From the IMG/VR virus record IMGVR_UViG_3300042402_007915, positions 83,226-147,225 of that record: a stretch of DNA of 64,000 nucleotides; one strand, given 5' to 3'. Under the pieces are notes generated by a model, which saw only the letters and a list, made by a program, of their open reading frames with translations, had not been told where the DNA came from and ran no database searches. The position numbers and the translations under genes were made by a program. This DNA is from a virus. Every line of letters starts with the position of its first letter. The stretch's first letter is position 1. This document shows, piece after piece, positions 1 through 64,000 of this stretch.

Positions 1-1
1 A

Positions 2-1735
2 TACTTCTATGATGCTGATACGAACAGCATCTACTGTGTGACAGCAACAGCTGGTGGAACAATTACTTACACAACTGTTCCGTACACCTACGCAGGTGGA
101 GCAAACTATACTGGTGCCAGATTCAACGTCATCCCAGACCCAAATCAATTGCATGAGGGCGGAGACGGTTGCGACGTCTCGGCTGAGCTTGACTCTGAAG
201 GACGCCACCTTATTTCTCTCCCGGTCATCTCTCATACGCAGAGGAGCTTTTCGGAAGCAGATGTTGCTCTAACCAGCCTAGATCCTCTCTACCAAGACCA
301 GCTCTTACTCCCCAAGGTACTAGTGGACAACTTTACAGCCGGGGATACGATCCCAGCTGGGTTCCTAATGCTGAAGAACTGGACTACTGGCAAGGTCTAC
401 GACTCGGCAACTTATACGTACATCGATTCTGAAAGCTTCTACATCTCAGGGGTTGACCTAGAAGAAGAGGTGGCCAACGGAGATCAGTTCATTACACTGA
501 CGGTCGGAACTGACATTACTACGTCCATTGACGACCTTAGAATGAAAATGGGCCTCCACTCTCACGATGGTCGGTTCGGGGAGCAGCACATTGAAGCTGG
601 CACTATTACTGGTTGGACTACTAACGCTGGACCTAGTGGCGTTTACATGCCTTCCAGCATTGCCAACAACCATGCCCCACAGTATCTCCTTCGAGACGGC
701 AAGCGTACAGATAACTCTCCCCTCAATGACGACAATGCCATGAGAGGAGATATTTGGTTTGGACTTACGGCGGGAACTCCTGGAGCTTACCTTCCCCTCC
801 TCTCTAGCGGCGAAAGCTATGGTGTTCGGTTTGGCGGTTCGGGATGGCGCATCTACAGAAACAGCTCTGACGACCTTGTCATTACAACCCCTGCGGATGA
901 CCGCGTAAAGATTGAGACTACAAAGAACGTAGCCTTATTCACTCCGGTGAAGATGTTTGCCGGCTTCAACATAGAGACGGTTGAACTAACAAGCGGTTCC
1001 AAACCAGATGGCCAATACTGGGGTAGTTACAGCTTCGAGGAAGAAGCTCATGGCATTGCCGGTCATAACGTAGATGCCACCTTCTCTGGGATTTATGTAG
1101 GGCCAACTTCTAACGAGTGGGGCGTTGATAGACTTCCTGCTTGGGATATTGATCGTCATGGAACCGAACATAGTGTCAGGGCGGAACAATCCTGGTGTAC
1201 TTGGCCAGGAAGTGTAAGCGTCGCTGGCACCGTTAGTGGGAGTGCCGCTGCTGACTATTGGGTGGTTCCTAAGATTCAGATTATACACGTTGGTCTTCAG
1301 AGTCTGAAGGTAAACTTCAAAGACAGCGGCGGAAGTAACGCAGCTACTTGGGCTGATGTTCAGTACGCAGTAACAGATGCTATCCCGCTTCCATCAGGCC
1401 TAATGCATTACCACGTTATCGGCATCATGGGTATGCTTCATCAGCCCGATATCGGAGCTAACGCCTGGGAGACGGGCTACACAAACATTAGAGGCCAAGC
1501 GCTCAGCCATATTGCCTTTAGGATTGTAAGCGGAGAAGTATTCGCCACCATCGACTGTGACACTGGCTCGGATTCAAATAATCCTTACTACTGGTCCAAC
1601 TGGATGGATGCGGAGGGAGATACGTCTGGCGACGCACCGAACTCCTCAAGCATCAACTATGTAGACGTGAAGATTACGCTTCTCATTGCAGCTCCAGAGA
1701 AAACAGGAATCACGAATATCTACGAGAGAACCTAA
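2..1735 (+). CDS. virion/tail appendage protein, 5' end outside window
   Basis: The frame is already open at base 2 (codons for YFYDADTNSIYC precede the first in-frame GTG at base 38), so the gene starts before the window and this is its C-terminal part. The visible protein is rich in Gly, Thr, Ser, Tyr and Asn with no membrane segment. A stretch reading LHSHDGRFGEQHIEAGTI (about residues 170-190 of the visible part) resembles the His-rich spacers found in long tail fibres. The stop codon overlaps the next start (TAATG), so it is co-translated with a run of structural genes. Tail fibre or baseplate appendage is an inference from composition and position. Confidence 0.6.
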   Translation, partial: YFYDADTNSIYCVTATAGGTITYTTVPYTYAGGANYTGARFNVIPDPNQLHEGGDGCDVSAELDSEGRHLISLPVISHTQRSFSEADVALTSLDPLYQDQLLLPKVLVDNFTAGDTIPAGFLMLKNWTTGKVYDSATYTYIDSESFYISGVDLEEEVANGDQFITLTVGTDITTSIDDLRMKMGLHSHDGRFGEQHIEAGTITGWTTNAGPSGVYMPSSIANNHAPQYLLRDGKRTDNSPLNDDNAMRGDIWFGLTAGTPGAYLPLLSSGESYGVRFGGSGWRIYRNSSDDLVITTPADDRVKIETTKNVALFTPVKMFAGFNIETVELTSGSKPDGQYWGSYSFEEEAHGIAGHNVDATFSGIYVGPTSNEWGVDRLPAWDIDRHGTEHSVRAEQSWCTWPGSVSVAGTVSGSAAADYWVVPKIQIIHVGLQSLKVNFKDSGGSNAATWADVQYAVTDAIPLPSGLMHYHVIGIMGMLHQPDIGANAWETGYTNIRGQALSHIAFRIVSGEVFATIDCDTGSDSNNPYYWSNWMDAEGDTSGDAPNSSSINYVDVKITLLIAAPEKTGITNIYERT

Positions 1736-3816
1736 TGGCTAAGCTAACCTTAAAGCTTCTTGCTAGTGGAGACGCCGATAACAAGATTGAGTTGTCGGCG
1801 CCGTTCCATGTTCACGTACATAACAATGTCGAGCAGTTCTCTTTCTCTAGGACCCTCAAAGAGGGACATGTACCCATCGCCTACTTAGAGAATGAAGCAA
1901 TCACACCTACCAAGAACTTGAGCCTAGTGGAAAGGTACTACGTTGCTCCTGGGTTCGTACCTGAACGTGTAGAAGACCCCCTGAGGGCTGGTAAAACGTT
2001 TACAAGCGTCGCGTACAGCTCACCCTATAGACGAGTCCTCATGACAAACCAGACGGCCCAGAACGAACGTGGGAGACTTGTACCGCTATACAAGAAACAC
2101 CTTGTACCAACCGGAACAACAAGGGTTGAGATCCGCAAGGTCTCAACCGAAAACGATCCGAAACTAAATGCTGAGTTTAGATTTGACGCAGACACTTTGT
2201 CCGTCTTCAACAACTTCAAGAATCGCTTTGACACCGAGACTGAATACACCATTTACTTTGTAGACTGTTTTGGTGCGTATGGGAAGATTACTCAGATATT
2301 GAATAACGTCCCTGCGGTTTCAGAGGCAACTTGGGAAGACATTGACCTTGAGACTGGTGCGTTAAGAGAGGGGCTTTCCGTTTACACAGTAGAGAAGAAC
2401 TCTGATGGCTACACTTTCTACTTGAACGTTGGAGACAAGTATTGGGTCAAAGCTAATGACGAGTACATGATTCGTCCAGTAAAACCCAAGACGTTAAGCT
2501 ACAAAGACTCTTGGTATATGCAGTTCTCGGCTGGGGAAGTAGTTGATTTTCACAATGGCCTTACCATGCGGTATAGCGTTCCTGAGATTAGTACCCAGCC
2601 CTATACGCCCTATGCTCCTTACATGTTTGCAAGTCAACAGACTGGATTGCAGCTAGATGAAAGCCTGTTGTACCTTGGGAGAAAGAGATTGGCGATTAAG
2701 CCTGAAATGGGTCTCCACTTGGTAGTAAAACTGCTTGACGGCAATGGTCTCCTAAAGCGTGTCCTTACTACTCAGAGCTCCAAGAACGGATTGCCTTATA
2801 GCGGTGCAGTAAAGTATGAGTATGGTTCTATTGCGTCTTGGTCGAATGAAAGCGGCCTTGTCGTTCTTAATGAACAAATCGGCACTAACACTCAGGTGGA
2901 AGCGTCCTTCTATTACGAAGCCGATCTTCTTAACTACACGGGTATCAATCTCAATCCCTTTACCGACTCTAGGATCCTAAACCACACTATTGTGTTCTAC
3001 ATTGTTCCGAACGTCGTTGATGGAGAGCGGGCTATCCACCATCTGATTGTTGACTCTTCAGGGCGTATCGTTTACTCCTCGCAAGGTCCGGGCGCAAGCT
3101 CTTATCCAAACCTGCAAAGACTCAACACTGATGAGTCTTTCAATGACAATACAGTTGTGGGTATGGCTTACCAAGACGAAGAGGACGATTCCTTTTACGG
3201 CCTCTACTGCTTTGGCCAAGAGAACAACTTCGGGTATGTAGTCCTTGCAGAAGTTTCTTACCAAGACACTCAGCACGTTAGCGATGTTAAGTCAGTAGAT
3301 GTTCTTCCAAAAGGTGGTGTTCCTAAAGACAGAGTGTTCACGTATACACGTAACCCCAAACTCATTGAGTCAGCAAAGTCTTGGAGTCCTAGAGGAAGGA
3401 AGGTGGTGCGAAGTGGAGTGCTCTTAATAGAGGCGCCCCTTTCTCTTCTCCAGGACTATGGCGGCAGGCTCACCCTGCAAGAAGCAGAAACCCTGTTGAC
3501 ACAAAGAGTCGACATGTCAGTACTGCCTGTAATCGAGTGGACCTACCCTAAGTGCATAGTCAACGTAGATACAACCGTTGAAAGTGAAGTTAGCTTTGCT
3601 TGCTCGTTCGAAGGTTTATACACCTACAACCTATACAGAAAAAACGAAGACGGTATATTTGACCTTTACGATAGCGTCGCAGTAACCGAACGAGGTGACA
3701 TCAATTTTCTGGTTGATGAACTTAGCTCTGGGGCTGTAGAAACCTTCAGATTGTGTTTAAGCTATGGTGAGATTGAGTATCCAGCTTCTTGTGAAGTAAC
3801 AGTTGAGGTGAAATAA
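1735..3816 (+). CDS. large beta-rich structural protein, unrecognised
   Basis: 693 residues, ATG in a TAATG overlap with the preceding gene. I recognise no named family. The sequence is beta-rich without Cys clusters, signal peptide or transmembrane segment. The last ~85 residues (from about CSFEGLYTYNLYRKNEDG) look like a fibronectin-III or Ig-like beta sandwich, a module common on tail proteins. Its place between an appendage protein and three discoidin-module proteins suggests a baseplate or tail component. Function is inferred from context only. Confidence 0.55.
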   Translation: MAKLTLKLLASGDADNKIELSAPFHVHVHNNVEQFSFSRTLKEGHVPIAYLENEAITPTKNLSLVERYYVAPGFVPERVEDPLRAGKTFTSVAYSSPYRRVLMTNQTAQNERGRLVPLYKKHLVPTGTTRVEIRKVSTENDPKLNAEFRFDADTLSVFNNFKNRFDTETEYTIYFVDCFGAYGKITQILNNVPAVSEATWEDIDLETGALREGLSVYTVEKNSDGYTFYLNVGDKYWVKANDEYMIRPVKPKTLSYKDSWYMQFSAGEVVDFHNGLTMRYSVPEISTQPYTPYAPYMFASQQTGLQLDESLLYLGRKRLAIKPEMGLHLVVKLLDGNGLLKRVLTTQSSKNGLPYSGAVKYEYGSIASWSNESGLVVLNEQIGTNTQVEASFYYEADLLNYTGINLNPFTDSRILNHTIVFYIVPNVVDGERAIHHLIVDSSGRIVYSSQGPGASSYPNLQRLNTDESFNDNTVVGMAYQDEEDDSFYGLYCFGQENNFGYVVLAEVSYQDTQHVSDVKSVDVLPKGGVPKDRVFTYTRNPKLIESAKSWSPRGRKVVRSGVLLIEAPLSLLQDYGGRLTLQEAETLLTQRVDMSVLPVIEWTYPKCIVNVDTTVESEVSFACSFEGLYTYNLYRKNEDGIFDLYDSVAVTERGDINFLVDELSSGAVETFRLCLSYGEIEYPASCEVTVEVK

Positions 3817-4265
3817 TGGCGGCTAAAGATATCACATTTGAATTCGATGGGGATCCAATCCAGTCTCCCCAGGCCTTAGAGTCGGGGACTTCTGTTACGA
3901 TTCACATTGTGAATTCAGGAGAAGAGGACCAAGCCACCCTTGGGATGTTTTTGGTACCCGCAGATAACCTCGGCACTTGGGAAGATGCTTCCGAAGACGC
4001 TCCTGCAACGGATTACCAGACAGTTCTCACTTGGGGCACTAATACTGTCCTTGAAGAAGATACCCAGGGTGGTCTCAAGGTTACCTACCAAAATGGAGAG
4101 GGAGAAGTCACGACTTACTTTACAAGACTACAAGGCTCTCTTTACGAGAATAGGATCGAGCTGCTTGAGCTTGAGGTTGGAGAGTCACACGAGATTACCC
4201 TTGAGCTTGAAACCCCAACGGGAGAAGCTGCTAGAAAAATCTACGTAAGCCTAGCCGTGGAGTAA
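3816..4265 (+). CDS. small Ig-like structural protein
   Basis: 149 residues, start in a TAATG overlap with the upstream gene. Alternating hydrophobic strands (for example ITFEFDGDPIQSP, TSVTIHIVNSGEED, HEITLELETPTGEAARKIY) and an acidic composition suggest a single beta-sandwich domain, as in small tail-decoration or baseplate-linking proteins. No catalytic motif is visible. It is followed after three bases by the next structural gene. Family not recognised. Confidence 0.5.
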   Translation: MAAKDITFEFDGDPIQSPQALESGTSVTIHIVNSGEEDQATLGMFLVPADNLGTWEDASEDAPATDYQTVLTWGTNTVLEEDTQGGLKVTYQNGEGEVTTYFTRLQGSLYENRIELLELEVGESHEITLELETPTGEAARKIYVSLAVE

Positions 4266-4268
4266 ACC

Positions 4269-6020
4269 ATGAACACAAGAATGACTCCCAAGTTCAGGGA
4301 CGCTCAAGTTGCTGTTGTAGAAGAATATGTGAGAGGAAGGCGTAAGGGCGTTCTTGAACAGCAGGCTGGTAACGAGGAGATGAAGAAACGACTTCGACTC
4401 CTCGAAGGCAATCTTGTTACTGTACCTGTTCCGATGGATGGTCCAATTCGTGCTAAAGACCTAGACGAAGCTTTGACGAGCTACCTTCTTCTCAACGGAA
4501 GCTTGGAGCGAGCCACGGAGTCCCATGTTGATTTTTGTTCGAAGCTTACAGAGAACGCTAAGATGCGCCTGGATGACTTCGAAGTTAAGACGACAAGGGC
4601 TGAAGGTTTGGTTTTGGAAGTAAGTACCGAAGACGATGAGCAGACGCAGATTCATCTTAACCAGTTCCTCAACAACAGAGACTTCGGCGATCAGATAGAA
4701 ACCCCCATTACAGATCCTAAGACGGGTATTGTCTTCACGGAAGACCACCGTTGTTCTCCTCGTGGTCTTGGTGGACTTAGACTTCCTGAAGCGGACATTG
4801 CCGAACTAAGGTTTGTACAAGCAGACATCAGTTATGAAGACACTTCGTTTTCGAACGTAAAGGCTCCAATCCCAACCGATGACCCCGCCAAGGTGTTCCT
4901 CGAGAAAGCAGCCTTCAGGTTCAGTTCCTATCAGTCGAAAGACTGGAGAAAGACAAAGTCTAATGCAGCTTTGGGTTTGGTTTTGACGCTGCCTGGTTCC
5001 CAGCTAATCAACTCAATTAGAGTCAGAATGGGGTCGGCAAAGAAGACCGAAGTTGAGGAGCTTTACTTCGAGAACGAATATGGCGAGTGGGAAAGTATTG
5101 AGGTGCATATACCAGTTGAAGGAGATAGCTTTGAGTTGCTATTTGCTCCAGTTACCACACGCCGGCTTAGGATTGTTTTTGTGCAGTACTCTCCGCTTTA
5201 CGTGGGACCTCAAACCTTTAGTTTTGATAACAGAGTAATGCAGGAAGAAGTAGAGCATTACGAATTCGTAATCAAAGAGATTTGGGCGCGTAGGATCCAG
5301 TACAAGGGTCTTGGGTACTTTTTGAGCAAGAGCATGGAAGTAGAGCGGCCCCTCTCTTTCTCCCTCAAGGAAGCAGTGCTCGACCTAACAGGTTCACACG
5401 CAAGGTACTTTGTAAGTGATACTGTTACAACAGACACCTTAACTGATAAGTACCTACTCCTTACCTTGAGGGGAAGGGCGGGGAAAGAAAGCGAAGTCAT
5501 CATTGCTGTACCTAGCAGCGCTACCGAAGCGGAGATGCTCCCAAGTACCAACCAAGCTAGTAGACTGAACTTCGCACCACTCATCACAGAAACATCTGCT
5601 CCTGTAGTCAAGAACAGTTCTGGCGTCCTAGTGTTTGGTACTGACTACGAGATTACTTATAACGGCATTAACTGGATTGGTGCGTACGACAGTACAAATC
5701 CATATATCAATGGAGACTTAACACCGGTAGCGACTTCAGCGCAAATAAGATTACTGGCTCCAGAATCCGGAGAGCTCTACTGGATTGAATACAAAGCTAT
5801 GCCTAACCAGTATCTTGAGAAGTCTAAGAGATTCTTTCTGAAGAATGGTAGAGTGCAAACGGCGAAGAAAAATAACCTGCTGGAAGGAGAAGTGAGAGTT
5901 CTCTACGTACTAAGATCTCTTTCTAACGATTTCTATCTAACACCCGTAATCAAGAATTACTTGCTGCGTGTAAGGGAAGGGAACAATGAGAACGAATCTT
6001 CTAGGCCAAGAGAGTCCTAA
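4269..6020 (+). CDS. discoidin-module structural protein A
   Basis: 583 residues. The N-terminal ~120 residues are helical and charged. A central region (about residues 210-300) has the beta pattern of a galactose-binding/discoidin-like domain, with strands such as ALGLVLTLPGSQLINSIRV and a later RRLRIVFVQ strand. The two following genes repeat this layout of helical N-terminus, discoidin-like module and beta-rich C-terminus, so the three look paralogous. A baseplate or tail-tip role is inferred. The 3' end overlaps the next gene by 35 bases. Confidence 0.5.
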   Translation: MNTRMTPKFRDAQVAVVEEYVRGRRKGVLEQQAGNEEMKKRLRLLEGNLVTVPVPMDGPIRAKDLDEALTSYLLLNGSLERATESHVDFCSKLTENAKMRLDDFEVKTTRAEGLVLEVSTEDDEQTQIHLNQFLNNRDFGDQIETPITDPKTGIVFTEDHRCSPRGLGGLRLPEADIAELRFVQADISYEDTSFSNVKAPIPTDDPAKVFLEKAAFRFSSYQSKDWRKTKSNAALGLVLTLPGSQLINSIRVRMGSAKKTEVEELYFENEYGEWESIEVHIPVEGDSFELLFAPVTTRRLRIVFVQYSPLYVGPQTFSFDNRVMQEEVEHYEFVIKEIWARRIQYKGLGYFLSKSMEVERPLSFSLKEAVLDLTGSHARYFVSDTVTTDTLTDKYLLLTLRGRAGKESEVIIAVPSSATEAEMLPSTNQASRLNFAPLITETSAPVVKNSSGVLVFGTDYEITYNGINWIGAYDSTNPYINGDLTPVATSAQIRLLAPESGELYWIEYKAMPNQYLEKSKRFFLKNGRVQTAKKNNLLEGEVRVLYVLRSLSNDFYLTPVIKNYLLRVREGNNENESSRPRES

Positions 6021-8853
6021 GGTATTTGCTCAACAGGTTGCAGATAGAAGCATTGCAACCTTTCGTTCGAGTAGAGGTTCAGTTGAAGAGGCCGCCGATG
6101 CTAGGGCGGCCGTAAGTTCTTTCTTCCTCAAGGTCATAGAGGCTGACCTCAACCTTGTTGAACAGGGGGATTATATTGACCCCGAGAAGATGAGCCTGCT
6201 TAATCAGTACCTCAGTACTCTTGCTGTGCTGACCGAAGAAGCCTACTCTAACCTTGTCGCAAGAGAAAAAGAGTTTGCAAACGTGTCAGACGCTTTAGAC
6301 ACGGCCCTCTCTAGTTCACTCGTGAAAGTAAACCAGAAGCACTCGGCTCTTAAGTCTCTGTCGTCTACGGCAGCACAAGTGGTCCGTGAAGGTTTTAAGA
6401 GGAGAGAGCGGCTGGCTTTAACTGGAGCTGCCGAAGAGCTTGCACTGTTCTCCAGGCAGGGAGTTGCTACTCTACCTATTGAAAGCGAAGCCATCGTATC
6501 TATCTCAAAGATGTCTATCGCTCGTGGCTCTAACGGCATTAACGGAAACTCGGATAGAAAGGTGTTGCCTGAACTTGGGTACCTAAGTTCAATCTTGGAC
6601 AGCAATCCAGACAACCACTTTGAGTACGAGTCTTACAAGCGTGGACCTTTAACTCTCAAGCTCAGAGTACAGCTTGACCGAGAATCTATTGTTAACCATC
6701 TACGTTTCAAGTTTGTGAATCCGGAAAGCGTTCCAAGTTTTACTGTTGAAAACATTCTAATCAACGACAAGAACTTGGGCATGATGAGCGTCAAGGAGTT
6801 GTGCCCTAACAGAAAGGAGCCAGACTTCTGGGACGCCATCAATGAGGATGGCACGGGGAACTGGGAGGTTGTTTTCCTCCCAGTAATCGCAACAGAGTTC
6901 ACGCTTGTTCTGAAGCAGACACACGCCAACACTGAAGGCAGAAAGGCCATTGGTATCGGCGGCATGGAAGTAAAAGGAATTCGGTTCAAATCAAGTGGAA
7001 AGATTTCTTCAAAGCCAAGGGGGCTGGCTTCGTCTCTGTACTACGCAGAGAGACGCGCCCGTATTTTCCCTCCAGGTGAACGCTTCTACAAAGCAGATAT
7101 CAAAACAGAGTATGAAATTGACGGTACAATAGCTCGTGACATTCATGGCCTCAGTGGTGAGGAGCAGGACATGAGTTGGTCTTGTTCCTTGAGAAGGAAA
7201 GAAGGTGCCGTCAGCTCCGCCAAGACGCTTCTAACCAAAGAAGAGTTGTACGAGGTAGATACCCTTACTAGGACAATCAACCCAAACAGGTCTCCTGCTC
7301 TCGTTCCCCTAAACGTAGACCTTGAAGACACAAAGCTTTTAGTCGTTCAGCCAAACATTGCCAAGGTGGGAGAGAGGTCAGAACCCGTATCTCTTGGTCG
7401 TCTAAACACCGGGCAGTATCGAGTCACAACTCCGACCTCTATCCTTGAAAGAGACTTTGACGTAAGTGACCTTGTCGTGGAAGTAAGCGGCGAAAGATAT
7501 GATTACGTTCAGGACACTGCTTCACTTGGAACTGCAAACTGGACCTTCTCCGAACTCTACAAGAAGATCATCCTCTCGGACGATGCTCCCTCTGGGGGAG
7601 AAGTTACTGTCCGGTTTAAGCCAGAAGTTCCTGTCTGGGAGAAGACACCTAACGGCTATGCCTGTAACCCAAGCTTCCTCTTTGATCCCGACAAGAAGCT
7701 TATCAGCATCTCCTTGACGGATGAACTCAACGCAAGCAAGGTCTTCAATCTGCCTAGGAACCAAGAAGTCATCCGCCTCCCGCACAAGCATATCAACCGA
7801 GATAGTGCTCAGCTTGTGGGTTCTGATGGTGTTGTTCTCGAGCTTGTAGATACTGTTGCCGAGCTTGCCTCTGGTAAGTGGTACCTCGATGAAAGTATTG
7901 GTGTTGTGAAGCTGTATGAAAGTTCAGGCCTTCTTGCGCTTACTCTTCACTACAGCTGTTCGCCTCGTACTGAGGTGAGAAAAGAACAGTACTCGGTGCT
8001 ATTCGAAGGGGTTACTCCGAAGAGCCTCTTGGTGAGTTCGGAAGCTTTTAATGCATTCAGTGTTAGCGAACGTAAGGGCGATGAATTGATTAGCCGCAAC
8101 AACCCGGTGACAGGGCGCTGGGGAGCAAGGAATGACCCCTACACTGGTGTCTCCAACAAGAAGCGCCTTTCATACGAATCAATTATCAAGGGCACTCTTA
8201 AGACCAAGAACTTGTTTGTTGTCGGAGAAGACGCAGAAGAAATCCCGTACATTAACGGGTACTTGGAATTCTTAGGCGCCACTTATTCGGAAGAGAAGAC
8301 AAACCAAACAGCTCCTGTTGCGGGTGTTGTTACGTTCTCTCTTGCCGGCGGCTCTCTTACTCTCAAGGAACTTGGTGTTCGTTTTTCAGACACAAGTGTG
8401 TTTGTTTCCCAGAAGGCTTTGTTGGGTGGGTTGTCCTCTACAGGTGACTACCACATTTCAAACTCTGGTGTTGTTTCGGTCAAGAGACCAACAGCACTGC
8501 CTGCAGACATTACTGTGTCCTACTACTACAGCAACCCAAGGTTTGTTTCCTCTAACAAGTATTCTGTCGATTACAGAAACGGAGACATCTTTAGTGAAAC
8601 AGACATGAGGGACGAAGGAATAATTAGGTACAAAGTTTGTCCCTCTGTAATCGAGTATGATATCGTTAAAGAGTTAACAGAGGCTGTGTATTATGATGAG
8701 ACGAATCTGTTGACTGTTGCAACAGAGGAAATGCTGCCTGTAAATAACAAGGTCAAAGTCTTCTGGAAGAAAACAGTGAACGTAGATACGCTAGAGGATT
8801 TGGCGGCCTACTTCTCCCCCATTGTGACAGCAATCACTCATAGGTACTACTAA
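5986..8853 (+). CDS. discoidin-module structural protein B (largest)
   Basis: 955 residues. The ATG at 5986 has an AAGGGAA ribosome-binding site a few bases upstream, which supports the 35-base overlap with the previous gene. The N-terminal ~150 residues are helical. A discoidin-like module follows (about residues 220-330, with TLKLRVQLDRESIVNHLRFK and TEFTLVLKQ strands), and then a long repetitive beta region to the C-terminus. It is the largest of three related virion proteins and is probably part of the baseplate or tail periphery. No enzymatic motif was seen. It ends in a TAATG overlap with the third relative. Confidence 0.5.
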   Translation: MRTNLLGQESPKVFAQQVADRSIATFRSSRGSVEEAADARAAVSSFFLKVIEADLNLVEQGDYIDPEKMSLLNQYLSTLAVLTEEAYSNLVAREKEFANVSDALDTALSSSLVKVNQKHSALKSLSSTAAQVVREGFKRRERLALTGAAEELALFSRQGVATLPIESEAIVSISKMSIARGSNGINGNSDRKVLPELGYLSSILDSNPDNHFEYESYKRGPLTLKLRVQLDRESIVNHLRFKFVNPESVPSFTVENILINDKNLGMMSVKELCPNRKEPDFWDAINEDGTGNWEVVFLPVIATEFTLVLKQTHANTEGRKAIGIGGMEVKGIRFKSSGKISSKPRGLASSLYYAERRARIFPPGERFYKADIKTEYEIDGTIARDIHGLSGEEQDMSWSCSLRRKEGAVSSAKTLLTKEELYEVDTLTRTINPNRSPALVPLNVDLEDTKLLVVQPNIAKVGERSEPVSLGRLNTGQYRVTTPTSILERDFDVSDLVVEVSGERYDYVQDTASLGTANWTFSELYKKIILSDDAPSGGEVTVRFKPEVPVWEKTPNGYACNPSFLFDPDKKLISISLTDELNASKVFNLPRNQEVIRLPHKHINRDSAQLVGSDGVVLELVDTVAELASGKWYLDESIGVVKLYESSGLLALTLHYSCSPRTEVRKEQYSVLFEGVTPKSLLVSSEAFNAFSVSERKGDELISRNNPVTGRWGARNDPYTGVSNKKRLSYESIIKGTLKTKNLFVVGEDAEEIPYINGYLEFLGATYSEEKTNQTAPVAGVVTFSLAGGSLTLKELGVRFSDTSVFVSQKALLGGLSSTGDYHISNSGVVSVKRPTALPADITVSYYYSNPRFVSSNKYSVDYRNGDIFSETDMRDEGIIRYKVCPSVIEYDIVKELTEAVYYDETNLLTVATEEMLPVNNKVKVFWKKTVNVDTLEDLAAYFSPIVTAITHRYY

Positions 8854-10823
8854 TGAAACCCAAGCTAGAAGAAGCCATCGCAACCTTTGTCCTTGAGAAT
8901 AGAAGGGCTCCATCTGCGTACGAGCTTAGACTTCTTGAGGAAGGGGTAAATAAAAACCCCCTACCGGATTTTGATCCGGAGGGGGTGGAGATTGCTTTCA
9001 GAGAACAGTCTGACGCATTTAAGTTCAGCAAGTTAATGAAGCAAAGATTTGTTCGTGGGTTGAAGGCTTACGAAGAGATGCTCATGCAGTCCGCCAAGCT
9101 TAGGGAAGAACTGATCTTCAAAAAGCACGCCGCTAGTAGAATGCTGGATCGTCTTGCTCGGGTAGAGCAAGGGCTCGACAACATCTTGCTGAAAAAAGAA
9201 AACAAGTTGTTCTTCGCTACGGCAGAAGAGACCTTTGATACTAGAGCCAAGGTGGTAAGACAGAGCACTACGGCGTCTATTAAAGATGGCAATGTCTTCC
9301 TTGGTAAAACAAATGAAAGCAGCATTGAACTGTCTTCGGGAATGATTTCGTATGCGATCTATGCGCCCAAAGGCATCATCTCCAAAGCTGTAACCGAAAG
9401 CACAGAGGCCCTAAAAAACAACGACGGGGTTATGTGGAATGCTTTTGTTTACACCGACTACGAGGTGGGAGAGATTGCATTAGAGCTAACCATCGAATTG
9501 CCAAAGCCAACCACTATCAAGAGGCTTGAACTGATAGGCCCTCCAGTGAACGGCAACTCAGATACAACAGTCGCTGTCTTCTCTAGGTCCCCTAATGGGA
9601 AGCTGCAATCCATTGCTCCAGGTGAAGAAGCCTTTAGGAGCCTAAACACTTTCTTGGTGAACAAAGACGAAGTCGCTTCAATCAGCATTGTGCTCAAGAA
9701 GTCTGCCTTCGACACAAAAACTGATTCGGGAAGACAGAACGTCTACGTGTTCAGTCTAGACCAGTTGGTGTTGTATGGAAGGGGGACGGAAGAGAGTCTG
9801 GAGTCTGTGTTGGTTTGCGGCCCCTACTCCTTCCTCAAGGACAATACCGCAGTTAAGTTTCAAAAGGCTCAGCTCTTCCCTTGTGAGTTCAAACCTAAAG
9901 ACACAAGCATTAGTTACTTCCTGTCTGATGACGGCACCAACTTCCTTCCTTGGACTTCTGAGCCTGTACACTTCCAAGAGGAGGCAGAAGGAACAAGCGC
10001 GGCCCTCATTGAAGAGCTAGAGAACGGACAGTCTTTGATTGCAGATCCTGAAGTAATTGAAGAAGCAGAACTTCAAGTTTCACTGTCATACGAAGACGAA
10101 GCCATCGTCAATAAATACATTGATCCGGATGAAGCTGCCAATGTTCCTCTAACAACCCTCTTGGTCAAGAGAGGAATCCTAACTGCAAGTAACAGAGATG
10201 TTAAGTTCTTCAACGCTACCTCGGGATGGAGATACAAGCGCGGAATCTATTACACATGCGTAGTCGTTAAAGAAGGGGAGGGCAAGACCCTGGACTTTGG
10301 ACCCAACTCAATCAGGGTCAACGGCGTAGAGAAGAGCGGCCTAGTTACTTTCCCTCAAGGTATCAACGAAGTAGGTGTGTACAGTGCTAACTGGAAAACA
10401 ATTGAACCACAAGCCCTAACAGAAGTGGAGCTTGAACAAGAAGACTCTCTGTACCCCTATAACCATAAGTACCTACTACAAGGCTATCAGTATGCAATAG
10501 GATACACCGGAGAGAAGATCTACAACGGCTTTGATGAAATGTTTGCCGTGAAAATGGACTTCGTGTACCCAGAAATTTTTGCAGTAAAGGACCTGACAGA
10601 AGAAGATTTCTATTCGGTCTTTACGGTAGAAGAAGAAGAAACGGGCTCCTTCATTAAAGTCAAGATTGACAGAAGCAGCCAAGAGTGGGTTAACGAACTC
10701 ATCTCTGTATCCTGGTCCAAGATCTCGGCAAGCAGAACTCAGCTATGGGTCAAGGCCATACTAAGAACAACAGTGCCGGGACTAAGCCCGAGACTCGAAT
10801 CCTTTAAGCTTCAGGTGGGGTAA
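8853..10823 (+). CDS. discoidin-module structural protein C
   Basis: 656 residues, start in a TAATG overlap. The N-terminal ~130 residues are helical (LMKQRFVRGLKAYEEMLMQ and following). A central module (about residues 200-310) begins with EIALELTIELPKPTTIKRLE and ends near the strand VYVFSLDQLVLYG, comparable with the same region of the two preceding proteins. The C-terminal region contains acidic patches and beta strands. Assigned as a virion protein by position and kinship; exact role unknown. Confidence 0.5.
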   Translation: MKPKLEEAIATFVLENRRAPSAYELRLLEEGVNKNPLPDFDPEGVEIAFREQSDAFKFSKLMKQRFVRGLKAYEEMLMQSAKLREELIFKKHAASRMLDRLARVEQGLDNILLKKENKLFFATAEETFDTRAKVVRQSTTASIKDGNVFLGKTNESSIELSSGMISYAIYAPKGIISKAVTESTEALKNNDGVMWNAFVYTDYEVGEIALELTIELPKPTTIKRLELIGPPVNGNSDTTVAVFSRSPNGKLQSIAPGEEAFRSLNTFLVNKDEVASISIVLKKSAFDTKTDSGRQNVYVFSLDQLVLYGRGTEESLESVLVCGPYSFLKDNTAVKFQKAQLFPCEFKPKDTSISYFLSDDGTNFLPWTSEPVHFQEEAEGTSAALIEELENGQSLIADPEVIEEAELQVSLSYEDEAIVNKYIDPDEAANVPLTTLLVKRGILTASNRDVKFFNATSGWRYKRGIYYTCVVVKEGEGKTLDFGPNSIRVNGVEKSGLVTFPQGINEVGVYSANWKTIEPQALTEVELEQEDSLYPYNHKYLLQGYQYAIGYTGEKIYNGFDEMFAVKMDFVYPEIFAVKDLTEEDFYSVFTVEEEETGSFIKVKIDRSSQEWVNELISVSWSKISASRTQLWVKAILRTTVPGLSPRLESFKLQVG

Positions 10824-10826
10824 CAA

Positions 10827-12116
10827 ATGGCTACGCTAACTAACAAACTACATACTGTCACTCAAGCGACAAGCAAGTTGGTCGCTGATAGGAGCGTAGT
10901 GAAGGACCTGGCAGGGATCGTTGAGCAACTTAACGAAGTCAACTACCCCCTGTTTGACGCACTACCGAGTACTGGTAAGGGTCATAACATTGATGCACTG
11001 GACTACGGTCTAAGTGGGAATGTCGTCTTTACTGACGTTGAAGCAAGTCTTGGTTCTGAACCTGTGTACTGGAACACTGCTCAGGGTAGACCTTGTACTG
11101 TTAAAGAGAGCCTTGAGGAAGTAAGTGCGCGGCTTGTTGGGCTGGACAATACAGTGGCGGCCCTTAATGACATTGCAGAGTACGATGACAGCGCTCTGTC
11201 TGACGGATTGGCAGAGCTTGAACTTAAAGTGGGGCAGGTTGCAGAGGATTCCTTTGGCGCTGGTTACACCTTGAATTCAGATGGCGCCACCGTACTTCCC
11301 TACTCTGTGGCTGAGGTCCTAGACGCCCTGGGCGGGCTGTGTGAGGGCTATCTGGGGACAGGGCTAACCCACAGCGGTACTTTCCCAAGCATCTCCATCG
11401 CGAGAGGCTCAGTGTCGGAACTTGATGGAAACCTAGCTGAAATCTACGGAGCTATTGGCCTAGAAGAAGGTGACGAAACTATTGATTACTCCCTAGCTGG
11501 AGGTCCTTGGTCCTTTACCGATGGAATGTCTCTCGCACATGCAATGGTTAGTGTCGACGAGAACCTGTTCCGTCAATGGGGAGAGCGTACCTTTGAAGCA
11601 GATCATCTTCACATCAATACTTCGGACACAGAAGTTAACGTAAGCTTTAACGCCTTGAGTTACCTCGGAGGAGATGAAACGTACTTCCAAACCTTGGACA
11701 TTACAGAGAACGTCGGCGCCCACTACTTTTCTCTCCAGGTAGTACCCCCAGTAGACGAAGACGGAAGAGCCCCTTCACAACTACAAGTAGAAGTATTCGC
11801 AACCTTCCTAAACCCACCCTCAGCAGGTACTGTAGCCAAGCTAGAAGTCTATGGACAAAACCAAGTCCCCTCAGGCCCACGGCTCCTAAGACACGGAGAT
11901 GCACTAAACGTAGGCCACAAGCTTCTTGAAACCCTTACCTTCACCTACTCGGCTGTGAACACCCTTCATATTGCTACCGGGAGTATGCACTCTATCGATA
12001 GCACCAACAAGGGTTTGATCACGCTGAAGTTCAAACGTCATTTTGGAACAATTGTCGGAGACGACTTCGATGGAACACTCTCCGTACTGTTAGTAAAAGT
12101 TAAATGGTTCAAGTAA
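10827..12116 (+). CDS. structural protein, unrecognised
   Basis: 429 residues, start three bases after the upstream stop. The N-terminal third has helical stretches such as VKDLAGIVEQLNEVNYPLFD and repeats the idea of a short helix followed by a Gly/Asp turn (LEEVSARLVGLDNTVAALND; VAEVLDALGGLCEGYLG; VSELDGNLAEIYGAIGLEEG), so it may hold a degenerate repeat. The C-terminal third is beta-rich. It closes the series of large virion genes on this strand. No family recognised. Confidence 0.5.
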   Translation: MATLTNKLHTVTQATSKLVADRSVVKDLAGIVEQLNEVNYPLFDALPSTGKGHNIDALDYGLSGNVVFTDVEASLGSEPVYWNTAQGRPCTVKESLEEVSARLVGLDNTVAALNDIAEYDDSALSDGLAELELKVGQVAEDSFGAGYTLNSDGATVLPYSVAEVLDALGGLCEGYLGTGLTHSGTFPSISIARGSVSELDGNLAEIYGAIGLEEGDETIDYSLAGGPWSFTDGMSLAHAMVSVDENLFRQWGERTFEADHLHINTSDTEVNVSFNALSYLGGDETYFQTLDITENVGAHYFSLQVVPPVDEDGRAPSQLQVEVFATFLNPPSAGTVAKLEVYGQNQVPSGPRLLRHGDALNVGHKLLETLTFTYSAVNTLHIATGSMHSIDSTNKGLITLKFKRHFGTIVGDDFDGTLSVLLVKVKWFK

Positions 12117-12131
12117 CCGAGGAGGCGACCT

Positions 12132-12545
12132 ATGGCAGAAAAGAACGCTGAAGAGGTGCTTCAGAGCTTACAAGCAATGAGACAAGAAGACCTTCGCGCC
12201 CTTGCCGAAAAGGAACGCGACCTAGTTTCAATGATTAGGGTCATGGAAGGAAGGCAGAATGCTCGGCTTCAAAGAGTTGAAGACAACCTCGCAAGGATAA
12301 CAACCGACAGAGATTCAGACGTGGCAGATGCAAAAGAGTCCTTGAAAGAGATCAACGAAAAGATTAGTGCTATCTCGACTAAGCTCGTACAGCACAATCT
12401 GGACTTTGCAACGTTTAGCGCCAAGTTCAGTACTAAGACTGAAGGGGCCGATAATCTACTATGGAGGATTGTAGTGCCACTAATCACTGGTGTAGGAGTA
12501 GGCGCGGCCCTATTACTCGCTAAAGTAGTACTGGGGGTTTCATGA
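12132..12545 (+). CDS. coiled-coil protein with C-terminal membrane anchor
   Basis: 137 residues, preceded by a GAGGAGG ribosome-binding site. Residues ~1-100 are strongly helical and charged and probably form a coiled coil. Residues ~112-134 (IVVPLITGVGVGAALLLAKV) are a single transmembrane segment at the C-terminus. The layout fits a tail-anchored protein at the membrane, for example a spanin-like or tail-associated factor, but no family is recognised. Its ATGA overlap with the next small coiled-coil gene suggests a two-protein unit. Confidence 0.5.
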   Translation: MAEKNAEEVLQSLQAMRQEDLRALAEKERDLVSMIRVMEGRQNARLQRVEDNLARITTDRDSDVADAKESLKEINEKISAISTKLVQHNLDFATFSAKFSTKTEGADNLLWRIVVPLITGVGVGAALLLAKVVLGVS

Positions 12546-12763
12546 CAGAACTGCAATACCAAAGAGTATTGGCTCGTCTAACTAAACTAGAAAACACAAT
12601 GAATGACTTGATCACTGCACACCAACACTTCATCACTGCTCTCCAGGTAACAGAACTACTAACTATTACCCAAGCAAAGATTGAAGAGCTCAGGATCACT
12701 ACCGAGTCTCTTGTGGATAGGGTAGAGGTCCTAGAGGAAGAGCCTTACGAAGACCGAACGTAA
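12542..12763 (+). CDS. small coiled-coil protein
   Basis: 73 residues, start overlapping the previous stop (ATGA). It is almost entirely helical with heptad-like Leu/Ile spacing (LARLTKLENTMNDLITAHQH, KIEELRITTESLVDRVEVLE) and ends in an acidic tail. It probably pairs with itself or with the anchored coiled-coil protein just upstream. It is the last plus-strand gene before the terminator at 12780. Confidence 0.5.
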   Translation: MTELQYQRVLARLTKLENTMNDLITAHQHFITALQVTELLTITQAKIEELRITTESLVDRVEVLEEEPYEDRT

Positions 12764-12779
12764 CCGCAGAAGAGAAAAT

Positions 12780-12809
12780 AAAAGGGGAGGCACTAAGCCT
12801 CCCCCTTTT
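12780..12809. terminator. bidirectional terminator between convergent operons
   Basis: Near-perfect stem AAAAGGGGAGGC / GCCTCCCCCTTTT with loop ACTAA. The plus-strand arm is followed by TTTT. The minus-strand arm ends in TTTTATTTTCTC. It therefore has T-rich ends in both directions, as expected between the plus-strand structural operon and the minus-strand array. It overlaps the stop codon of the last array gene. Confidence 0.8.
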
Positions 12810-13230
12810 ACTGTATATTGTATCTTGCTGAGTAATTTTCGTCCCGCTTCTCAAAGAAGAGGACAAAAAGTTCTGAACCGTCCTCTCTGATGAAGTGATA
12901 TGCATCGTGCAACAGGGCTTCGATATACTTTAAGGCCTCAATCGAACCACCAAATGCTTCCGTAACGAGGTTGGGGCCGAGAGTTAGATAAGTTCTCCAC
13001 GATGTTAAATTCGAATCGGATGTTTTGGTAATGAATGACGTACAAGAGTATGTGGTAGCAATCTCCTTACCTATACGAAAAGAGATGTCATCCAAAAAGT
13101 TGATAACAGGGTCTTTGCTTAGGGGCCAAGAGCTGGGCAGGCCTAATCGATGAGGACCTACCTGGGCAGGAGTAGTTTCAACTACGGTATCCCAAGCCGA
13201 AGATTTGGGAACCTCAAGGCTTAATCTCAC
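12808..13230 (-). CDS. array paralogue P1
   Basis: 140 residues from a GTG at 13230 that overlaps the P2 stop (GTGA). The family signature VRLSLEVPKSSAWD begins exactly at this GTG, which decides the start over the longer open frame. The middle region (INFLDDISFRIGKEIA) and the C-terminal IREDGSELFVLFFEKRDE match the positions of conserved blocks in its siblings. It is the distal gene of the array and the most divergent at its C-terminus. Function unknown. Confidence 0.7.
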   Translation of the reverse strand: MRLSLEVPKSSAWDTVVETTPAQVGPHRLGLPSSWPLSKDPVINFLDDISFRIGKEIATTYSCTSFITKTSDSNLTSWRTYLTLGPNLVTEAFGGSIEALKYIEALLHDAYHFIREDGSELFVLFFEKRDENYSARYNIQ

Positions 13231-13658
13231 GAGTTTCTTCCTCTGTATGCGAAGTACCACTTACCATCGGGAGGTCTCCGAGAGAAATCGTAAACGTAAA
13301 TAGCGTCGCTATGTCTGCGTAGATTGCTGTATGCTCTTTCAAACCACTCAATAAGTTCCCTAAGGAAAGGGTCATTTGCATTTGGTAACGACGCAAAAGC
13401 CGTCTCTACCTCCATAACGGAGAATGCATGTGCATAGTCAATTCTGTGCGATGGAAGACTATGACACAAGACAACAGGAAGGTTTCGTTTAACGCCAGCC
13501 TCCAGTGCACAATGCAGAGATAAGGCATTTGCGAACTCTACACCATCAGAATATCGTTTCTGAAACACGTCAATTAAATCTGGAGAAGAAGCATCGCCTG
13601 CCTCTGAAGGAGGTACATCCCAAATTGAAGACCTAACTGAACCAAGGTTTAACTTCAC
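13227..13658 (-). CDS. array paralogue P2
   Basis: 143 residues, ATG. N-terminal signature MKLNLGSVRSSIWD. Central block FANALSLHCALEAGVKRNLP. C-terminal block LRRHSDAIYVYDFSRRP followed by YFAYRGR. With P3 and P4 it forms the best-conserved subgroup, sharing the Y-D-F and Y-R-G endings. It overlaps both neighbours by four bases, so translation is probably coupled. No enzymatic motif is visible; function unknown. Confidence 0.7.
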   Translation of the reverse strand: MKLNLGSVRSSIWDVPPSEAGDASSPDLIDVFQKRYSDGVEFANALSLHCALEAGVKRNLPVVLCHSLPSHRIDYAHAFSVMEVETAFASLPNANDPFLRELIEWFERAYSNLRRHSDAIYVYDFSRRPPDGKWYFAYRGRNS

Positions 13659-14086
13659 AGACCTCCTCCTCTGTATCCAAAGTAGGAATAAAAGCTAGAA
13701 GGGTAACGATTGAAGTCGTAAACGTAAATGGCGTCTTTGTGACACAATGAAGAACTATATGCTCTTTGAAGTGACTCGACTAAACAGCCTAAGAGCACAT
13801 GTTCTTTATCAGGCAACCTTGAGTAAGCCGTTTGAACGGTTTGTCGTTCCAATGTAATCCCTCGATAGTGGCTGTATTCATTACAATCGCTAAGCAAAGA
13901 AATGGGAAGGCCTCGCTTGTAAGCGGCTTCGGTTGCAAGATGCATAGATAATGCGTTCAAGAAGTCTATGGGAGAATCGTATTGTCTTTCAAATACGTCG
14001 GTCAAATCCAAAGGAGGGACAGCTTTACCTTCAGGTGGAACTGTATCCCAAATTGAAGATCTACTTAGCTCAAGGTTTAATATCAC
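13655..14086 (-). CDS. array paralogue P3
   Basis: 143 residues. Starts MILNLELSRSSIWD. Central block FLNALSMHLATEAAYKRGLP. C-terminal block CHKDAIYVYDFNRYP ending in YFGYRGG. Closest by eye to P2. Four-base overlaps on both sides. The Asp-Val-Phe-Glu-Arg-Gln-Tyr stretch near residue 32 is shared with P2 and P5. Soluble, no signal peptide; role unknown. Confidence 0.7.
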   Translation of the reverse strand: MILNLELSRSSIWDTVPPEGKAVPPLDLTDVFERQYDSPIDFLNALSMHLATEAAYKRGLPISLLSDCNEYSHYRGITLERQTVQTAYSRLPDKEHVLLGCLVESLQRAYSSSLCHKDAIYVYDFNRYPSSFYSYFGYRGGGL

Positions 14087-14508
14087 CTGCCACCTCGATA
14101 CCCAACATAATGTCCACCCGGGCTGTGAAAACGAGCGAAATCGTAAGCGTAAATAGCCTGTCGATGTCTTGAGGACTCATAAGCGAGCCTAAGCCTCTGA
14201 AGGATAAACTGAACTTCAGGGCTGTCCTTATCTGGTAATGACCTGAAAGCCTCATCAACTCTTTCTTTATTTAACGTAAAGCCCCAAACAGTATCTCTAG
14301 TGGGAAAATAACAACATAAAAGACAAGGGATCTCCCGCTTAGAAGCGTATTCCTGTGCAAGTTCTAGAGACAATATATTCAGGAACCCTAAGGGGGTAGG
14401 ATAGTTTCTACCAAACAGATCGGTATGGTCCAAGGAAGGAGCGTCTATTGTTTCGGAAAGAAATCCTTCCCAAACAGATGATCTGGTTCCCTCAAGGTTC
14501 AGCCTCAT
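14083..14508 (-). CDS. array paralogue P4
   Basis: 141 residues. Starts MRLNLEGTRSSVWE. Central block FLNILSLELAQEYASKREIP. C-terminal block SSRHRQAIYAYDFARF ending in YVGYRGG. A short Cys-Cys pair (LLCCYF) near residue 68 is not shared with the siblings. The order of conserved blocks is the same as in P2 and P3, so the family is full-length homologous rather than sharing only a leader. Confidence 0.7.
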   Translation of the reverse strand: MRLNLEGTRSSVWEGFLSETIDAPSLDHTDLFGRNYPTPLGFLNILSLELAQEYASKREIPCLLCCYFPTRDTVWGFTLNKERVDEAFRSLPDKDSPEVQFILQRLRLAYESSRHRQAIYAYDFARFHSPGGHYVGYRGGR

Positions 14509-14930
14509 AAGTATCCACCTCTATACCCTGTATAGATAACAGGGCACGATGGACGGAGAGAAAATTCAACAACATTAATCGAACGGCAAAGCGGAGGTGT
14601 GACAGACAAAGGCACGTTACAAGTATGCCTAAAAGAGGAAATCAAACGCTCAATTTGAAGATCGTTTTTGTTTGGTAAGGACGAAAATACACTGTTTACG
14701 TAATCTTCCAGAAACGCGTAGGCCAAAATAGTTTTCTCCCCGAAGTCAGAAAGAAAAGCAAGCGGAAGGTTTTGTTCAGTTGCAATCTCTTGTGCAACAG
14801 ACAAGGACAATGCATTCAGAAACTCTAAAGCAGAAGTGTATTCCCTTTCAAAGATATCGGTGCAGTTCTTCTCTCTAGGTGAGATTGCATCCCAGAGAGA
14901 ATGTTTGGGAACGTTCACGTCAAGACGCAA
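14505..14930 (-). CDS. array paralogue P5
   Basis: 141 residues. Signature weakened to MRLDVNVPKHSLWD but recognisable. Central block FLNALSLSVAQEIATEQNLP is very close to P2-P4. The C-terminal part differs (VTPPLCRSINVVEFSLRP) yet still ends in YTGYRGG. The 5' end overlaps the membrane-protein gene upstream by 11 bases. Function unknown. Confidence 0.65.
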   Translation of the reverse strand: MRLDVNVPKHSLWDAISPREKNCTDIFEREYTSALEFLNALSLSVAQEIATEQNLPLAFLSDFGEKTILAYAFLEDYVNSVFSSLPNKNDLQIERLISSFRHTCNVPLSVTPPLCRSINVVEFSLRPSCPVIYTGYRGGYL

Positions 14931-15708
14931 AGGAAGACCTCCTGAGTTCAGCAGCTAGGGTTTTATTGGCAAGCTCTTGCTCTTGTGAAATAGATATCAC
15001 TTCAGCAAGGTACTTAAGCTCTGCAGCTTTAGCGTCCTCAAAAGCATCATGGTCGGGTTGTATTTGATCCATGAAATCCATAAGCCAATGATAGTTGACT
15101 AACTGATCAGAACAGTATTGAACAAAGTTCGTCTCATCACAGTTGCGAGCCACCATACTTTTGTCCAGGAAAGGAAACTCTCGCCGAGAAAAGTCTTCCC
15201 AGTAGTGATTGAAGTGAGCAGCATCAGCGAGTGCTGAAAATAGAACTCCAATTTTGTCCGGAGAAGGTCTTGGCATGTGGTAGTATTTGTCTTTGTAAAC
15301 AAAAGTGTACGTCGGAAAAGCTAATCTAACGCCATTGTTGGGAAGCATCTTTTTGATCGTAGAGACGAAAGGTAAATTCAAAAAGAAAATCGGTGACAGG
15401 AAGACAATCCCACAAAGAGTCAAAACGAATGCATTCTGGAGCAATACGCTTACGAGAAAAAGAAAGAGCAGACTTGCTAGCCACAAGTCCAGACTTACGT
15501 AGAAGTAAAAAGCAAGCTGCTGAGAGCTAACGGGCAAATTGTTAGTTTTAGCGAAAGTATTGCTCCGAACCAAAACGCGCACTTCTTTCTCAAAATGTGC
15601 CTTGGCTGGATGATTGTGGAGATTCTCATAAAGGGAGACAAGGTCTGCCTTAATCTTTAATTTCTGCTCAGTGGCCGATGAAGAGGTATTACCCTGGACG
15701 GTAGGCAT
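14920..15708 (-). CDS. two-helix membrane protein inserted in the array
   Basis: 262 residues from ATG at 15708 (MPTVQGN), chosen because AGGGGAGA lies about ten bases upstream; the frame is open further 5' only through a TTG. Two adjacent hydrophobic segments (about residues 68-115, including LWLASLLFLFLVSVLLQNAF and VLTLCGIVFLSPIFFLNL) form a membrane hairpin between a helical N-terminal and a soluble C-terminal domain. It lacks the array signature and splits the family into 5 + 8 members. Function unknown. Confidence 0.6.
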   Translation of the reverse strand: MPTVQGNTSSSATEQKLKIKADLVSLYENLHNHPAKAHFEKEVRVLVRSNTFAKTNNLPVSSQQLAFYFYVSLDLWLASLLFLFLVSVLLQNAFVLTLCGIVFLSPIFFLNLPFVSTIKKMLPNNGVRLAFPTYTFVYKDKYYHMPRPSPDKIGVLFSALADAAHFNHYWEDFSRREFPFLDKSMVARNCDETNFVQYCSDQLVNYHWLMDFMDQIQPDHDAFEDAKAAELKYLAEVISISQEQELANKTLAAELRRSSFAS

Positions 15709-16144
15709 TACTGAACAGTCTCCCCTGAATTTTAGAATCTCTGATATCTTTAGAATCAAAAGTAATTATGGGGCAATCACTCACAGCCACCCAATCCGCT
15801 ACAAAGAAGAAGTTATCTTCGTAGAGTCGAAAGATCCGACTAACAAAACGAGAGTGTGAAGTATGGTCTCCAAGGTAAGCTGCAATGATTTCGGGCATCC
15901 AAAAGTCATAGTCCAAACACTCAGGTACAGCAGGAGCTAAGTCCCATCTACGGGAATAATTGTTCCAGCCCTTACGGCGCAAGCCCTCTAGCTGCTGGCA
16001 ACTTGAAATTCCATTAGCCCAAACAAGAGCACTCTCAATCCGAAGAGAAATTTCTTTCTGCTTATCCTGCGGAACATTAGGGACAGCGTAAATCGGGCCC
16101 CAAATATTCTCTCTCAAGGTCTCCAAATTAAGTTTCAGGGACAT
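15689..16144 (-). CDS. array paralogue P6
   Basis: 151 residues, ATG within a TAATG overlap with P7. Starts MSLKLNLETLRENIWG. The middle and end diverge from P2-P5 (WANGISSCQQLEGLRRKGW; SRFVSRIFRLYEDNFFFVAD), but length and N-terminal signature place it in the family. Overlaps the membrane-protein gene by 20 bases. Function unknown. Confidence 0.6.
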   Translation of the reverse strand: MSLKLNLETLRENIWGPIYAVPNVPQDKQKEISLRIESALVWANGISSCQQLEGLRRKGWNNYSRRWDLAPAVPECLDYDFWMPEIIAAYLGDHTSHSRFVSRIFRLYEDNFFFVADWVAVSDCPIITFDSKDIRDSKIQGRLFSNAYRPG

Positions 16145-16569
16145 TACTGTAAGTCATCAAGAGTGTGACGTAGGACGAATACAAGATTCTCATCTTCGTT
16201 GTAGATAAAGGTATAAAGTCTGACCTTGTTGGCATGGAGGAGAAGGTTGTAATTTCTCCGTAAGAATTCGGTAAACCGCATCCTTTCTTCAAGGATCTTG
16301 CCGTCTTCGGTCTCTTGAAGAACTGCTTCTAAAATTTCCGACTCTTGAAAGGTATACACCTCTTGTACGGGAGAAGGTCTATCGTCAAGTAAAACAGATC
16401 GGCCCGCTTTGGTTAGTTTTTCTTGCTTTTCCAAAGCTAACTGTAAAGAAAGTTTGTTAAGTAAGACAATCGCTCTATCAATGGCAGATGCGTAGGTAAC
16501 CTCTCCAGTCAAAGACGTCTCGGTCAGCTCCCAGATAGAGCTTCTTGGGGCTTCAAAACTTAACTTCAA
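16144..16569 (-). CDS. array paralogue P7 (TTG start)
   Basis: 141 residues. The codon that aligns with the family start is TTG at 16569 (signature MKLSFEAPRSSIWE); no ATG is available nearby. Central block VLLNKLSLQLALEKQEKL. C-terminal block LLHANKVRLYTFIYNEDE corresponds to the conserved H-x-x-x-V-x-L-Y region. Overlaps P8 by 17 bases. Confidence 0.6.
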   Translation of the reverse strand: MKLSFEAPRSSIWELTETSLTGEVTYASAIDRAIVLLNKLSLQLALEKQEKLTKAGRSVLLDDRPSPVQEVYTFQESEILEAVLQETEDGKILEERMRFTEFLRRNYNLLLHANKVRLYTFIYNEDENLVFVLRHTLDDLQ

Positions 16570-16969
16570 AGTCGGCGCGCCTCCTCAAAAACAGAAAGAA
16601 CTTATCGTACCTAATTACTTTGAAACAATAGACCTTGTAACTATGTATTGAGCTTAGATAGTACTCTCGGATTCTTTCAGGAACCCAAGAGTTAGCAAAG
16701 TTGTCCGAAGCAAGATTTGCGTCAAACACATCTTCTACGTTATCTGCTAGAAGGAAAGCGGTAACTATTGTATCTGCGTTCTTGTCATCTTCAGGGGGAG
16801 ACCCAATGTCTGGATTCATTATTTGTCTGCCTCTAGCTTCGGCTTCGTAAACGCAGATTTTGTTTAGCTCTTCAAGAACAGGGTCTGCAAACTCAGGGGG
16901 CAAACGCTGCTGAGACATTTCCAACGCGTCCCAAACCCCTCCCTTTGCTGACTCAAGATTAAGTTTCAC
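16553..16969 (-). CDS. array paralogue P8 (GTG start)
   Basis: 138 residues from a GTG overlapping the P9 stop (TAGTG). Signature MKLNLESAKGGVWD. The C-terminal block YLSSIHSYKVYCFKVI matches the family S-S-x-H-x-x-K-V-Y pattern seen in P10-P13. The middle is more polar and acidic than in its siblings. Function unknown. Confidence 0.6.
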   Translation of the reverse strand: MKLNLESAKGGVWDALEMSQQRLPPEFADPVLEELNKICVYEAEARGRQIMNPDIGSPPEDDKNADTIVTAFLLADNVEDVFDANLASDNFANSWVPERIREYYLSSIHSYKVYCFKVIRYDKFFLFLRRRADFEVKF

Positions 16970-17334
16970 TAGCGAGGCTTACCGAGTGAGTAATAGATCT
17001 TGCCGTCTCGCTCAAAGAAGTGCCAACGGGTAGAATAAGTGTAGAGGTTGGATATTCTATCTCTAATCTGAGCATCCTTCTCTTTCGAGTCCTTGCCTCC
17101 AAAAAAAGCATCCCAAGCAAACTCCAAATCACAAAAGGCAGCTCCTAAAAGCTCGGGATCTCTGACCGAAGGCGAAGTCTTTGTTGTCCTATGTAGGAAA
17201 TAGAACTCTGAGAGATTGTTAAACCAAGTAAGAAGACGCGACAAGTTTTCAGGGCTTTTTTCATATTTGGAATCAAAAGCTTCAGGAGCAGTACCCCAAA
17301 CACTACTTCTCTCAAGGTCAAGATTGAGTTTCAT
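16969..17334 (-). CDS. array paralogue P9
   Basis: 121 residues, shorter than most members. Starts MKLNLDLERSSVWG. Central block LLTWFNNLSEFYFLHR. C-terminal block ISNLYTYSTRWHFFERDGK replaces the usual H-x-x-V-Y stretch. The final ~15 residues of the longer members are missing. Overlaps P10 by four bases. Confidence 0.6.
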   Translation of the reverse strand: MKLNLDLERSSVWGTAPEAFDSKYEKSPENLSRLLTWFNNLSEFYFLHRTTKTSPSVRDPELLGAAFCDLEFAWDAFFGGKDSKEKDAQIRDRISNLYTYSTRWHFFERDGKIYYSLGKPR

Positions 17335-17696
17335 CGATCATGCCTGTAGGCAGTAAATCCTGAACTCGTCCGCCTTGCCGTATAAAGTTTGACTTGATGT
17401 CTATGCACAGAATGGCAATAAAGCTCTTGAATCTTATGAAATAGGCGTAAATCATCTTTCCCGTCAAAGGCGGCAAGAACCTCTGCTGTGGTAAAGCTGT
17501 CTCTCATCAAACTAGGATAGGGCCGCGCATCAATTGCGACGTTCAACTCGGCGGCTCTTTTTTGAGCAAGCGTATAAAGTAGGCCGTTAAGATAGACAAG
17601 GAGTTCAACACTCTTTTGTTGTTCTTGCTCTTGTGGAGTGAGCTCAGGCAAAGTATGCCAAATAGAAGATGGTTCCCCAGTCAAATTAAGTTTCAA
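17331..17696 (-). CDS. array paralogue P10 (TTG start)
   Basis: 121 residues if translated from TTG at 17696, the codon that aligns with the family start (signature LKLNLTGEPSSIWH). The open frame continues to 17966, but that extension lies antiparallel to no family feature and overlaps P11 for 280 bases, so I reject it. C-terminal block YCHSVHRHQVKLYTARR. Eleven-base overlap with P11. Confidence 0.55.
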   Translation of the reverse strand: MKLNLTGEPSSIWHTLPELTPQEQEQQKSVELLVYLNGLLYTLAQKRAAELNVAIDARPYPSLMRDSFTTAEVLAAFDGKDDLRLFHKIQELYCHSVHRHQVKLYTARRTSSGFTAYRHDR

Positions 17697-18099
17697 AACT
17701 ACAAGCCCACTGCCTAAAGATACGGAATTCATTCTCAGCTTCTTCAAAGACGTAAAGGTATACCTTTTCTCTGTGAACACTCGAAAGATACAAGTTCCGA
17801 ATCGAAAGGATAAAACCATCCAAGGCTTCAAGGCGAAGATCTGCATCCGGAGAGGTTGATAAGTTGGCTTGTAAAGTTTCAAAAATAGATAGAATTGTAT
17901 CCTTATCCCAACTGTCGATTTGGATACGAGGCTCTGTTTCATAATTGATAGAAATCTGCAACTCATCCGATCTGCGAGCAGCTTCCCCTAAGGAGAGATT
18001 ATTCAAAAACTCAAGAATACTAGGAAACTCAGAGTTGGTAGAATGTGTCCTTGAAACATCCCACATAGTGGTAGGCTCTCCTTCTAGATTGAGCTTCAT
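17686..18099 (-). CDS. array paralogue P11
   Basis: 137 residues. Starts MKLNLEGEPTTMWD, central block FLNNLSLGEAARRSDELQI, C-terminal block YLSSVHREKVYLYVFEEAE. With P10 and P12 it forms a second subgroup sharing I-N-Y-E-T-E-P or a similar string at about residue 52. Four-base overlap with P12. Function unknown. Confidence 0.65.
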   Translation of the reverse strand: MKLNLEGEPTTMWDVSRTHSTNSEFPSILEFLNNLSLGEAARRSDELQISINYETEPRIQIDSWDKDTILSIFETLQANLSTSPDADLRLEALDGFILSIRNLYLSSVHREKVYLYVFEEAENEFRIFRQWACSFET

Positions 18100-18500
18100 T
18101 TCTCTTGTCTCCCCATGTCTAAAGATGTTTGTGTTTTCTCTCGAAAAGTATAGAGCTGTACCTCGTGGAAATGGTTTGCAGATCCATATCTTAGCCTAAT
18201 CATTTCACGGAGCTGTTGATAGTGATTCCAATCTGCCAAAGTAACATCACCGACTTCAGTGGAGCCATAGGTATAAGCGCCTAAGGCCTGTGAAAGGGGC
18301 AGCTCCCTAACTGAAACAAAAGGCTCTGTCTGAAAATTGATATTCACTCCTAAACGGTTAGCTCTAAGATGGGCTTCGTCTAGAGACAATTGGTTCAAGA
18401 AAGTAATAAGCCTAGAGTGAGGAGTTTCCGGAGTCTGTGTAGTTGGTACATTCCAAAAAGAGGAGAGCTTCCCTTCAGCGGGAATAATAATGTGTACCAC
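18096..18500 (-). CDS. array paralogue P12 (GTG start)
   Basis: 134 residues from GTG at 18500, where the protein (VVHIIIPAEGKLSSFWN) aligns with the family signature; an ATG at 18542 would add 14 residues inside P13. Central block FLNQLSLDEAHLRANRLGV and INFQTEP match P11. C-terminal block SANHFHEVQLYTFREK matches the H-x-x-V-x-L-Y region. Overlaps P13 by 26 bases. Confidence 0.6.
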   Translation of the reverse strand: MVHIIIPAEGKLSSFWNVPTTQTPETPHSRLITFLNQLSLDEAHLRANRLGVNINFQTEPFVSVRELPLSQALGAYTYGSTEVGDVTLADWNHYQQLREMIRLRYGSANHFHEVQLYTFREKTQTSLDMGRQEK

Positions 18501-18864
18501 GCCTTCCTGCCTCGATATAATTACCGGAGACCCTAAAGACATAAGGCTTCACTCCATTGTCATGAATCGAATTGAGATACCAACTTCTTATCCTAGCGAC
18601 AATATTTGTATAGGATCGAGAAGTCTGACTTTCATCCTCATAGGCTAAAAGAACGTCGCTGCGTAAAATCCCTGCAACCCAAAATGGATCAGAAGGCAGA
18701 CACTCTAGTCCGCTACCTAACTGTGCAGCTCTTTCGGCTGCTAACCTGTAAGAAAGAAGACAAAGAAATTTCAGAAGCTGGTCTTCTTCATCTGATTCAG
18801 CAACGACCTGAGGTGAGGGTGCATCCCAAATGGTAGAACGTGGGGATTCAAGATTCAGTTTCAC
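18475..18864 (-). CDS. array paralogue P13 (GTG start), first in array
   Basis: 129 residues from GTG at 18864, which overlaps the upstream stop as GTGA. The signature VKLNLESPRSTIWD begins there; the longer frame from 18915 would only add a tail inside the upstream gene. C-terminal block YLNSIHDNGVKPYVFRV. It is transcribed first of the thirteen. Function unknown. Confidence 0.65.
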   Translation of the reverse strand: MKLNLESPRSTIWDAPSPQVVAESDEEDQLLKFLCLLSYRLAAERAAQLGSGLECLPSDPFWVAGILRSDVLLAYEDESQTSRSYTNIVARIRSWYLNSIHDNGVKPYVFRVSGNYIEAGRRGTHYYSR

Positions 18865-19139
18865 TTCGGTCCTCGAGTGATGTAAATTGGTGGCCTGCCC
18901 GGGCCTCCTGGCCACCAGCTTCCAGGATAGCTTGTTTCAGGCTTAAGCTTACTTGCGGCGACGCAAACGTAAACAAGAGCTGACAATAAGAACAGGCCTA
19001 AGCCCACTTCAGCCCACGTATTATCTTTGGGCTGTATCGGTTCGTGATACAGATTGCACACATGCGCATGATAATTGTGCCCGTGAGATTGGGTTGAAAT
19101 ACGACTAGTAGTGTAGTGCAAATGATTAGGAGAGCTCAT
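18861..19139 (-). CDS. small single-span membrane protein
   Basis: 92 residues from ATG at 19139 (MSSPNHL), a 14-base overlap with the upstream gene. The N-terminal ~30 residues are His-rich. One transmembrane helix (about residues 46-67, EVGLGLFLLSALVYVCVAAS) is followed by a Pro/Gly-rich tail (SWWPGGPGRPP). It could be an envelope-associated early protein. No family recognised. Confidence 0.45.
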   Translation of the reverse strand: MSSPNHLHYTTSRISTQSHGHNYHAHVCNLYHEPIQPKDNTWAEVGLGLFLLSALVYVCVAASKLKPETSYPGSWWPGGPGRPPIYITRGPK

Positions 19140-19347
19140 TTGACTTCCTCTTCTTTCTACGCGCTTTGCGGTTGAAAATAGGAGGAGGCTTGCGAACCGA
19201 GTAGCTACACAGATCTTCAAATAGTTCTGGATGGATCAGCACTGTATCAATGAAGAATGGTGTCGCAAGGGTCTCACGGCACCACTCTCCAAATTCGGCC
19301 CTACTCTTCGGAATCGATATCGTCAAGGAAGATTGTTTCTTCTCCAT
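19126..19347 (-). CDS. small basic-tailed hypothetical protein
   Basis: About 73 residues if started at ATG 19347 (MEKKQSS); a TTG at 19329 would shorten it by six and reduce the overlap with the upstream gene. The body reads AEFGEWCRETLATPFFIDTV and the C-terminus is very basic (NRKARRKKRKS), suggesting nucleic-acid or membrane-surface binding. Start uncertain; function unknown. Confidence 0.4.
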   Translation of the reverse strand: MEKKQSSLTISIPKSRAEFGEWCRETLATPFFIDTVLIHPELFEDLCSYSVRKPPPIFNRKARRKKRKSNELS

Positions 19348-19600
19348 TCCAGATCCAGCTTCCAGAAACGGTGAGGCCATCATACTCCCCAATAGGCTCG
19401 CAGTACTCCTGCTCTTCAGGGTCCTCGGGCATAACGCCTTGATATACAAACGCTACCGGAAACTGACCTTCAATACAGACGAACGAAACCCAGAAGGGCT
19501 CATCACCAGATACCGTAAAACTATGGGGAGTCATATGGAGAGGTTTGGTAGTTCCATCTTCATCGTCTCCAAACTCAGTAAACACTTCGCACTTGATCAT
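19301..19600 (-). CDS. small acidic hypothetical protein
   Basis: 99 residues from ATG at 19600 (MIKCEVFTEFGDDEDG), chosen for a GAGAAGGAG ribosome-binding site six bases upstream; the open frame extends to 19681 only over the end of the previous gene. Strongly acidic, beta-prone, ending LDDIDSEE. Such acidic small phage proteins sometimes mimic DNA, but nothing here proves that. Confidence 0.5.
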   Translation of the reverse strand: MIKCEVFTEFGDDEDGTTKPLHMTPHSFTVSGDEPFWVSFVCIEGQFPVAFVYQGVMPEDPEEQEYCEPIGEYDGLTVSGSWIWNGEETIFLDDIDSEE

Positions 19601-19623
19601 GTTAGCTCCTTCTCTTGGTCCTC

Positions 19624-20286
19624 TTAGGATCCGGCAAGACGTCCAGGGAAATAGATACGAATAGAGGCTTCGTCGAACCAATCGCCAAAGCTAGTAAAGA
19701 AATCATCGCTTTCTATTTTGGCAATTATTGGTACGAATAGTTTAACGGGAGTAGGTCCGTTAGATAGGCCGCCAAGACTAGGAGGAGGGGGAGACGAATA
19801 AATTGTCTTGATCTTTCGAGGATTACTCTTAGCGGAAGTAGTCTCTCGCTCTACAGTAAACAATGCAGAAGCAGAAAGAAAAACGCCTTCATTCTTCTGT
19901 ACGATTTCTACGTTTGTAATCTGTGATAAATCATTTAAGGACGAAATGCGTCTCTCATCGGTTGGGATTTCAACATAGGGATTGATAAACGGTTCTATAT
20001 CTAACCCCCAAGAAGCCACATTGCGTTCTGCATCGTAGGCTAGGTAAGGGAAATCATTGAGACAAGTTTCGGAGAAGCACTCAAAGTTGCTGACATCTTT
20101 GAGTACGTCTGCTTCAACAACCTCTAAAGCCTCGTTTAGAAACCGCGTCAAATATTCTTCGTCAACAAGCCAAAAGATATAACCTTCGTACGTCATGGTA
20201 TTTGTTTCCGGACCATCTTCCAACGGAGAGTAATAACGCTTATCACAGTAAATCTGGAAGTTAGGGGCAGAACTTCTCTTTCCCAT
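19624..20286 (-). CDS. hypothetical protein, 220 aa
   Basis: Soluble, mixed alpha/beta protein with no motif I recognise. A Pro-rich linker (YSSPPPPSLGG, about residue 165) separates an N-terminal domain containing FLNEALEVVEADVLKDVSNF from a short C-terminal domain. Its ATG directly overlaps the end of the upstream gene. It belongs to the accessory operon that continues into the paralogue array. Confidence 0.45.
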   Translation of the reverse strand: MGKRSSAPNFQIYCDKRYYSPLEDGPETNTMTYEGYIFWLVDEEYLTRFLNEALEVVEADVLKDVSNFECFSETCLNDFPYLAYDAERNVASWGLDIEPFINPYVEIPTDERRISSLNDLSQITNVEIVQKNEGVFLSASALFTVERETTSAKSNPRKIKTIYSSPPPPSLGGLSNGPTPVKLFVPIIAKIESDDFFTSFGDWFDEASIRIYFPGRLAGS

Positions 20287-20933
20287 TAGCCTCTTCTCTT
20301 GGGGAAGTTCGATTCCAATTGACCTGGAACATATAAATAGGCGTCACTCAGTCTATTACACATGCTATGGCGGTAAAGCAGGGCTCGCCTAATGGTGATA
20401 GAAACAGGATCTGGTAGGTGCACCTTCTGCTCGCCATGATAAACCAAATTGTCAACAGTAACTGTTGTCTTCTCGATCCGATATCCGGGACAAGTAGTCT
20501 TAGCAACAAGACTCAACACCAAATTACCAGCAGAGCTGTATTGGTCTTCTAGGTCAATCTCGATACTTTTGAAATCTCTAGAAAGCTCTTTGAAAGGAAG
20601 AAAGTCGCAGGCTTGACTTACCATGACTTTAAGATCTTTTTGACAGAATTTATCGACTAGATGAGCAGACATATAGAAAGAATCTTTGGCATCCGAGTGA
20701 CCTCTGTAAACGAAAGAACCCAATTCCTTTTCCTCAGCTTCAGAGACTGGAAGCAGATTTGGGTATCGAGATTCAATAAGGCTCTTCAATTCTTGGAGGA
20801 ATTCTTTCTCACGACTCATCTCCAGGATGAAAAGCCTGTAATCAGAAATGCGTTTTGAACTACCTAAATCCCTAGACAGAAACAAACTCATATCAAGGTT
20901 AAGGGCGCAAAGGCCTCTACTCGAAACACCCAT
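20286..20933 (-). CDS. hypothetical protein, 215 aa
   Basis: Soluble protein. Residues ~8-25 (LCALNLDMSLFLSRDLG) faintly recall the L-N-L opening of the array family, but the rest shows no block match. Visible features are a charged helix (REKEFLQELKSLIESRYPNL) and an RGHSDAKDSFYMSAHLVDKF segment. GGAAGG lies 13 bases before the ATG. Function unknown. Confidence 0.45.
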   Translation of the reverse strand: MGVSSRGLCALNLDMSLFLSRDLGSSKRISDYRLFILEMSREKEFLQELKSLIESRYPNLLPVSEAEEKELGSFVYRGHSDAKDSFYMSAHLVDKFCQKDLKVMVSQACDFLPFKELSRDFKSIEIDLEDQYSSAGNLVLSLVAKTTCPGYRIEKTTVTVDNLVYHGEQKVHLPDPVSITIRRALLYRHSMCNRLSDAYLYVPGQLESNFPKRRG

Positions 20934-20938
20934 GTAAG

Positions 20939-21466
20939 TCAGAACCTTCCATGCATCATATCGACGCTGTTAGCACGAGAAAGAGTGGGAGCGTCTTGTA
21001 CACGGTACATCCAATATGTGAACTTAAGTGTGGCTTGGTACCTAGTTCTAACGGCATCTTCTGCCGAGTATACAATTCCGTCAATTGTCTTCTTGGGGCG
21101 AGAAGAGTGTTCGATTTCTGTATCCAAGTAGCCTTGAAGGAAGTAAGAAAACTGGTTTGGAGGGCATAGTGTAATAGAAAAATCCCTAACCATGTCGTTA
21201 TGTTTTAGTACAAATATAAATCTTTTTTCATCGCTAGAAAGAGCTTCAGAGCTTAAGCTACTAGGCGAATCTATTTGCCAAGTTTTATTTGGCAAAGAGA
21301 TTGTTCTGTTCGTAAAGAGAGGGAAGGCTCCCTTTTCTGTTCTTTCCTTAACTTCCGTAATAAGGTCTGCGTTGAATTGCTCAAGGTTATATTTTTCAGG
21401 ATCAAATAGAAGTGGAGTTGGTGCTCTAAAGACTTCTGGGTTTAAGGTTACGCTAAGGACGCCCAT
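20939..21466 (-). CDS. hypothetical protein, 175 aa
   Basis: Begins MGVLSVTLNPEVFRAPTP, again with a short alternating-hydrophobic opening, then a helical stretch (YNLEQFNADLITEVKERT) and a Ser-rich region near residue 70. No family recognised and no membrane segment. Located just downstream of the radical SAM gene; any link is unknown. Confidence 0.45.
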   Translation of the reverse strand: MGVLSVTLNPEVFRAPTPLLFDPEKYNLEQFNADLITEVKERTEKGAFPLFTNRTISLPNKTWQIDSPSSLSSEALSSDEKRFIFVLKHNDMVRDFSITLCPPNQFSYFLQGYLDTEIEHSSRPKKTIDGIVYSAEDAVRTRYQATLKFTYWMYRVQDAPTLSRANSVDMMHGRF

Positions 21467-21476
21467 TCTTTACTGC

Positions 21477-22328
21477 CTAAAAGATGTATCGTATTGTCTT
21501 CGGGTCGAAGAACTCTGAATAGACTTTGGTGAAGTCAGCAATGTACTGACGCTTCAAAGACCACTTATACCTGATGTTGTCTGGGGCGTACTCCGAATCC
21601 TTTTCCTCCTGGATGTCTGGTTTCCACAGCAAAGCACGAACGTCTTCAGAGTTCCGTTCGTGTTGGTGTTTGTTGTGCGTGAGGAAGATACATTCACATT
21701 GGGTTTTGATTCCGGCCACAGAGACTTGCCTGAACAAGTCTCTGTAGTGGTCAAGCCAGCCTGGTTCAACAATGATCGGGCTGTAGTTAATGTGGACTTC
21801 CATGTGTTGGCTTAAGGGAAGGATAGTCTGAATACGTTTGGCAATAGGGTCTGTGCCTAGCTCCAGTACGTCAGAATAGGCCTGAGGCATTAGGCTTACC
21901 CTGAGTCGATGCCTTTCTGGGGCGAGCTCATAAGCTTCAGGATTGAACCTGGAGGGATACTTAGTAGCGAAGGTGCTCTTGAGGTCTGCACTGGCATTGA
22001 AGAACTGAAATACTGGACGCCAATCATACAACCGAGACATGAGAGGAACGTCCGTACTGCAGCCAATATCAATAGTGTAATACTTTGGATCTACTTGATT
22101 AGGTATCTTGGCTAGAGGCTGTGTATCGCGCCACCTCTTTATGCTCTCAAGGATCTGTTCTACATTCTCATTGAAATAAACCTTATCAAAGTTATACCGA
22201 CCAACATAGCAATAAGACCGCATGCAGCCGCCAAGACACCCATAAATGAAGTTGGGTGAGATGGCGTCTGAGCTGCGGCCGTTATCCCTAGTAGTTAGAG
22301 TCTTTGTCTTTTGATGGATTAATTTCAT
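21477..22328 (-). CDS. spore photoproduct lyase-like radical SAM protein
   Basis: 283 residues. Radical SAM enzymes bind a 4Fe-4S cluster and cleave S-adenosylmethionine; spore photoproduct lyases reverse thymine dimers. The N-terminal cluster region reads ISPNFIYGCLGGCMRSYCYV, close to the SPL pattern, followed by DIGCSTDVPL and later VHINYSPIIVEPGWLDHY, which match SPL-type blocks in order. The cluster spacing is C-x3-C-x4-C rather than the usual C-x3-C-x2-C, so function as a lyase is uncertain. It may act on phage DNA damage or a modified base. Its 5' end overlaps the upstream membrane-protein gene by 41 bases. Confidence 0.65.
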   Translation of the reverse strand: MKLIHQKTKTLTTRDNGRSSDAISPNFIYGCLGGCMRSYCYVGRYNFDKVYFNENVEQILESIKRWRDTQPLAKIPNQVDPKYYTIDIGCSTDVPLMSRLYDWRPVFQFFNASADLKSTFATKYPSRFNPEAYELAPERHRLRVSLMPQAYSDVLELGTDPIAKRIQTILPLSQHMEVHINYSPIIVEPGWLDHYRDLFRQVSVAGIKTQCECIFLTHNKHQHERNSEDVRALLWKPDIQEEKDSEYAPDNIRYKWSLKRQYIADFTKVYSEFFDPKTIRYIF

Positions 22329-22644
22329 AAGAATGCATCTTCACCCTAACGTTAAGAATTGCATTGACAGCCAAGAAAGCAGCAAGCAGAAAGTACAACA
22401 AGAAAGTCCAGAGATTCAAAGCAAAAACACTAAGTGCGAAAATAGCAACTGCTTGAATCGGTCCCAAGATCAAGAAGAGCATGAAGAGCAAACTACCTTC
22501 GTAGTGCAATTTCATATTTTCAGCCCTATCGCTATAAGAGTACAGAAGGAATCCTAATCCAAAATGGATGTTTAGAATAAGGTTGGAGATCGTATTGAAG
22601 ACTCTGCTGACTTTCGTAAGTAGGTTGAAGTGCTCAGTTTTCAA
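22288..22644 (-). CDS. polytopic small membrane protein
   Basis: 118 residues with at least three hydrophobic segments (ISNLILNIHFGLGFLLYSYS near 19-38; LLFMLFLILGPIQAVAIFAL near 52-72; WTFLLYFLLAAFLAVNAILN near 79-98). Probably inner-membrane. It overlaps both neighbours. Could modulate the host envelope or exclude other phages, but no family is recognised. Confidence 0.5.
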   Translation of the reverse strand: MKTEHFNLLTKVSRVFNTISNLILNIHFGLGFLLYSYSDRAENMKLHYEGSLLFMLFLILGPIQAVAIFALSVFALNLWTFLLYFLLAAFLAVNAILNVRVKMHSYEINPSKDKDSNY

Positions 22645-22894
22645 AGTTGTTTAGCTCCTCCTGTAGTGGCATTGGGAACACGCGGTAATACAAAGAACGA
22701 GCCAAGACGTAAGGCACCCAGATCGGAGAGGCGAGGATAATCAGGAACCAGAACAGAACGATCGAGAAAGGATTCTCGTCTCGCTTGGCAGACTCAACAA
22801 GCCAACTCCAAAAGGAGAGGCACCCCCCAAGGAGGACGGACACGAACTTCTTCTGCACGAAAGAACTCCTATGGTTTGTTTGGAGACCAGACAT
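22634..22894 (-). CDS. small membrane protein
   Basis: 86 residues. A hydrophobic stretch at about 19-34 (VSVLLGGCLSFWSWLV) and a stronger one at about 43-63 (FSIVLFWFLIILASPIWVPY) indicate one or two spans. The C-terminus is acidic. It overlaps the following membrane-protein gene by 11 bases, suggesting a co-translated pair. Confidence 0.45.
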   Translation of the reverse strand: MSGLQTNHRSSFVQKKFVSVLLGGCLSFWSWLVESAKRDENPFSIVLFWFLIILASPIWVPYVLARSLYYRVFPMPLQEELNNFEN

Positions 22895-23351
22895 TCAGAG
22901 TCAGAGGCGACTCTAGTCTAGCCAAAGTTGAAAACCGAAGAATCTTCCCAGGAATAAGAGAACCATGAGAAGCTTGACTGATGAAATTAGTACTAAATTC
23001 TTCTCGGCAATAAATCTCTGCCGGTGTGATGCCGTCGACAAAGTCTCTGTGAATCAAAACCTTACGAGAATCACAAGTATAACTTTGTGCTACAGACCAG
23101 TAAGCAATAGGCTTGTCGTAAAAAACAAGTGAAGTATCGTGATAACCTGCACCATTAGTCGGATAGTAATTCTCTTCGGAAACAAGAAATAGACATGAAC
23201 TTTGGGGTCCAGAACATCCAGAATATAAAGGCGGAACAGCGTTCGAAGAAAGGTGCTTCTCAATCCGCTCTGTAACTTCTTGCAGAGCTTCCTCTTGGTG
23301 TTCCTGGAGGAAGAGAAGATCACGGAAACCCCACCTAGGATGGGGTTCCAT
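22869..23351 (-). CDS. hypothetical protein, start uncertain
   Basis: 160 residues from ATG at 23351. The frame stays open upstream and reads LSLDLGVKTTYRRLHF directly from a CTG that overlaps the previous stop (CTGA, about 23417). Given the four-base overlaps typical of this operon and an L-x-L-x-L opening like the array family, a non-ATG start there is possible. The body is soluble with several Cys. Function unknown. Confidence 0.4.
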   Translation of the reverse strand: MEPHPRWGFRDLLFLQEHQEEALQEVTERIEKHLSSNAVPPLYSGCSGPQSSCLFLVSEENYYPTNGAGYHDTSLVFYDKPIAYWSVAQSYTCDSRKVLIHRDFVDGITPAEIYCREEFSTNFISQASHGSLIPGKILRFSTLARLESPLTLNVWSPNKP

Positions 23352-23413
23352 TAAGTTACAAGGGAAGATAAAATGGAGCCTTCTATAAGTTGTCTTAACT
23401 CCGAGATCCAGGC

Positions 23414-24106
23414 TCAGGGGAGTGTCTGCGAATTACAAATTAAATGAATAGTATTTTTTGAATCAGGTTCCACTTCACAGAAACAAGAATCTAGTCTTAC
23501 ATATCCTTTTACATATGCGACCGTTGAGGGGGAATAAAATACCTTACCATTGAGTGTTATTGTCTCTTGCTCCCCCCTCGCTCGCAAGGTAGCGGGGCAG
23601 ATAGCAGTAAAATAGATTGAGTGATTCTTGACGTTACATACGAGATGAATTGGATCTTCAATCTTTTCAACCCACGCTTCCGGACGCGAAACATACCAAT
23701 AATTATGCTCAGTGCCGTATCCTGGATAACCCGCAAACCCATACCACTTTGAAATACCAAGCTTTGATAAATCAGCTACAGAGTTTCTGCACTCATAAAC
23801 TGAATTGGAGCTACTTACAACGGTAGGGGTTACCGTTCTTGCAAGTAAGTCGAAAAGAGTACTATGTGCGCTTGAAGCATTATCATTTATCTTTGCTCTG
23901 CAAACCTCCAAGAGAGATTCAAGAAGCTTTGACTGCGCGTCCTTGCGGACACTAAGGTAGGTTTTTGAATCCCTAATCAAATCTGGAGAAAGAATCCTTG
24001 GCACATTAACCTTAAAAGTAACCTGAGATTGATTGGCGAGTTCCTGCTTTGTCCTTGGAAAATCAAAGCAAGAAAGCAAAGAGGCACCAATAGGGGTCCT
24101 TTCCAT
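23414..24106 (-). CDS. hypothetical protein, 230 aa
   Basis: ATG at 24106 (MERTPIG) has AAGGAG six bases upstream and is preferred over a TTG at 24121. Soluble; a long helical stretch (VRKDAQSKLLESLLEVCRAK) and a beta-rich C-terminal half with several Cys. No motif or family recognised. Part of the tightly packed accessory operon. Confidence 0.45.
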   Translation of the reverse strand: MERTPIGASLLSCFDFPRTKQELANQSQVTFKVNVPRILSPDLIRDSKTYLSVRKDAQSKLLESLLEVCRAKINDNASSAHSTLFDLLARTVTPTVVSSSNSVYECRNSVADLSKLGISKWYGFAGYPGYGTEHNYWYVSRPEAWVEKIEDPIHLVCNVKNHSIYFTAICPATLRARGEQETITLNGKVFYSPSTVAYVKGYVRLDSCFCEVEPDSKNTIHLICNSQTLP

Positions 24107-24117
24107 GACTGGCTCCT

Positions 24118-24393
24118 TCAAGCGCTAATTTCAATCGATGCGATACAATCAGTGATAGAAATAAAAAACCCAAACCAAGTCAAGCAGAAGACCTCTTGAG
24201 GTCCTCTGGAGAAATTTGGAATGGGTGATAGTGGGTATGTGGGAAGCTCCCAGCCCCAGCCTAGAGAGTAAAGGGTACTTTCGTACTTAGCCGTAACGCG
24301 AACAGCAAATAGTAGCCGCGCTGCTTTTTGGTAGAACGCTCCTACTCGTAAATCCTTGAAGTATGGAACCTTAACGGTCTTACCCCAGAACAT
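24118..24393 (-). CDS. small hypothetical protein
   Basis: 91 residues. Basic N-terminal half (KDLRVGAFYQKAARLLFAVR) and a hydrophobic C-terminal segment (FCLTWFGFFISITDCIASIE) that may associate with the membrane. No family recognised; Trp-rich middle (LGWGWELP). Confidence 0.4.
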   Translation of the reverse strand: MFWGKTVKVPYFKDLRVGAFYQKAARLLFAVRVTAKYESTLYSLGWGWELPTYPLSPIPNFSRGPQEVFCLTWFGFFISITDCIASIEISA

Positions 24394-24396
24394 TGG

Positions 24397-24735
24397 CTAC
24401 CACCAATAGTCGAGACTGATTCGACCGTCTGAAATGGCATTGGCCTTAAAGATCTCATCAAGAATCTCTGGTAGCCATCGTTCGAAGAACGTAGCGTTGT
24501 CAGCTAAAGGTCTCTCTGCGAGAGAGGCAACTTCTACGGAAACAATTTGTCCGTTAGCAGTATCTTCAAAATAGTCCTCTCTCCACCTTAGGACCTCAGT
24601 CTCTGGGGGGCGGCTTGAGACGACTTTGTTCTTCTCAAGAAACTGCCTATAACACTCAACTAATTTCTTCTCGAACTCCCAAATATCGTAAATAGTTTTA
24701 GGAGTCATCTTAAGGGCTTGGGGGTTTACTACCAT
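24397..24735 (-). CDS. paired hypothetical protein, copy 1
   Basis: 112 residues. Homologous by eye to the gene immediately upstream: both share L-[KR]-M-T-P near the start, an aromatic D-[IY]-x-[ED]-F segment, a tryptophan-containing acidic helix (WREDYFEDTANG here, WLDYAFAEVGNG there) and a C-terminal helix followed by a short beta strand ending in Trp. Tandem duplication of one small gene. Function unknown. Confidence 0.5.
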   Translation of the reverse strand: MVVNPQALKMTPKTIYDIWEFEKKLVECYRQFLEKNKVVSSRPPETEVLRWREDYFEDTANGQIVSVEVASLAERPLADNATFFERWLPEILDEIFKANAISDGRISLDYWW

Positions 24736-25064
24736 GAGATCTGTACCTCGATGAACTTCGTTTTCAAATCATTTGCTTGGATAATCCTTTCCAAGAGAAT
24801 ACCAAGAGAAGATTCAAAATGATTTCGACGTTTCTTCTCAAACGGAAGATAGTCGTCAAAATTCTTTGGGTTAAAACGCTGTAAAGCACCGTTCCCGACT
24901 TCTGCAAAAGCGTAATCAAGCCAAGCATGAACTCGTTCAATAGCTGCATCGTTATACTGTCGGCCTTCTTCAGCACAAAGATCTTTATAAGCTACAAGCA
25001 AGACCTTAGAGAAGTCGCGGTAATCAAAATAAATACCAGGTGTCATTCGAAGTTGTTCAAACAT
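24729..25064 (-). CDS. paired hypothetical protein, copy 2
   Basis: 111 residues, starting MFEQLRMTPGIYFDYRDF. Partner of the adjacent copy; the C-terminal helix ESSLGILLERIIQANDLKTK aligns with WLPEILDEIFKANAISDGR of copy 1. Seven-base overlap between the two. Soluble, acidic. Function unknown. Confidence 0.5.
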   Translation of the reverse strand: MFEQLRMTPGIYFDYRDFSKVLLVAYKDLCAEEGRQYNDAAIERVHAWLDYAFAEVGNGALQRFNPKNFDDYLPFEKKRRNHFESSLGILLERIIQANDLKTKFIEVQISW

Positions 25065-25354
25065 TACTTGTGCTTAGTATTTTGGCGAGCTTGCTCCAGG
25101 GCCATCTGTGCTGTCAGTTGAGCTGAAAACCAGTTAGCGATGAAGGTAGCTTTTTCGACCATGTACATACTCTGAGGTACTTCAAGCTTTGGATCCATGG
25201 CCCTAATAGCTTCAATGCAACTATCCAAGAGAGAAAGCACTTGGTTGAGATGAGCAATAATGAGTGGGAATTCTGTATAGATCAAAGAATTAACGTCTGC
25301 CCAAGTGGTAGAACCCTCGGCGACCTCTTTTTGTACGTCTTGCTTAGTACTCAA
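25064..25354 (-). CDS. helical hypothetical protein
   Basis: 96 residues, almost wholly helical (LIIAHLNQVLSLLDSCIEAI; NWFSAQLTAQMALEQARQN). No catalytic residues stand out. The stop overlaps the start of the next gene downstream (single-base to four-base overlaps on both sides). Function unknown. Confidence 0.45.
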   Translation of the reverse strand: MSTKQDVQKEVAEGSTTWADVNSLIYTEFPLIIAHLNQVLSLLDSCIEAIRAMDPKLEVPQSMYMVEKATFIANWFSAQLTAQMALEQARQNTKHK

Positions 25355-25680
25355 AACATGTCCCTAATACTCAGCTCTGCTTGCAGTACGAACCTTGAAG
25401 CTTCAGCAGTTATGACGTCACTATCTTCCCAATCCTCAAGGTCTGCAGGGACATAAGCAATGAGTTCGTAATCTGTACCTTCATTCTCATAGCCGACAAT
25501 TCGGACTCTACCCAGAGTAGGAATCTCAACGATCTGTCCAGCGATGCAATAGCGCCGCAGCTTCTCATACTTAAGCCTTTCTGCCTCAAGGCCCTTTTTG
25601 AATCCAACCCTATAGCCCCCGTAGCCGGCCGCCAAGCAACCAGCTACGAGGACAAGGGATACCACTAAGGCAGTAATCAA
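25351..25680 (-). CDS. membrane-anchored small protein
   Basis: 109 residues. N-terminal hydrophobic segment (residues ~2-22, ITALVVSLVLVAGCLAAGYGG) works as an uncleaved anchor or signal, followed by a short basic helix and a beta-rich soluble part (GQIVEIPTLGRVRIVGYENE) resembling an SH3-like barrel. It lies directly downstream of the lipoprotein gene and overlaps it by four bases, so the two may work at the envelope together. Confidence 0.45.
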   Translation of the reverse strand: MITALVVSLVLVAGCLAAGYGGYRVGFKKGLEAERLKYEKLRRYCIAGQIVEIPTLGRVRIVGYENEGTDYELIAYVPADLEDWEDSDVITAEASRFVLQAELSIRDMF

Positions 25681-26360
25681 CGACGGCTTCCAGAGCGGTA
25701 ACCGCTAGAACGAGAGCCGGAAGAACGAGAAGAGCCACTAGAGCGGTATCCGCTTGAACGAGAAGAGCTTGAAGGCGTAGTCGCACGAGGAGGAGGGCTA
25801 CGATTGGTAGAAGGAGTTGAATAGTAGTTGTTTGAAGGAGCGCGCCGAACAGGCTTGGAGTTCCAAGAGGTGTTGGACTTGCCGCTAGTATAATCACGAT
25901 GAACGGTATAGTCAGGAGAAGAGCGATAAGAGTGGTAGGAGGTATGGGAAGTGTGTCCAGCGGACATCACGGCCTGGTAAAGAAGAAGGTCACCAAGATC
26001 AATACCGCCGGTTTGAGCGCTTACCATAGTGCTACCACCAAGGTGCTGAGTGCTGGGAGCGAGGACCGAGTGGGCTCCACAGCCTTGCGTCCTGCAAAGA
26101 AGCTCACCGATTAGAATCTCTTCACCCTTCTTCTGGCCGTAAGAGCAAAGCTGCTCTGAGCTTCGGTCGTAGTAAGGAACGCAATACGGACCTGTATAGC
26201 TTGGAGTTTTGACTCCTTCAACAATAGTGGGCGGGAACATCTTGTCAAGGTAAGTAGTGGCAAGAACGTTTGCCTGCGGAGTAGTGAGAGTTGGTTGTGA
26301 CTCAGCGCAACTCATAAGAGCTGCAAGGAGAAAAAGGAGGTAGAACTTGACTTGCGACAC
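25677..26360 (-). CDS. phage lipoprotein with Ser/Arg/Gly-rich tail
   Basis: 227 residues from GTG at 26360 with GGAG seven bases upstream; the longer frame is rejected because it overlaps the previous gene. The N-terminus VKFYLLFLLAALMSCAES is a lipoprotein signal with lipobox L-M-S-C, so the protein should be lipid-anchored outside the inner membrane. The last ~85 residues are low-complexity (repeats of S-S-G-Y-R-S and S-R-S-S-G). This could be a spanin-like or superinfection-related outer protein. No known family recognised. Confidence 0.55.
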   Translation of the reverse strand: MSQVKFYLLFLLAALMSCAESQPTLTTPQANVLATTYLDKMFPPTIVEGVKTPSYTGPYCVPYYDRSSEQLCSYGQKKGEEILIGELLCRTQGCGAHSVLAPSTQHLGGSTMVSAQTGGIDLGDLLLYQAVMSAGHTSHTSYHSYRSSPDYTVHRDYTSGKSNTSWNSKPVRRAPSNNYYSTPSTNRSPPPRATTPSSSSRSSGYRSSGSSRSSGSRSSGYRSGSRR

Positions 26361-26391
26361 AGAGACTCCAAGTGAGAAAGAATACTGTTTC

Positions 26392-27015
26392 TTAGGTACG
26401 CTGAAGGACGTACTGATAGTTCTCGTGAGGATGATTGACGATTGATACTTTGGCTTTGGTTGGCTCCTGAATAATCGGGACGCCGTAAAGACCAAGCTTA
26501 TTCCAGAAAGGAGTCCAATAGCGTCGACTTGCAGGAAGGATTCCTACCTTTCGTTGACCGTTATAGAAATCAATTTCGCTAGTTACCCAGCCAGAGTTGA
26601 TATAAAGGAGAACGATTGCTCTCCTTAAAAACTCGCTTGGAGATCTTGAAACTCGCTCTGAATTTCCAGCAGGACATTCACGTCCATTCCAGGCGCCGAA
26701 TCCTTCAACTAAAGTTTTCAGCACCATATCTTCGTTTGGATCGTATTCATGATAAGTGATTAAGGGATCAATCAACTCATTCTTGATAGACGGAAGTACG
26801 TGGTAACCTAAATACCCCTGCGTACAACGAGCAAAGAAGCTCTCCAGGTTCGCAGTGTAATTCACGCCTAACGACCTGCGCCAACGCAAAAGAAACTTCT
26901 CAATAGTTTCGTCTTGAAATTCCTGGAAAGTTTGGCCGGAAAATGCCAAGGTCTTTGGGGAACCAGTTCCCCACGCCGTGCTCATCGGAAGAGTAAAGTT
27001 TAAGTTCAGGTTCAT
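26392..27015 (-). CDS. outlying relative of the paralogue array
   Basis: 207 residues from ATG at 27015, supported by GGAGGGA seven bases upstream; the open frame beyond it lies in the hairpin region. Starts MNLNLNFTLPMSTAWG, the same L-N-L...S-x-x-W opening as the thirteen array proteins, about 7.5 kb from them. The rest is longer and not obviously alignable. Follows a strong hairpin, so it may begin a transcription unit. Function unknown. Confidence 0.5.
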   Translation of the reverse strand: MNLNLNFTLPMSTAWGTGSPKTLAFSGQTFQEFQDETIEKFLLRWRRSLGVNYTANLESFFARCTQGYLGYHVLPSIKNELIDPLITYHEYDPNEDMVLKTLVEGFGAWNGRECPAGNSERVSRSPSEFLRRAIVLLYINSGWVTSEIDFYNGQRKVGILPASRRYWTPFWNKLGLYGVPIIQEPTKAKVSIVNHPHENYQYVLQRT

Positions 27016-27033
27016 TGTCCCTCCATCAAAAGA

Positions 27034-27063
27034 ACAGGGGAGAGGGTTACCCCTCTCCCCTGT
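27034..27063 (-). terminator. strong hairpin between accessory genes
   Basis: Inverted repeat ACAGGGGAGAGGG / CCCTCTCCCCTGT with a 3-4 base loop, lying between the stop at 27082 and the start at 27015. On the minus strand it is followed by TCTTTTGA. It is best read as an intrinsic terminator, possibly partial, that separates the 27082 gene from the accessory operon downstream. Confidence 0.6.
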
Positions 27064-27081
27064 CATGATCCAACTTTTAGA

Positions 27082-27603
27082 TCAGGTCCTAGTTCCATAC
27101 TGCCCGTAAGCAGCAGGGTCTGGCGTAATCGTATAAGATGGTTCCCAGTTCTCCGACGTGTCATCGAAAGACTTAGTCGTATCTACATACGCATACACTC
27201 CAGTCACATCTGCATGCAAGGCTACCGAGTTTGGGTTCTTGGTTAGAGCCTTAGTCAGCAGCGAAGCCAAATACATCTTACGGTCTGGATGTACATCCCA
27301 AGCAGGTGCTCCACTTGGATGACGTTCAAACCTCTCGACCTGAATACGCTGGTACTTGGAGAGATCAACCTCACGAGTAAAGGAGAACCTAAACTCAGTA
27401 AAGCGAGGAAGCTTCCTAGTATAGACGTAGAAGACCTCGGTAAGACGATCGACAGTATCTACAGTCTTCCTGAACGTAGCACCTCCTGGTATAAGATACC
27501 TGATGGGCCTAAAGTTCTGGGGATTAGTAGCCTTGACAATCGCTTCCTGATCCGTTGCCCTGCGGCTGGCCAGAACCTCAGCTTTTGTTTTCTCAATAGA
27601 CAT
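27082..27603 (-). CDS. hypothetical protein, 173 aa
   Basis: ATG at 27603 with GGAGGAG eight bases upstream, a strong site consistent with high expression. Basic and soluble (MSIEKTKAEVLASRRATDQE; FTREVDLSKYQRIQVERFER). Flanked by a 68-base gap upstream and a terminator-like hairpin downstream, so it may be a single-gene unit. No family recognised; a nucleic-acid-binding or virion-internal role is possible. Confidence 0.5.
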   Translation of the reverse strand: MSIEKTKAEVLASRRATDQEAIVKATNPQNFRPIRYLIPGGATFRKTVDTVDRLTEVFYVYTRKLPRFTEFRFSFTREVDLSKYQRIQVERFERHPSGAPAWDVHPDRKMYLASLLTKALTKNPNSVALHADVTGVYAYVDTTKSFDDTSENWEPSYTITPDPAAYGQYGTRT

Positions 27604-27670
27604 GAACAATCTCCTCCGGGAAGCGACCAGCGCTTGCCTGTTTTGCAGTGTAGAACAAGATGACTTATTT

Positions 27671-28306
27671 TCAAAGCCCCTTGAGACGTTCTCTCAATCT
27701 TCTTAAATAGAGCCTTTTCTTCCTCCCGGCATCTACTGGGTAGGTGTGAAGTAGCTCTGCTAATTCTGTTTCTGACATTTCAGAAGAATAGATGTCCTCC
27801 CAGTATCCGATTGGAAACATGGTCGGCTCAATTGGAAGAGTTACTTCTTCTTCCGTATTATTTTGCGTGTACTTTCTAGGGTGTACACGTTGTTTTCGTA
27901 GTAGGTCCTTGAGAGACAAAATAAAAAGCCTGGAAAGAAGGAAGGCGACTTTATGCGGCCTTATCTTTTTCCAGAATACAAGTTGGGACCGAAAGAGTTC
28001 GGCCAATATCACACAAAGCTCCTGGTATAAATCAGAACCAGGAAGACTACTTAAGGAACGCAAGCGGCGCAAGCCGTCAGGAAAGCTCCGGAAATAAGAC
28101 AGGAGCAAGCAGATGTACGGGTCTTCTCCAGAAAAGGACTTGATGCGCGAAACCCAACCCTGCAAAAACCCCTCACAAATATGAAACAATACTGACAGGT
28201 TATGGGACTTGTCCCGAGAGGCGGCAACCCACTCTTCCCGCAAGAGGCTATGCACCTCTACGGGAAGAAGGGAGCCAACAGTCTTGTGCAGCCGCAAGAC
28301 TCTCAT
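27671..28306 (-). CDS. possible divergent sigma-like protein
   Basis: 211 residues. The middle SDLYQELCVILAELF followed by LLSRLFILSLKDLLRKQR has the spacing and residues of sigma-factor region 2 (D-L-x-Q-E then a basic helix). The end, SETELAELLHTYP followed by KKRLYLRRLRERLKGL, resembles region 4. If right, it would redirect host RNA polymerase to phage promoters. The match is weak, no region is canonical, and other helical functions are possible. Confidence 0.35.
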   Translation of the reverse strand: MRVLRLHKTVGSLLPVEVHSLLREEWVAASRDKSHNLSVLFHICEGFLQGWVSRIKSFSGEDPYICLLLSYFRSFPDGLRRLRSLSSLPGSDLYQELCVILAELFRSQLVFWKKIRPHKVAFLLSRLFILSLKDLLRKQRVHPRKYTQNNTEEEVTLPIEPTMFPIGYWEDIYSSEMSETELAELLHTYPVDAGRKKRLYLRRLRERLKGL

Positions 28307-28308
28307 GA

Positions 28309-28689
28309 CTAATCTTTGTAGTTTAAGGCGGCCCAGTCTTCAAGCGTCATCTTTTGGGCAAGCTTAAGCCAATCCTTTAGTCTCATGGTCACAAGCACAT
28401 CGTCTCGATCATCCTGCGTTACGACAACAGGGATACGGTTCTCCTTAGAGGCCTTGATATCTTCGTGTGCTTGGAATAAAGCCCCCTTGATATTGGTTCG
28501 CTTTCCCTTCTTGCATTCTATGTGTAAGCGAGGGATGTCGGGAGAGACAACATCCGAAGTTTCAGCACCACCTGATCTAGTCTGGTGTAGTCCTCTTCGG
28601 AACTGAACCCCAAGTGCTTCAGATAGAATGATAGCAATAGCACGCTCAAAGTTATGACCTTTGCGTCGAACACCTGCGCCTCCTGGCAT
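28309..28689 (-). CDS. PD-(D/E)XK nuclease, Holliday-junction-resolvase-like
   Basis: 126 residues. The order KGHNFERAIAIILSEALG, FRRG, TSDVVSPDIPRLHIECKKG fits the Hjc/VRR-type fold: Glu in the first helix (about 15), Asp near 46-51 and the E-C-K core (about 58-60). These enzymes cut branched DNA. Gene context with ClpP-like and other nuclease genes fits recombination and packaging-related DNA processing. GAGGAAG precedes the ATG. Confidence 0.6.
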   Translation of the reverse strand: MPGGAGVRRKGHNFERAIAIILSEALGVQFRRGLHQTRSGGAETSDVVSPDIPRLHIECKKGKRTNIKGALFQAHEDIKASKENRIPVVVTQDDRDDVLVTMRLKDWLKLAQKMTLEDWAALNYKD

Positions 28690-28698
28690 ATCTTCCTC

Positions 28699-29448
28699 TC
28701 AGTCCTTAAGGATTTCGGGTTTGCATTCCGTGAGAGCCGCAATAACCAAGTCTTCAATCTTGGCAAAATTCTTCTTAGGGGCGGGCTCAATAATCTCGTC
28801 AATGAGGCCAAACTTAAGTGCCTCCTTGGTTGTCATGGAGAAGTCAATGTTGTTCTCGAAATACTTCTTGAACTTCTTCTTTGACATCCCAGAGCGTTGA
28901 ATAACAAGCTTCTTCAACCGCTTGGCAGTAAGCTGATACTGCCTGTAGTTAGTAGCTGCCTGGATCGGGTTGACTGTCATATTCATTGAAATGGCCTCAT
29001 GCCAGAACAGTCTTGTGTTTGGGTATGCAAGACGGCAGTTGCCAGCCTGGAGGATAAGGAAGCCCGCAGATGCACAGTCGCCCATTGCAATAGTTACAAT
29101 CGGGCAAGGAGAAGATACTAGCGTGTCGTAAATAGCAAAGAATGCAGTTACGTCTCCGCCTCCCGAATTGACATAAACGTAGATCGGAAGAGTATCACTG
29201 TCCTGCTGTAGAGACCAAATCTGGGTACAAATAGCTGCGGCCAGTTGCTCGTTGAACTCTCCAGTAATCAGAACAGATCGACTTTCTCTTCCAAGGCCGA
29301 CTACTGAGTTCGGCGTCCAATCCTCAGGGGCCGAAATACCTGTGATCATACCAGACTCGCTACCCTCTAGAAGCTCGGTATCTGAACCCTCATCATTTTC
29401 CGGGTCACAATCCATATTGACTTTCGTCAGAGGCCTAAAAGTTGTCAT
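28699..29448 (-). CDS. ClpP-like serine protease (S14)
   Basis: 249 residues. After a ~55-residue acidic extension comes a ClpP fold: VYVNSGGGDVTAFFAIYD, the serine in GDCASAGF (Ser127), the histidine in LFWHEA (His150) and an Asp near 202 (NNIDFSM), giving a full Ser-His-Asp triad. In phages such proteins are often prohead proteases, but head genes are not nearby here. It could also degrade host or phage proteins with a AAA+ partner such as the Lon-like ATPase at 58263-60143. Overlaps the downstream gap by ten bases only. Confidence 0.75.
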   Translation of the reverse strand: MTTFRPLTKVNMDCDPENDEGSDTELLEGSESGMITGISAPEDWTPNSVVGLGRESRSVLITGEFNEQLAAAICTQIWSLQQDSDTLPIYVYVNSGGGDVTAFFAIYDTLVSSPCPIVTIAMGDCASAGFLILQAGNCRLAYPNTRLFWHEAISMNMTVNPIQAATNYRQYQLTAKRLKKLVIQRSGMSKKKFKKYFENNIDFSMTTKEALKFGLIDEIIEPAPKKNFAKIEDLVIAALTECKPEILKD

Positions 29449-29912
29449 GCTTTCTTCTCCATCAGCTCAAGGATCCGAGCGTAAGTAATGCTGTTTCTTT
29501 CACTATAAGGTATTTCAAGGAAACAGAAACCCTTGTCCAATGCTGCTCTCTTCTTCAAAGCGTCTCTCTTCTGACCCAAAAGGTACTGACGCTCCGCCTC
29601 GTCGTATTGGACATTACCCCTATTGGTAAACTTATAGTGTTGATCTCCGTGGCACTCTATAATGACACCAAGACCTTCAATGATAAAATCGTACCTATGA
29701 TTGTGGTACGGATATTCTGGGTCGACGTATCTAACATCTACCTCTTGGTAAATACCTAGAGAAGCAATAGGAGAGGCAAGAAGAACCTCCCTAACCTTCT
29801 CGTGGAATAAAGATTGGTTTGGCAAGGTCTTCGCTATCGGAGTAAGAGAAGTCCGCTTAACTGGGTCCCGCAAGTTTGCCCGCCTTGAACTCTGTGAGGG
29901 CGAGGTATCCAC
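29445..29912 (-). CDS. VSR/DUF559-like PD-(D/E)XK endonuclease
   Basis: 155 residues. HRYDFIIEGLGVIIECHGDQHY contains the D-x(n)-E-C-x-G-x-x-H-Y core typical of Vsr/DUF559-type nucleases, which nick or cut DNA. The C-terminal KGFCFLEIPYSERNS matches the later strand of the fold. The ATG at 29912 overlaps the upstream gene by 56 bases; a TTG near 29875 would reduce this, so the start is uncertain. It may be a free-standing phage endonuclease. Confidence 0.55.
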   Translation of the reverse strand: MDTSPSQSSRRANLRDPVKRTSLTPIAKTLPNQSLFHEKVREVLLASPIASLGIYQEVDVRYVDPEYPYHNHRYDFIIEGLGVIIECHGDQHYKFTNRGNVQYDEAERQYLLGQKRDALKKRAALDKGFCFLEIPYSERNSITYARILELMEKKA

Positions 29913-30168
29913 GATCCCTCAAGAAGTTGTAGAGATCCTGCCACTCGGCATCGTCTTCAATACGAACGAAGACGGTTTCAGAGTGAACATCGATCTGTTC
30001 GATGTAGGCCTTGTCTCTTCGATGGGCGTGGACAAAAGCAACATACTCCTTGAAGCCTCTGCGTACCGTGGCGAGATGAAGCCACGGTCCCCCTGCAAAG
30101 ATCTTGGGGTTTAAGAGTTGGCGCACATCATTGATGACAATGAAATCTGTACCAAATGAACGGCTCAT
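29857..30168 (-). CDS. hypothetical protein, 103 aa
   Basis: Small alpha/beta protein (TDFIVINDVRQLLNPKIFAG; SETVFVRIEDDAEWQDLYNF) with Arg/His-rich middle (VHAHRRDKAY). No family recognised. Sits between nuclease genes and ends four bases before the next frame, so it belongs to the same operon. Confidence 0.45.
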   Translation of the reverse strand: MSRSFGTDFIVINDVRQLLNPKIFAGGPWLHLATVRRGFKEYVAFVHAHRRDKAYIEQIDVHSETVFVRIEDDAEWQDLYNFLRDRGYLALTEFKAGKLAGPS

Positions 30169-30171
30169 AAC

Positions 30172-30774
30172 TTACCTCCGGGCTCTGTCGCCTGCGGTCC
30201 TATATGTTTTCAAAGCAAAGTTCATACAACAATCCTTATAAGTTTTGTTAAACCAGTCAGCGAACCGATTAGCTTCTTCATCTAAATGCAAGGTGTTGTG
30301 AAGATAACTACGATACAACGTTGCAAAGACATCTATGGCCACTAAGGCCATGCCCCAAAAACTGGAAGACAAAATAGGCTTCAGTACAAAGTCTTGCTTA
30401 TAGAACTCACCGTCCACAACACTCCAGGCTCTGAGAATTGCATGCACTTCTTTAGAGTCTTCAGGAGTCTTGTCCTTAAGGCGATCAAGCTCTGGATCGT
30501 TAAAATACGCTCGGATAGACAACTCTCCGCCTTCCGAAATTGCATCGGCAACAGTAGTTCGCTTATAGACTTCTGAATCGGTCCGTAAGAAGAGACAAGG
30601 GTGCTCCTCCAAGATCTTTGGATTCTTGTACACCCTAATGAGACCGTCTAAGAGTTCTTGATCTGCTAGCGGATAGAGGCTTAGGCAATCCTCTTCTGTC
30701 ATCGAAGGAAGTTCGTAACGGAATTCGGAGCTACCAATCTTCAATCTTACATTCGGCCATATTTTTGACGACAC
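30172..30774 (-). CDS. hypothetical protein, 200 aa
   Basis: GTG start at 30774 in a TAGTG overlap with the upstream nuclease-like gene. Mixed alpha/beta; segments such as FRYELPSMTEEDCLSLYPLA and the C-terminal helix EEANRFADWFNKTYKDCCMN. It resembles phage structural or chaperone proteins in composition but I cannot name a family. Confidence 0.45.
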   Translation of the reverse strand: MSSKIWPNVRLKIGSSEFRYELPSMTEEDCLSLYPLADQELLDGLIRVYKNPKILEEHPCLFLRTDSEVYKRTTVADAISEGGELSIRAYFNDPELDRLKDKTPEDSKEVHAILRAWSVVDGEFYKQDFVLKPILSSSFWGMALVAIDVFATLYRSYLHNTLHLDEEANRFADWFNKTYKDCCMNFALKTYRTAGDRARR

Positions 30775-30777
30775 TAT

Positions 30778-31512
30778 TCACCTCGTTGGGTAGCAGGTTT
30801 GTTTGAATGGACATGAAAGCTGGCAAGGGTTTAGGGGGAAATGAACTCCAGCTCGTATCCCACGAACAAGATTCGCAAGAACGGCCTTCACTTCTTGGTT
30901 CACTTCTTTGTCTCCTACAACCCGTGAGACAATCTTGCCAAACTTATCAAAGCCAAAGACAAATACTGAAGCTGTATTCCGTGCAAAGTGTTTCTGTCCG
31001 TACTGAGACAGAAGCATTGTCAAGTAGTAAGGTATTAAATCATTAAGCATTGAATGCTCTACCGTGAAGGGAGAGAAGTAAACGCCGATTAATTCCTTGC
31101 TATTTGCTTTACGAAAGATGGCCGATGTTGTCAGCTCGAGAACAGTACCTTCCACTGTGAACCTAAAAGTGTACGGCCCCGCAATGGGGATATACATAGC
31201 AGGACTCACAAGTGCGTAGAAGTCGTTCAGAGCGAACGTCGACTTAGTCTGTAGATCAATCTGCTCTCCCTCAAGGAGATGCTTGTATACGCCTTGAGAG
31301 CGCATTGAAGACTTGAGGTAGGGAATGAAGTTCTGCCTCGGGTTCTCAATATCAAGAAGAAGAGCATCGCAGACCATACGCTCTACAGTCTCTTTGACTA
31401 AAGAGGTGACAACAGGGTACTCAGCCTTACCACCGTAATGGTAAAACTGAGTACACCTGCTGTATGCGCGCAAGTCTTCTTCATTCAGAATTCTGCCCGC
31501 AGTTTCTTTCAC
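30778..31512 (-). CDS. Cas4/RecB-like nuclease with C-terminal Cys cluster
   Basis: 244 residues. An N-terminal Cys (YSRCTQFYHYGG, about 19) and three C-terminal Cys (CQLSCPFKQTCYPTR, about 232-241) follow the Cas4/AddB layout, in which four Cys hold a 4Fe-4S cluster around a PD-(D/E)XK exonuclease. The central acidic and Lys core (VEGTVLELTTSAIFRKANSK) is weaker than usual, so catalysis is uncertain. A second protein of this type is encoded at 35667-36752. Confidence 0.5.
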   Translation of the reverse strand: MKETAGRILNEEDLRAYSRCTQFYHYGGKAEYPVVTSLVKETVERMVCDALLLDIENPRQNFIPYLKSSMRSQGVYKHLLEGEQIDLQTKSTFALNDFYALVSPAMYIPIAGPYTFRFTVEGTVLELTTSAIFRKANSKELIGVYFSPFTVEHSMLNDLIPYYLTMLLSQYGQKHFARNTASVFVFGFDKFGKIVSRVVGDKEVNQEVKAVLANLVRGIRAGVHFPLNPCQLSCPFKQTCYPTR

Positions 31513-31694
31513 TCCATCATTCTCCAGGTAGACCAGCTACCGTGGACAGGATGTGGCTTTACAAAGACAGTCTTCATGTCTTGAGAACAAGCAGAGCATT
31601 TAGGTGTAGTGCCTCGCTTGATGTAAAGCTCAATAGTTTTGCCATGTTCAGGGCAGGACTCATTCTTGCAGGTATAGTCTTGAAGGATCTTCAT
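31509..31694 (-). CDS. zinc-ribbon protein
   Basis: 61 residues with C-x4-C (CKNESC) and C-x2-C (CSAC) pairs about 17 residues apart, a small zinc ribbon like FmdB-type or transcription-associated zinc proteins. Four-base overlap downstream and one-base overlap upstream. It could bind nucleic acid or a partner protein; no specific role can be assigned. Confidence 0.5.
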   Translation of the reverse strand: MKILQDYTCKNESCPEHGKTIELYIKRGTTPKCSACSQDMKTVFVKPHPVHGSWSTWRMME

Positions 31695-31987
31695 TACCAG
31701 ACCTTGTTGGTACCGGCGACTGCCTGCTTTGCTTCGTATGCCTTCTTTACCATAGCGGTTAGGAACTTCAGCTCAACAGTAGCGCCTCGTTCGTTTGCTT
31801 GCTTCAAAGAAATGATCTCATAAGGACAGGTGTTCTTATTGAGTTCATACCGGAAAGCACCCTGGGCATGAAGAATAGTTACAAGCTTATCAATGCTCTT
31901 AGGATTGGGTCCCGATTCCAAGAGGTAAAACATCTTGGTCTCAGGAATATAGACGCCCTGTTGAGCTACGTCATTTGGATGTGTCAT
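31694..31987 (-). CDS. hypothetical protein, 97 aa
   Basis: Small soluble protein just downstream of thyX. Segments SIDKLVTILHAQGAFRYELN and a basic C-terminal helix (LTAMVKKAYEAKQAVAG). No family recognised. Likely co-transcribed with thyX. Confidence 0.45.
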   Translation of the reverse strand: MTHPNDVAQQGVYIPETKMFYLLESGPNPKSIDKLVTILHAQGAFRYELNKNTCPYEIISLKQANERGATVELKFLTAMVKKAYEAKQAVAGTNKVW

Positions 31988-31998
31988 TCAATAACTCC

Positions 31999-32859
31999 TC
32001 ACTTGCTGTCTTTCTGAACAATTGTTCTTAGCTTCTGTAAGAATTCAGCTCGTTCACTTGTACTCATTGAAGAATCGAATATCAAGTCTCGGCTCTCTTT
32101 GTCTGGCGGCATATTCTCAAGAGCACCCACAAAGACACCAAGATTGCTAAGAGTCGTCATCTCTTTGGCCGTAAAGGTAATTGCGTTGAGCTGATAGTCC
32201 AAGAAGTCTTGGGCAATAATGGGCCAGTGTTCTTTAATGATTTCAAATACAGCCTGTGCATAGAGACGAATCTCTAGCTGTGCATGCTCATCTAAACGAG
32301 CCTTGAGGAATAAAAGCCAGTCGCCAAGATTGGCTTTAACAAAGAACGTAATGTACTGACCGACAGAAGTAACTGATCGGGCTTGTTCTCTGCAGACCCC
32401 AAGCTCCAAGAGCCTGTTGTAAGCAGAGCGGCAATCCATTTCCGAAGTAGCATGAAGGTACTCGGCCTCCTCATACTTCTCTTCCTCAAGGGAACCGGAA
32501 CCAACCTGCTTGTTAGCACCAGATCCTTGCGAACGGAAACCACCAGTGTCTTGAGGAACCCAAAAGTCCTCACTCAGTACTGAATAGCGGGCGGACTCAA
32601 CATTGAAAATAAAACGGTCATGCCGAACCCACTGATTGAACACAAACATTGGGGCACGAACCTGGAGCTTAAGCTCACACATGCCAAACGGAGAGAAGTG
32701 CTTGTGCCTATGAAGGTAGGATAGGAGACCCCTATCTTCATTTACCGTCTTAGTGCCTCCTTGGTAGGAGGCCCTTGCTGCCTGTGCAACTGCACTATCG
32801 TTTCCCATGTGATCAATACGCCTAACAAAACCCTTACCAATATTGTATTCATTCATCAC
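31999..32859 (-). CDS. thyX: flavin-dependent thymidylate synthase
   Basis: 286 residues; converts dUMP to dTMP using FAD and methylene-tetrahydrofolate. Seen: VNEDRGLLSYLHRHKHFSPFG (folate/FAD-side block), the ThyX signature region QWVRHDRFIFNVESARY, and C-terminal helices with ARLDEHAQLEIRLYAQAV. The third Arg of the usual R-H-R motif is Asp here and the mid-motif Ser is Ile, while the catalytic-region Ser-Ala-Arg-Tyr is kept. Start is GTG 32859 or ATG 32856; both overlap the primase-helicase stop. Supplies dTMP for replication. Confidence 0.85.
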   Translation of the reverse strand: MMNEYNIGKGFVRRIDHMGNDSAVAQAARASYQGGTKTVNEDRGLLSYLHRHKHFSPFGMCELKLQVRAPMFVFNQWVRHDRFIFNVESARYSVLSEDFWVPQDTGGFRSQGSGANKQVGSGSLEEEKYEEAEYLHATSEMDCRSAYNRLLELGVCREQARSVTSVGQYITFFVKANLGDWLLFLKARLDEHAQLEIRLYAQAVFEIIKEHWPIIAQDFLDYQLNAITFTAKEMTTLSNLGVFVGALENMPPDKESRDLIFDSSMSTSERAEFLQKLRTIVQKDSK

Positions 32860-35330
32860 GCATACTCCGATTCCTCCATAGCTTCTTCGGTGAAATCAAT
32901 CTCGTCAAGATCCTCTAGAAATTGCTTAGCCTCACGACGAGCTGCTTCAATATTGACCTCACGAACAGTGACCGTAGTCTTATCCAAATCGAGGACGAGT
33001 TTGTTCTCTGGAGACTTGAACGAAGTAATCTTGTTCTTGCCGACAAGGATGAAGATACGCGGCTGCTTAACTCCGTCCTTATCTTTCCAGTACACAGTTG
33101 CATGCTCTCCACGGTCATGCAAGTCTTGATAGACATGCATGATTACGTTCGGCCTATAGATCATTGCACGGGCGTCAGCAATATCGTCGTTATCTGGGAA
33201 CCGCATTTGCTCTGGGTTGAGCAGGCCGCCCTTTCTATACTCGACAGTGCCGAAGATACAGCAATGGTACTTAGTAGTCATATTCTTCAAGTCCGTAGCG
33301 ATAGCCTCCATACGCGCAGTCTTTTCCTTCTCTGGGTAAGACGTTACGTTGTGGACGTTGTCAAGGATGACAAGAATCTTCTTGTCTGGATACCTTGAGC
33401 GAAGTACACGCAACTGCCTCTCTAGAGGAGCAAGAGTAGAGCCATCTTCAGAGTCAATAATGACAAGCTTCTCGTTCTCAAGAAGCGAACGGAACATGTC
33501 TGTTGCTCTGTGATAAACCTCCCAGCAACGAGGATCAACAATATTCCGATAAGGATTTGCAGCCTGGTGAATCTTCAAAGGAACGTCTTTCGGACCAGCA
33601 AGGAACGCAGCAACGTTACAGAGAGCACGAGGAGCAACCTGAACATAAGAGTCGTCAGTAAAGTGAAATAGAACAATAGTGTTCGGGTCGTGGACAGCAA
33701 CATCCATACCCAAAGAAACAATAGTGGCGGTCTTGCCACTGTTAGCACGGCCACCCAAGAACATCAAGTTGCCGTCACAGGCGTTCATACCGCCAGAGAG
33801 AGCGGCACCGAACTCTCTGTAGAACGCAAACTGGAACTCAGTAAGGTTCTTATCGTTAACGGTAGACTTGCCTTCCTCCATACTATCGAAGCGAGTGACT
33901 TGGTAAGTAGTACCCGTACTTGCCTTGTCATAGTCCTTGTTAATGGCCTCTAGCTCAAGCTCATGACGAGCAAGAGCCGCAAGGATATTACCTGGATCTG
34001 TAGAAACATTGGCAATGTACTTCTTGGTAGCTGCTTCAATACGCTCATGACGCTCGCGTTCTTTACCGTCACGAATAGTTGCAATGTCTTGCTGAATAGA
34101 AGTAACGCTAACGCCCGTATGCTCGGAGAGCTTAACTGAAAGAAGCTCCCTTCTAACTGCAACAGCTTCCGAAGCAATGAGCGGAATCATAATGGCGCAA
34201 GTATCTTCGTGTGTGGCTTTGTCTGAGATCCGTGAAAGCACCCACTCGAAGGCAGGGGTCATTGCTAGCCCCTGGAAGGGGCCAGAATCCATTTCATTGA
34301 GAGTTGAACAGAACTCCGAACAGTCCTTAGCCTCCGTAGTAGGAGCGTCTACAACGAAGCAGGACAAGCCAGGAGCGAACTTAATCTCGTTAAAGAGAAT
34401 CTTCTGGATAGCAGCTTGGCCAGCAGGATCCCAATCCAAACAAAAGTAGACCTGTTTAATGCCCACAGACTTCAGTAGGTTAAGGTGTTGATTTGTGAAT
34501 GCAACACCACAAATGCCTGCAACGTTATAGATACCTACTCGATGCAATGCAGCTACGTCTCCAGGACCTTCTACAATGTAAAGACCATTCTGCTTAGCCT
34601 TACCAAGAGAAAGGGCCACATCTAATCCGAACAGAGTCTCCTTCTTATGATAGATGGCTGTCTCTGCTGAGTTGATGTACTTGGGCTTACCCTCACCAAG
34701 GTTCCTTGAGATGAAAGCAACTGGCCGTCCACGTTCGTCATTGATCATAAACGAGAAAAAGTTCTCATCTACGAATTTGAAGTCGTTACTCGATAGTGCT
34801 CTGGACTGAAGCAGGTAATTCCTTTCCCAGCCCTTCTCAAGAAGCTCAGACTCAATAATGGAGTAAGGCATTGTGCCCGCAACAATATGGGCGTCAGACC
34901 ACTTACGAGTCTCTAGGTACTCTTCGTTCCTATTGTTAGAAAGAATGCCTGCAATATCTTCAAAGAGGCGGTATAGCTTATGCCTCTCTTTCTCTTCTTC
35001 GGTCAGTGCCGAGAAGGATAGATTGAAGCCAAACATACTTGCCAATGCAGGAAGCGTTTGCTCAAACAAATCGCTTCCAGTCTTTTCAATGCCATTGATT
35101 AACGCATAAGCGTCAAAGATGTCTAAGGAAGCTCCGCAAGCAAAGCAGTGAGCAACTTCATAATTCCGTCGAGGATCCAAATGCATAGAAGGGCTACTAT
35201 CGTCATGTGAAATACATTTGAATTTCTTCTTGGGGAAAGTCTTGAGATCAATCCCCACGATAGGCGAGAGGTACTCAGCCATCCTTGGACGGATGGAAGA
35301 CATAGCCTCTGAAAAGTTGGTTATCCGCAT
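32856..35330 (-). CDS. primase-helicase fusion (DnaG/DnaB type)
   Basis: 824 residues. N-terminal zinc finger (CISHDD...CFACG, about residues 39-63). A TOPRIM primase core (IVEGPGDVAALHRVG near 250, then FCLDWDPAGQAA near 298). Then a RecA-like hexameric helicase with Walker A GGRANSGKT (about 530) and a Walker B-like ILVILDNVHN (about 655). This matches T7 gp4-like enzymes that prime and unwind at the phage fork. It is the main replisome component besides the split PolIII alpha and the genes are near each other. Confidence 0.85.
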   Translation of the reverse strand: MRITNFSEAMSSIRPRMAEYLSPIVGIDLKTFPKKKFKCISHDDSSPSMHLDPRRNYEVAHCFACGASLDIFDAYALINGIEKTGSDLFEQTLPALASMFGFNLSFSALTEEEKERHKLYRLFEDIAGILSNNRNEEYLETRKWSDAHIVAGTMPYSIIESELLEKGWERNYLLQSRALSSNDFKFVDENFFSFMINDERGRPVAFISRNLGEGKPKYINSAETAIYHKKETLFGLDVALSLGKAKQNGLYIVEGPGDVAALHRVGIYNVAGICGVAFTNQHLNLLKSVGIKQVYFCLDWDPAGQAAIQKILFNEIKFAPGLSCFVVDAPTTEAKDCSEFCSTLNEMDSGPFQGLAMTPAFEWVLSRISDKATHEDTCAIMIPLIASEAVAVRRELLSVKLSEHTGVSVTSIQQDIATIRDGKERERHERIEAATKKYIANVSTDPGNILAALARHELELEAINKDYDKASTGTTYQVTRFDSMEEGKSTVNDKNLTEFQFAFYREFGAALSGGMNACDGNLMFLGGRANSGKTATIVSLGMDVAVHDPNTIVLFHFTDDSYVQVAPRALCNVAAFLAGPKDVPLKIHQAANPYRNIVDPRCWEVYHRATDMFRSLLENEKLVIIDSEDGSTLAPLERQLRVLRSRYPDKKILVILDNVHNVTSYPEKEKTARMEAIATDLKNMTTKYHCCIFGTVEYRKGGLLNPEQMRFPDNDDIADARAMIYRPNVIMHVYQDLHDRGEHATVYWKDKDGVKQPRIFILVGKNKITSFKSPENKLVLDLDKTTVTVREVNIEAARREAKQFLEDLDEIDFTEEAMEESEYA

Positions 35331-35339
35331 GTAGATCCT

Positions 35340-35654
35340 TTAGTTTGCGAAGATTAAAGTTGCTAAGTTAAACGTCTTCAATTCAATGTCCCAGAGGTGA
35401 GTTCCTGGGTTAAACATATGTTCTACAATGTCAATCTGTACCAACGCGCCTTCTTCGAACTTCTCCTTCTCTACGATACAATTCAGATTAGAGTTCATAA
35501 TCAGTTCGGACATCACATTCCCCACAGAAGCTGCATGCTGCATGTGGGTATAAGGGCCGAACGTACTAGTCTCTTCTTTGTTGGTTCTAACATGTAGGAA
35601 GAAGAAGGTCTCGGGTGGCGTATAGAGGTCCGCTACGTCTTCTAGTTGCTCCAA
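35340..35654 (-). CDS. hypothetical protein, 104 aa
   Basis: Small beta-prone protein (TFFFLHVRTNKEETSTFGPY; LWDIELKTFNLATLIFAN). Follows the Cas4-like nuclease gene by 12 bases and precedes the primase-helicase gene; probably an accessory replication protein by position. No motif recognised. Confidence 0.45.
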   Translation of the reverse strand: MEQLEDVADLYTPPETFFFLHVRTNKEETSTFGPYTHMQHAASVGNVMSELIMNSNLNCIVEKEKFEEGALVQIDIVEHMFNPGTHLWDIELKTFNLATLIFAN

Positions 35655-35666
35655 TGTACCTCCTTT

Positions 35667-36752
35667 TTAGTTTACCTTTGAGCAGGTCTTGGCAAAGTCG
35701 CAATAAGTGCAAGCAAAGTCTGCCACGCTTGGGGGCTTAATGTTGACCTTGGGAGGCAAACCTTCGGCGGCTCTTTCTTGGTTAAGCTTTACTCTAGCTG
35801 AGTAAGATTCCCATTGCTCTCGGTCTGCTTTACGAGTAAGGAGATCCCTTTCGTAAGCCTTGGACAAATCCTCAATGGAATACTCGGCCTTGAAATCTCG
35901 AGGTGGAATAGTCTGCGAAGTAAGATGATCCGCAATATACTTGTATGCTTCAAGAATCTGGCCAATAGTAAAAGGCGCTTCGACCCATTTCCCCTTTGGG
36001 GACAGCGGCTTGTAGAAAACACGAGCTACGTGATCTTCGTCTGGTACCGTTCTAACAAGGTACTCAGCATGCATTCCAGTGCCACGGTCTCCATAGAGCA
36101 GGCGAGAGTCTCCCCAGTTCTGTGGGTCTGGCCAAGTAGTTTTAACATGCCAATCATACAAGGCAATCTGCATTAAGTTGCTGTCTTTGGGGGTGCCAAG
36201 GAGTCCCTTGTTGCGGTTAGCAACACTGCCCAAGGCCTTCTCGCCTCCACGACCATGAACAGACTTGCACTCAGCAATAGTAAGCAAACCGCTATCTGGA
36301 TCGATAGCGACAAGGTCTAGCTTGCCACTAAGGTTGTACTCAGGAAGATAGACGGCACTTTGTGTTGTAACAAAGATCCCAGTCAGCTTCGCCTGTTCAA
36401 TAACATACTGCTCGTATAGCTCACCCTGGGCCCAAATGAATAACATCTCCTCTCGAGGTGATGCTTTCTCTTCAACAAGCTGATGAGACAAAGCTCGTAG
36501 ATCTGGGCTTAGGACCGAAGGTGAGTGGTTGTTTGTATCAACCAGTAGTCTGAAATAAGCTCTGCGTCGACAAGACCCGAGAACCTCGGACTCGCCGTAT
36601 TCATTTACTACGGCGGCCGAGGCTTCGGATGGCCATTGAGTAGGTGCTTTAGAGTCACCCATTTTAGGCCTTGTCAGAGCAAGTGTAATGTGTTCCAGGA
36701 GCGACCAGGAAGATTCGTTAGAATTAGTAGGCACAAGCTCTGAGGTGGCCAT
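35667..36752 (-). CDS. PD-(D/E)XK exonuclease with Fe-S cluster (Cas4/RecB-like)
   Basis: 361 residues. Motif order: GSCRRRAYF (first Cys, about 58-60), a helical insert, NLSGKLDLVA (catalytic Asp), LLTIAECKS (E-x-K core) and C-terminal CTYCDFAKTCSK (three Cys). This is the full Cas4/AddB-type arrangement of a nuclease stapled by a 4Fe-4S cluster. In large phages such proteins act in DNA recombination and end processing. Second and more canonical member than the one at 30778. Confidence 0.7.
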   Translation of the reverse strand: MATSELVPTNSNESSWSLLEHITLALTRPKMGDSKAPTQWPSEASAAVVNEYGESEVLGSCRRRAYFRLLVDTNNHSPSVLSPDLRALSHQLVEEKASPREEMLFIWAQGELYEQYVIEQAKLTGIFVTTQSAVYLPEYNLSGKLDLVAIDPDSGLLTIAECKSVHGRGGEKALGSVANRNKGLLGTPKDSNLMQIALYDWHVKTTWPDPQNWGDSRLLYGDRGTGMHAEYLVRTVPDEDHVARVFYKPLSPKGKWVEAPFTIGQILEAYKYIADHLTSQTIPPRDFKAEYSIEDLSKAYERDLLTRKADREQWESYSARVKLNQERAAEGLPPKVNIKPPSVADFACTYCDFAKTCSKVN

Positions 36753-36754
36753 TC

Positions 36755-36997
36755 TTAATCGTCCGCCATCTTAACGGCTTCGGCTCTGACCTTGGACTGA
36801 AGGGCTTTCATCTCTGCAATCCGTTCATTTCGGTATGCTTCGAATTCAATTTCAAGTGCAGCTTGGCCCTCTGGAGTATCAGCTCCAGGAAGCTTCTGTA
36901 CTAGAAACTCTGCTAGTAGACCGAGGCTTGTAAGCTCTCGAGTGATTAGCTTGACTCTCTCATCTAAAGAAACAATAACCTTATACAGTTCATCCAT
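36755..36997 (-). CDS. small coiled-coil protein
   Basis: 80 residues, helical throughout (LDERVKLITRELTSLGLLAE; EIEFEAYRNERIAEMKALQS), acidic. Lies between the nuclease and metallophosphoesterase genes with almost no spacers. No family recognised; possibly an oligomerising accessory factor. Confidence 0.45.
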   Translation of the reverse strand: MDELYKVIVSLDERVKLITRELTSLGLLAEFLVQKLPGADTPEGQAALEIEFEAYRNERIAEMKALQSKVRAEAVKMADD

Positions 36998-37009
36998 ATT
37001 TAGCTCCTG

Positions 37010-38296
37010 TTAAAATGCTTTCTTGGGTGGGTTTGAAGATCCAAGCGCGTATACGTTGGAGAAGTTGCGAAGAGTATTTCCCTGTGCGTCTTGCCATAGA
37101 ACAGCATAGCCATTCTGTGAACCGCCGCTATAGGAAAGATGAGGAGTATGTGCGTAATGCATAGGTCCAGCAAAGCAACCCTGCTCCATGATCAAGAGCC
37201 TGTCGTAAACGAACTTAGAAATCTTGTGGGTGTGTCCGATAACAACAGTATCAATTTCCTCTTCGGGATACCTTGAGCTAAAATAGTTGGCGGTCTTGTG
37301 TGCCAAGCTTGCAATGCCGCCCGAACCCCTGGTGTGAGGATGGGCAAAGATTGCTTTACCTACCTTACAGTACCAAGAATCTCGAAGGTCGAAATGCACG
37401 TTGTCGAAGTCATGCTTCTTAACAAGCTTCCCAGCAGCATTGATCTCTTCACCATTTGCAATACGCCCAAGAGCAGAAGGATTGAAATAGCTTACCGTAT
37501 TCTTGTTGATACCGTTCTCAGAGAGTACACGCGCAACGCGGCTTTCGTGATTACCCTCGGTAAGAATAACCTTCTCAAAGTTCTCGCTGCACCACTTCAC
37601 AAGAGCAAAAGCGCAACGGTATTCATCTACAATAGTAATCTCACGACTCTTCGAATAAGAAGAAGCAGAGTATCCCTCAAGGATATCTCCATTCAAGACG
37701 AGAACACTAGCGTCTGTATGGAGGGAAAGAGTCTCCTCAAGGAGATCTACCCTTGCAAACGGGAAGTGAATATCTGAAACGGAGACAATCTTGCGAACAG
37801 GTTCTCCTGTCTCATCCCCAATGGTTACCATTGGGTTGGGGTACTTGTTCTGAATGGTCTCGATCAGATCGAATGCGTTGGTTTCTGACAATGGCGACTC
37901 CTTCTTCGAAGGCTCAGTAGACGTAGCAACTACCGGGGTGGGAATAGGAGTCTTCTTCGTAGGAATGAAGACTCTGCTCGGGCCCTTAAACTGGGCAATG
38001 CGATTACCAGCCCTGTTAACGGGGAACGTATAGTTGGCAGTGTTTCGAATAGCCTCTACAAAGTAGGGGTCATTTCTATGACGGCTATACCAACGAGAGA
38101 TTGCCTTCTCAGAACGCTGGCTTCCAATAGCACGCAGAGCAGCTACGGCCTTGTCCATCGGCTGGTTTTCATCTCCAGTGCCAGCAAGACCAAAGCCATA
38201 CCAGCCCCTTTCCCAGACCTTATACTTCTCTGCGATGAGCATAACAGCAAAGGCCTCGTCATCTGACCAAGGATCGCCGAATTGATGTTTGTTCAT
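37010..38296 (-). CDS. calcineurin-like metallophosphoesterase
   Basis: 428 residues. Residues ~1-110 look like a helical, DNA-binding-type domain (SQRSEKAISRWYSRHRNDPY) followed by a Pro/Thr/Ser linker. The catalytic domain shows all metal motifs in order: SVSDIHFP, LNGDILEG, TEGNHESR, FAHPHTRG and IGHTH. Related enzymes are SbcD/Mre11-like nucleases or phage DNA phosphatases. The four-base overlap with dnaE-C suggests a DNA-repair or end-processing role. The substrate cannot be told from sequence. Confidence 0.75.
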   Translation of the reverse strand: MNKHQFGDPWSDDEAFAVMLIAEKYKVWERGWYGFGLAGTGDENQPMDKAVAALRAIGSQRSEKAISRWYSRHRNDPYFVEAIRNTANYTFPVNRAGNRIAQFKGPSRVFIPTKKTPIPTPVVATSTEPSKKESPLSETNAFDLIETIQNKYPNPMVTIGDETGEPVRKIVSVSDIHFPFARVDLLEETLSLHTDASVLVLNGDILEGYSASSYSKSREITIVDEYRCAFALVKWCSENFEKVILTEGNHESRVARVLSENGINKNTVSYFNPSALGRIANGEEINAAGKLVKKHDFDNVHFDLRDSWYCKVGKAIFAHPHTRGSGGIASLAHKTANYFSSRYPEEEIDTVVIGHTHKISKFVYDRLLIMEQGCFAGPMHYAHTPHLSYSGGSQNGYAVLWQDAQGNTLRNFSNVYALGSSNPPKKAF

Positions 38297-40749
38297 TGTT
38301 TACCTCCATAGATTGTTATTTCTCTAGCAAGGATTTCAGCAGTTTGGTTCTCTTCGTCTTCGTCAGAGTCTGACGACTTGATGAGGCCCGAGACCTTTAA
38401 GATCATCCCAGATTCTAGTTTTACGTTTGGGTACTTAGCTTCTAGCTTCTTTACGCCTTCTGCGAAAATCAGTACTGTGGCAAAAGACGTGCCGTCTTCG
38501 ATTTCAATAAGACCCATGCGACTACCCTTCTTTGTAGTCTTAATCTTTGCTGATACAATTGCGCCCGCAAAAATACCTCTATCGTCAGGTCTTGCATTGA
38601 TCAAGAATTCTGCTTCTGGGTAGATAGTGTGGGCCGGATGTTTGCCTAAGTAGCAGCCAATAGCTTGTCCCTGTTCAAGCTGTTCCTTGAGAGAAAGCTG
38701 AGCGTTATAAGGCCTAACTGGGAAGGTAATGAAATGCGGCATCTCTTTATGTTTAAGCTCTGGCTTGCGTCTGAGGTCCTTATGTTCTTCGAGGAAGGTT
38801 TCTTCTTCGAGAGTAAGAGGCGCGGCTTTCTTTAGCGACTTTTGATGCCGAAGCTTGTCGCGTCTTTCAATGAGTGGCAATACGATAGCCATCTCTTTGT
38901 CTCTCTCAAGGATCTCAGCTTCTCTTTCATGATAGGCAATCAGATCAGGCTTGTAAGCAAAGATCAGCTCCATCATCTCTAACAAGTGTTCTCTGTAATG
39001 ACCGAAGCAATCCATAGCCCCACTCTGTACAAGAGCAGTGAAAACCTTAGTGTTCATTTTAGTCTGGTTTGTTCTGTTCATGAAATCTTGAAGGTCTTCA
39101 AATGGCTTAGATCCTCGGATCTTTAAGATGTGGCTGACTGCAGAGCCGCCAACATTCTTGATTCCATTCAAACCAAACCTAATACATGTTGGATTGATAA
39201 TCTCAAAATGGTTTCCTGACTCGTTGATGTCTGGGCAAAGCACGTCAATATCAAACTGACGCGCTTCATCAATGTACTCCATCACTTTAACACGCCACAT
39301 CTTTGGCGACATCATTCTAGATCCAACAGACATCAGAGCACAGAAGTACTCAACGGTGTGGTTCGCCTTCAGGTAGGCACACACATAAGACAAGTACGAA
39401 TAGGCAACGGAATGGGAGGCATTGAACAAGTAGTCCGCACAACCAATGATAATGTCCCACAAACGGGAGACTTGCGCTTCAGAAAGGCCGTACTTCGCAC
39501 AACCAGCAAAGAACAGAGGCTGTAGCTTCTCTAGGTACTTCTTGTCCTTCTTACCTACAGCCCTTCTTGCAGTATCGGCGTCCTGGAGAGAAAGGCCTGC
39601 AACTTCAGTGAAGAGCTTAATGAGCTGCTCTTGGTAAACAAGAACGCGCCTAGTATTACTCCACATATCTGCGATAACCGCAGGAATTTCAGGATCGGAT
39701 TCTCTATTCAAGTAACGATCTAAGAAGCCTGCCGACATTGGACCTGGACGTACAAGCGCCGAAATGTCCGAAAGCTCAGCAACGCTTGTTGGTTTAGCTT
39801 TCATTACGGCATCTCCAATAAGAGATGAGGTCTCGAACTGAAAGACGCCGGTAAGCAGCCCACGAGCAAAGAGAGCGTAAGTCCTCTTGTCGTTGTCAGG
39901 GATGTTGTAGATGTCGATAGAGAGGCCCTTACGCTTTTGTATAAGTTCAACAGCTACCTGGAGTACGTCCAAGGTCTTAATGATCAAGAAGTCGTACTTG
40001 ATTAAACCAAGCGCCTCAACTTCCTTCATATCAAACTGGGTAACCCGAAGCTTATCTGCAGTCGTATAAGTCGGCGCCACTAAATGTACAGGGAAATCTG
40101 AAATGATCATACCAGCAGGATGAACACCATTATTCGAAATCATACCATCTAGGTTGTAAGTGAAATCGAACCACTCAGAATACTTGGCGTCTTCTAGTAA
40201 CTCAGGATGTGCAGGATATCCCTTCTCCGGGTTCCCCTTGACAACTTCCTTAAGGGTTGGCTCTTTACCAAACAAAGGGTCAGGAATCTTTGCAAGGATT
40301 TCATTTCGAACAGCAAGATGAGAGTCCTTGGCTTTGTCTCCAAGTTCTTTGTCTGGCATCCAGATAGAGAAATATCTTTGAGTTAAAGAGCGAGGCCCAA
40401 ACTTACCGTGAGTACCAATGTTGGCGACGTTATCGATGCCCCAAAGGTTGACAATGTGGTCAATGAGCTTTGTCCGACCACTCTCGGAAAAGTCCATATC
40501 GATGTCTGGAGCTGCTCCACCGATAGTGTCACTTCGTCCTTGCTGAAAATCAAAATCATCAGTTAGCCCCAAAGTAAATAAGAGTAAACTGTTGCGCTCG
40601 TTAACCTTAAAGAATAGACTCTTCTCTAAACAAAAGAGTAATCTCTCGACGTCTGCTTCTGTGGTAAATTCGAGTTCGTAATCTAGAAAGTCTTTATCCA
40701 CAAGAGCGACTCGTTCCTCTAGCAGCGAAGAACGTATCTTCTCTTTCAT
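38293..40749 (-). CDS. dnaE: DNA polymerase III alpha, C-terminal piece (split gene)
   Basis: 818 residues from ATG at 40749 with AAGGAGG six bases upstream; a longer frame into the methyltransferase region is rejected. Residues ~81-87 are PDIDMDF, the catalytic Asp pair of bacterial C-family polymerases. GLIKYDFL carries the third Asp. VRPGPMSAGFLDRYLNR, VLVYQEQL, GADTARRA-like and the NASHSVAY motif follow, then the HhH and an OB-fold near the end. The first 80 residues are not normal DnaE sequence. Palm, fingers and C-terminal domains are intact, so the enzyme can be whole only with the N-terminal piece at 44681-45940. Confidence 0.85.
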   Translation of the reverse strand: MKEKIRSSLLEERVALVDKDFLDYELEFTTEADVERLLFCLEKSLFFKVNERNSLLLFTLGLTDDFDFQQGRSDTIGGAAPDIDMDFSESGRTKLIDHIVNLWGIDNVANIGTHGKFGPRSLTQRYFSIWMPDKELGDKAKDSHLAVRNEILAKIPDPLFGKEPTLKEVVKGNPEKGYPAHPELLEDAKYSEWFDFTYNLDGMISNNGVHPAGMIISDFPVHLVAPTYTTADKLRVTQFDMKEVEALGLIKYDFLIIKTLDVLQVAVELIQKRKGLSIDIYNIPDNDKRTYALFARGLLTGVFQFETSSLIGDAVMKAKPTSVAELSDISALVRPGPMSAGFLDRYLNRESDPEIPAVIADMWSNTRRVLVYQEQLIKLFTEVAGLSLQDADTARRAVGKKDKKYLEKLQPLFFAGCAKYGLSEAQVSRLWDIIIGCADYLFNASHSVAYSYLSYVCAYLKANHTVEYFCALMSVGSRMMSPKMWRVKVMEYIDEARQFDIDVLCPDINESGNHFEIINPTCIRFGLNGIKNVGGSAVSHILKIRGSKPFEDLQDFMNRTNQTKMNTKVFTALVQSGAMDCFGHYREHLLEMMELIFAYKPDLIAYHEREAEILERDKEMAIVLPLIERRDKLRHQKSLKKAAPLTLEEETFLEEHKDLRRKPELKHKEMPHFITFPVRPYNAQLSLKEQLEQGQAIGCYLGKHPAHTIYPEAEFLINARPDDRGIFAGAIVSAKIKTTKKGSRMGLIEIEDGTSFATVLIFAEGVKKLEAKYPNVKLESGMILKVSGLIKSSDSDEDEENQTAEILAREITIYGGKQ
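40687..40716 (+). repeat. direct repeat, copy A (upstream of methyltransferase)
   Basis: 30-base element AAAGTCTTTATCCACAAGAG continuing with CGACTCGTTC, matching copy B at 42390-42419 in 26 of 30 positions. This copy lies inside the start of dnaE-C (antisense to residues E-R-V-A-L-V-D-K-D-F-L). Each copy precedes a plus-strand gene. A second short match, CCTTGGGGGAAAATG (40757-40771) versus CCTTGGGGGGAAAATG before 42439, extends the resemblance. It may be a duplicated junction or a shared promoter/operator. Confidence 0.6.
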
Positions 40750-40768
40750 GCAACCTCCTTGGGGGAAA

Positions 40769-42364
40769 ATGTCTGCCCATACCGAAATTTCATCTTCAGA
40801 GCTGCCAGTTTTGCCTGACGATGCTCGAGTCCTTCGCAAGCTGCGTCGTATTCAAGACGGTGGCGAGATTAGGTATGCAGATATTTTTGCTGGGTGTGGT
40901 GGTATTTCTCTTGGTTTCTTGACAGCTGGGTTCAAGCCGGTCGGATCTATTGAGTGTGACCCCTGGGCAGCCAAGTCACACGGAACAAACTTTGGACCCC
41001 ATTCTGCAGGGGCTGATCGTCCGGCACTTCATATCCCACGCGATGCTGTTACTGAAACCGCTGAAAGCTTTTTTGCTGACCTCGGGATTAGTGGCGAGAC
41101 AGAAGATCAAATAGATGTATTGGTTGGCGGCCCACCTTGCCAAGCATTCGCTCGTGTCGGCAGAGCCAAGCTTCGAGAGCAAGCTCGCCTTCGAGATGAA
41201 GTCACAGCGGACCAAGCCTTTCTTGTAGATGGACGTGTAAACCTTTGGGAGCGTTATGTTGCATTCATTAGGGCTACAAAGCCAGTAGCTCTTCTTATGG
41301 AAAATGTCCCAGATATCCTGAATCATGGTGGGGCTAATGTTGCAGAGCTTGTAGCCAAAAGCCTTGAGAAGGAAGGGTATGACGTTGTATACACTCTGCT
41401 AAACGCTGCTTGGTATGGCGTACCGCAGATAAGAGAACGGATGATACTTGTCGGCTTTCACAAGGCAACAGGTATCAGGCCTCGATTCCCAACACCTACG
41501 CACTACCTTGATTTGCCGTCTGGTTATGTCTCTCTAAGGAATACTGCACGCCGAGTAATCAAGAGCGAAGGCTCAGATTATCACCGCTGGGTAGATGGGC
41601 CTTCAAGCTTAGCAATGCCTGCAACTTCCGCTGCCGATGCTTTAGCTGACCTTCCGGTCTTCTGTGCGCAAGATCTTTTACACTCTGGCAAGTTGCGTCG
41701 TGGCCCTAAAGATTTATCCGAACAGATTGATTACACAACAAACGAACCAGCTACTTCCTACTCTAGGTTAATGAGGGAATGGTTCGGGTTTGCAACGAAA
41801 GCGGCGACTAGCCATGTCTTCCGCTACTTACCACGAGACTACAAAATCTTCGCTGAAATGAGAGCCGGGTGGGAGTACCCAGCGATTCATGCTCATGTAG
41901 AGCACAAAATTACAGAGTGGCTAGCTGAACGTAAACGCTGTGGTCTCTCTACCGACCTCTCAGATCCTGAAGTGAACAGCTTTGTTACGAGTTGGCGTCT
42001 ATCCTCTGATCCCCACAAGTTCCCAAACAAGTGGTGGAAGATGGAAGCCAACAAACCCGTACGAACTTTGATGGCTCACCTTGGGAAAGACTCCTACTCA
42101 CACATTCACTTTGACTCTGAGCAAGCTCGGACTATCACAGTCCGTGAGGCGGCTCGGCTTCAGTCTTTCCCTGATGGATTTGTATTTGAAGGCTCAATGA
42201 ATCCTGCGTTTAAGCAAATTGGTAACGCTGTGCCGCCGTTATTTGCTTACGCTATTGCACGAGCGATGCTAGAATGCTTAGCAGCCCCTACTGTTCCCGA
42301 CATGCGGGTTGAGTTGCTTGGGTTATCCGCTTCGCAGATTACGACAACTCGGGGAACTCCATGA
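40769..42364 (+). CDS. DNA C5-cytosine methyltransferase
   Basis: 531 residues from ATG at 40769 (MSAHTEI) with GGGGG four bases upstream; an ATG at 40748 lies on top of the dnaE-C start and is less likely. Motif I FAGCGGIS, motif IV GGPPCQAFARVGR with catalytic Cys, motif VI ENVPD, motif VIII QIRERM and motif X GNAVPPLFAYAI are all present, so it should be active. It transfers a methyl group to cytosine C5; the recognition site is unknown. It could protect phage DNA from host restriction. It is carried on the plus strand inside a minus-strand replication operon. Confidence 0.9.
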   Translation: MSAHTEISSSELPVLPDDARVLRKLRRIQDGGEIRYADIFAGCGGISLGFLTAGFKPVGSIECDPWAAKSHGTNFGPHSAGADRPALHIPRDAVTETAESFFADLGISGETEDQIDVLVGGPPCQAFARVGRAKLREQARLRDEVTADQAFLVDGRVNLWERYVAFIRATKPVALLMENVPDILNHGGANVAELVAKSLEKEGYDVVYTLLNAAWYGVPQIRERMILVGFHKATGIRPRFPTPTHYLDLPSGYVSLRNTARRVIKSEGSDYHRWVDGPSSLAMPATSAADALADLPVFCAQDLLHSGKLRRGPKDLSEQIDYTTNEPATSYSRLMREWFGFATKAATSHVFRYLPRDYKIFAEMRAGWEYPAIHAHVEHKITEWLAERKRCGLSTDLSDPEVNSFVTSWRLSSDPHKFPNKWWKMEANKPVRTLMAHLGKDSYSHIHFDSEQARTITVREAARLQSFPDGFVFEGSMNPAFKQIGNAVPPLFAYAIARAMLECLAAPTVPDMRVELLGLSASQITTTRGTP

Positions 42365-42389
42365 TGTTCGTAAGCACTGCAACACTTAA

Positions 42390-42421
42390 AAAGTCTTTAC
42401 TCGCAAGAGCGACTCGCTCTT
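42390..42421 (+). promoter_or_regulatory. direct repeat copy B with perfect palindrome
   Basis: Copy B of the 30-base element lies in the 72-base gap between the methyltransferase and the fibre genes. It contains a 17-base palindrome around a single central C (AAGAGCGACTCGCTCTT, 42405-42421), which is imperfect in copy A. A transcription-factor operator is a likely reading; a weak hairpin is another. The GGGGGG ribosome-binding site for the next gene follows 6-10 bases later. Confidence 0.5.
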
Positions 42422-42436
42422 ATCCTTGGGGGGAAA

Positions 42437-42847
42437 ATGGCTACATACACTCGAATCTCCTCTGACGTCCCGATGGACGGACGGAGTCTCAAGATTACCG
42501 ACGTAGCAGAAGGCGATCAAATTGACATCGTTGATGCTCTGGGAAAAGGAGCGCGACATATGCGTTTCTACTTAACGGATCCTGCAGACACTATCTCGTA
42601 TCGTATCAACAGCCGAATCGCTACTTCAGTTAAAGAAGACAAGACTCGTATTGAGCTCAGCTCAGTACATGCTTACTTGGGCATCTCAAACAAGGTTGAA
42701 ATTGTTAATTGGTCTCAGGCTAGCTCTTTCCCTGTATACGAAGAGGAAGGCGAAGCAATTGCGATTGATGACATCTTGGTCAACTCACTCGAAATTGTAT
42801 CTTTGTCGCTTAGTACTGGAACAACTTTTGAAATTGTAGTGTGGTAA
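42437..42847 (+). CDS. fibre-cassette structural protein 1
   Basis: 136 residues, ATG with GGGGGG a few bases upstream. Beta-rich and soluble (RSLKITDVAEGDQIDIVDAL; ISNKVEIVNWSQASSFPVYE). No enzymatic motif. Its position directly upstream of two fibre-like genes suggests a short connector or chaperone-like part of a receptor-binding unit. Family not recognised. Confidence 0.5.
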   Translation: MATYTRISSDVPMDGRSLKITDVAEGDQIDIVDALGKGARHMRFYLTDPADTISYRINSRIATSVKEDKTRIELSSVHAYLGISNKVEIVNWSQASSFPVYEEEGEAIAIDDILVNSLEIVSLSLSTGTTFEIVVW

Positions 42848-42848
42848 A

Positions 42849-43277
42849 ATGGGAGGTCTTGGCTCAGCCTTAGGTGGCACAAGTGTACGTAGGTACACTG
42901 ACCCAGGAGCACTTCCTGCTTCTGGTAAATTTGCTGGAGAGGTAGTACAGGTTGGAGATGATGGCGACAGCAAGCCGGCGCTTTACCAGTGGTCTGGAAG
43001 TGAATGGCTTAAGTCAGCAGATCCTGACAACGTTGCGCCGGAAGTAACCTATGCTACTCTCTCGGATCTTTCTTCTCAGGTAGATGGTACTGAAACTGTA
43101 TTCGACCTAGGTGCGTCTCCAGTAACAGATACTCTTCTTCTATTTGTGTGTGGTCTTTTGATGAGACCTGGTGTTGAAGTTGATGGTGGTGATTATACCT
43201 TGGCAACTAGGTATGTCACTCTACACGAAGCTCCGGCTAACGGGACTTCTGTTCTTGCGTACTTTGTACGTAATTAG
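42849..43277 (+). CDS. fibre-cassette structural protein 2
   Basis: 142 residues, starting one base after the previous stop. The C-terminal ~65 residues (from GTETVFDLGASPVTDTLLLF) resemble the C-terminal module of the next protein (GSTTTFDLGHADVDFDEEAV), so one beta module seems to have been duplicated between adjacent genes. The N-terminal part is Gly-rich with a TDPGALPASGKFAG segment. Likely a virion fibre component. Confidence 0.55.
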   Translation: MGGLGSALGGTSVRRYTDPGALPASGKFAGEVVQVGDDGDSKPALYQWSGSEWLKSADPDNVAPEVTYATLSDLSSQVDGTETVFDLGASPVTDTLLLFVCGLLMRPGVEVDGGDYTLATRYVTLHEAPANGTSVLAYFVRN

Positions 43278-43286
43278 GAGTAAAAA

Positions 43287-44630
43287 ATGGGAACTAAAAT
43301 TACTTCGCAGTTCATTGCGAACGCTGCTGTCCTCGAGGCTAACATCGCCGATGGTGCTGTTGCTTCGGCTAAGATTGCTGCTGGTGCCGTAATTGAGGCT
43401 GCCCTTGCCGATAGTGCCGTTGCTACTGCAAAGCTTGCAGATAGCGGAGTCACTTCTGCTAAGCTCGCCGATGGTGCAGTAACCGCTGCAAAGCTTGGTG
43501 CTGATGCTGTTGAAGAGGCCGCTATTGCGGCGGATGCCGTTACTACCAATAAGATCGCTGACGGTGCTGTTACCGCTGCTAAGCTCGACACCGGTGCCGT
43601 TGACACCGCTGCTCTTGCTACTGACGCAGTAACTTCCGACAAGATTGCCGCTGGTGCCGTTGGCGCTGGCAAGATCGATGCGGCCGCTGTTGGTACTACT
43701 GAGCTTGCTGATGGCTCGGTAACCGCTGAGAAGCTCAGCGGCGACGTGCTCTCTGGTGTTCTCGCCAGCAAGCTCGTCGGTAAGAGCGTTATGTCTATGC
43801 TTGAGACTGCTCCAAACGCTAACTCCGTCAACGTGAAGAGCCTTCTGAGCTTCGACACGGTGGCTGGTGTTGATGGTGCTGGTGCCGTTAAGGGCAAGGT
43901 CGCTCTCCTTGAGGGCACCGACATTAACCTCACCACTCATCAGATGGCTGATGGCAGCACTCAGGTGTTTGGTCGCGTGAAGATTGCTTCTCTGTCCGGG
44001 AGTGAAATCGTGGACGGCGAAGGCAACGAGGTTTGGGGTGTTATCACCTGTTCGGCTCGTACGACCAGTGGTACCTACCGCCTCCGTTTCTACAGCGGCA
44101 CTTGGGGTGATGTATGCACTCCCTACACCATGGCCGAAGGCTTCCTGTTCTCTTACAGGGAGATTTTCGACCTTGATGACATGCCGACTTGGGGCGACGA
44201 GTCTGTCTTCGTCGATAAGGGCGCTGCTGTTCTGGCTCCTGGCCAGGTTGACGCTTCTCTGCTTGCCAGCGATGCCGTCACCACTGTCAAGATTGCCGAT
44301 GGTGCAGTTACCGCCGAGAAGCTCGCTAGCGGTCTCATCAGCTCCAGCTCTCTGAGCAGCGCTGTTAAGAACCGTATCGGTGGCGGTTGGGACGCTGTTA
44401 CCAAGTTCCTTGGTGACGGCTCTACGACCACTTTCGACCTCGGTCATGCCGACGTAGACTTTGACGAAGAGGCCGTTCTTGTTGTAGCCGACGGTGTTGT
44501 TCTGGAGCTGTCTGAGGACTTCACGTTCTCTAACAACTCCGGTACCGGTGGTGTTGACCAGATCGTCTTCACAAGTGCTCTCGCTGCTGACGTGCGTTGC
44601 GCAGTTCGTTATCGTAGAACCTCTCTCTAG
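43287..44630 (+). CDS. tail fibre protein with alanine-rich repeats
   Basis: 447 residues; GGAG seven bases before the ATG. Residues ~12-160 are about a dozen degenerate ten-residue repeats of the type ADGAVTAAKL, with one more pair around 330; such repeats form the trimeric shaft of many phage fibres. A beta-rich central region follows, then the C-terminal module shared with the previous gene. Its base composition is visibly richer in G and C than the flanking genes. Probable receptor-binding protein. The gene ends at a strong terminator. Confidence 0.7.
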   Translation: MGTKITSQFIANAAVLEANIADGAVASAKIAAGAVIEAALADSAVATAKLADSGVTSAKLADGAVTAAKLGADAVEEAAIAADAVTTNKIADGAVTAAKLDTGAVDTAALATDAVTSDKIAAGAVGAGKIDAAAVGTTELADGSVTAEKLSGDVLSGVLASKLVGKSVMSMLETAPNANSVNVKSLLSFDTVAGVDGAGAVKGKVALLEGTDINLTTHQMADGSTQVFGRVKIASLSGSEIVDGEGNEVWGVITCSARTTSGTYRLRFYSGTWGDVCTPYTMAEGFLFSYREIFDLDDMPTWGDESVFVDKGAAVLAPGQVDASLLASDAVTTVKIADGAVTAEKLASGLISSSSLSSAVKNRIGGGWDAVTKFLGDGSTTTFDLGHADVDFDEEAVLVVADGVVLELSEDFTFSNNSGTGGVDQIVFTSALAADVRCAVRYRRTSL

Positions 44631-44648
44631 TCTTAACTAGTGAGGACT

Positions 44649-44674
44649 GGCCCCCTGGGTTTCCCCAGGGGGCC
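44649..44674 (+). terminator. terminator of the plus-strand cassette
   Basis: Perfect 11-base-pair stem GGCCCCCTGGG / CCCAGGGGGCC with a four-base loop, followed on the plus strand by TTTGCTTT. It lies between the fibre gene stop and the stop of dnaE-N on the other strand. The minus side has no T-run, so it should mainly stop plus-strand transcription. Confidence 0.85.
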
Positions 44675-44680
44675 TTTGCT

Positions 44681-45940
44681 TTATCTAATACTGTTGATTG
44701 CAGTAATCATATCAGAAGAGAAATGGAGAGGAGTTGCCCCACGGCCTGGGTTAAGAAACCGCTCGAACAACAAACCAAACTTAATAGGATCGACCTGAGT
44801 AATACCGAGAGCCCAACAAACCAGAGAGCCTGCTGCGGACCCACGACCGGGGCCGCAGTAAACGTTAAGCTCGGAACGGGCAGTGTTAATGAACCAAGAC
44901 ACCAGGAGAATATAGTCGGAGAAGCCCAGACGCTTAATCGAGGCAAGCTCAAAGTAAAGCCGCGCAATGTATTCATCTGGAGGGCGCACTCCACCGAACC
45001 TTGCTGACAAACCAAGCTTGGCCTGATTAGCTAATGCATCCCATGAAAGCTCTCCTTCCTCAAGGAAAGGGAACTTAGGAAAGTGATTAATCTGATCCTT
45101 GAAATAATCGTCAGTAACCAAGTCGGCGACATGAGAAGTATTTGTAATGGCTTCGAGAGGCAACCCCAGGGTCTTAACCCTTTCGGTCATCCACTCCTCA
45201 CTACAAAGATGCACGTCAATATCTCCAAATGAAAACCGCTTAGGGTCAGTCATTGTCTTATTGGACTGCATGCAAAGATACTGCTCGTGTAAGGTCTTAT
45301 GCTCAGGATGTGTATAGTGAGTATCATTCGCTACGATAAGGGGTAACCCTTTTCGATGAGCCATTTTAATTAGCTCTGCATTCAGCTCTGTTTGTTCTGG
45401 TCCTTCATGGGGTTGAAGTTCCGCAAACAGTCTGTCTCCGAATACCTCTATGTGTTGATCAATTAAGTATTCAGCCTGTGCTGTTTCATGGTTCAGAATT
45501 AACCTTGAGAAGGAGGAGCCGAGGCAGGCTGTGGTGGCCATAAGGCCGTCTGAGTGATCGGCCAAAAGTTCCAAGTCCACTCTTGGCTTGAAGTACATTC
45601 CTTCGGAATATGCGCGCGAAGAAAGCTGAGAAAGGTTCTTCCAGCCCACATCGTTTTGCGCCAATAAAATCAAGTGATAGTAAGATCGCTCGTCAAAGTC
45701 TTTCTCCTTAGACGTGCGATTGGCTGTGTAGTAAGCCTCCATGCCAATGATAGGTTTAATACCTTCAGCACGGCAGGCTTTCACATGAGCATAAGCTCCT
45801 GCGACATTACCATGATCGGTAATCGCAAGAGCCGTTTGCCCCATCTCCTTTACTACTCGAGGAATCCGTTCTACCCGGTTCATCCCGTCTAGAGTTGAAT
45901 AAGCCGTGTGAACGTGTAAGTGAGTAAAGGAGCCGGCCAC
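44681..45940 (-). CDS. dnaE: DNA polymerase III alpha, N-terminal piece (split gene)
   Basis: 419 residues. Begins with the PHP domain (HLHVHTAYSTLDGM, residues ~7-20, and later TDHGNVAGAY, NDTHY). It continues to GPGRGSAAGSLVCWALG (about 363-379) and RFLNPGRGA (394-402), where normal DnaE would continue into the catalytic P-D-F-D-I-D-F motif. Instead the last 17 residues (TPLHFSSDMITAINSIR) are unrelated, then a stop. Together with the piece at 38293 (738 polymerase-like residues) the total is about 1,140 residues, the usual DnaE length. No Cys/Ser-initiated intein is visible at the break. Confidence 0.85.
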   Translation of the reverse strand: MAGSFTHLHVHTAYSTLDGMNRVERIPRVVKEMGQTALAITDHGNVAGAYAHVKACRAEGIKPIIGMEAYYTANRTSKEKDFDERSYYHLILLAQNDVGWKNLSQLSSRAYSEGMYFKPRVDLELLADHSDGLMATTACLGSSFSRLILNHETAQAEYLIDQHIEVFGDRLFAELQPHEGPEQTELNAELIKMAHRKGLPLIVANDTHYTHPEHKTLHEQYLCMQSNKTMTDPKRFSFGDIDVHLCSEEWMTERVKTLGLPLEAITNTSHVADLVTDDYFKDQINHFPKFPFLEEGELSWDALANQAKLGLSARFGGVRPPDEYIARLYFELASIKRLGFSDYILLVSWFINTARSELNVYCGPGRGSAAGSLVCWALGITQVDPIKFGLLFERFLNPGRGATPLHFSSDMITAINSIR

Positions 45941-45943
45941 TAA

Positions 45944-46189
45944 TTACTCTGCATCGAAAGCAGTGGTCTCAGTGGTCGTAGTAGGAGTAGCAGCCATATA
46001 GGTTGTCTCAACCTTGAGCAGGTTCAACCGAACGGCGCGGCGTACAAGATCCGAAGCGCTAACACCCAGCTCCTTAGCGGCAGCCGGGATGTCATTGCCA
46101 TTCTCGCGGATGGCAGTAGAAATCAGCTCGCGCTGGTAAGTATCGAGCTTGATAGAGAGGGCGGAAGGGGTCGAAGAAGTGCGTGACAT
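45944..46189 (-). CDS. small Fis-type helix-turn-helix protein
   Basis: 81 residues. YQRELISTAIRENGNDIPAA followed by AKELGVSASDLVRRAVRL is a Fis-like (HTH_8) DNA-binding helix-turn-helix; the Thr-rich C-terminus is unstructured. AAAAAGGAAATAAACATG precedes the start, giving a ribosome-binding site. Likely a DNA-binding regulator or architectural protein located between dnaE-N and recA. Confidence 0.65.
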   Translation of the reverse strand: MSRTSSTPSALSIKLDTYQRELISTAIRENGNDIPAAAKELGVSASDLVRRAVRLNLLKVETTYMAATPTTTTETTAFDAE

Positions 46190-46244
46190 GTTTATTTCCT
46201 TTTTAGTTCAGAGTTGTGTGGAGTGTTACAGGTATTAGCGCCGA

Positions 46245-47294
46245 TCAGTCGCCTTCCATCATCAATGTGGAGAGGTCATGCGCCAGAACAATATCTTGAA
46301 GCTTCTTGAAGTTAGCAGGAGAGGCCTCGACCCAAGCGTGGAAAGCATCGGCACCTCTTTCCATATTAGGGTCTGGAACATACCAATCTTCCGTAGCAAC
46401 GCTGTCACGGATTTTGGTTTGGCCAGCAGAGTTCCTAACGACACCAAGCTTCTTTGCTGTCTCAATAAGATCTGAAACCATAGGAATACCACGAGCATAA
46501 TCCCAGTCGAACTCAATACAGCCCTTCCCAAGATAAGGGCGGCCAGTCTTATGCTTTACAGGCTGAACCCGTCCGATACCGAATCCCTTGTTCTTTGGAT
46601 TCTCCTTAATGGGACGAACCCTGAGACGTGTTGAGGCGTAGAACATAAGAGCCCTACCGCCTGGTGTTGTCTCTGGGTTAGCGTACATACCTGCTCCAGG
46701 ATTCATGGTGACATGATTGATGAAGAAGGAGGTAACGGTGTTGTCTGAACAGGCCTTGGTAAGCTCACGCAATGTCTCATGCATGATCTTAGAGATACCG
46801 CCGACGTCTGCGTCACCGACATCACGAGCGAGCTGTCGCTGGTTCTGAGCTGCACCAACTGAATCGAATACGGTAAAAGCAATAGCACCAGTATGGGCCA
46901 AATCAATAACGGTAGTAAGAGCTTCCTCCACCGTATCTGGGCGGCGAAGAATATACTGGTCTTCAGTTAGGCCGAACCCTTGAACAAAAGAGTCAGTAAT
47001 CGTTCTCTCAAGGTCAAGAATGACAGCCGGCCTTACTTCTTCAGGGTGCTGCTTATAGTATAAAGCAATCCAGTACAAACAGAAGGAAGTCTTGCCACTG
47101 CCAGGGTCACCAAAGATCTCAATAACACGCCCAAGAGGAAGGCCACCAATAGGTAGCCCAGTCGTATGGAGTGCTGCATCGAGACGAGTACAACCAGTGG
47201 ACATAACGCCCGCCAGATCGCAAGGCTTCTCCTTAACAGAAAAGTCCTTGTTGATCTTAGCCAATACCTTATCGATAACTGGATCGCGCTTCAT
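46245..47294 (-). CDS. recA: RecA/UvsX-family recombinase
   Basis: 349 residues. Walker A GDPGSGKTS (about 63-71), a Walker B-like AVILDLERT (about 89-97), FTVFDSVGA with a conserved Glu/Asp context, and the FINHVTMNPGAGMYANPETTPGGRALMF loop typical of RecA-fold strand-exchange proteins. It forms filaments on ssDNA for recombination-dependent replication and repair. Adjacent to dnaE-N and nuclease-like genes. Its length and motifs are normal; no inserted intein. Confidence 0.85.
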   Translation of the reverse strand: MKRDPVIDKVLAKINKDFSVKEKPCDLAGVMSTGCTRLDAALHTTGLPIGGLPLGRVIEIFGDPGSGKTSFCLYWIALYYKQHPEEVRPAVILDLERTITDSFVQGFGLTEDQYILRRPDTVEEALTTVIDLAHTGAIAFTVFDSVGAAQNQRQLARDVGDADVGGISKIMHETLRELTKACSDNTVTSFFINHVTMNPGAGMYANPETTPGGRALMFYASTRLRVRPIKENPKNKGFGIGRVQPVKHKTGRPYLGKGCIEFDWDYARGIPMVSDLIETAKKLGVVRNSAGQTKIRDSVATEDWYVPDPNMERGADAFHAWVEASPANFKKLQDIVLAHDLSTLMMEGD

Positions 47295-47575
47295 TACTCT
47301 GCTCCCTTAGTTTTCTTCTTGGGTACTACCTCAAGAACATTACTTTCAATGGCAACGTATCTCTTAGCTGCCTCTCTCAAGGTTTCAATCTCCCGAGACA
47401 GTGAAGCAACTTCATCCTTCAACATAGCGTTATCCTCGAGAAGAGAGATGATCGCTTTGTTGAGCCTTGTATAAGAAGCTACGTAGACGTTGTCTTTCTG
47501 GTAGCCAGGAACGCGTGAATTGATTTCTCGAAGCCAAACATCAATCTGGCTTCGACTTGGAATAGGATAAACCAT
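47294..47575 (-). CDS. coiled-coil protein upstream of recA
   Basis: 93 residues from ATG at 47575 (MVYPIPS), chosen for AGAGG seven bases upstream. The middle and end form a coiled coil (LEDNAMLKDEVASLSREIET) and the C-terminus is basic (KKKTKG). One-base overlap with recA suggests co-translation. It could be a recombination accessory factor, but no family is recognised. Confidence 0.45.
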   Translation of the reverse strand: MVYPIPSRSQIDVWLREINSRVPGYQKDNVYVASYTRLNKAIISLLEDNAMLKDEVASLSREIETLREAAKRYVAIESNVLEVVPKKKTKGAE

Positions 47576-47945
47576 TTGTACCTCTTCTTTCGATTTCGCA
47601 CTCAAGTAGAAACATCAGATTACACATAGCATGGGCAAGATGAGACAACCCGCTTTCAGGATCCTTCTTCTCTCCGGTGATCCAGGAGTAGAGATGCCTA
47701 AAGGTCGCAGAGATGAACCTCTCATGCTGAGGGTTGTTGCGCCAATTATCAGGTCCATATTTAGAAGCGCCAAAGGTAACAACCTGTACAATCTGCTCCA
47801 TAGCCTTAAAGGGGACCAAGTCCCAACGGCTCTTTCCCTGATCCGCTTTAACGAAAACAGGAGGCAGGCCTTCAGTGTTGGGAAGTATGTCCACCTTCCA
47901 GGGTTCCTTTGGTAAAGGGTGTGGGCCGCTGAAGTCTTTATTCAT
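47541..47945 (-). CDS. MazG-like nucleotide pyrophosphohydrolase
   Basis: 134 residues. Matches phage dATP/dGTP diphosphohydrolase (DUF5664)-type proteins: KSRWDLVPFKAMEQIVQVVT, then FGASKYGPDNWRN, and the helix with LSHLAHAMCNLMFLLECEIE. These enzymes hydrolyse nucleoside triphosphates and may adjust nucleotide pools. It overlaps the coiled-coil gene by 35 bases. Confidence 0.65.
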   Translation of the reverse strand: MNKDFSGPHPLPKEPWKVDILPNTEGLPPVFVKADQGKSRWDLVPFKAMEQIVQVVTFGASKYGPDNWRNNPQHERFISATFRHLYSWITGEKKDPESGLSHLAHAMCNLMFLLECEIERRGTNGLSYSKSKPD

Positions 47946-48514
47946 AGCTGTGACTCCTTAGAATCCTTTATGAGCTTACGCTCTTCGTAGACCTTGAACG
48001 ATACCTTCATGTCTTTGCAAGCGTCCCTAATCGCACGCTGACGGGTTGAGAGGGTAGCATTGCCCGACTTGACCTCAACCAAATAAATACCACGCAAAGT
48101 GGAAGCACGGCCCTCAATCATATCTGACAAACCATCGAACACAACGAAGTCAATGGGGTCACCAAAGAACCGGAAGTCACGAGGATTGAAATCGGTCTGA
48201 ATGAAAGGGAGATAGGCCTCAAAGGCAAACCCCTGCAAAACAGCACGAGACTTCTTAACTGCGTCCTCACGGGCGGCAGTGATCTCTGCAGCTCTAGTTC
48301 TTTTGAGTTCAGCAATCGTATTGAAATCTTCATTATGAGTGGTGAGGTACCACTTAGCTTCTTCTCTCAGCGTTGCAATTGTATCCTGAGTACGATCAAG
48401 CTCTGACTTGAGTCTTACGGTTTGTCGCCATAGATACCCAAGATAAATAAAGCCACCAATAAAGCTAAAAGCAAGAAGACAAGCCAATAGTTCAAACATC
48501 TTCCTCCAAGGCAA
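47942..48514 (-). CDS. membrane-anchored Holliday-junction-resolvase-related endonuclease
   Basis: 190 residues. N-terminal transmembrane helix (about 8-27, LLACLLAFSFIGGFIYLGYL), a coiled-coil stretch, then a PD-(D/E)XK-like C-terminal domain (FAFEAYLPF, DPIDFVVFDGLSDM, IYLVEVKSG). This fits the predicted membrane-linked endonucleases related to archaeal resolvases. Overlaps the next gene by four bases. Physiological role unknown. Confidence 0.6.
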   Translation of the reverse strand: MPWRKMFELLACLLAFSFIGGFIYLGYLWRQTVRLKSELDRTQDTIATLREEAKWYLTTHNEDFNTIAELKRTRAAEITAAREDAVKKSRAVLQGFAFEAYLPFIQTDFNPRDFRFFGDPIDFVVFDGLSDMIEGRASTLRGIYLVEVKSGNATLSTRQRAIRDACKDMKVSFKVYEERKLIKDSKESQL

Positions 48515-49163
48515 GATCGTCTTCTACGGGTGACACTCTGCACTTGTAGACGTTACGATCAAAGAAGATGTTGCCATTAACGGCTAAGAACTCAGCGATT
48601 GATTTACCAAGCGTAGAAGCAGCCGCCTCATTTTCTGAGACAGTATTCATCCCAGGGATCGAAGACAGCTCATCAAGATAGAGCCGACCCAATGCTGTAT
48701 AGAAACCCTCTACGTCTTTAGAGTCGCCCCTAAGACGCATAACGGCATTCTCCTTATCATTGGACGGGGTCTTACAGTTGAAGATAACCCGCCAAGCTGT
48801 AGTCTTGTAGACGAATACTTCTGGGACCTTAAGCATATCTTTGACCTCCTGGTCGACTACGGCCTTAGCTTCATTCTCAAGGTAGTCCTGCAATTTCTTG
48901 AGATCAACCTTATTTGTGTGGAGAGAAGACTTAAGGGCCTGAACAATATTGATTGGTTTTTCTTCGTCGTCCAAGAAGTACTTGAACGTATAATCCGTAG
49001 AGGCAAATACCCTCTGAGCTAACCAAAGGTGTAAACCGGTAGCTCTCTTCATCCTGTAACGCACAGGAATCAAAGAGTAGAAGTCAGTTCGGGCCTGATT
49101 GATTACCTGGAGAAGTAAGAAGTAGAAGTCTCGCTCATGCTTCTCTGGCGGCAATATAGTCAT
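48492..49163 (-). CDS. hypothetical protein, 223 aa
   Basis: Soluble, mostly helical N-terminal half (FYFLLLQVINQARTDFYSLI; SSLHTNKVDLKKLQDYLENE) and an acidic C-terminus (SPVEDDLALEEDV). No motif recognised. The acidic tail resembles those that recruit partners to ssDNA-binding proteins, but this is weak. Sits in the recombination operon and overlaps the downstream gene by 23 bases. Confidence 0.45.
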   Translation of the reverse strand: MTILPPEKHERDFYFLLLQVINQARTDFYSLIPVRYRMKRATGLHLWLAQRVFASTDYTFKYFLDDEEKPINIVQALKSSLHTNKVDLKKLQDYLENEAKAVVDQEVKDMLKVPEVFVYKTTAWRVIFNCKTPSNDKENAVMRLRGDSKDVEGFYTALGRLYLDELSSIPGMNTVSENEAAASTLGKSIAEFLAVNGNIFFDRNVYKCRVSPVEDDLALEEDV

Positions 49164-49738
49164 TGTAGCTTCTGCTCAAGGTGAAGCATAAATGAAACCT
49201 GCTCAAGAGACTTGCGCACCTCAATCAAAGTCTCTCGGCTGTCCTTGAAGAAAGTCTTGAGAATATGACTGCCTGCTTTGACGTAAGCATAGTCAACAAG
49301 GGTCTCGGCCATTTGGTTTAGAACACCAGCAGCCGGTCTCTTGGCTCCACGCTTCTCGTAGATATCAACGAGTGCATTTACAATCTCAGAACGCTTAACG
49401 CTTGCCGAAGCCTCAAGAGAGGTCTGTGTTGCATTAGCGGCAGCATACAAGTTGTTGGCTCTCTGGATATTACGAGCAATCCTCAAGTGAAGTTCAACAA
49501 CAACCTCTGGAGAGAGAGAAGATCTCTTAAGAGGAATCTCAACGTATAATTCTTGGCGCCACTCATTAAGCGTCTTGCCATTGAATACATAGCCGTCCAT
49601 GAACATGCTTGTTAGAGCGTTCTGTTCATCTACGCGAGCCAGGATGAGAGAAATAAGCTCTTCGGAAGAAACCGGTTCAATCTCAGTAGCAATTTCCTGG
49701 CCAATAGTCCTTGTGTCTTTTGTATCTTCGTCTGACAT
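49160..49738 (-). CDS. helical hypothetical protein, 192 aa
   Basis: Predicted all-helical (PVSSEELISLILARVDEQNA; VVVELHLRIARNIQRANNLY; ETLIEVRKSLEQVSFMLHLE), acidic N-terminus. Size and context beside RecA make a recombination mediator possible, but no sequence feature proves it. Four-base overlap with the downstream gene; followed upstream by a strong terminator. Confidence 0.45.
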   Translation of the reverse strand: MSDEDTKDTRTIGQEIATEIEPVSSEELISLILARVDEQNALTSMFMDGYVFNGKTLNEWRQELYVEIPLKRSSLSPEVVVELHLRIARNIQRANNLYAAANATQTSLEASASVKRSEIVNALVDIYEKRGAKRPAAGVLNQMAETLVDYAYVKAGSHILKTFFKDSRETLIEVRKSLEQVSFMLHLEQKLQ

Positions 49739-49756
49739 CAGCTCTCCGAAAAGAAA

Positions 49757-49789
49757 AGAATAGGAGGAGGCAAAGCCTCCTCCTATTCT
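49757..49789 (-). terminator. terminator after the SpoVG-like gene
   Basis: Perfect 15-base stem AGAATAGGAGGAGGC / GCCTCCTCCTATTCT with an AAA loop. On the minus strand it is followed by TTTCTTTTCGG, so it is an intrinsic terminator for transcription arriving from 50237. The next gene downstream, at 49738, would need its own promoter or read-through. Confidence 0.8.
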
Positions 49790-49799
49790 CTTGTGTTTA

Positions 49800-50237
49800 C
49801 TACCAGTCTACGCTACGAGTCTTGGCTGCAGGTTTGGCCGGAGCCGCTGCAGCGGCAGGACGGTTGTTCAGCTTGCTCTGGGCGTTAGCTGCCGCACGGT
49901 TCCTATCATCGGTCTTAGCTGGAGTCGCCTTGCCCTTTGAAGAACCGTTAGCAGCCGCAAGGTAGTCCTGGAGGATCTGCTCCTTTACGGCACGGCCACA
50001 GGGGCTGTCACGCTCGCCCTCCTCGCGCTCATCAATGAAACGGACCTGGTCGTAATACTTCTCATTACCTTCCTTGTCCTTTCCCTTGTTAGAGGGAGGG
50101 GCGACAAACAGCTCGCCGCTCTTGCTTTCAACAACCTTGAAGCCACCGACCTCAAGGGTATCGTCGACAATCAGACTGACCATAGCCTTAACATTTCCAC
50201 TACCCTGAAGAACACTGATACGAGTTTTGAATTCCAT
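49800..50237 (-). CDS. SpoVG-like DNA-binding protein
   Basis: 145 residues from ATG at 50237 (MEFKTRI), favoured by AGAAGG upstream. The first ~75 residues match the SpoVG fold (FKTRISVLQGSGNVKAMVSL, LEVGGFKVVES, DQVRFIDE). The rest is a long Ala/Pro/Lys-rich tail (for example AAAAAPAKPAAK). SpoVG-family proteins bind nucleic acid. Here it is expected to act as an abundant DNA- or RNA-binding accessory protein in the replication region. Ends V-D-W before a strong terminator. Confidence 0.65.
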   Translation of the reverse strand: MEFKTRISVLQGSGNVKAMVSLIVDDTLEVGGFKVVESKSGELFVAPPSNKGKDKEGNEKYYDQVRFIDEREEGERDSPCGRAVKEQILQDYLAAANGSSKGKATPAKTDDRNRAAANAQSKLNNRPAAAAAPAKPAAKTRSVDW

Positions 50238-50265
50238 TTTACACCTTCTATTTCTTATGTAATGT

Positions 50266-50439
50266 TTAGCACTTCTTCGCATTAAAGGCTTCGTCGTAGC
50301 CTTCCCAATAAGCTCGTCGCATCTCTTCCTTCAAATCGCTAACCGAACTGACGCCGAGGCGAGAAAGCTCTTTGGTTGCAGTCCTGACGATAGAAGAGGT
50401 GGCTGTGCGTAGAACGGTATTTAGTACAATCTGAAACAT
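50266..50439 (-). CDS. small helical ORF, 57 aa
   Basis: A 57-residue frame fills the gap between the SpoVG-like and 88-aa genes: ATG at 50439 with GGAG five bases upstream, stop TAA at 50266. The product (MFQIVLNTVLRTATSSIVRT and on to EEMRRAYWEGYDEAFNAKKC) is basic and helical. Its tight spacing, ribosome-binding site and codon-consistent frame make it likely to be real. Function unknown. Confidence 0.55.
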   Translation of the reverse strand: MFQIVLNTVLRTATSSIVRTATKELSRLGVSSVSDLKEEMRRAYWEGYDEAFNAKKC

Positions 50440-50441
50440 GT

Positions 50442-50708
50442 TTACTCCGATTCTTGTATTGTGACTTTATTCTTCCTCAGGAAGAGTGAGTAATAGTAGC
50501 CAAGCCTAAAGGCTACAAGAAGCAAATTCCCCAGACTCATGTGTCCTAGAGAAGAAGTGTCTCGGCCCAAGAGGCTTAAATAGTTAGTGACCAACAGGTC
50601 ACAAGAACGGTCGTCCTTACGGTCAAGCTGCCCAAGTAAAAACTCAAACAGCTCGGACTGCGTAAAGACAACGTTATTCTCGCCGGCCTCAACGACCCAC
50701 TTGGTCAC
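50442..50708 (-). CDS. hypothetical protein, 88 aa
   Basis: Small protein with helical stretches (FTQSELFEFLLGQLDRKDDR; MSLGNLLLVAFRLGYYYSLF). The second is moderately hydrophobic but probably an amphipathic helix. Overlaps the upstream gene by four bases. No family recognised. Confidence 0.45.
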   Translation of the reverse strand: MTKWVVEAGENNVVFTQSELFEFLLGQLDRKDDRSCDLLVTNYLSLLGRDTSSLGHMSLGNLLLVAFRLGYYYSLFLRKNKVTIQESE

Positions 50709-51136
50709 GCAGAGAAGCCCAGAATTCGAGGAAAGGCTTCACGAAGAATGAAACGCAGGGACTCCATCTCGTTATCAGAGAGGAACACAAAGCCGCGCTC
50801 ATCCTTATTCACTCCAGACAAAGCAACCTGCCAACCACTATCCTTGCCAGGAGCGATTGACAGAGACTTATTGCCATTAGGGGTCTTATGGAAGAGCTTA
50901 CACTCAGGACCCCAGATGATAGCAGTAAGGTCGGGCTGACCAAGAGCAAAAGTAACCTTCTTATCCCACATGTAAGTGGGAGTCTCTGCTGTTTTGTTAT
51001 CAGGATCACCTGGCCCTAGAGTGACAAGAACTGCGCCTGTCTTCTCAAGGAATCCCTTCGCGTTGAACTTGGGATCGATAATCTGAATCTGAAGAGCACC
51101 GCTCTTCTTGTAGAAGTCCATCTGACCATTAGGCAT
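50705..51136 (-). CDS. possible Whirly/PC4-like ssDNA-binding protein
   Basis: 143 residues. Beta strands LQIQIIDPKF, KKVTFALGQPDLTAIIWG and GWQVALSGVNKDERGFVFLS followed by a C-terminal helix (NEMESLRFILREAFPRILGF) give the beta4-alpha order of Whirly/PC4-type ssDNA-binding folds, as seen in some phage SSBs. The family match is by pattern only. Adjacent to PhoH, RecA-side genes and SpoVG, so a replication SSB is a sensible guess. TAATG overlap with the upstream gene. Confidence 0.45.
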   Translation of the reverse strand: MPNGQMDFYKKSGALQIQIIDPKFNAKGFLEKTGAVLVTLGPGDPDNKTAETPTYMWDKKVTFALGQPDLTAIIWGPECKLFHKTPNGNKSLSIAPGKDSGWQVALSGVNKDERGFVFLSDNEMESLRFILREAFPRILGFSA

Positions 51137-51423
51137 TACAATTTCTCCTTATCTTTAACTAACCATTCTAATGTATTTAAGCCTTGGTAGATCATAGCAG
51201 TGGCGAGAGTCTCGCCGTTTTTATTTCTTTCTTTCAGGTAAACCTCAAAGACTTCTTGGAGAGTGGTGATCTCCTCTCCATTAGAGCGAAATGTTTCTGT
51301 ATGCTCTAAACCAGATCTTATCAAAACATTGGAAATAATAGCAAGCTGTTCCGTGAGGGGAGAGCTTGCTATTATCCGTAATACGGCTTTAACCAGTAAT
51401 TCTTGTCTTTCTGTAGTAGTCAT
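51136..51423 (-). CDS. helical hypothetical protein, 95 aa
   Basis: All-helical, acidic (VKAVLRIIASSPLTEQLAII; LQEVFEVYLKERNKNGETLA). Starts inside the end of phoH (35-base overlap). No motif recognised. Confidence 0.45.
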   Translation of the reverse strand: MTTTERQELLVKAVLRIIASSPLTEQLAIISNVLIRSGLEHTETFRSNGEEITTLQEVFEVYLKERNKNGETLATAMIYQGLNTLEWLVKDKEKL

Positions 51424-52273
51424 TCATATCCGATGCAAGAGTACAAATAGCTGAACGGTACTGAGTCTTTAGCTGACTCAACGAAGAAAGAGGACTAAGC
51501 ATAAACGGCTCACTCTTAAGTAGAACCGACATGCCAGCAGGATCGTCCTTAGTAAACGTAACGTCAGCCTGAGTTGGATCTCCCAATAGAATCAGCTTGC
51601 TGTTTTGTCCGACACGAGAGATCAACGTATTAAGCTGATGCCAACTCATGTTCTGAAACTCATCAACAATGATTACAGAGTTATCGTACGTGTTGCCTCT
51701 CATGAGCTCAACAGGTACGAACTTCAATGCCTCTCTATTCTTCCCTGCAGCCAAATATGAAGTAGCTCTGGAGCCAAGGATTTTCCTGACAATGATCTCG
51801 AACGATTCGAGATAAGGTGCGTACTTCTCGTTGATGTCTCCAGGTACAGGACCGAAAGCCTTACCACTACCTACCATGACTGCTGGCTTTGAAAGAATAA
51901 TCTGAGTGTCCTTAAGGGTCTGCTGTGCATGCAAAGCATAAGCCATAGCAAGAAGAGTCTTGCCAGTACCTGCTGGACCAATACAAACATTCAAAGGAAT
52001 AGTGGGGTTAGTTAGGGCATCACAAAAAGCGCCTTGGTTGAGACCCTTGGGAGCGATGTCCCCAACCTTAGTAGAGTTTTGCCGTAACAAGAAGCGCCCG
52101 TCGCCAGCATGACGAACCAAAGCGGTTCTCTTGTTATCGGTATAAGACCTAAGGTTCATGTAAGAATTAACTGGCAATGATGTAGGCAGGTCCAAATGAA
52201 CTGCACCTTGAGCAAAGGCTGCATCAATCGCCTCTCCATCAACGCCAATTTCTTCAACTAAATAAGACTCCAT
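51389..52273 (-). CDS. phoH: PhoH-like ATPase
   Basis: 294 residues. Walker A NVCIGPAGTGKTLLAMAY (about 94-111) and Walker B with NSVIIVDEFQNM (about 190), then LILLGDPTQAD, all hallmarks of PhoH family RNA helicase-like ATPases common in large phages. AGGAGG seven bases upstream supports the ATG at 52273. The N-terminal ~80 residues carry a short non-ATPase domain. Its exact role in phages is unsettled; phosphate or RNA metabolism has been suggested. Confidence 0.85.
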   Translation of the reverse strand: MESYLVEEIGVDGEAIDAAFAQGAVHLDLPTSLPVNSYMNLRSYTDNKRTALVRHAGDGRFLLRQNSTKVGDIAPKGLNQGAFCDALTNPTIPLNVCIGPAGTGKTLLAMAYALHAQQTLKDTQIILSKPAVMVGSGKAFGPVPGDINEKYAPYLESFEIIVRKILGSRATSYLAAGKNREALKFVPVELMRGNTYDNSVIIVDEFQNMSWHQLNTLISRVGQNSKLILLGDPTQADVTFTKDDPAGMSVLLKSEPFMLSPLSSLSQLKTQYRSAICTLASDMNDYYRKTRITG

Positions 52274-52304
52274 TCTTTCTATCCTCCTGGATGAGACGAA
52301 ATAT

Positions 52305-52331
52305 AAGGCCCCCTTACAAGAAGGGAGCCTT
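52305..52331 (-). terminator. hairpin ending the ubiquitin-like cassette
   Basis: Inverted repeat AAGGCCCCCTT / AAGGGAGCCTT (one mismatch) with loop ACAAG, between the stop of the Ubl gene and phoH. On the minus strand it is followed by ATATTTCG, only moderately T-rich, so termination may be partial and phoH may still be read through. Confidence 0.5.
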
Positions 52332-52336
52332 GAGTA

Positions 52337-52630
52337 CTAGCAGGTGCCTACAAGGGCAGCGTGCGTGATAAATGGAACAAGAGAGAAAGCTCCCTTGACG
52401 GACTTGTTGACACCAATCTCCGACCAAGCGCGGAGGGTAGTGCCAGCAAAACTGGCCTCGGGGATGGGAGTCCCGTCGACGTCGACGTCGTACTTCTGGC
52501 CGCCGGGGTTCCAGTCGGCCAGGGCCTTGGCGATCGTGGGATCGCTGAAGACCTGGCGAAGAGTGCCGTTCTCGGGGAGTTCAACGGGAAGCTTGCGACC
52601 ACCAGGGGTCAGGGTGACGATTACTCGCAT
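52337..52630 (-). CDS. ubiquitin-like beta-grasp protein
   Basis: 97 residues; start ATG overlaps the E1-like stop. The order strand (RVIVTLTPGGRKLPVELPE), helix (SDPTIAKALADW), strand (KYDVDVDGTPI) and loop/strand is that of a beta-grasp ubiquitin fold, and Q-x-Y-x-V-D-G-x-P-I resembles the mid-part of PRTRC/ThiS-like proteins. The C-terminus extends to AALVGTC and lacks the usual Gly-Gly. Gene order next to an E1-like and a JAB-type gene supports a protein modifier. Conjugation is inferred; the terminal residue needed is not obvious. Confidence 0.65.
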   Translation of the reverse strand: MRVIVTLTPGGRKLPVELPENGTLRQVFSDPTIAKALADWNPGGQKYDVDVDGTPIPEASFAGTTLRAWSEIGVNKSVKGAFSLVPFITHAALVGTC

Positions 52631-53388
52631 GTTTGATCCTTACGATGACGTGTAGTAACGGAGATTCCGTTTGTACAGTCAATAATGATCTGTAGCGGGA
52701 ACTTGAAATCGGTAGACTCAGAAGCTTCCCACTCTCGAACGCACTCGACGAAGAGATGGGTAGCAGAACCGACTAGGAGAGAGACCGGCGCCGGACAAAT
52801 CTTCATCGTACAAGGGAGCTCAGTAACCTCGTTATCATCCTTCAAGGTATGATACCACGCCTCGTTAGTCTCAAGACTCTCGAGGGGGTACAAGAAGAAG
52901 GAGCGGCCAAAATCGAAACCCAAGCGGAAGTCGATAATGACCGGAACGATTGCGCCGGACTCTCGTACGAGCTTCCTAATCTGATCAACGATTGAACGCC
53001 GAGCAGAGAAGGAGTCAACACCCAAGAAGACGAAGCCGCCACGACCAGTCTTGTGAGCCATATCGGTAGTCTCGGTGAACTTACCGTGAAGGTGACAGAC
53101 GATGTCGGACCGGAAATCAGTAAGAACAAACTCAAGCGCTTCGGTCTTAAGCATACCAATCTGGTAGCGACCAAAGGCCTGATTGGCACAGTTGTAGTCT
53201 TCGACTACATCTCCGTCGTAAAGATGAAACTCGGTAAACCCGAGTCGAGCAAGCAACATAGCTGCATTGCTTCCAACAGCTCCACACCCTACGATGTGGA
53301 TAGGAGGCCGATCCTTCTTCTCCCCGAACCAAGCTGAATGCCTGGTGAAGGAAGGTTCAGGTGTAACCCTATCGTCTTGTCTTTTCAT
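52621..53388 (-). CDS. ThiF/E1-like ubiquitin-activating enzyme
   Basis: 255 residues. Nucleotide-binding GCGAVGSNAAMLLARLG (about 34-50), the acidic DGDVVEDYNCANQAFGRYQ (about 58-76) with the typical Lys (IGMLKTEAL), and VFLGVDSFSARRSIVD (second Asp) define the adenylation fold. A Cys pair in LPCTMKICPAP (about 191-201) could include the thioester Cys. It would adenylate the C-terminus of the beta-grasp protein encoded next door. No zinc C-x2-C pairs are seen. ATGA overlap with the JAB gene and ten-base overlap with the Ubl gene. Confidence 0.8.
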   Translation of the reverse strand: MKRQDDRVTPEPSFTRHSAWFGEKKDRPPIHIVGCGAVGSNAAMLLARLGFTEFHLYDGDVVEDYNCANQAFGRYQIGMLKTEALEFVLTDFRSDIVCHLHGKFTETTDMAHKTGRGGFVFLGVDSFSARRSIVDQIRKLVRESGAIVPVIIDFRLGFDFGRSFFLYPLESLETNEAWYHTLKDDNEVTELPCTMKICPAPVSLLVGSATHLFVECVREWEASESTDFKFPLQIIIDCTNGISVTTRHRKDQTCE

Positions 53389-55157
53389 GCCAACCCCGCA
53401 GCAAACTCTTCCCAGCCCGCAAAAGGATTCTGATCGTCCTTTTCAGCGGTATCGGGAACTGGAACGAGTGACGTCGTCAAAGCCTTTTGAACTGACCCGC
53501 CCGAAGGGACAGAATCAGAACCAGACTCAAAGATATAGGTAAGGCGGAAGACATCGTTCTTGAACGAGTCGATAAGGATATCTACAGTATCCGTCAGCAT
53601 CCTTTGCGAGAGGGCATCCGGAGAAACCATAAAGGTGGCAAGCTGGAAGGCGTAGAAATAAACCATGAACGAATGAGTAGTGATGTTCTGATCGTTCAAG
53701 TGAGCAGCAAATTTAGCTCGGTTAGGATGAGTAGTAACAGAGTTCTGCTTAATGGTTTCACAAATGCTAGTGATATACTCAATGCTTAGAACCTGAGTAA
53801 GAACGGCTTTCAGGCTGTTAACAACGACAGTAGCTTCAGTGGCGGTCGTGGTAGCGTCTTTGCGGAAGAGGAAAGTACCGAGTAGATGCGAGAAATTAAG
53901 GAAGTGCAAGAAGACTTCGTCCTTATGCAAATCGTTTACGGTCGCATTGCTGAACGTGTACGAATATTCCTGGTTAACAAAGTAGGAATAGACCTGCTTC
54001 TCTGTCTCAAGTTTCCGTACGTTCTGGGTGTCATAGAAACACTCAAAGAAGCAAAGAAAGACTCGGTAGAGAGAATCTGTGCGATGCTTATAGGCTTGCG
54101 CCTCAAGCATCTTGCCGTAAAGGCCAAGCATTGGGGTTCGCCATTCGCAAACCGAGAGAAGATCGAAGGGCGTGTAAGTAGTGGAAGCATGGCCAAAGGA
54201 CTTCATCCCCTGGCTCTTTTGAAAGTCTTCAATAAGTTCGCAAGCATCATCAACGGCTTCAATGCAAGTGGCTGCTCCAGCAAGCTCTTCTTGCACATTG
54301 ACAGTAGGCCTAAAGGTACTATAGGTACCAAAGGTGTCAAAGAGCTTCCGGTAAGCATCGAATAGAGGCGGAGAAGACAAGGAGATCGGAGTCTTCGTGC
54401 TATCGCTTTTGGAAGAACTCGAGCTCTTGCTCGTCCCGTATCCCTGCCACTGCTGAGAAGAATAAGTGGTGGCCTTAGGCCTGACGCGACTCTTGCAAAC
54501 TTCGGTCAGGCCTTGGGAAAAACCCGGATCAAGCAACTGAACCGGAATAGCCTCGAGTTCGCGACCGATCTCTGCATCCCGAATGCGAACGAATAGCTGT
54601 CCGTCAAGGTTGAAAATAAGCATCGCACAAACGGGAGAGTCGGTGAAAGCAGACTTCCACTCCTCCCACTGAGTGTTATCCGTGCCCGAAGGGGTTGCGG
54701 TCATCTTTACGTGGGAATGACACCACGTATTGTAAGACCGGAAGTACTCATTGGCACGCTCCATGCGCGTGCCGTATTCTTCGAAGCTGATAACTTCTAC
54801 GGTGTTCGGCTCACTGCCGGCAACAGTAACCGTAGTATCGTCACGCTCAAGGCGAAGACAACCAAAGCGGCGCTCAATATCCTTGCCAAGCTTGGGAGCA
54901 TCCACAGCGTTGGACTCAACGTAGGTGCCCTGAACTTCTTGCCAAGGAACCTCGGGGACACCCTTGAATCGGTAAATCACTTCTTCAGCATTGCGTCGAG
55001 CAACCTCGAGCTGAAGATAGAACTGAATCTCAGAGGGAGGGGTCAACCCTCCGGCGTAGCCGCAAACCGCAAGCGCGTCGATCCACGTCTGTGTATCCAT
55101 AAACGCCCTGGGGGTCGGCTTGACAAGAAAAGTCCCTTGCATCTTAGGACTAAGCAT
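53385..55157 (-). CDS. large JAB/JAMM-domain protein
   Basis: 590 residues from ATG at 55157, which lies on the previous stop and has GGAGGAG eight bases upstream. Residues 147-160, HSHVKMTATPSGTD, give an exact JAMM metal motif H-x-H-x7-S-x2-D, with Glu residues at about 126-134 upstream as the catalytic acid. A Ser/Lys linker and a long helical C-terminal part follow with no recognised domain. JAMM proteins cleave isopeptide or precursor peptide bonds on ubiquitin-like proteins. In this operon it should process or remove the beta-grasp modifier. Much larger than usual JAB proteins. Confidence 0.7.
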   Translation of the reverse strand: MLSPKMQGTFLVKPTPRAFMDTQTWIDALAVCGYAGGLTPPSEIQFYLQLEVARRNAEEVIYRFKGVPEVPWQEVQGTYVESNAVDAPKLGKDIERRFGCLRLERDDTTVTVAGSEPNTVEVISFEEYGTRMERANEYFRSYNTWCHSHVKMTATPSGTDNTQWEEWKSAFTDSPVCAMLIFNLDGQLFVRIRDAEIGRELEAIPVQLLDPGFSQGLTEVCKSRVRPKATTYSSQQWQGYGTSKSSSSSKSDSTKTPISLSSPPLFDAYRKLFDTFGTYSTFRPTVNVQEELAGAATCIEAVDDACELIEDFQKSQGMKSFGHASTTYTPFDLLSVCEWRTPMLGLYGKMLEAQAYKHRTDSLYRVFLCFFECFYDTQNVRKLETEKQVYSYFVNQEYSYTFSNATVNDLHKDEVFLHFLNFSHLLGTFLFRKDATTTATEATVVVNSLKAVLTQVLSIEYITSICETIKQNSVTTHPNRAKFAAHLNDQNITTHSFMVYFYAFQLATFMVSPDALSQRMLTDTVDILIDSFKNDVFRLTYIFESGSDSVPSGGSVQKALTTSLVPVPDTAEKDDQNPFAGWEEFAAGLA

Positions 55158-57645
55158 TGAGCAGCTCCTCCTTTGCCTCGACCTTGGTGGTCTCGGTCTT
55201 CTTTTCGATACAAATCGGCAGCACAAAGCTATTGAAATCAACCCTGTTTTCTGACGTGATCTTGTAATCGAAACGGAACCGAGTAGTTTTCAGGACCTTG
55301 ATTCCAATATTAGTTTTGTCAACCGTATCCAACCTAAAGAGGTTGTCTACGCAGTCCCAAACCACAGATCTCTTCAGCTCAGCAAAAATCTGTGGGAAGT
55401 TAATCTGAACTTGGGTGTCTGTTTGAACAATACCCTTAGAATCAGCAGGTACCGTGAGAAGAGCATATGGAGTGATTTGAGCCGGATCATAATGTCCTAG
55501 CGCAGTAGAAGACTTGGCTAGCGATGCATAAACGTTTTCGACAAGAACAGAAACGGTTCCATCTTTCGGGTTGTAGTAACCGCGCAGAGGAGCCAACACC
55601 TTCTCAGCGACAAGGACTTTTTCCTGAGGCTGACCCACAAGGCCACGAAGAGTTGTGTGTAGCGGAGACTGTGACAAGTACGCGCGAATAAATTCATTAG
55701 ACCAAGCATCATCTGGGCCTGTGTTGTTCTTAATCCAACTAAGAGCAGCCTTGAGAGTAGAGAGGAGATCGCCACTCTCCATAAAGGGAGACACAAAACC
55801 TCCAAAGGTTCCTGTGCAAGGTCTGCTCCAGCCTTGGATTTCGACTGCAGAGCCGATATGGGGATGGAGTTTATAGTTCGAAACCTTATACATGACTGTG
55901 TCTTCGAGGCCACGAATCATGAGACTCGAATCTTCGACGATGACCTCGAACGGACCCACAAGCGCAATGTGGTCTTTGGGTTTCGAATCGAGGACGTTCA
56001 CGATAGGAGTCGATAGAGTGAAATGCACCTTGTGCAAACACTTTACCTGGAAGGGATTGAAATCGGCAGGAATGTTTGGCACGAGTTTACCATTTTCCTG
56101 CGTGAAGGTAATGTAAACCCGATTACCGTTTTGCATACCATAATGCACTTCATGGATAGTAATCGAATTCAGTTTACAGAAGTTAATGAAAGAAGTGGTG
56201 ACATGCTGCGCCGTACGGTCTACAGGAAGAACGGAAGCAAACAGCGTAGCAATCTCTGTCGGAGGAAGAATCTTGGCTTTGTAACTGGCAATGTTCCCGT
56301 TTAACGCAGTGATAGCAGTTTCATGCTCGGTAATGCTTCTTTGTAGGGCTTGGATATCTCTTCTGCAGCGTTCGATAGAGGCTCGACGAACGTCAAGGCT
56401 GTCCTCGCAAGACTTAATTTGCTTCTCTAGGTTGCTTTGGTTTAGCAGAGTATCTGCTACCGCCTGAATCTCAGAAGGGTAGTTGGTATACACCCCTCGT
56501 GCGACTCTGGAGACCATTGCAACCTTAGGAAGGAAATCTTGTGGCATGCTAGGCTCTACAAACTTCGAAGCCAGAGACAGCTCGCCAGGACGCTTAGCCA
56601 AGTCTCCGAGCTTAGGAACGTGAATCTTACGCTGAAGATAAGTCCTTACGCCCCTCAGCTGAGTGAGAACGGTCTGCGCAAAGATAGTCGGGTCTACCTC
56701 AAAGTCTTTTGTAAGAATGAGAAGCTGGCCTGCATAGACCTGAGTGTAGTAGACCCTGCCGTCTTCTTCGAAGCCTCTGAACGGGACTGGCTTATCTTCA
56801 CACCAGTAGACCTCTCCGGCCGAAGTGCAAACAAACCTTCTAAAGACATGAGTAAATTGATACTGTTTCATAATGGCTTCACTACAACGCAGAACAACTA
56901 CATCTTGCCTTCGGGCGGGATTGCCCTTGTGCTCAAGAGAATAGAAGGTCTGTACGTCGTCGGGATAAAACATCTTGAATCTGTGTGAAAGCAGCGCCCA
57001 ACCAGGCTCGCTTACTTCTTCACGGTCCATCCCAAAATGGAAATTGCGAACAGTGTGAAGGCAGAACGTATCGTATGGACTGTATTTCCTATCGGCATTA
57101 TAAAGGGCCTTTGTCTTAGGCTCTTCCAAAAATGCCGCTAGGATGCTCGCCCAAACAGTAGCTTCAAAGTATTTCAGATCCTGGAAGAACGCTTCCGGGG
57201 CTTTATAAACGTACGGGAAAGCAGTCTTGTTACCGCCGTTGTAATTTACATTTCTGGGACGATAGCGCTCCCCAGTAGCAGCAAACTGAAGAACAGAATA
57301 AGACTGACTGGTAGAGTTAGACCGATAAAGAGAAGTCCAATCACCAAGACTGTGCTTACGACCTCTTGGCAGACGACCAAAGTTGTAACTATTTGGGAAT
57401 GTCGTCTTGAGGGTATCAAAAGCATCAAGGATAACATCGGCAACAGCCTGAACCGATTCGGCAGTGTCATCATCATTCCAAGAGAAGGGAATGTTAGTGT
57501 AGGTCCGCGAATCGTGATCAAACAACATGAGAACGATACCATGTCTATAGTAAGTAAGGTTTGTTTGCAAAAGTGACGAAATGGCAGAGAGTCCTGCACT
57601 AGGACACTCCGCCACATCGATATGGACAGCGCCGACTACCGCCAT
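55150..57645 (-). CDS. very large E2-like (UBC-fold) protein
   Basis: 831 residues from ATG at 57645 with GGAGAAACCGC upstream. Residues ~584-650 carry an E2-like pattern: a beta meander, then YKLHPHIGS (HPH at 594-596), a Cys in PCTGTFGG (Cys610) about 14 residues later, and a helix GDLLSTLKAALSWIKNN. This matches the H-P-x...C layout of bacterial E2 families. A coiled coil (about 403-450) links it to a ~390-residue unrecognised N-terminal part. Predicted to accept the activated modifier from the E1-like enzyme and pass it to a target; the target is unknown. Confidence 0.6.
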   Translation of the reverse strand: MAVVGAVHIDVAECPSAGLSAISSLLQTNLTYYRHGIVLMLFDHDSRTYTNIPFSWNDDDTAESVQAVADVILDAFDTLKTTFPNSYNFGRLPRGRKHSLGDWTSLYRSNSTSQSYSVLQFAATGERYRPRNVNYNGGNKTAFPYVYKAPEAFFQDLKYFEATVWASILAAFLEEPKTKALYNADRKYSPYDTFCLHTVRNFHFGMDREEVSEPGWALLSHRFKMFYPDDVQTFYSLEHKGNPARRQDVVVLRCSEAIMKQYQFTHVFRRFVCTSAGEVYWCEDKPVPFRGFEEDGRVYYTQVYAGQLLILTKDFEVDPTIFAQTVLTQLRGVRTYLQRKIHVPKLGDLAKRPGELSLASKFVEPSMPQDFLPKVAMVSRVARGVYTNYPSEIQAVADTLLNQSNLEKQIKSCEDSLDVRRASIERCRRDIQALQRSITEHETAITALNGNIASYKAKILPPTEIATLFASVLPVDRTAQHVTTSFINFCKLNSITIHEVHYGMQNGNRVYITFTQENGKLVPNIPADFNPFQVKCLHKVHFTLSTPIVNVLDSKPKDHIALVGPFEVIVEDSSLMIRGLEDTVMYKVSNYKLHPHIGSAVEIQGWSRPCTGTFGGFVSPFMESGDLLSTLKAALSWIKNNTGPDDAWSNEFIRAYLSQSPLHTTLRGLVGQPQEKVLVAEKVLAPLRGYYNPKDGTVSVLVENVYASLAKSSTALGHYDPAQITPYALLTVPADSKGIVQTDTQVQINFPQIFAELKRSVVWDCVDNLFRLDTVDKTNIGIKVLKTTRFRFDYKITSENRVDFNSFVLPICIEKKTETTKVEAKEELLNA

Positions 57646-58094
57646 GCGGTTTCTCCTCTGTGATACAGCTCTCTTGTGTAATAAAAGAAAAGAAAACGGG
57701 TCTCTTGCCTTATTGTTAGATGCGAGTAGTAGTGATCCCAAAGGGGTTTGAAATAGAGGAAAGTTTCTTCAGCTAAAGCCTTCCTCTTGTTCTCTAGGTC
57801 TCCCAAAGAAAGCTCTGCTTCTAATGGAAAGGATAGATTAGTGAAGTCTTCAGGCCTACGGTAGAAGCACTCGATAAGCGATTCTTCAAATATGTCGGGA
57901 GGCAAAGAAAACCCCCTCGAAGTCGTATGAGAGATTAAGCCAAAATCTCTGAAAAACTTCGAGGGGGTCAGCTGTGTTTCCTCGACCTCAAGGAATTCCA
58001 AGTACATCTTGAGTGTACTTTCTTCTACTACTGAAGGAGTAGGAACAAAGAGTCCTAAATAGAACCGTTCCCTTGCCTTTTCCGAATTGGTCAA
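57636..58094 (-). CDS. hypothetical protein in the ubiquitin-like cassette
   Basis: 152 residues. Start is TTG at 58094 with AAGGAG five bases upstream, overlapping the previous stop (TTGA). Helical with several aromatic clusters (ALAEETFLYFKPLWDHYYSH; TRFLFFYYTRELYHRG). No domain recognised. Its four-base and ten-base overlaps with both cassette neighbours imply that it is translated with them, perhaps as an adaptor. Confidence 0.5.
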   Translation of the reverse strand: MTNSEKARERFYLGLFVPTPSVVEESTLKMYLEFLEVEETQLTPSKFFRDFGLISHTTSRGFSLPPDIFEESLIECFYRRPEDFTNLSFPLEAELSLGDLENKRKALAEETFLYFKPLWDHYYSHLTIRQETRFLFFYYTRELYHRGETAWR

Positions 58095-58327
58095 TAAGCT
58101 CCTTCAGGGACCTCAAGGAGGGGACCGTAGCACACTGGACAGGTGGCTGCAATTTCTTCAGCCTCCACAGCGTCGGCAACAGTCTCCCAAGCACACCTTG
58201 TGTCAAGGCAGGCTAGAAGGTACCTTTCCGAACCGAAGGCCTGAAAGGACAGACCACCAGAATCAGAAACCAATTCTGGCTGTTGTACGGATTGGTCTAG
58301 CGGTTTGTTCTTTGAGGTAAGCGGCAT
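58091..58327 (-). CDS. small zinc-knuckle protein in the ubiquitin-like cassette
   Basis: 78 residues (ATG at 58327; a TTG at 58273 would give a 60-residue form). C-x4-C (CLDTRC) and C-x2-C (CPVC) 17 residues apart form a probable zinc site. Zinc-binding small proteins act as E3 adaptors or substrate receptors in other modifier systems, but nothing here proves that; a structural zinc ribbon is equally possible. It overlaps the Lon-like gene by about 65 bases. Confidence 0.5.
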   Translation of the reverse strand: MPLTSKNKPLDQSVQQPELVSDSGGLSFQAFGSERYLLACLDTRCAWETVADAVEAEEIAATCPVCYGPLLEVPEGAY

Positions 58328-60143
58328 CAATTAAAACCTTTGAGGTACCGTGAAGGTAAATAGAAGTAACTGCCTTCTTCAGAATACGGCGCACCCTCAG
58401 CTCAATCTGTCGTAACTGAACCTCTTCGATAAGAGTTTCAATTGCTTCGTCTGCAAACTTGATGTCGTAATCATAAGGGCTTGTTAGCAGATTATACTCT
58501 GCGTAGATATTGGGAATCATATACTTTGTTAGGATAATCCGGCGCTCATCTTTTGTGTACTCACGAAACCGAATGATCTCCATACGGTCCTTCAAGGCTG
58601 GGGGGATATCCTCTTCTTCATTCGCGGTACAAATGAACAACACCTTAGACAGATCAATCGGCAGCTCAAGGTATCTATCAGAGAAACTTGTGTTCTGCTG
58701 AGGGTCTAAGATCTCAAGAAAAGCTGCTGTTACTGGACTATATGACCCGCGCATAGGTGTCTTGTCAATCTCGTCAAGAATGATAAGTGGATCCATACAC
58801 TTGGCCTGCTGGAGAATAGAAACAATCCTACCTGCCTTGGAGGAAACATAAGTCCGCCTATGACCGCGGACTTCTGCCTCATCGGTAAGACCACCCAGCG
58901 GTAACGAAAAGCAAAGGCGATTACTAGCCGTAGCAATACTCTTGGCGATAGAGGTCTTGCCAGTGCCAGCAGGACCAGTGAAACAAAGGACACCACCAGT
59001 TTGTCGGCCAGTAATCTTTTCAATAACAAGATGCTCTGTTAGCACATCCTTAACCTCACCAAGTCCGTAATGAGTAGAATCCATTAACGACCTAAGATTT
59101 GGAAAGTCAATCTCTTTGGCTCGAGTGACTCCCCAGGGAAAAGACAGTATCTGATCGGTCCAGTCCAAGAGGTTATTCGCCTCTTGTCCAGTAGCTCGAG
59201 ATAGCTTCTTCAACTCGTAGAGCAGCTTCTCCTTATGAGTCGCAGGAATAGCATTGAGCCGAGCCTTATTCTCGGTTGAGATATCAAAATCATAAACAGG
59301 CTCTGAATCTTCCTTCTTCTTTTTGGGGGTAGAAGTCTTCTTTGGAGCCTTATCTTCGGGCTTAACCTTGAGAGGAGCGCCTGTAAAAGAGGAAATGACA
59401 TCTCGTCGTGAATTGAATAGATCGGAAAGGGCCGCAGAAAGGATGGTCCACTGGTCGTGTAGACTTCTCGTCTGCCCTTCTCCGTCAAAGAACAAATTGA
59501 GCCAAGAGTCAACATTGTTCTTGTATAGGAAATAGGCCGTTACATAAGCAAAGGAAACATACTTGTTTTGGTAGCTTTCGTACTCTGGTGGATGGCCTGC
59601 TAGTGGCTGCAAAGCAAAGATTGTTTGCTCCTTGCCAAAAGAGTCAGAGTAACAGTGGCCAAAATAGTTCTGGCTCTCCACCGCAATATAGGTGTTGTAA
59701 ATATCAATCAGCTCATAGCTTGGAGGGTTCTCTTCTTTGAACTGTACCTGAGCAAAATTCAACTCTATGTTTTGGTTTTCAGAGGCCGGAGAGTTGCTTA
59801 GGACGATGTTCTCGGGAGGACAGAACGCAATGATATTGCCTGAAATAAGCAAATCTTTGTTCTCGATGGCCTGCTCAATATTGTCAGAAAAATATTCAAT
59901 AGTGACTCCGGCAAAAGCGTAAAGCACTCTTGTGATCTCTGTCTCACTAGGAAACCTAAAACACAAGAGAACAAAGGTGTGCTGCCCGAAAGCAGTATTC
60001 GCAGACAAATAGTCTGTGAACTGATCAGCCGGAGCAAAGGCTAACGACCAGTTGTCTGGACCGTAATTGAAGTATCTCCCTGGGTAGGGGAATTGGATAT
60101 CGGCTCCGTCAATGTAGAAGAACGGAACACCAACGGACTTCAT
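58263..60143 (-). CDS. Lon-type AAA+ ATPase lacking a protease domain
   Basis: 626 residues. Residues 1-~260 are an unrecognised domain, then a charged linker (KKTSTPKKKKEDSE), then a Lon AAA+ core: Walker A GPAGTGKTS (390-398), the Lon-typical GGLTDEAEVRGHRRTYV, and Walker B LIILDEIDK (453-461). Lon-specific sensor and arginine blocks (ALKDRMEIIRF) follow, up to the helical lid. The protein ends about 40 residues after the lid, so the S16 Ser-Lys protease domain is absent. A substrate-remodelling motor working with the ubiquitin-like cassette is a reasonable inference. Confidence 0.8.
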   Translation of the reverse strand: MKSVGVPFFYIDGADIQFPYPGRYFNYGPDNWSLAFAPADQFTDYLSANTAFGQHTFVLLCFRFPSETEITRVLYAFAGVTIEYFSDNIEQAIENKDLLISGNIIAFCPPENIVLSNSPASENQNIELNFAQVQFKEENPPSYELIDIYNTYIAVESQNYFGHCYSDSFGKEQTIFALQPLAGHPPEYESYQNKYVSFAYVTAYFLYKNNVDSWLNLFFDGEGQTRSLHDQWTILSAALSDLFNSRRDVISSFTGAPLKVKPEDKAPKKTSTPKKKKEDSEPVYDFDISTENKARLNAIPATHKEKLLYELKKLSRATGQEANNLLDWTDQILSFPWGVTRAKEIDFPNLRSLMDSTHYGLGEVKDVLTEHLVIEKITGRQTGGVLCFTGPAGTGKTSIAKSIATASNRLCFSLPLGGLTDEAEVRGHRRTYVSSKAGRIVSILQQAKCMDPLIILDEIDKTPMRGSYSPVTAAFLEILDPQQNTSFSDRYLELPIDLSKVLFICTANEEEDIPPALKDRMEIIRFREYTKDERRIILTKYMIPNIYAEYNLLTSPYDYDIKFADEAIETLIEEVQLRQIELRVRRILKKAVTSIYLHGTSKVLIDAAYLKEQTARPIRTTARIGF

Positions 60144-60448
60144 CGCCTAGACAGGGTGCTTGTGAATACTTCCATAGACTCTTCTAGGAGCTTGTTCTTT
60201 GTCTGCTCTTCGACAATCTGTTCAGTTAAAGAAAGAACCTTAGCACGTTCCTCCTTGAGGGAGGCGCTAAGATCTTCCAATGCTTTATCCTGAGATGTTT
60301 TGATGTAAGTAAGATCCTTCTGAATGCTGACGTTAGCTAGGGCAGCAGCCGAAGAAGAAGAATAGGTCTTTGCAAAAAACATCTCAAGGCGGATAAACAG
60401 ACCTAGAAGAACAGCAAAGAGTACTCCTAGGACAATGAAAAGTTCCAT
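60140..60448 (-). CDS. membrane-anchored coiled-coil protein
   Basis: 102 residues. N-terminal transmembrane helix (about 3-20, LFIVLGVLFAVLLGLFIRLE), then a long charged coiled coil to the C-terminus. The layout is like i-spanin or other membrane-tethered rods, but the gene lies before a Lon-like ATPase, not a lysis gene. ATGA overlap with the ATPase gene. Confidence 0.45.
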   Translation of the reverse strand: MELFIVLGVLFAVLLGLFIRLEMFFAKTYSSSSAAALANVSIQKDLTYIKTSQDKALEDLSASLKEERAKVLSLTEQIVEEQTKNKLLEESMEVFTSTLSRR

Positions 60449-60684
60449 TAGCTGACAGGAGTCTCACTCGTAGGCTTGGGTTCCTTAGTGGGCTTTCGAA
60501 GCTTTGCAAGCTCCTGGCGGATATCCTTAATCTCTTCACGGAGCTCAAGGATCTCTTCAGTGATGCTACTAACAGCCTTTACGATTTCAGTGATGGAGCT
60601 AAGGATTTCGGTGAACCCCTTCTCTCCACGTCCGACTCGATCCAGCAAAGCATTGATGGTGTTGTTAATCTTGATACGAGACAT
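60448..60684 (-). CDS. small coiled-coil protein
   Basis: 78 residues, helical with Ile/Leu heptads (LSSITEIVKAVSSITEEILE; LREEIKDIRQELAKLRKPTK) and a Pro/Lys/Ser-rich tail. One-base overlap with the previous gene. May pair with the adjacent anchored coiled-coil protein. Confidence 0.45.
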   Translation of the reverse strand: MSRIKINNTINALLDRVGRGEKGFTEILSSITEIVKAVSSITEEILELREEIKDIRQELAKLRKPTKEPKPTSETPVS

Positions 60685-60693
60685 TGGGGCTCC

Positions 60694-60987
60694 TTAGTTT
60701 GGTGTAAAAGTTACCAGAGTATTTTCTGGTACAAAGTAATAGCTGTTCTTTCCTGGAGTTTCTCCAGTGGCAGCCCAAATCAAAACATAACCATCCTTGG
60801 GAAAGGCTGGCTTACGATAAGTATGACCGATAATAGTGTTAGAAGTTAATACTCGAGTCTCTTCTGTTGAATGCAAGATAGAACGAGTAGTGCCAGTTGA
60901 TTCGGCAGCTCTAAAAGCAACAGTATTTTGCTCAAGGTAATAGATGTGTCCTTCATTGGGAAGGTTCTTTACGAAAGTCTTGAACAT
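60694..60987 (-). CDS. hypothetical protein, 97 aa
   Basis: Small beta-rich protein (HIYYLEQNTVAFRAAESTGT; VLIWAATGETPGKNSYYFVP). No catalytic motif or family recognised. Abuts the uracil-DNA glycosylase gene with a one-base overlap. Confidence 0.45.
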   Translation of the reverse strand: MFKTFVKNLPNEGHIYYLEQNTVAFRAAESTGTTRSILHSTEETRVLTSNTIIGHTYRKPAFPKDGYVLIWAATGETPGKNSYYFVPENTLVTFTPN

Positions 60988-61637
60988 CAGATGCTCCCGA
61001 AGACCTGTTCAAGGTCTTCTCTCAGTTCGGCGGCGGCAGTCTTTTTGTATCCAAATGCGTAGGCCGGATGCCATGTACAAAGCACAGGCACAGTTAACTC
61101 ATCTACTTGCAAATCAAAAGTCTTTCCTCTCAAGGATCCCGAAGGCAATACTGTACCAGCTAGATAAGCTAACGCTCTTGAAGGGACCGCCCCTAAAGCA
61201 ATAATTCTTTTGGGTTGGAAGACTCGAATTTCCTCGAGAAGAAAAGGAGAGCACGCTTGGTACTCTTCTCTTGTGGGTGTACGATTGTTGGGGGGCCTAT
61301 GCTTAACAGCATTAGACACAGAGATATCCGGCATGTCGAAACCAACCTCAGCAAGTAAGGCACGAAGCTTCTTGCCGGAGAACCCAACGAAGGGCCGCCC
61401 AGTCTCATAGAAAGCCGCCCCGGCAGGAATGCCAAAACCCGAAGGCTCTGCCTCGGTAGCACCCGGAGCCTCGCCCACAAGCAAAACCTTGGGATTGGGA
61501 GACCCAGAAATGGCAGGGACCGGACACCCAGGAGTTTGAGATAGAGAGCAGTTAGCGCATCTAACTAACTGTAGGTTGCTCTTCAGCAACGCTGGGAGAT
61601 GAAGTGGATCTTGGTCCGCCAAGAGTCCTCCAGTCAA
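60987..61637 (-). CDS. family-4 uracil-DNA glycosylase
   Basis: 216 residues at maximum. Motif order fits family-4/5 UDG: LLVGEAPGATEAE, PFVGFSGKKLRALL, NAVKHRPPNNRTPT, PKRIIALG and CTWHPAYAF, with Cys clusters C-x2-C (CANC) and two later Cys for a 4Fe-4S cluster. It removes uracil from DNA during replication or repair. The ATG at 61637 overlaps the previous gene by 77 bases; a downstream TTG near 61589 may be the true start. Confidence 0.8.
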   Translation of the reverse strand: MTGGLLADQDPLHLPALLKSNLQLVRCANCSLSQTPGCPVPAISGSPNPKVLLVGEAPGATEAEPSGFGIPAGAAFYETGRPFVGFSGKKLRALLAEVGFDMPDISVSNAVKHRPPNNRTPTREEYQACSPFLLEEIRVFQPKRIIALGAVPSRALAYLAGTVLPSGSLRGKTFDLQVDELTVPVLCTWHPAYAFGYKKTAAAELREDLEQVFGSI

Positions 61638-61788
61638 GGATACCTAAGATGCCCATGTAGGCACCAGCAATAGCCATGAAGGCGCTAGCGGGCAAATACC
61701 CATACACCAGTAGAGCGGCACAAAGAATAAGAGTGAAGAACTTCCTTGAGAGAAAGATGCCCTCAAGTTTATTCAGGATCCGTTTCAT
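61561..61788 (-). CDS. small membrane protein (holin-like size)
   Basis: 75 residues from ATG at 61788 (MKRILNK) with AGGAGG six bases upstream. One or two hydrophobic spans in FTLILCAALLVYGYLPASAF and MAIAGAYMGILGILDW (about 17-52), then a Ser/Pro/Thr-rich tail. It is of holin size and lies 0.5 kb from the endolysin gene, but on the opposite strand, so a lysis role is only a possibility. Confidence 0.45.
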   Translation of the reverse strand: MKRILNKLEGIFLSRKFFTLILCAALLVYGYLPASAFMAIAGAYMGILGILDWRTLGGPRSTSSPSVAEEQPTVS

Positions 61789-62062
61789 CACTTGCCTCCT
61801 GCATGAAACCAAACATAAGCTGCTTAGACTTCTCTTCGGTAGGGGCTAGGTTTACCACTACCTCCCAGTCCTCATAAGTGTCAGTAAAATAAGGTGAACG
61901 AACCGTACAGACATGAGTACCATCTGTACTTTGACGGGTATTGAGTTCCATTCCATACTTAGAACAAACTCGACTAAGAGCTGCTAGGACTTCCAATACC
62001 AATAGAGCAGTGGTTTGAGCGCAACGCTGCTCTTTGGCGTCTTGCAATTCTTTTGGTAACAT
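61769..62062 (-). CDS. hypothetical protein, 97 aa
   Basis: Alpha-beta protein (TTALLVLEVLAALSRVCSKY; WEVVVNLAPTEEKSKQLMFG), acidic C-terminus overlapping the next start by 20 bases. No family recognised. The Thr-Arg-Gln region suggests a small nucleotide- or protein-binding fold, not assigned. Confidence 0.4.
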   Translation of the reverse strand: MLPKELQDAKEQRCAQTTALLVLEVLAALSRVCSKYGMELNTRQSTDGTHVCTVRSPYFTDTYEDWEVVVNLAPTEEKSKQLMFGFMQEASDETDPE

Positions 62063-62065
62063 GTC

Positions 62066-62311
62066 TTACTCCAAAGGTAAATCTAACCAGTGACTTACTG
62101 GAACAATAGAGGCCAAGTCTTTGTAGTCGTAGTAATCAAGCTGCCAATACTTTATGAAAGAGTGCCATGAATGAGAGATACGAACTTCTGAATAGAAATG
62201 CGAAGCAAAGTTCTCCAACTTGGCTTTACTGTTCATTCTCTTTTTAGACTTCTCTAGCACTGAACGGACTTCTGGAGAGAGACTTTCTATCCAAGGTCGA
62301 ATAGTATTCAT
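62066..62311 (-). CDS. small basic protein divergent from the endolysin gene
   Basis: 81 residues from ATG at 62311 (MNTIRPW) with AGGAGGT eleven bases upstream; the longer frame overlaps the endolysin and is rejected. Helical N-terminus with basic SKKRMNSKAKLENFASHFYS. Only 24 bases separate its start from the endolysin start on the other strand, the same head-to-head layout as dnaE-C and the methyltransferase. Confidence 0.5.
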   Translation of the reverse strand: MNTIRPWIESLSPEVRSVLEKSKKRMNSKAKLENFASHFYSEVRISHSWHSFIKYWQLDYYDYKDLASIVPVSHWLDLPLE

Positions 62312-62335
62312 CTTATACAACCTCCTGGAGGGAAT

Positions 62336-63133
62336 ATGGGAATCTTTCGTAGAGGAGATAAGTCTCCTGAAATCGCAACCATCAAGCAAGCCTTCAACGC
62401 AATCGGTTTCAGCATGGTGGTGGATAATGAATTTGATTTGATTTTAGATGCAGCCACACGCACCCTACAAAGGGTTTCCAAGATCACTGTTGATGGAGTG
62501 ATCGGACCCAATACAATGAAGGCACTCAAGAGTACTCTTTCTCTCGAGGCTGGGCTGCTAAAGAACAACGGAATTAAAGTCTTACATAGGGTTGGGTACC
62601 AAACACAAAGGGATAACAAGTACAACCCTGGAGGGACTTGCGGACCAACCTCTATGTCAATGGCAATGAGCTTTTACGGAGCAAAAGCCGCTACGGGCAA
62701 GCAGCTTGAAGATGAAATCTTTGAACACTTGCAAGCTGCAGATGCGCAAGCTATCTTCAAGAAAGACTTTCCTTGGGCAGTAGGAAAATATAACCCACAT
62801 AACATCCATGGGATGCTGCAGTGGGTTTGTAACAACAAGTACGCTCCTGTGAAGGATACGTTTATCTCCCACGATACATGGGAGGGGCTGAAGCTTGCTC
62901 TCCAGCGTGGCCCGATTGTAGTCAGCGGACACTTTACCGGGAATGGACATGTGGTGTGTCTCGTAGGAGAAACGACAAGCGGCGACATTATCGTTCACGA
63001 TCCCTACGGGAATTGGGGGCATGGATACCAAAGACGCCTTCCTGGCGAATACGTGGTCTACAATCAGGAAGACCTAAAAAGGTTGCTGAAGCCAGGCGGA
63101 GCTAGGTATCAGTACCACAAGTTCAGTAAGTAA
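62336..63133 (+). CDS. endolysin: peptidoglycan-binding plus C39-like peptidase
   Basis: 265 residues; GGAGGG upstream. Residues ~1-65 match a PG_binding_1 domain (SPEIATIKQAFNAIGF; ITVDGVIGPNTMKALK). Residues ~88-265 fit a C39/papain-like fold with catalytic Cys102 (GGTCGPTSMSMA), His205 (GHVVCLVG) and Asp222 (VHDPYGN). Such proteins bind and cleave peptidoglycan cross-bridges to release progeny. It stands alone on the plus strand, followed by a terminator. No holin or signal peptide is encoded in the same unit. Confidence 0.7.
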   Translation: MGIFRRGDKSPEIATIKQAFNAIGFSMVVDNEFDLILDAATRTLQRVSKITVDGVIGPNTMKALKSTLSLEAGLLKNNGIKVLHRVGYQTQRDNKYNPGGTCGPTSMSMAMSFYGAKAATGKQLEDEIFEHLQAADAQAIFKKDFPWAVGKYNPHNIHGMLQWVCNNKYAPVKDTFISHDTWEGLKLALQRGPIVVSGHFTGNGHVVCLVGETTSGDIIVHDPYGNWGHGYQRRLPGEYVVYNQEDLKRLLKPGGARYQYHKFSK

Positions 63134-63136
63134 GAA

Positions 63137-63168
63137 AAGGAGGGGGCAGCCTAAGCTACCCCCTCCTT
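63137..63168 (+). terminator. terminator of the endolysin gene
   Basis: Stem AAGGAGGGGG / CCCCCTCCTT with a 12-base loop that can itself form a short AGC/GCT stem. There is no long T-run after it, so it may terminate inefficiently or act partly as an RNA stabiliser. Confidence 0.6.
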
Positions 63169-63449
63169 CCGCTATGCGCGTCAGCCAGCACGTTCCCGAA
63201 GGATCTTGAACACGACACGTACAGCTAATATGCTCCGTTATTTTATACCCCTCAGAGCTCGAGGGGAGTTCATAGTTTCAACCCTTGTCGGGAGCACTGG
63301 GGGGAATTAACAAGTTTCACTGCTTTCGGTGGGAGTATTCCCAGGTACTTGCACGATCCAGCCTGTATGACCCCATCTAGCCCCGGCAAACCAGAATCTA
63401 CAAACTAATAACATGGTGGAAACCCACCAAGGAACCCAACCCCAAAGGG
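63169..63449. other. non-coding gap, ~280 bases, with several hairpins
   Basis: No credible ORF on either strand. Short inverted repeats can be seen: CCCCTC with GAGGGG around 63247-63265, GGTGG with CCACC around 63416-63430, and AACCC with GGGTT around 63436-63453. The last two could terminate minus-strand transcription from the kinase-like gene. I could not build a tRNA cloverleaf here. It could hold a small RNA or promoter region; nothing more can be supported. Confidence 0.5.
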
Positions 63450-63917
63450 TTAGGAAAACCAAAATGGGTCAGTAAATCTTTCTAAGAGAGGTTTATTTTG
63501 CGAGAATAAAATACCGCCATAGTCGAAAAATTTAATCTTTCCGGTGTCATCTTTCCCACACTGGGCAAGGTCAATAGACCTGTAAAGGTAGGGCAGAGCA
63601 AACCAGTCTTGAGTATGAAGACGAATCGCTTTGACTCGTTCCATTAAGACCCAAGAATAGTTAGGAGCCCAAGCTACTACCCTTGCCAAGGGAATGGTTT
63701 CCTTTGGAAGGCTGGAAACATACTGCCAATTCAATACTTCGTTCTTGTTCTGCTCGATGAGCCCTGCAGTCTTTGCTACCTTGAGGACGAGCGAGTGGTC
63801 CTCTCCGACAGCAAAGACTACTCGTGCATCACCCTCCCCGAGGACTGTTCCAGGGGGAGGGTAATTACAGGCTCTAAAAGAAGCTAAAGCGTTTTCTACG
63901 TGTGGTCCCAACCCCAT
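63450..63917 (-). CDS. small protein-kinase-like protein
   Basis: 155 residues. LGEGDARVVFAVG, then SLVLKVAKTAG and LIEQNKNEV resemble the N-lobe (Gly loop, VAxK-type Lys, Glu helix). VLMERV resembles the hinge and IKFFDYGG the D-F/Y-G metal motif of a protein-kinase-like fold; a separate H-x-D loop is reduced (SIDLAQC). It is much shorter than a full kinase and may be a minimal or pseudo-kinase. Overlaps the following reductase gene by 22 bases. Confidence 0.5.
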   Translation of the reverse strand: MGLGPHVENALASFRACNYPPPGTVLGEGDARVVFAVGEDHSLVLKVAKTAGLIEQNKNEVLNWQYVSSLPKETIPLARVVAWAPNYSWVLMERVKAIRLHTQDWFALPYLYRSIDLAQCGKDDTGKIKFFDYGGILFSQNKPLLERFTDPFWFS

Positions 63918-64000
63918 TCTCCCGACAATGCGTCTGCTGAATAGTCGGCGACACGGCCTTCAAAGAAGTTCTTGAAGGAGTCTCCGTTCACGACCCAATC
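63896..64000 (-). CDS. ribonucleotide reductase small subunit, 3' end only
   Basis: Only the last 34 codons before TAG are in the window; the rest is beyond base 64000. The visible C-terminus (DSFKNFFEGRVADYSADALS) matches the N-F-F-E-x-R-V-x-x-Y tail of class I ribonucleotide reductase beta subunits, which help reduce ribonucleotides to deoxyribonucleotides. Short length limits certainty. Confidence 0.55.
   Translation of the reverse strand, partial: DWVVNGDSFKNFFEGRVADYSADALSGEWGWDHT

Follow-up and report, generated by a model that had tools for sequence, protein, structure and literature searches.

The minus-strand gene run at 52337-60143 of the window, that is, of the whole 64,000-nucleotide stretch of viral DNA analyzed here, very probably encodes a phage-borne ubiquitin-like conjugation system, as judged from its sequence. 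The cassette is real and conserved, and it contains the parts of a pathway for conjugating a ubiquitin-like modifier (Ubl): known chemistry in a new family, with a new kind of owner. Phages, and not their hosts alone, thus probably use ubiquitin-style protein modification.

The window is the terminal part (record positions 83226-147225) of a 147,225-base tailed-phage record. It carries primase-helicase, DNA polymerase, methyltransferase and tail fibre genes, while terminase, portal, head maturation protease and tail sheath genes lie in the rest of the record; the terminase, portal, tail sheath and other genes of the record indicate a contractile-tailed phage. The first-pass annotation had placed all cassette ORFs in one overlapping run, and the ORF coordinates agree: the genes form a single minus-strand operon, flanked by a uracil-DNA-glycosylase-like gene and phoH, in the order Lon-like, zinc-ribbon, P0005, E2, JAB, E1 and Ubl. 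Directly 3' of the Ubl stop codon follows a hairpin, likely an intrinsic terminator (52305..52331, minus strand; 11-bp stem; -17.5 kcal/mol, z -3.07 versus shuffles). The PhoH-like ATPase P0008 (51389..52273, minus strand; Pfam PhoH, 4.8e-42) is shared context beside the cassette, outside the tag pathway; phoH-like ORFs, judged by eye from sequence, also lie downstream of Ubl in the related loci L091, L132 and L133. Pfam named ThiF and AAA alone among the cassette proteins, with JAB below the cut-off at 0.009, and neither Pfam nor PHROGs provided a name for E2, Ubl, P0005 or P0006. Relatives were therefore needed to identify the other parts, and E2 and Ubl, as well as the barely Pfam-visible JAB, were recovered only through them.

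The ThiF/E1-like enzyme noted initially was readily recovered: P0002 (255 aa; 52621..53388, minus strand) matched Pfam ThiF at 1.5e-16. Alignment of 19 phage E1s revealed invariant G34, G36, S40, D58, D60, N66, K81, D125, R130, R155 and C193, which include the adenylation residues (among them D58, R130, K81 and D125) and the cysteine required of an E1 in Ubl conjugation. Cys193, located within LPCTMK, is the candidate catalytic residue and would form the thioester. Searched against the PDB, the phage E1 profile returned UBA5 as best match (3e-20), followed by other E1s, ThiF and MoeB.

A tblastn search with P0002 yielded 37 phage records, most of which belong to Flavobacterium psychrophilum phages or to a human-gut phage; next to the E1 in these lies a JAB with JAMM signature, and cultured Flavobacterium phages carry a related E1-JAB set (L002). 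Single-protein searches of viral contigs with P0002 and P0007, and of named phages with P0003 and P0004, gave no matches. Scanning 2.9 million viral contigs with a three-sequence E1 alignment resulted in 122 confirmed viral loci, of which 80 were kept and used to build profiles of three families, namely JAB, E2-like and Ubl/S1. Starting from the JAB signature instead, a separate scan gave 41 confirmed loci, each with an E1 near the JAB, so that two independent scans, E1-seeded and JAB-seeded, led to the same neighbourhood. Across 109 distinct E1 loci, nearly all viral, a JAB lies near the E1 in 107, an E2 was detected by profile or motif in 79 (several incomplete loci being short contigs) and a Ubl-type match in up to 92, the permissive Ubl profile also catching S1a domains. 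The commonest order in relatives is S1-Ubl-E2-JAB-E1. Four loci (L091, L098, L132 and L133) show the Lon-E2-JAB-E1-Ubl order of the window, with Ubls of 71-73 residues, and their E1s, together with that of L096, form one clade with P0002 (support 100/98). The closest of these is only 36% identical, indicating that the window-type arrangement was kept over long divergence. The proposal that E1, E2, Ubl and JAB occur together in a phage replication region is hence borne out by the structural and replication genes of the phage, the recurrence of the set in viral contigs and the active-site residues.

Phages carry defence genes, and the operon could in principle be a bacterial anti-phage island, acquired and borne by the phage to exclude competitors. 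We regard this as very improbable. A scan of 84,980 cellular genomes found 7 loci, four of which (L087-L090) hold outgroup E1s beyond the phage clade, the other three being MAG contigs with phage-type cassettes. Set against these, the 122 confirmed E1 relatives in 2.9 million viral contigs point to a viral family, although the contrast is rough, as the search patterns differed slightly. In addition, the cassette is located within a phage replication block and has syntenic phage neighbours.

The JAB/JAMM metalloprotease P0003 (590 aa; 53385..55157, minus strand) contains HSHVKMTATPSGTD, that is H147-x-H149-x7-S157-x2-D160, exactly the H-x-H-x7-S-x2-D motif described before, and additionally an upstream Glu69 that had been overlooked. 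The complete JAMM site expected of a JAB in Ubl conjugation (E69, H147, H149, S157 and D160) is thereby present, and all five residues are invariant in 17 aligned homologues. Against a profile of 80 phage JABs, P0003 scored 1.9e-17 with hmmsearch and 2.1e-11 with hhalign. Absence of a JAB fold from the 590-residue protein had been named as grounds for abandoning the conjugation reading; profile and JAMM residues speak for its presence. A long C-terminal extension follows the JAB domain.

P0004 (831 aa; 55150..57645, minus strand) comprises an N-terminal region, a coiled coil at about 400-457 and a UBC-like domain at about 480-690 with the motif H594-P-H596 ... C610-x-G. The HPH and Cys610 that first marked it as E2-like are present, with H and C invariant over 41-42 aligned domains, and its phage relatives share invariant PH and C-x-G. 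P0004 was aligned with the syntenic L091, L096 and L098 proteins and matched the phage E2 family at 2.2e-4 by hhalign, over residues 590-659 only, the part with HPH and Cys610. At the family level, a tighter profile (A12; 23 E2 domains, P0004 left out) matched a UBC reference profile of four eukaryotic E2 sequences, entered by hand, with E 8e-8 over 116 columns, placing HPN, Cys and the NPDDP loop in register; its score of 49.4 compares with 18.9 for the best of 200 column-shuffled versions. An alignment headed by P0004 (A10) matched the same four sequences at 1.2e-6, and a larger profile of S1-type E2s alone did so poorly (0.0099). Through the same motif, the E2 profile also hit UBE2W and UBE2D2 when the PDB was searched with hmmsearch (E about 1). 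These PDB searches also return repeat proteins and chains that are leucine-rich or form coiled coils; we attribute the top matches, LRRC16A and DARPins, to coiled-coil or repeat artefacts and disregard them. For P0004 residues 465-700, AlphaFold gave a model with a pLDDT of 61 and no significant PDB match by Foldseek. The UBC fold anticipated for P0004 is thus found, together with HPx and Cys, at the level of the family, by motif and profile, and not in the single-protein model. On this basis, we take the phage family as putative E2s by profile, and, from its motif, its synteny and the A10 comparison, P0004 as a probable divergent member. Among loci without a profile-detected E2, a further twelve-protein cluster matched the E2 profile at 3.5e-5 and a nine-protein cluster at 1.5e-10. 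The FpV4-type candidate P0013, in which HSHL and FCxG are invariant, showed no convincing link to UBC (0.72) and a weak one to the phage E2s (0.0077).

The modifier itself is P0001 (97 aa; 52337..52630, minus strand), a precursor with a beta-grasp core at about 1-78, Lys79-Gly80 and a disordered 17-residue tail, AFSLVPFITHAALVGTC. AlphaFold, supplied with 25 phage relatives, modelled it at pLDDT 80 overall and about 90 over most of 1-79, with low values only at 80-97, and Foldseek matched the model to ubiquitin, SUMO2, SAMP1, MoaD and ThiS in the PDB (prob 1.00). The first-pass annotation would have yielded to a 97-residue protein that is not beta-grasp; the predicted fold and its structural matches point the other way. 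P0001 also matched the phage Ubl profile (hhalign, 9.4e-6) with the KG columns aligned, K79-G80 corresponding to the KG that ends the relatives' Ubls. Fold and conserved KG are what a beta-grasp modifier with a usable C-terminal glycine should have, processing being the inferred step. Most KG-type Ubls continue for 1-2 residues beyond KG, and many relatives end in Lys-Gly-Asn plus 0-2 residues; KG occurs three times at 69-residue spacing in the L072 Ubl, twice in those of L110 and L037, and once, with 28 residues after it, in that of L096. Such trailing residues and tandem repeats are the pattern of processed precursors, implying processing by the JAB: a free glycine seems to need a cut, and the JAB is the natural candidate to make it. 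Against the conjugation reading stand 12 Ubl-S1a fusion proteins, whose Ubl would gain a free C-terminus only by cleavage, and a second large phage subgroup, in which Ubls end in KADNA or similar rather than KG, so that the chemistry at the C-terminus may differ there.

The same fold and trimming would also suit a sulfur carrier, in which a ThiS/MoaD/CysO-like Ubl is activated by ThiF, trimmed by a JAMM protease as in CysO/Mec+ or QbsE/QbsD, and delivers sulfur to a metabolite, tRNA or cofactor. In sulfur-carrier pathways, JAMM proteases are known to remove a C-terminal tail; P0002 scores best in NCBIfam against ThiF-type models, and the Foldseek matches of P0001 include, besides ThiS and MoaD, M. 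tuberculosis CysO (3dwg). We nevertheless consider a sulfur carrier improbable. Most loci encode, beside the E1, a UBC-like protein in which PH and Cys are invariant, whereas we know of no sulfur pathway with such a protein; the C-terminal motif is KG and not the GG that, in the absence of an E2, characterizes ThiS/MoaD; in the PDB, the phage E1 profile matches UBA5 best; and no rhodanese, PLP or thiazole enzyme was recognized in the window's cassette.

At its upstream end, the operon encodes the Lon-type AAA+ motor that the initial reading had listed (P0007, 626 aa; 58263..60143, minus strand), confirmed by a TIGR00763 match at 6.9e-90 to Lon positions 259-570. Since this match ends at 570 of 795, the S16 protease domain is missing, and the P0007 relatives beside E2-JAB-E1-Ubl in L091, L098 and L132 likewise stop behind the AAA+ region, where a GF is conserved. 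Few of the cassettes contain the Lon-like gene; L134 and L135, retrieved by the Lon query and read by eye, look like full Lon proteases outside cassettes. The zinc site proposed for a small protein was found in the zinc-ribbon-like P0006 (79 aa; 58091..58330, minus strand), whose C-x5-C ... C-x2-C recurs as C-x5/6-C and C-x2-C in proteins upstream of the E2 gene in four relatives (L098, L132, L133 and L096). P0005 (152 aa; 57636..58094, minus strand) had no detectable homologues, even at the same position in two syntenic cassettes, and is only a possible member of the cassette. No E3 candidate was identified.

Taken as conjugation machinery, these parts suggest the following route. The JAB would trim the Ubl precursor after Lys79-Gly80; the E1, whose residues are in place, would adenylate the new C-terminal glycine and take the Ubl onto Cys193; and the E2 would receive it on Cys610, beside HPH, and pass it to target amino groups, with the N-terminal region and coiled coil of P0004 probably selecting targets. 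The same JAB could strip the tag. More speculatively, the protease-less Lon-type AAA+ ring probably unfolds or pulls apart tagged proteins in this lineage, a role resembling that of Cdc48 or of the proteasome AAA+/Rpn11 pair. The place of the cassette among replication genes suggests that it acts on proteins of the host or of replication, in the early to middle phase of infection. We offer a wider picture tentatively, holding it somewhat more doubtful than not: tailed phages may commonly run their own Ubl tagging during infection as a separate viral branch, in which the E2s have coiled coils and the JAB processes the modifiers, some of them polyubiquitin-like; in this lineage, the tag would pass host or replication complexes to the protease-less Lon-type unfoldase, which would take them apart and so act as a viral segregase.

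Alternatively, the phage parts could act as decoys that jam Bil, Bub or CBASS Cap2/Cap3, for instance if the JAB strips the Ubl of the host and the phage's own Ubl saturates host E1 and E2. Defence systems of bacteria rely on this chemistry (PMC10097602, PMC11354881), and P0002 matches PADLOC E1-E2 models at 2.2e-11. For a decoy, a complete set retaining every active-site residue would be unnecessary, yet this set is conserved over very divergent phages and its core members co-occur, leaving the decoy unlikely. Counter-defence is rather a possible use of an active system than a replacement for the conjugation reading.

Prokaryotic Ubl conjugation has been known from the host side, chiefly in defence against phages; a complete and widespread phage set would mean that the attackers use the same chemistry. 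It would also be a workable model in which to study how E2 enzymes and polyubiquitin-like precursors arose, and it opens protein tagging during infection to experiment, with cultured Flavobacterium phages as one place to start. In the sections consulted of the 2006 survey by Iyer et al. (PMC1779556), which covers bacterial Ub operon types and the lambda tail Ubl/JAB, no phage E1-E2-Ubl-JAB cassettes were found, and a term search of a 2021 jumbo-phage survey gave no occurrence of E1-like, ThiF or JAB. We found no report of such cassettes in the open literature, which is weak evidence given a search mostly without subscription papers and without preprints.

Compared with known systems, the cassette fits none of those tested by name (CBASS, Bil and PRTRC), and the likeness to Bil and PRTRC pointed out earlier holds for the mechanism and not for family membership. 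UBA5 of the UFM1 system is a compact E1, but is eukaryotic and UFM1-specific, and the phage E1 match covers its adenylation region only. Lon protease shares the AAA+ module with P0007, but S16 is lacking from P0007 and its aligned cassette-linked relatives. CBASS type II shares the E1, E2 and JAB chemistry through Cap2/Cap3, Cap2 being an E1-E2 fusion that acts on the CD-NTase C-terminus; the phage cassette, in contrast, has separate genes and its own Ubl, and neither Pfam nor PADLOC revealed a CD-NTase among its proteins. PRTRC cassettes reside on plasmids. As far as the consulted sections of the survey describe them, PRTRC or type 6d operons (PMC1779556) resemble the phage cassette in having separate Ubl, JAB, E1 and E2 genes and a small Ubl with C-terminal glycine, but type 6d E2s are without the classical histidine that precedes the Cys in phage E2s. 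Moreover, P0002 scored 18.3 bits against the PRTRC ThiF model TIGR03736 (cut-off 144.75), and no other PRTRC parts were among the matches listed in the NCBIfam search of the cassette. According to the same sections, lambda TAPI/TAPK also combine phage Ubl and JAB domains, but without E1 or E2, with the JAB fused to NlpC/P60, and among tail assembly rather than replication genes (PMC1779556). A counterpart in composition is BilABCD, a bacterial ISG15-like defence operon of Ubl, E2, JAB and E1 in which the JAB trims the Ubl, exposing its glycine (PMC11354881). It has the same four parts but serves host defence; BilA has two Ubl domains, unlike the cassette Ubl, and the BilD E1 comprises inactive and active adenylation domains plus a Cys domain, whereas P0002 is a single 255-aa ThiF module. 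Likewise, BilB has a CEHH motif, while P0004 reads C610-TGTFGGFVSPFMES, without E or H at that spacing, and the phage E2s instead combine HPH before the Cys with a coiled coil.

The protein at the E2 position of Flavobacterium phage FpV4 (5584-6846 of that locus), which carries a related E1-JAB set, has an invariant HSHL motif and an invariant FC-x-G motif, and a relation to UBC was not demonstrable by profile comparison; it may be another diverged E2 or something else. A diverged second E2-like/JAB/E1 set lies at 14220-18839 of locus L127, on a contig already holding a first set.

Further genes adjoin the cassettes of relatives. Immediately 3' of the E1 gene in the human-gut phage locus (MT835544) is a reverse-transcriptase-like ORF with the motif YTRYADDMMFSCY (6954-8291 of the locus). 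In two of the four loci that repeat the gene order of the window's cassette, a minus-strand ORF for a trypsin-like serine protease (GFSGGG; L132 9205-9879 and L133 7834-8493) lies just ahead of the cassette zinc-ribbon gene, on the opposite strand.

Elsewhere in the window, about 12 consecutive minus-strand ORFs of near-equal size (about 120-150 aa; 12808-19500) are possibly paralogues, and the ORF at 62336-63133, which begins with peptidoglycan-binding-like sequence and contains a GGTCGPTS motif resembling that of C39 peptidases, possibly encodes a lysis enzyme. At 49757-49789, a hairpin with a perfect 15-bp stem, bordered by T-rich sequence to its left and right, could be a bidirectional terminator. 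Finally, the uracil-DNA-glycosylase-like protein (60987-61637) and a mid-segment of the DNA polymerase (38293-40839) both match PHROG family 4335, hinting that some phages have a glycosylase domain as a fusion or insertion.
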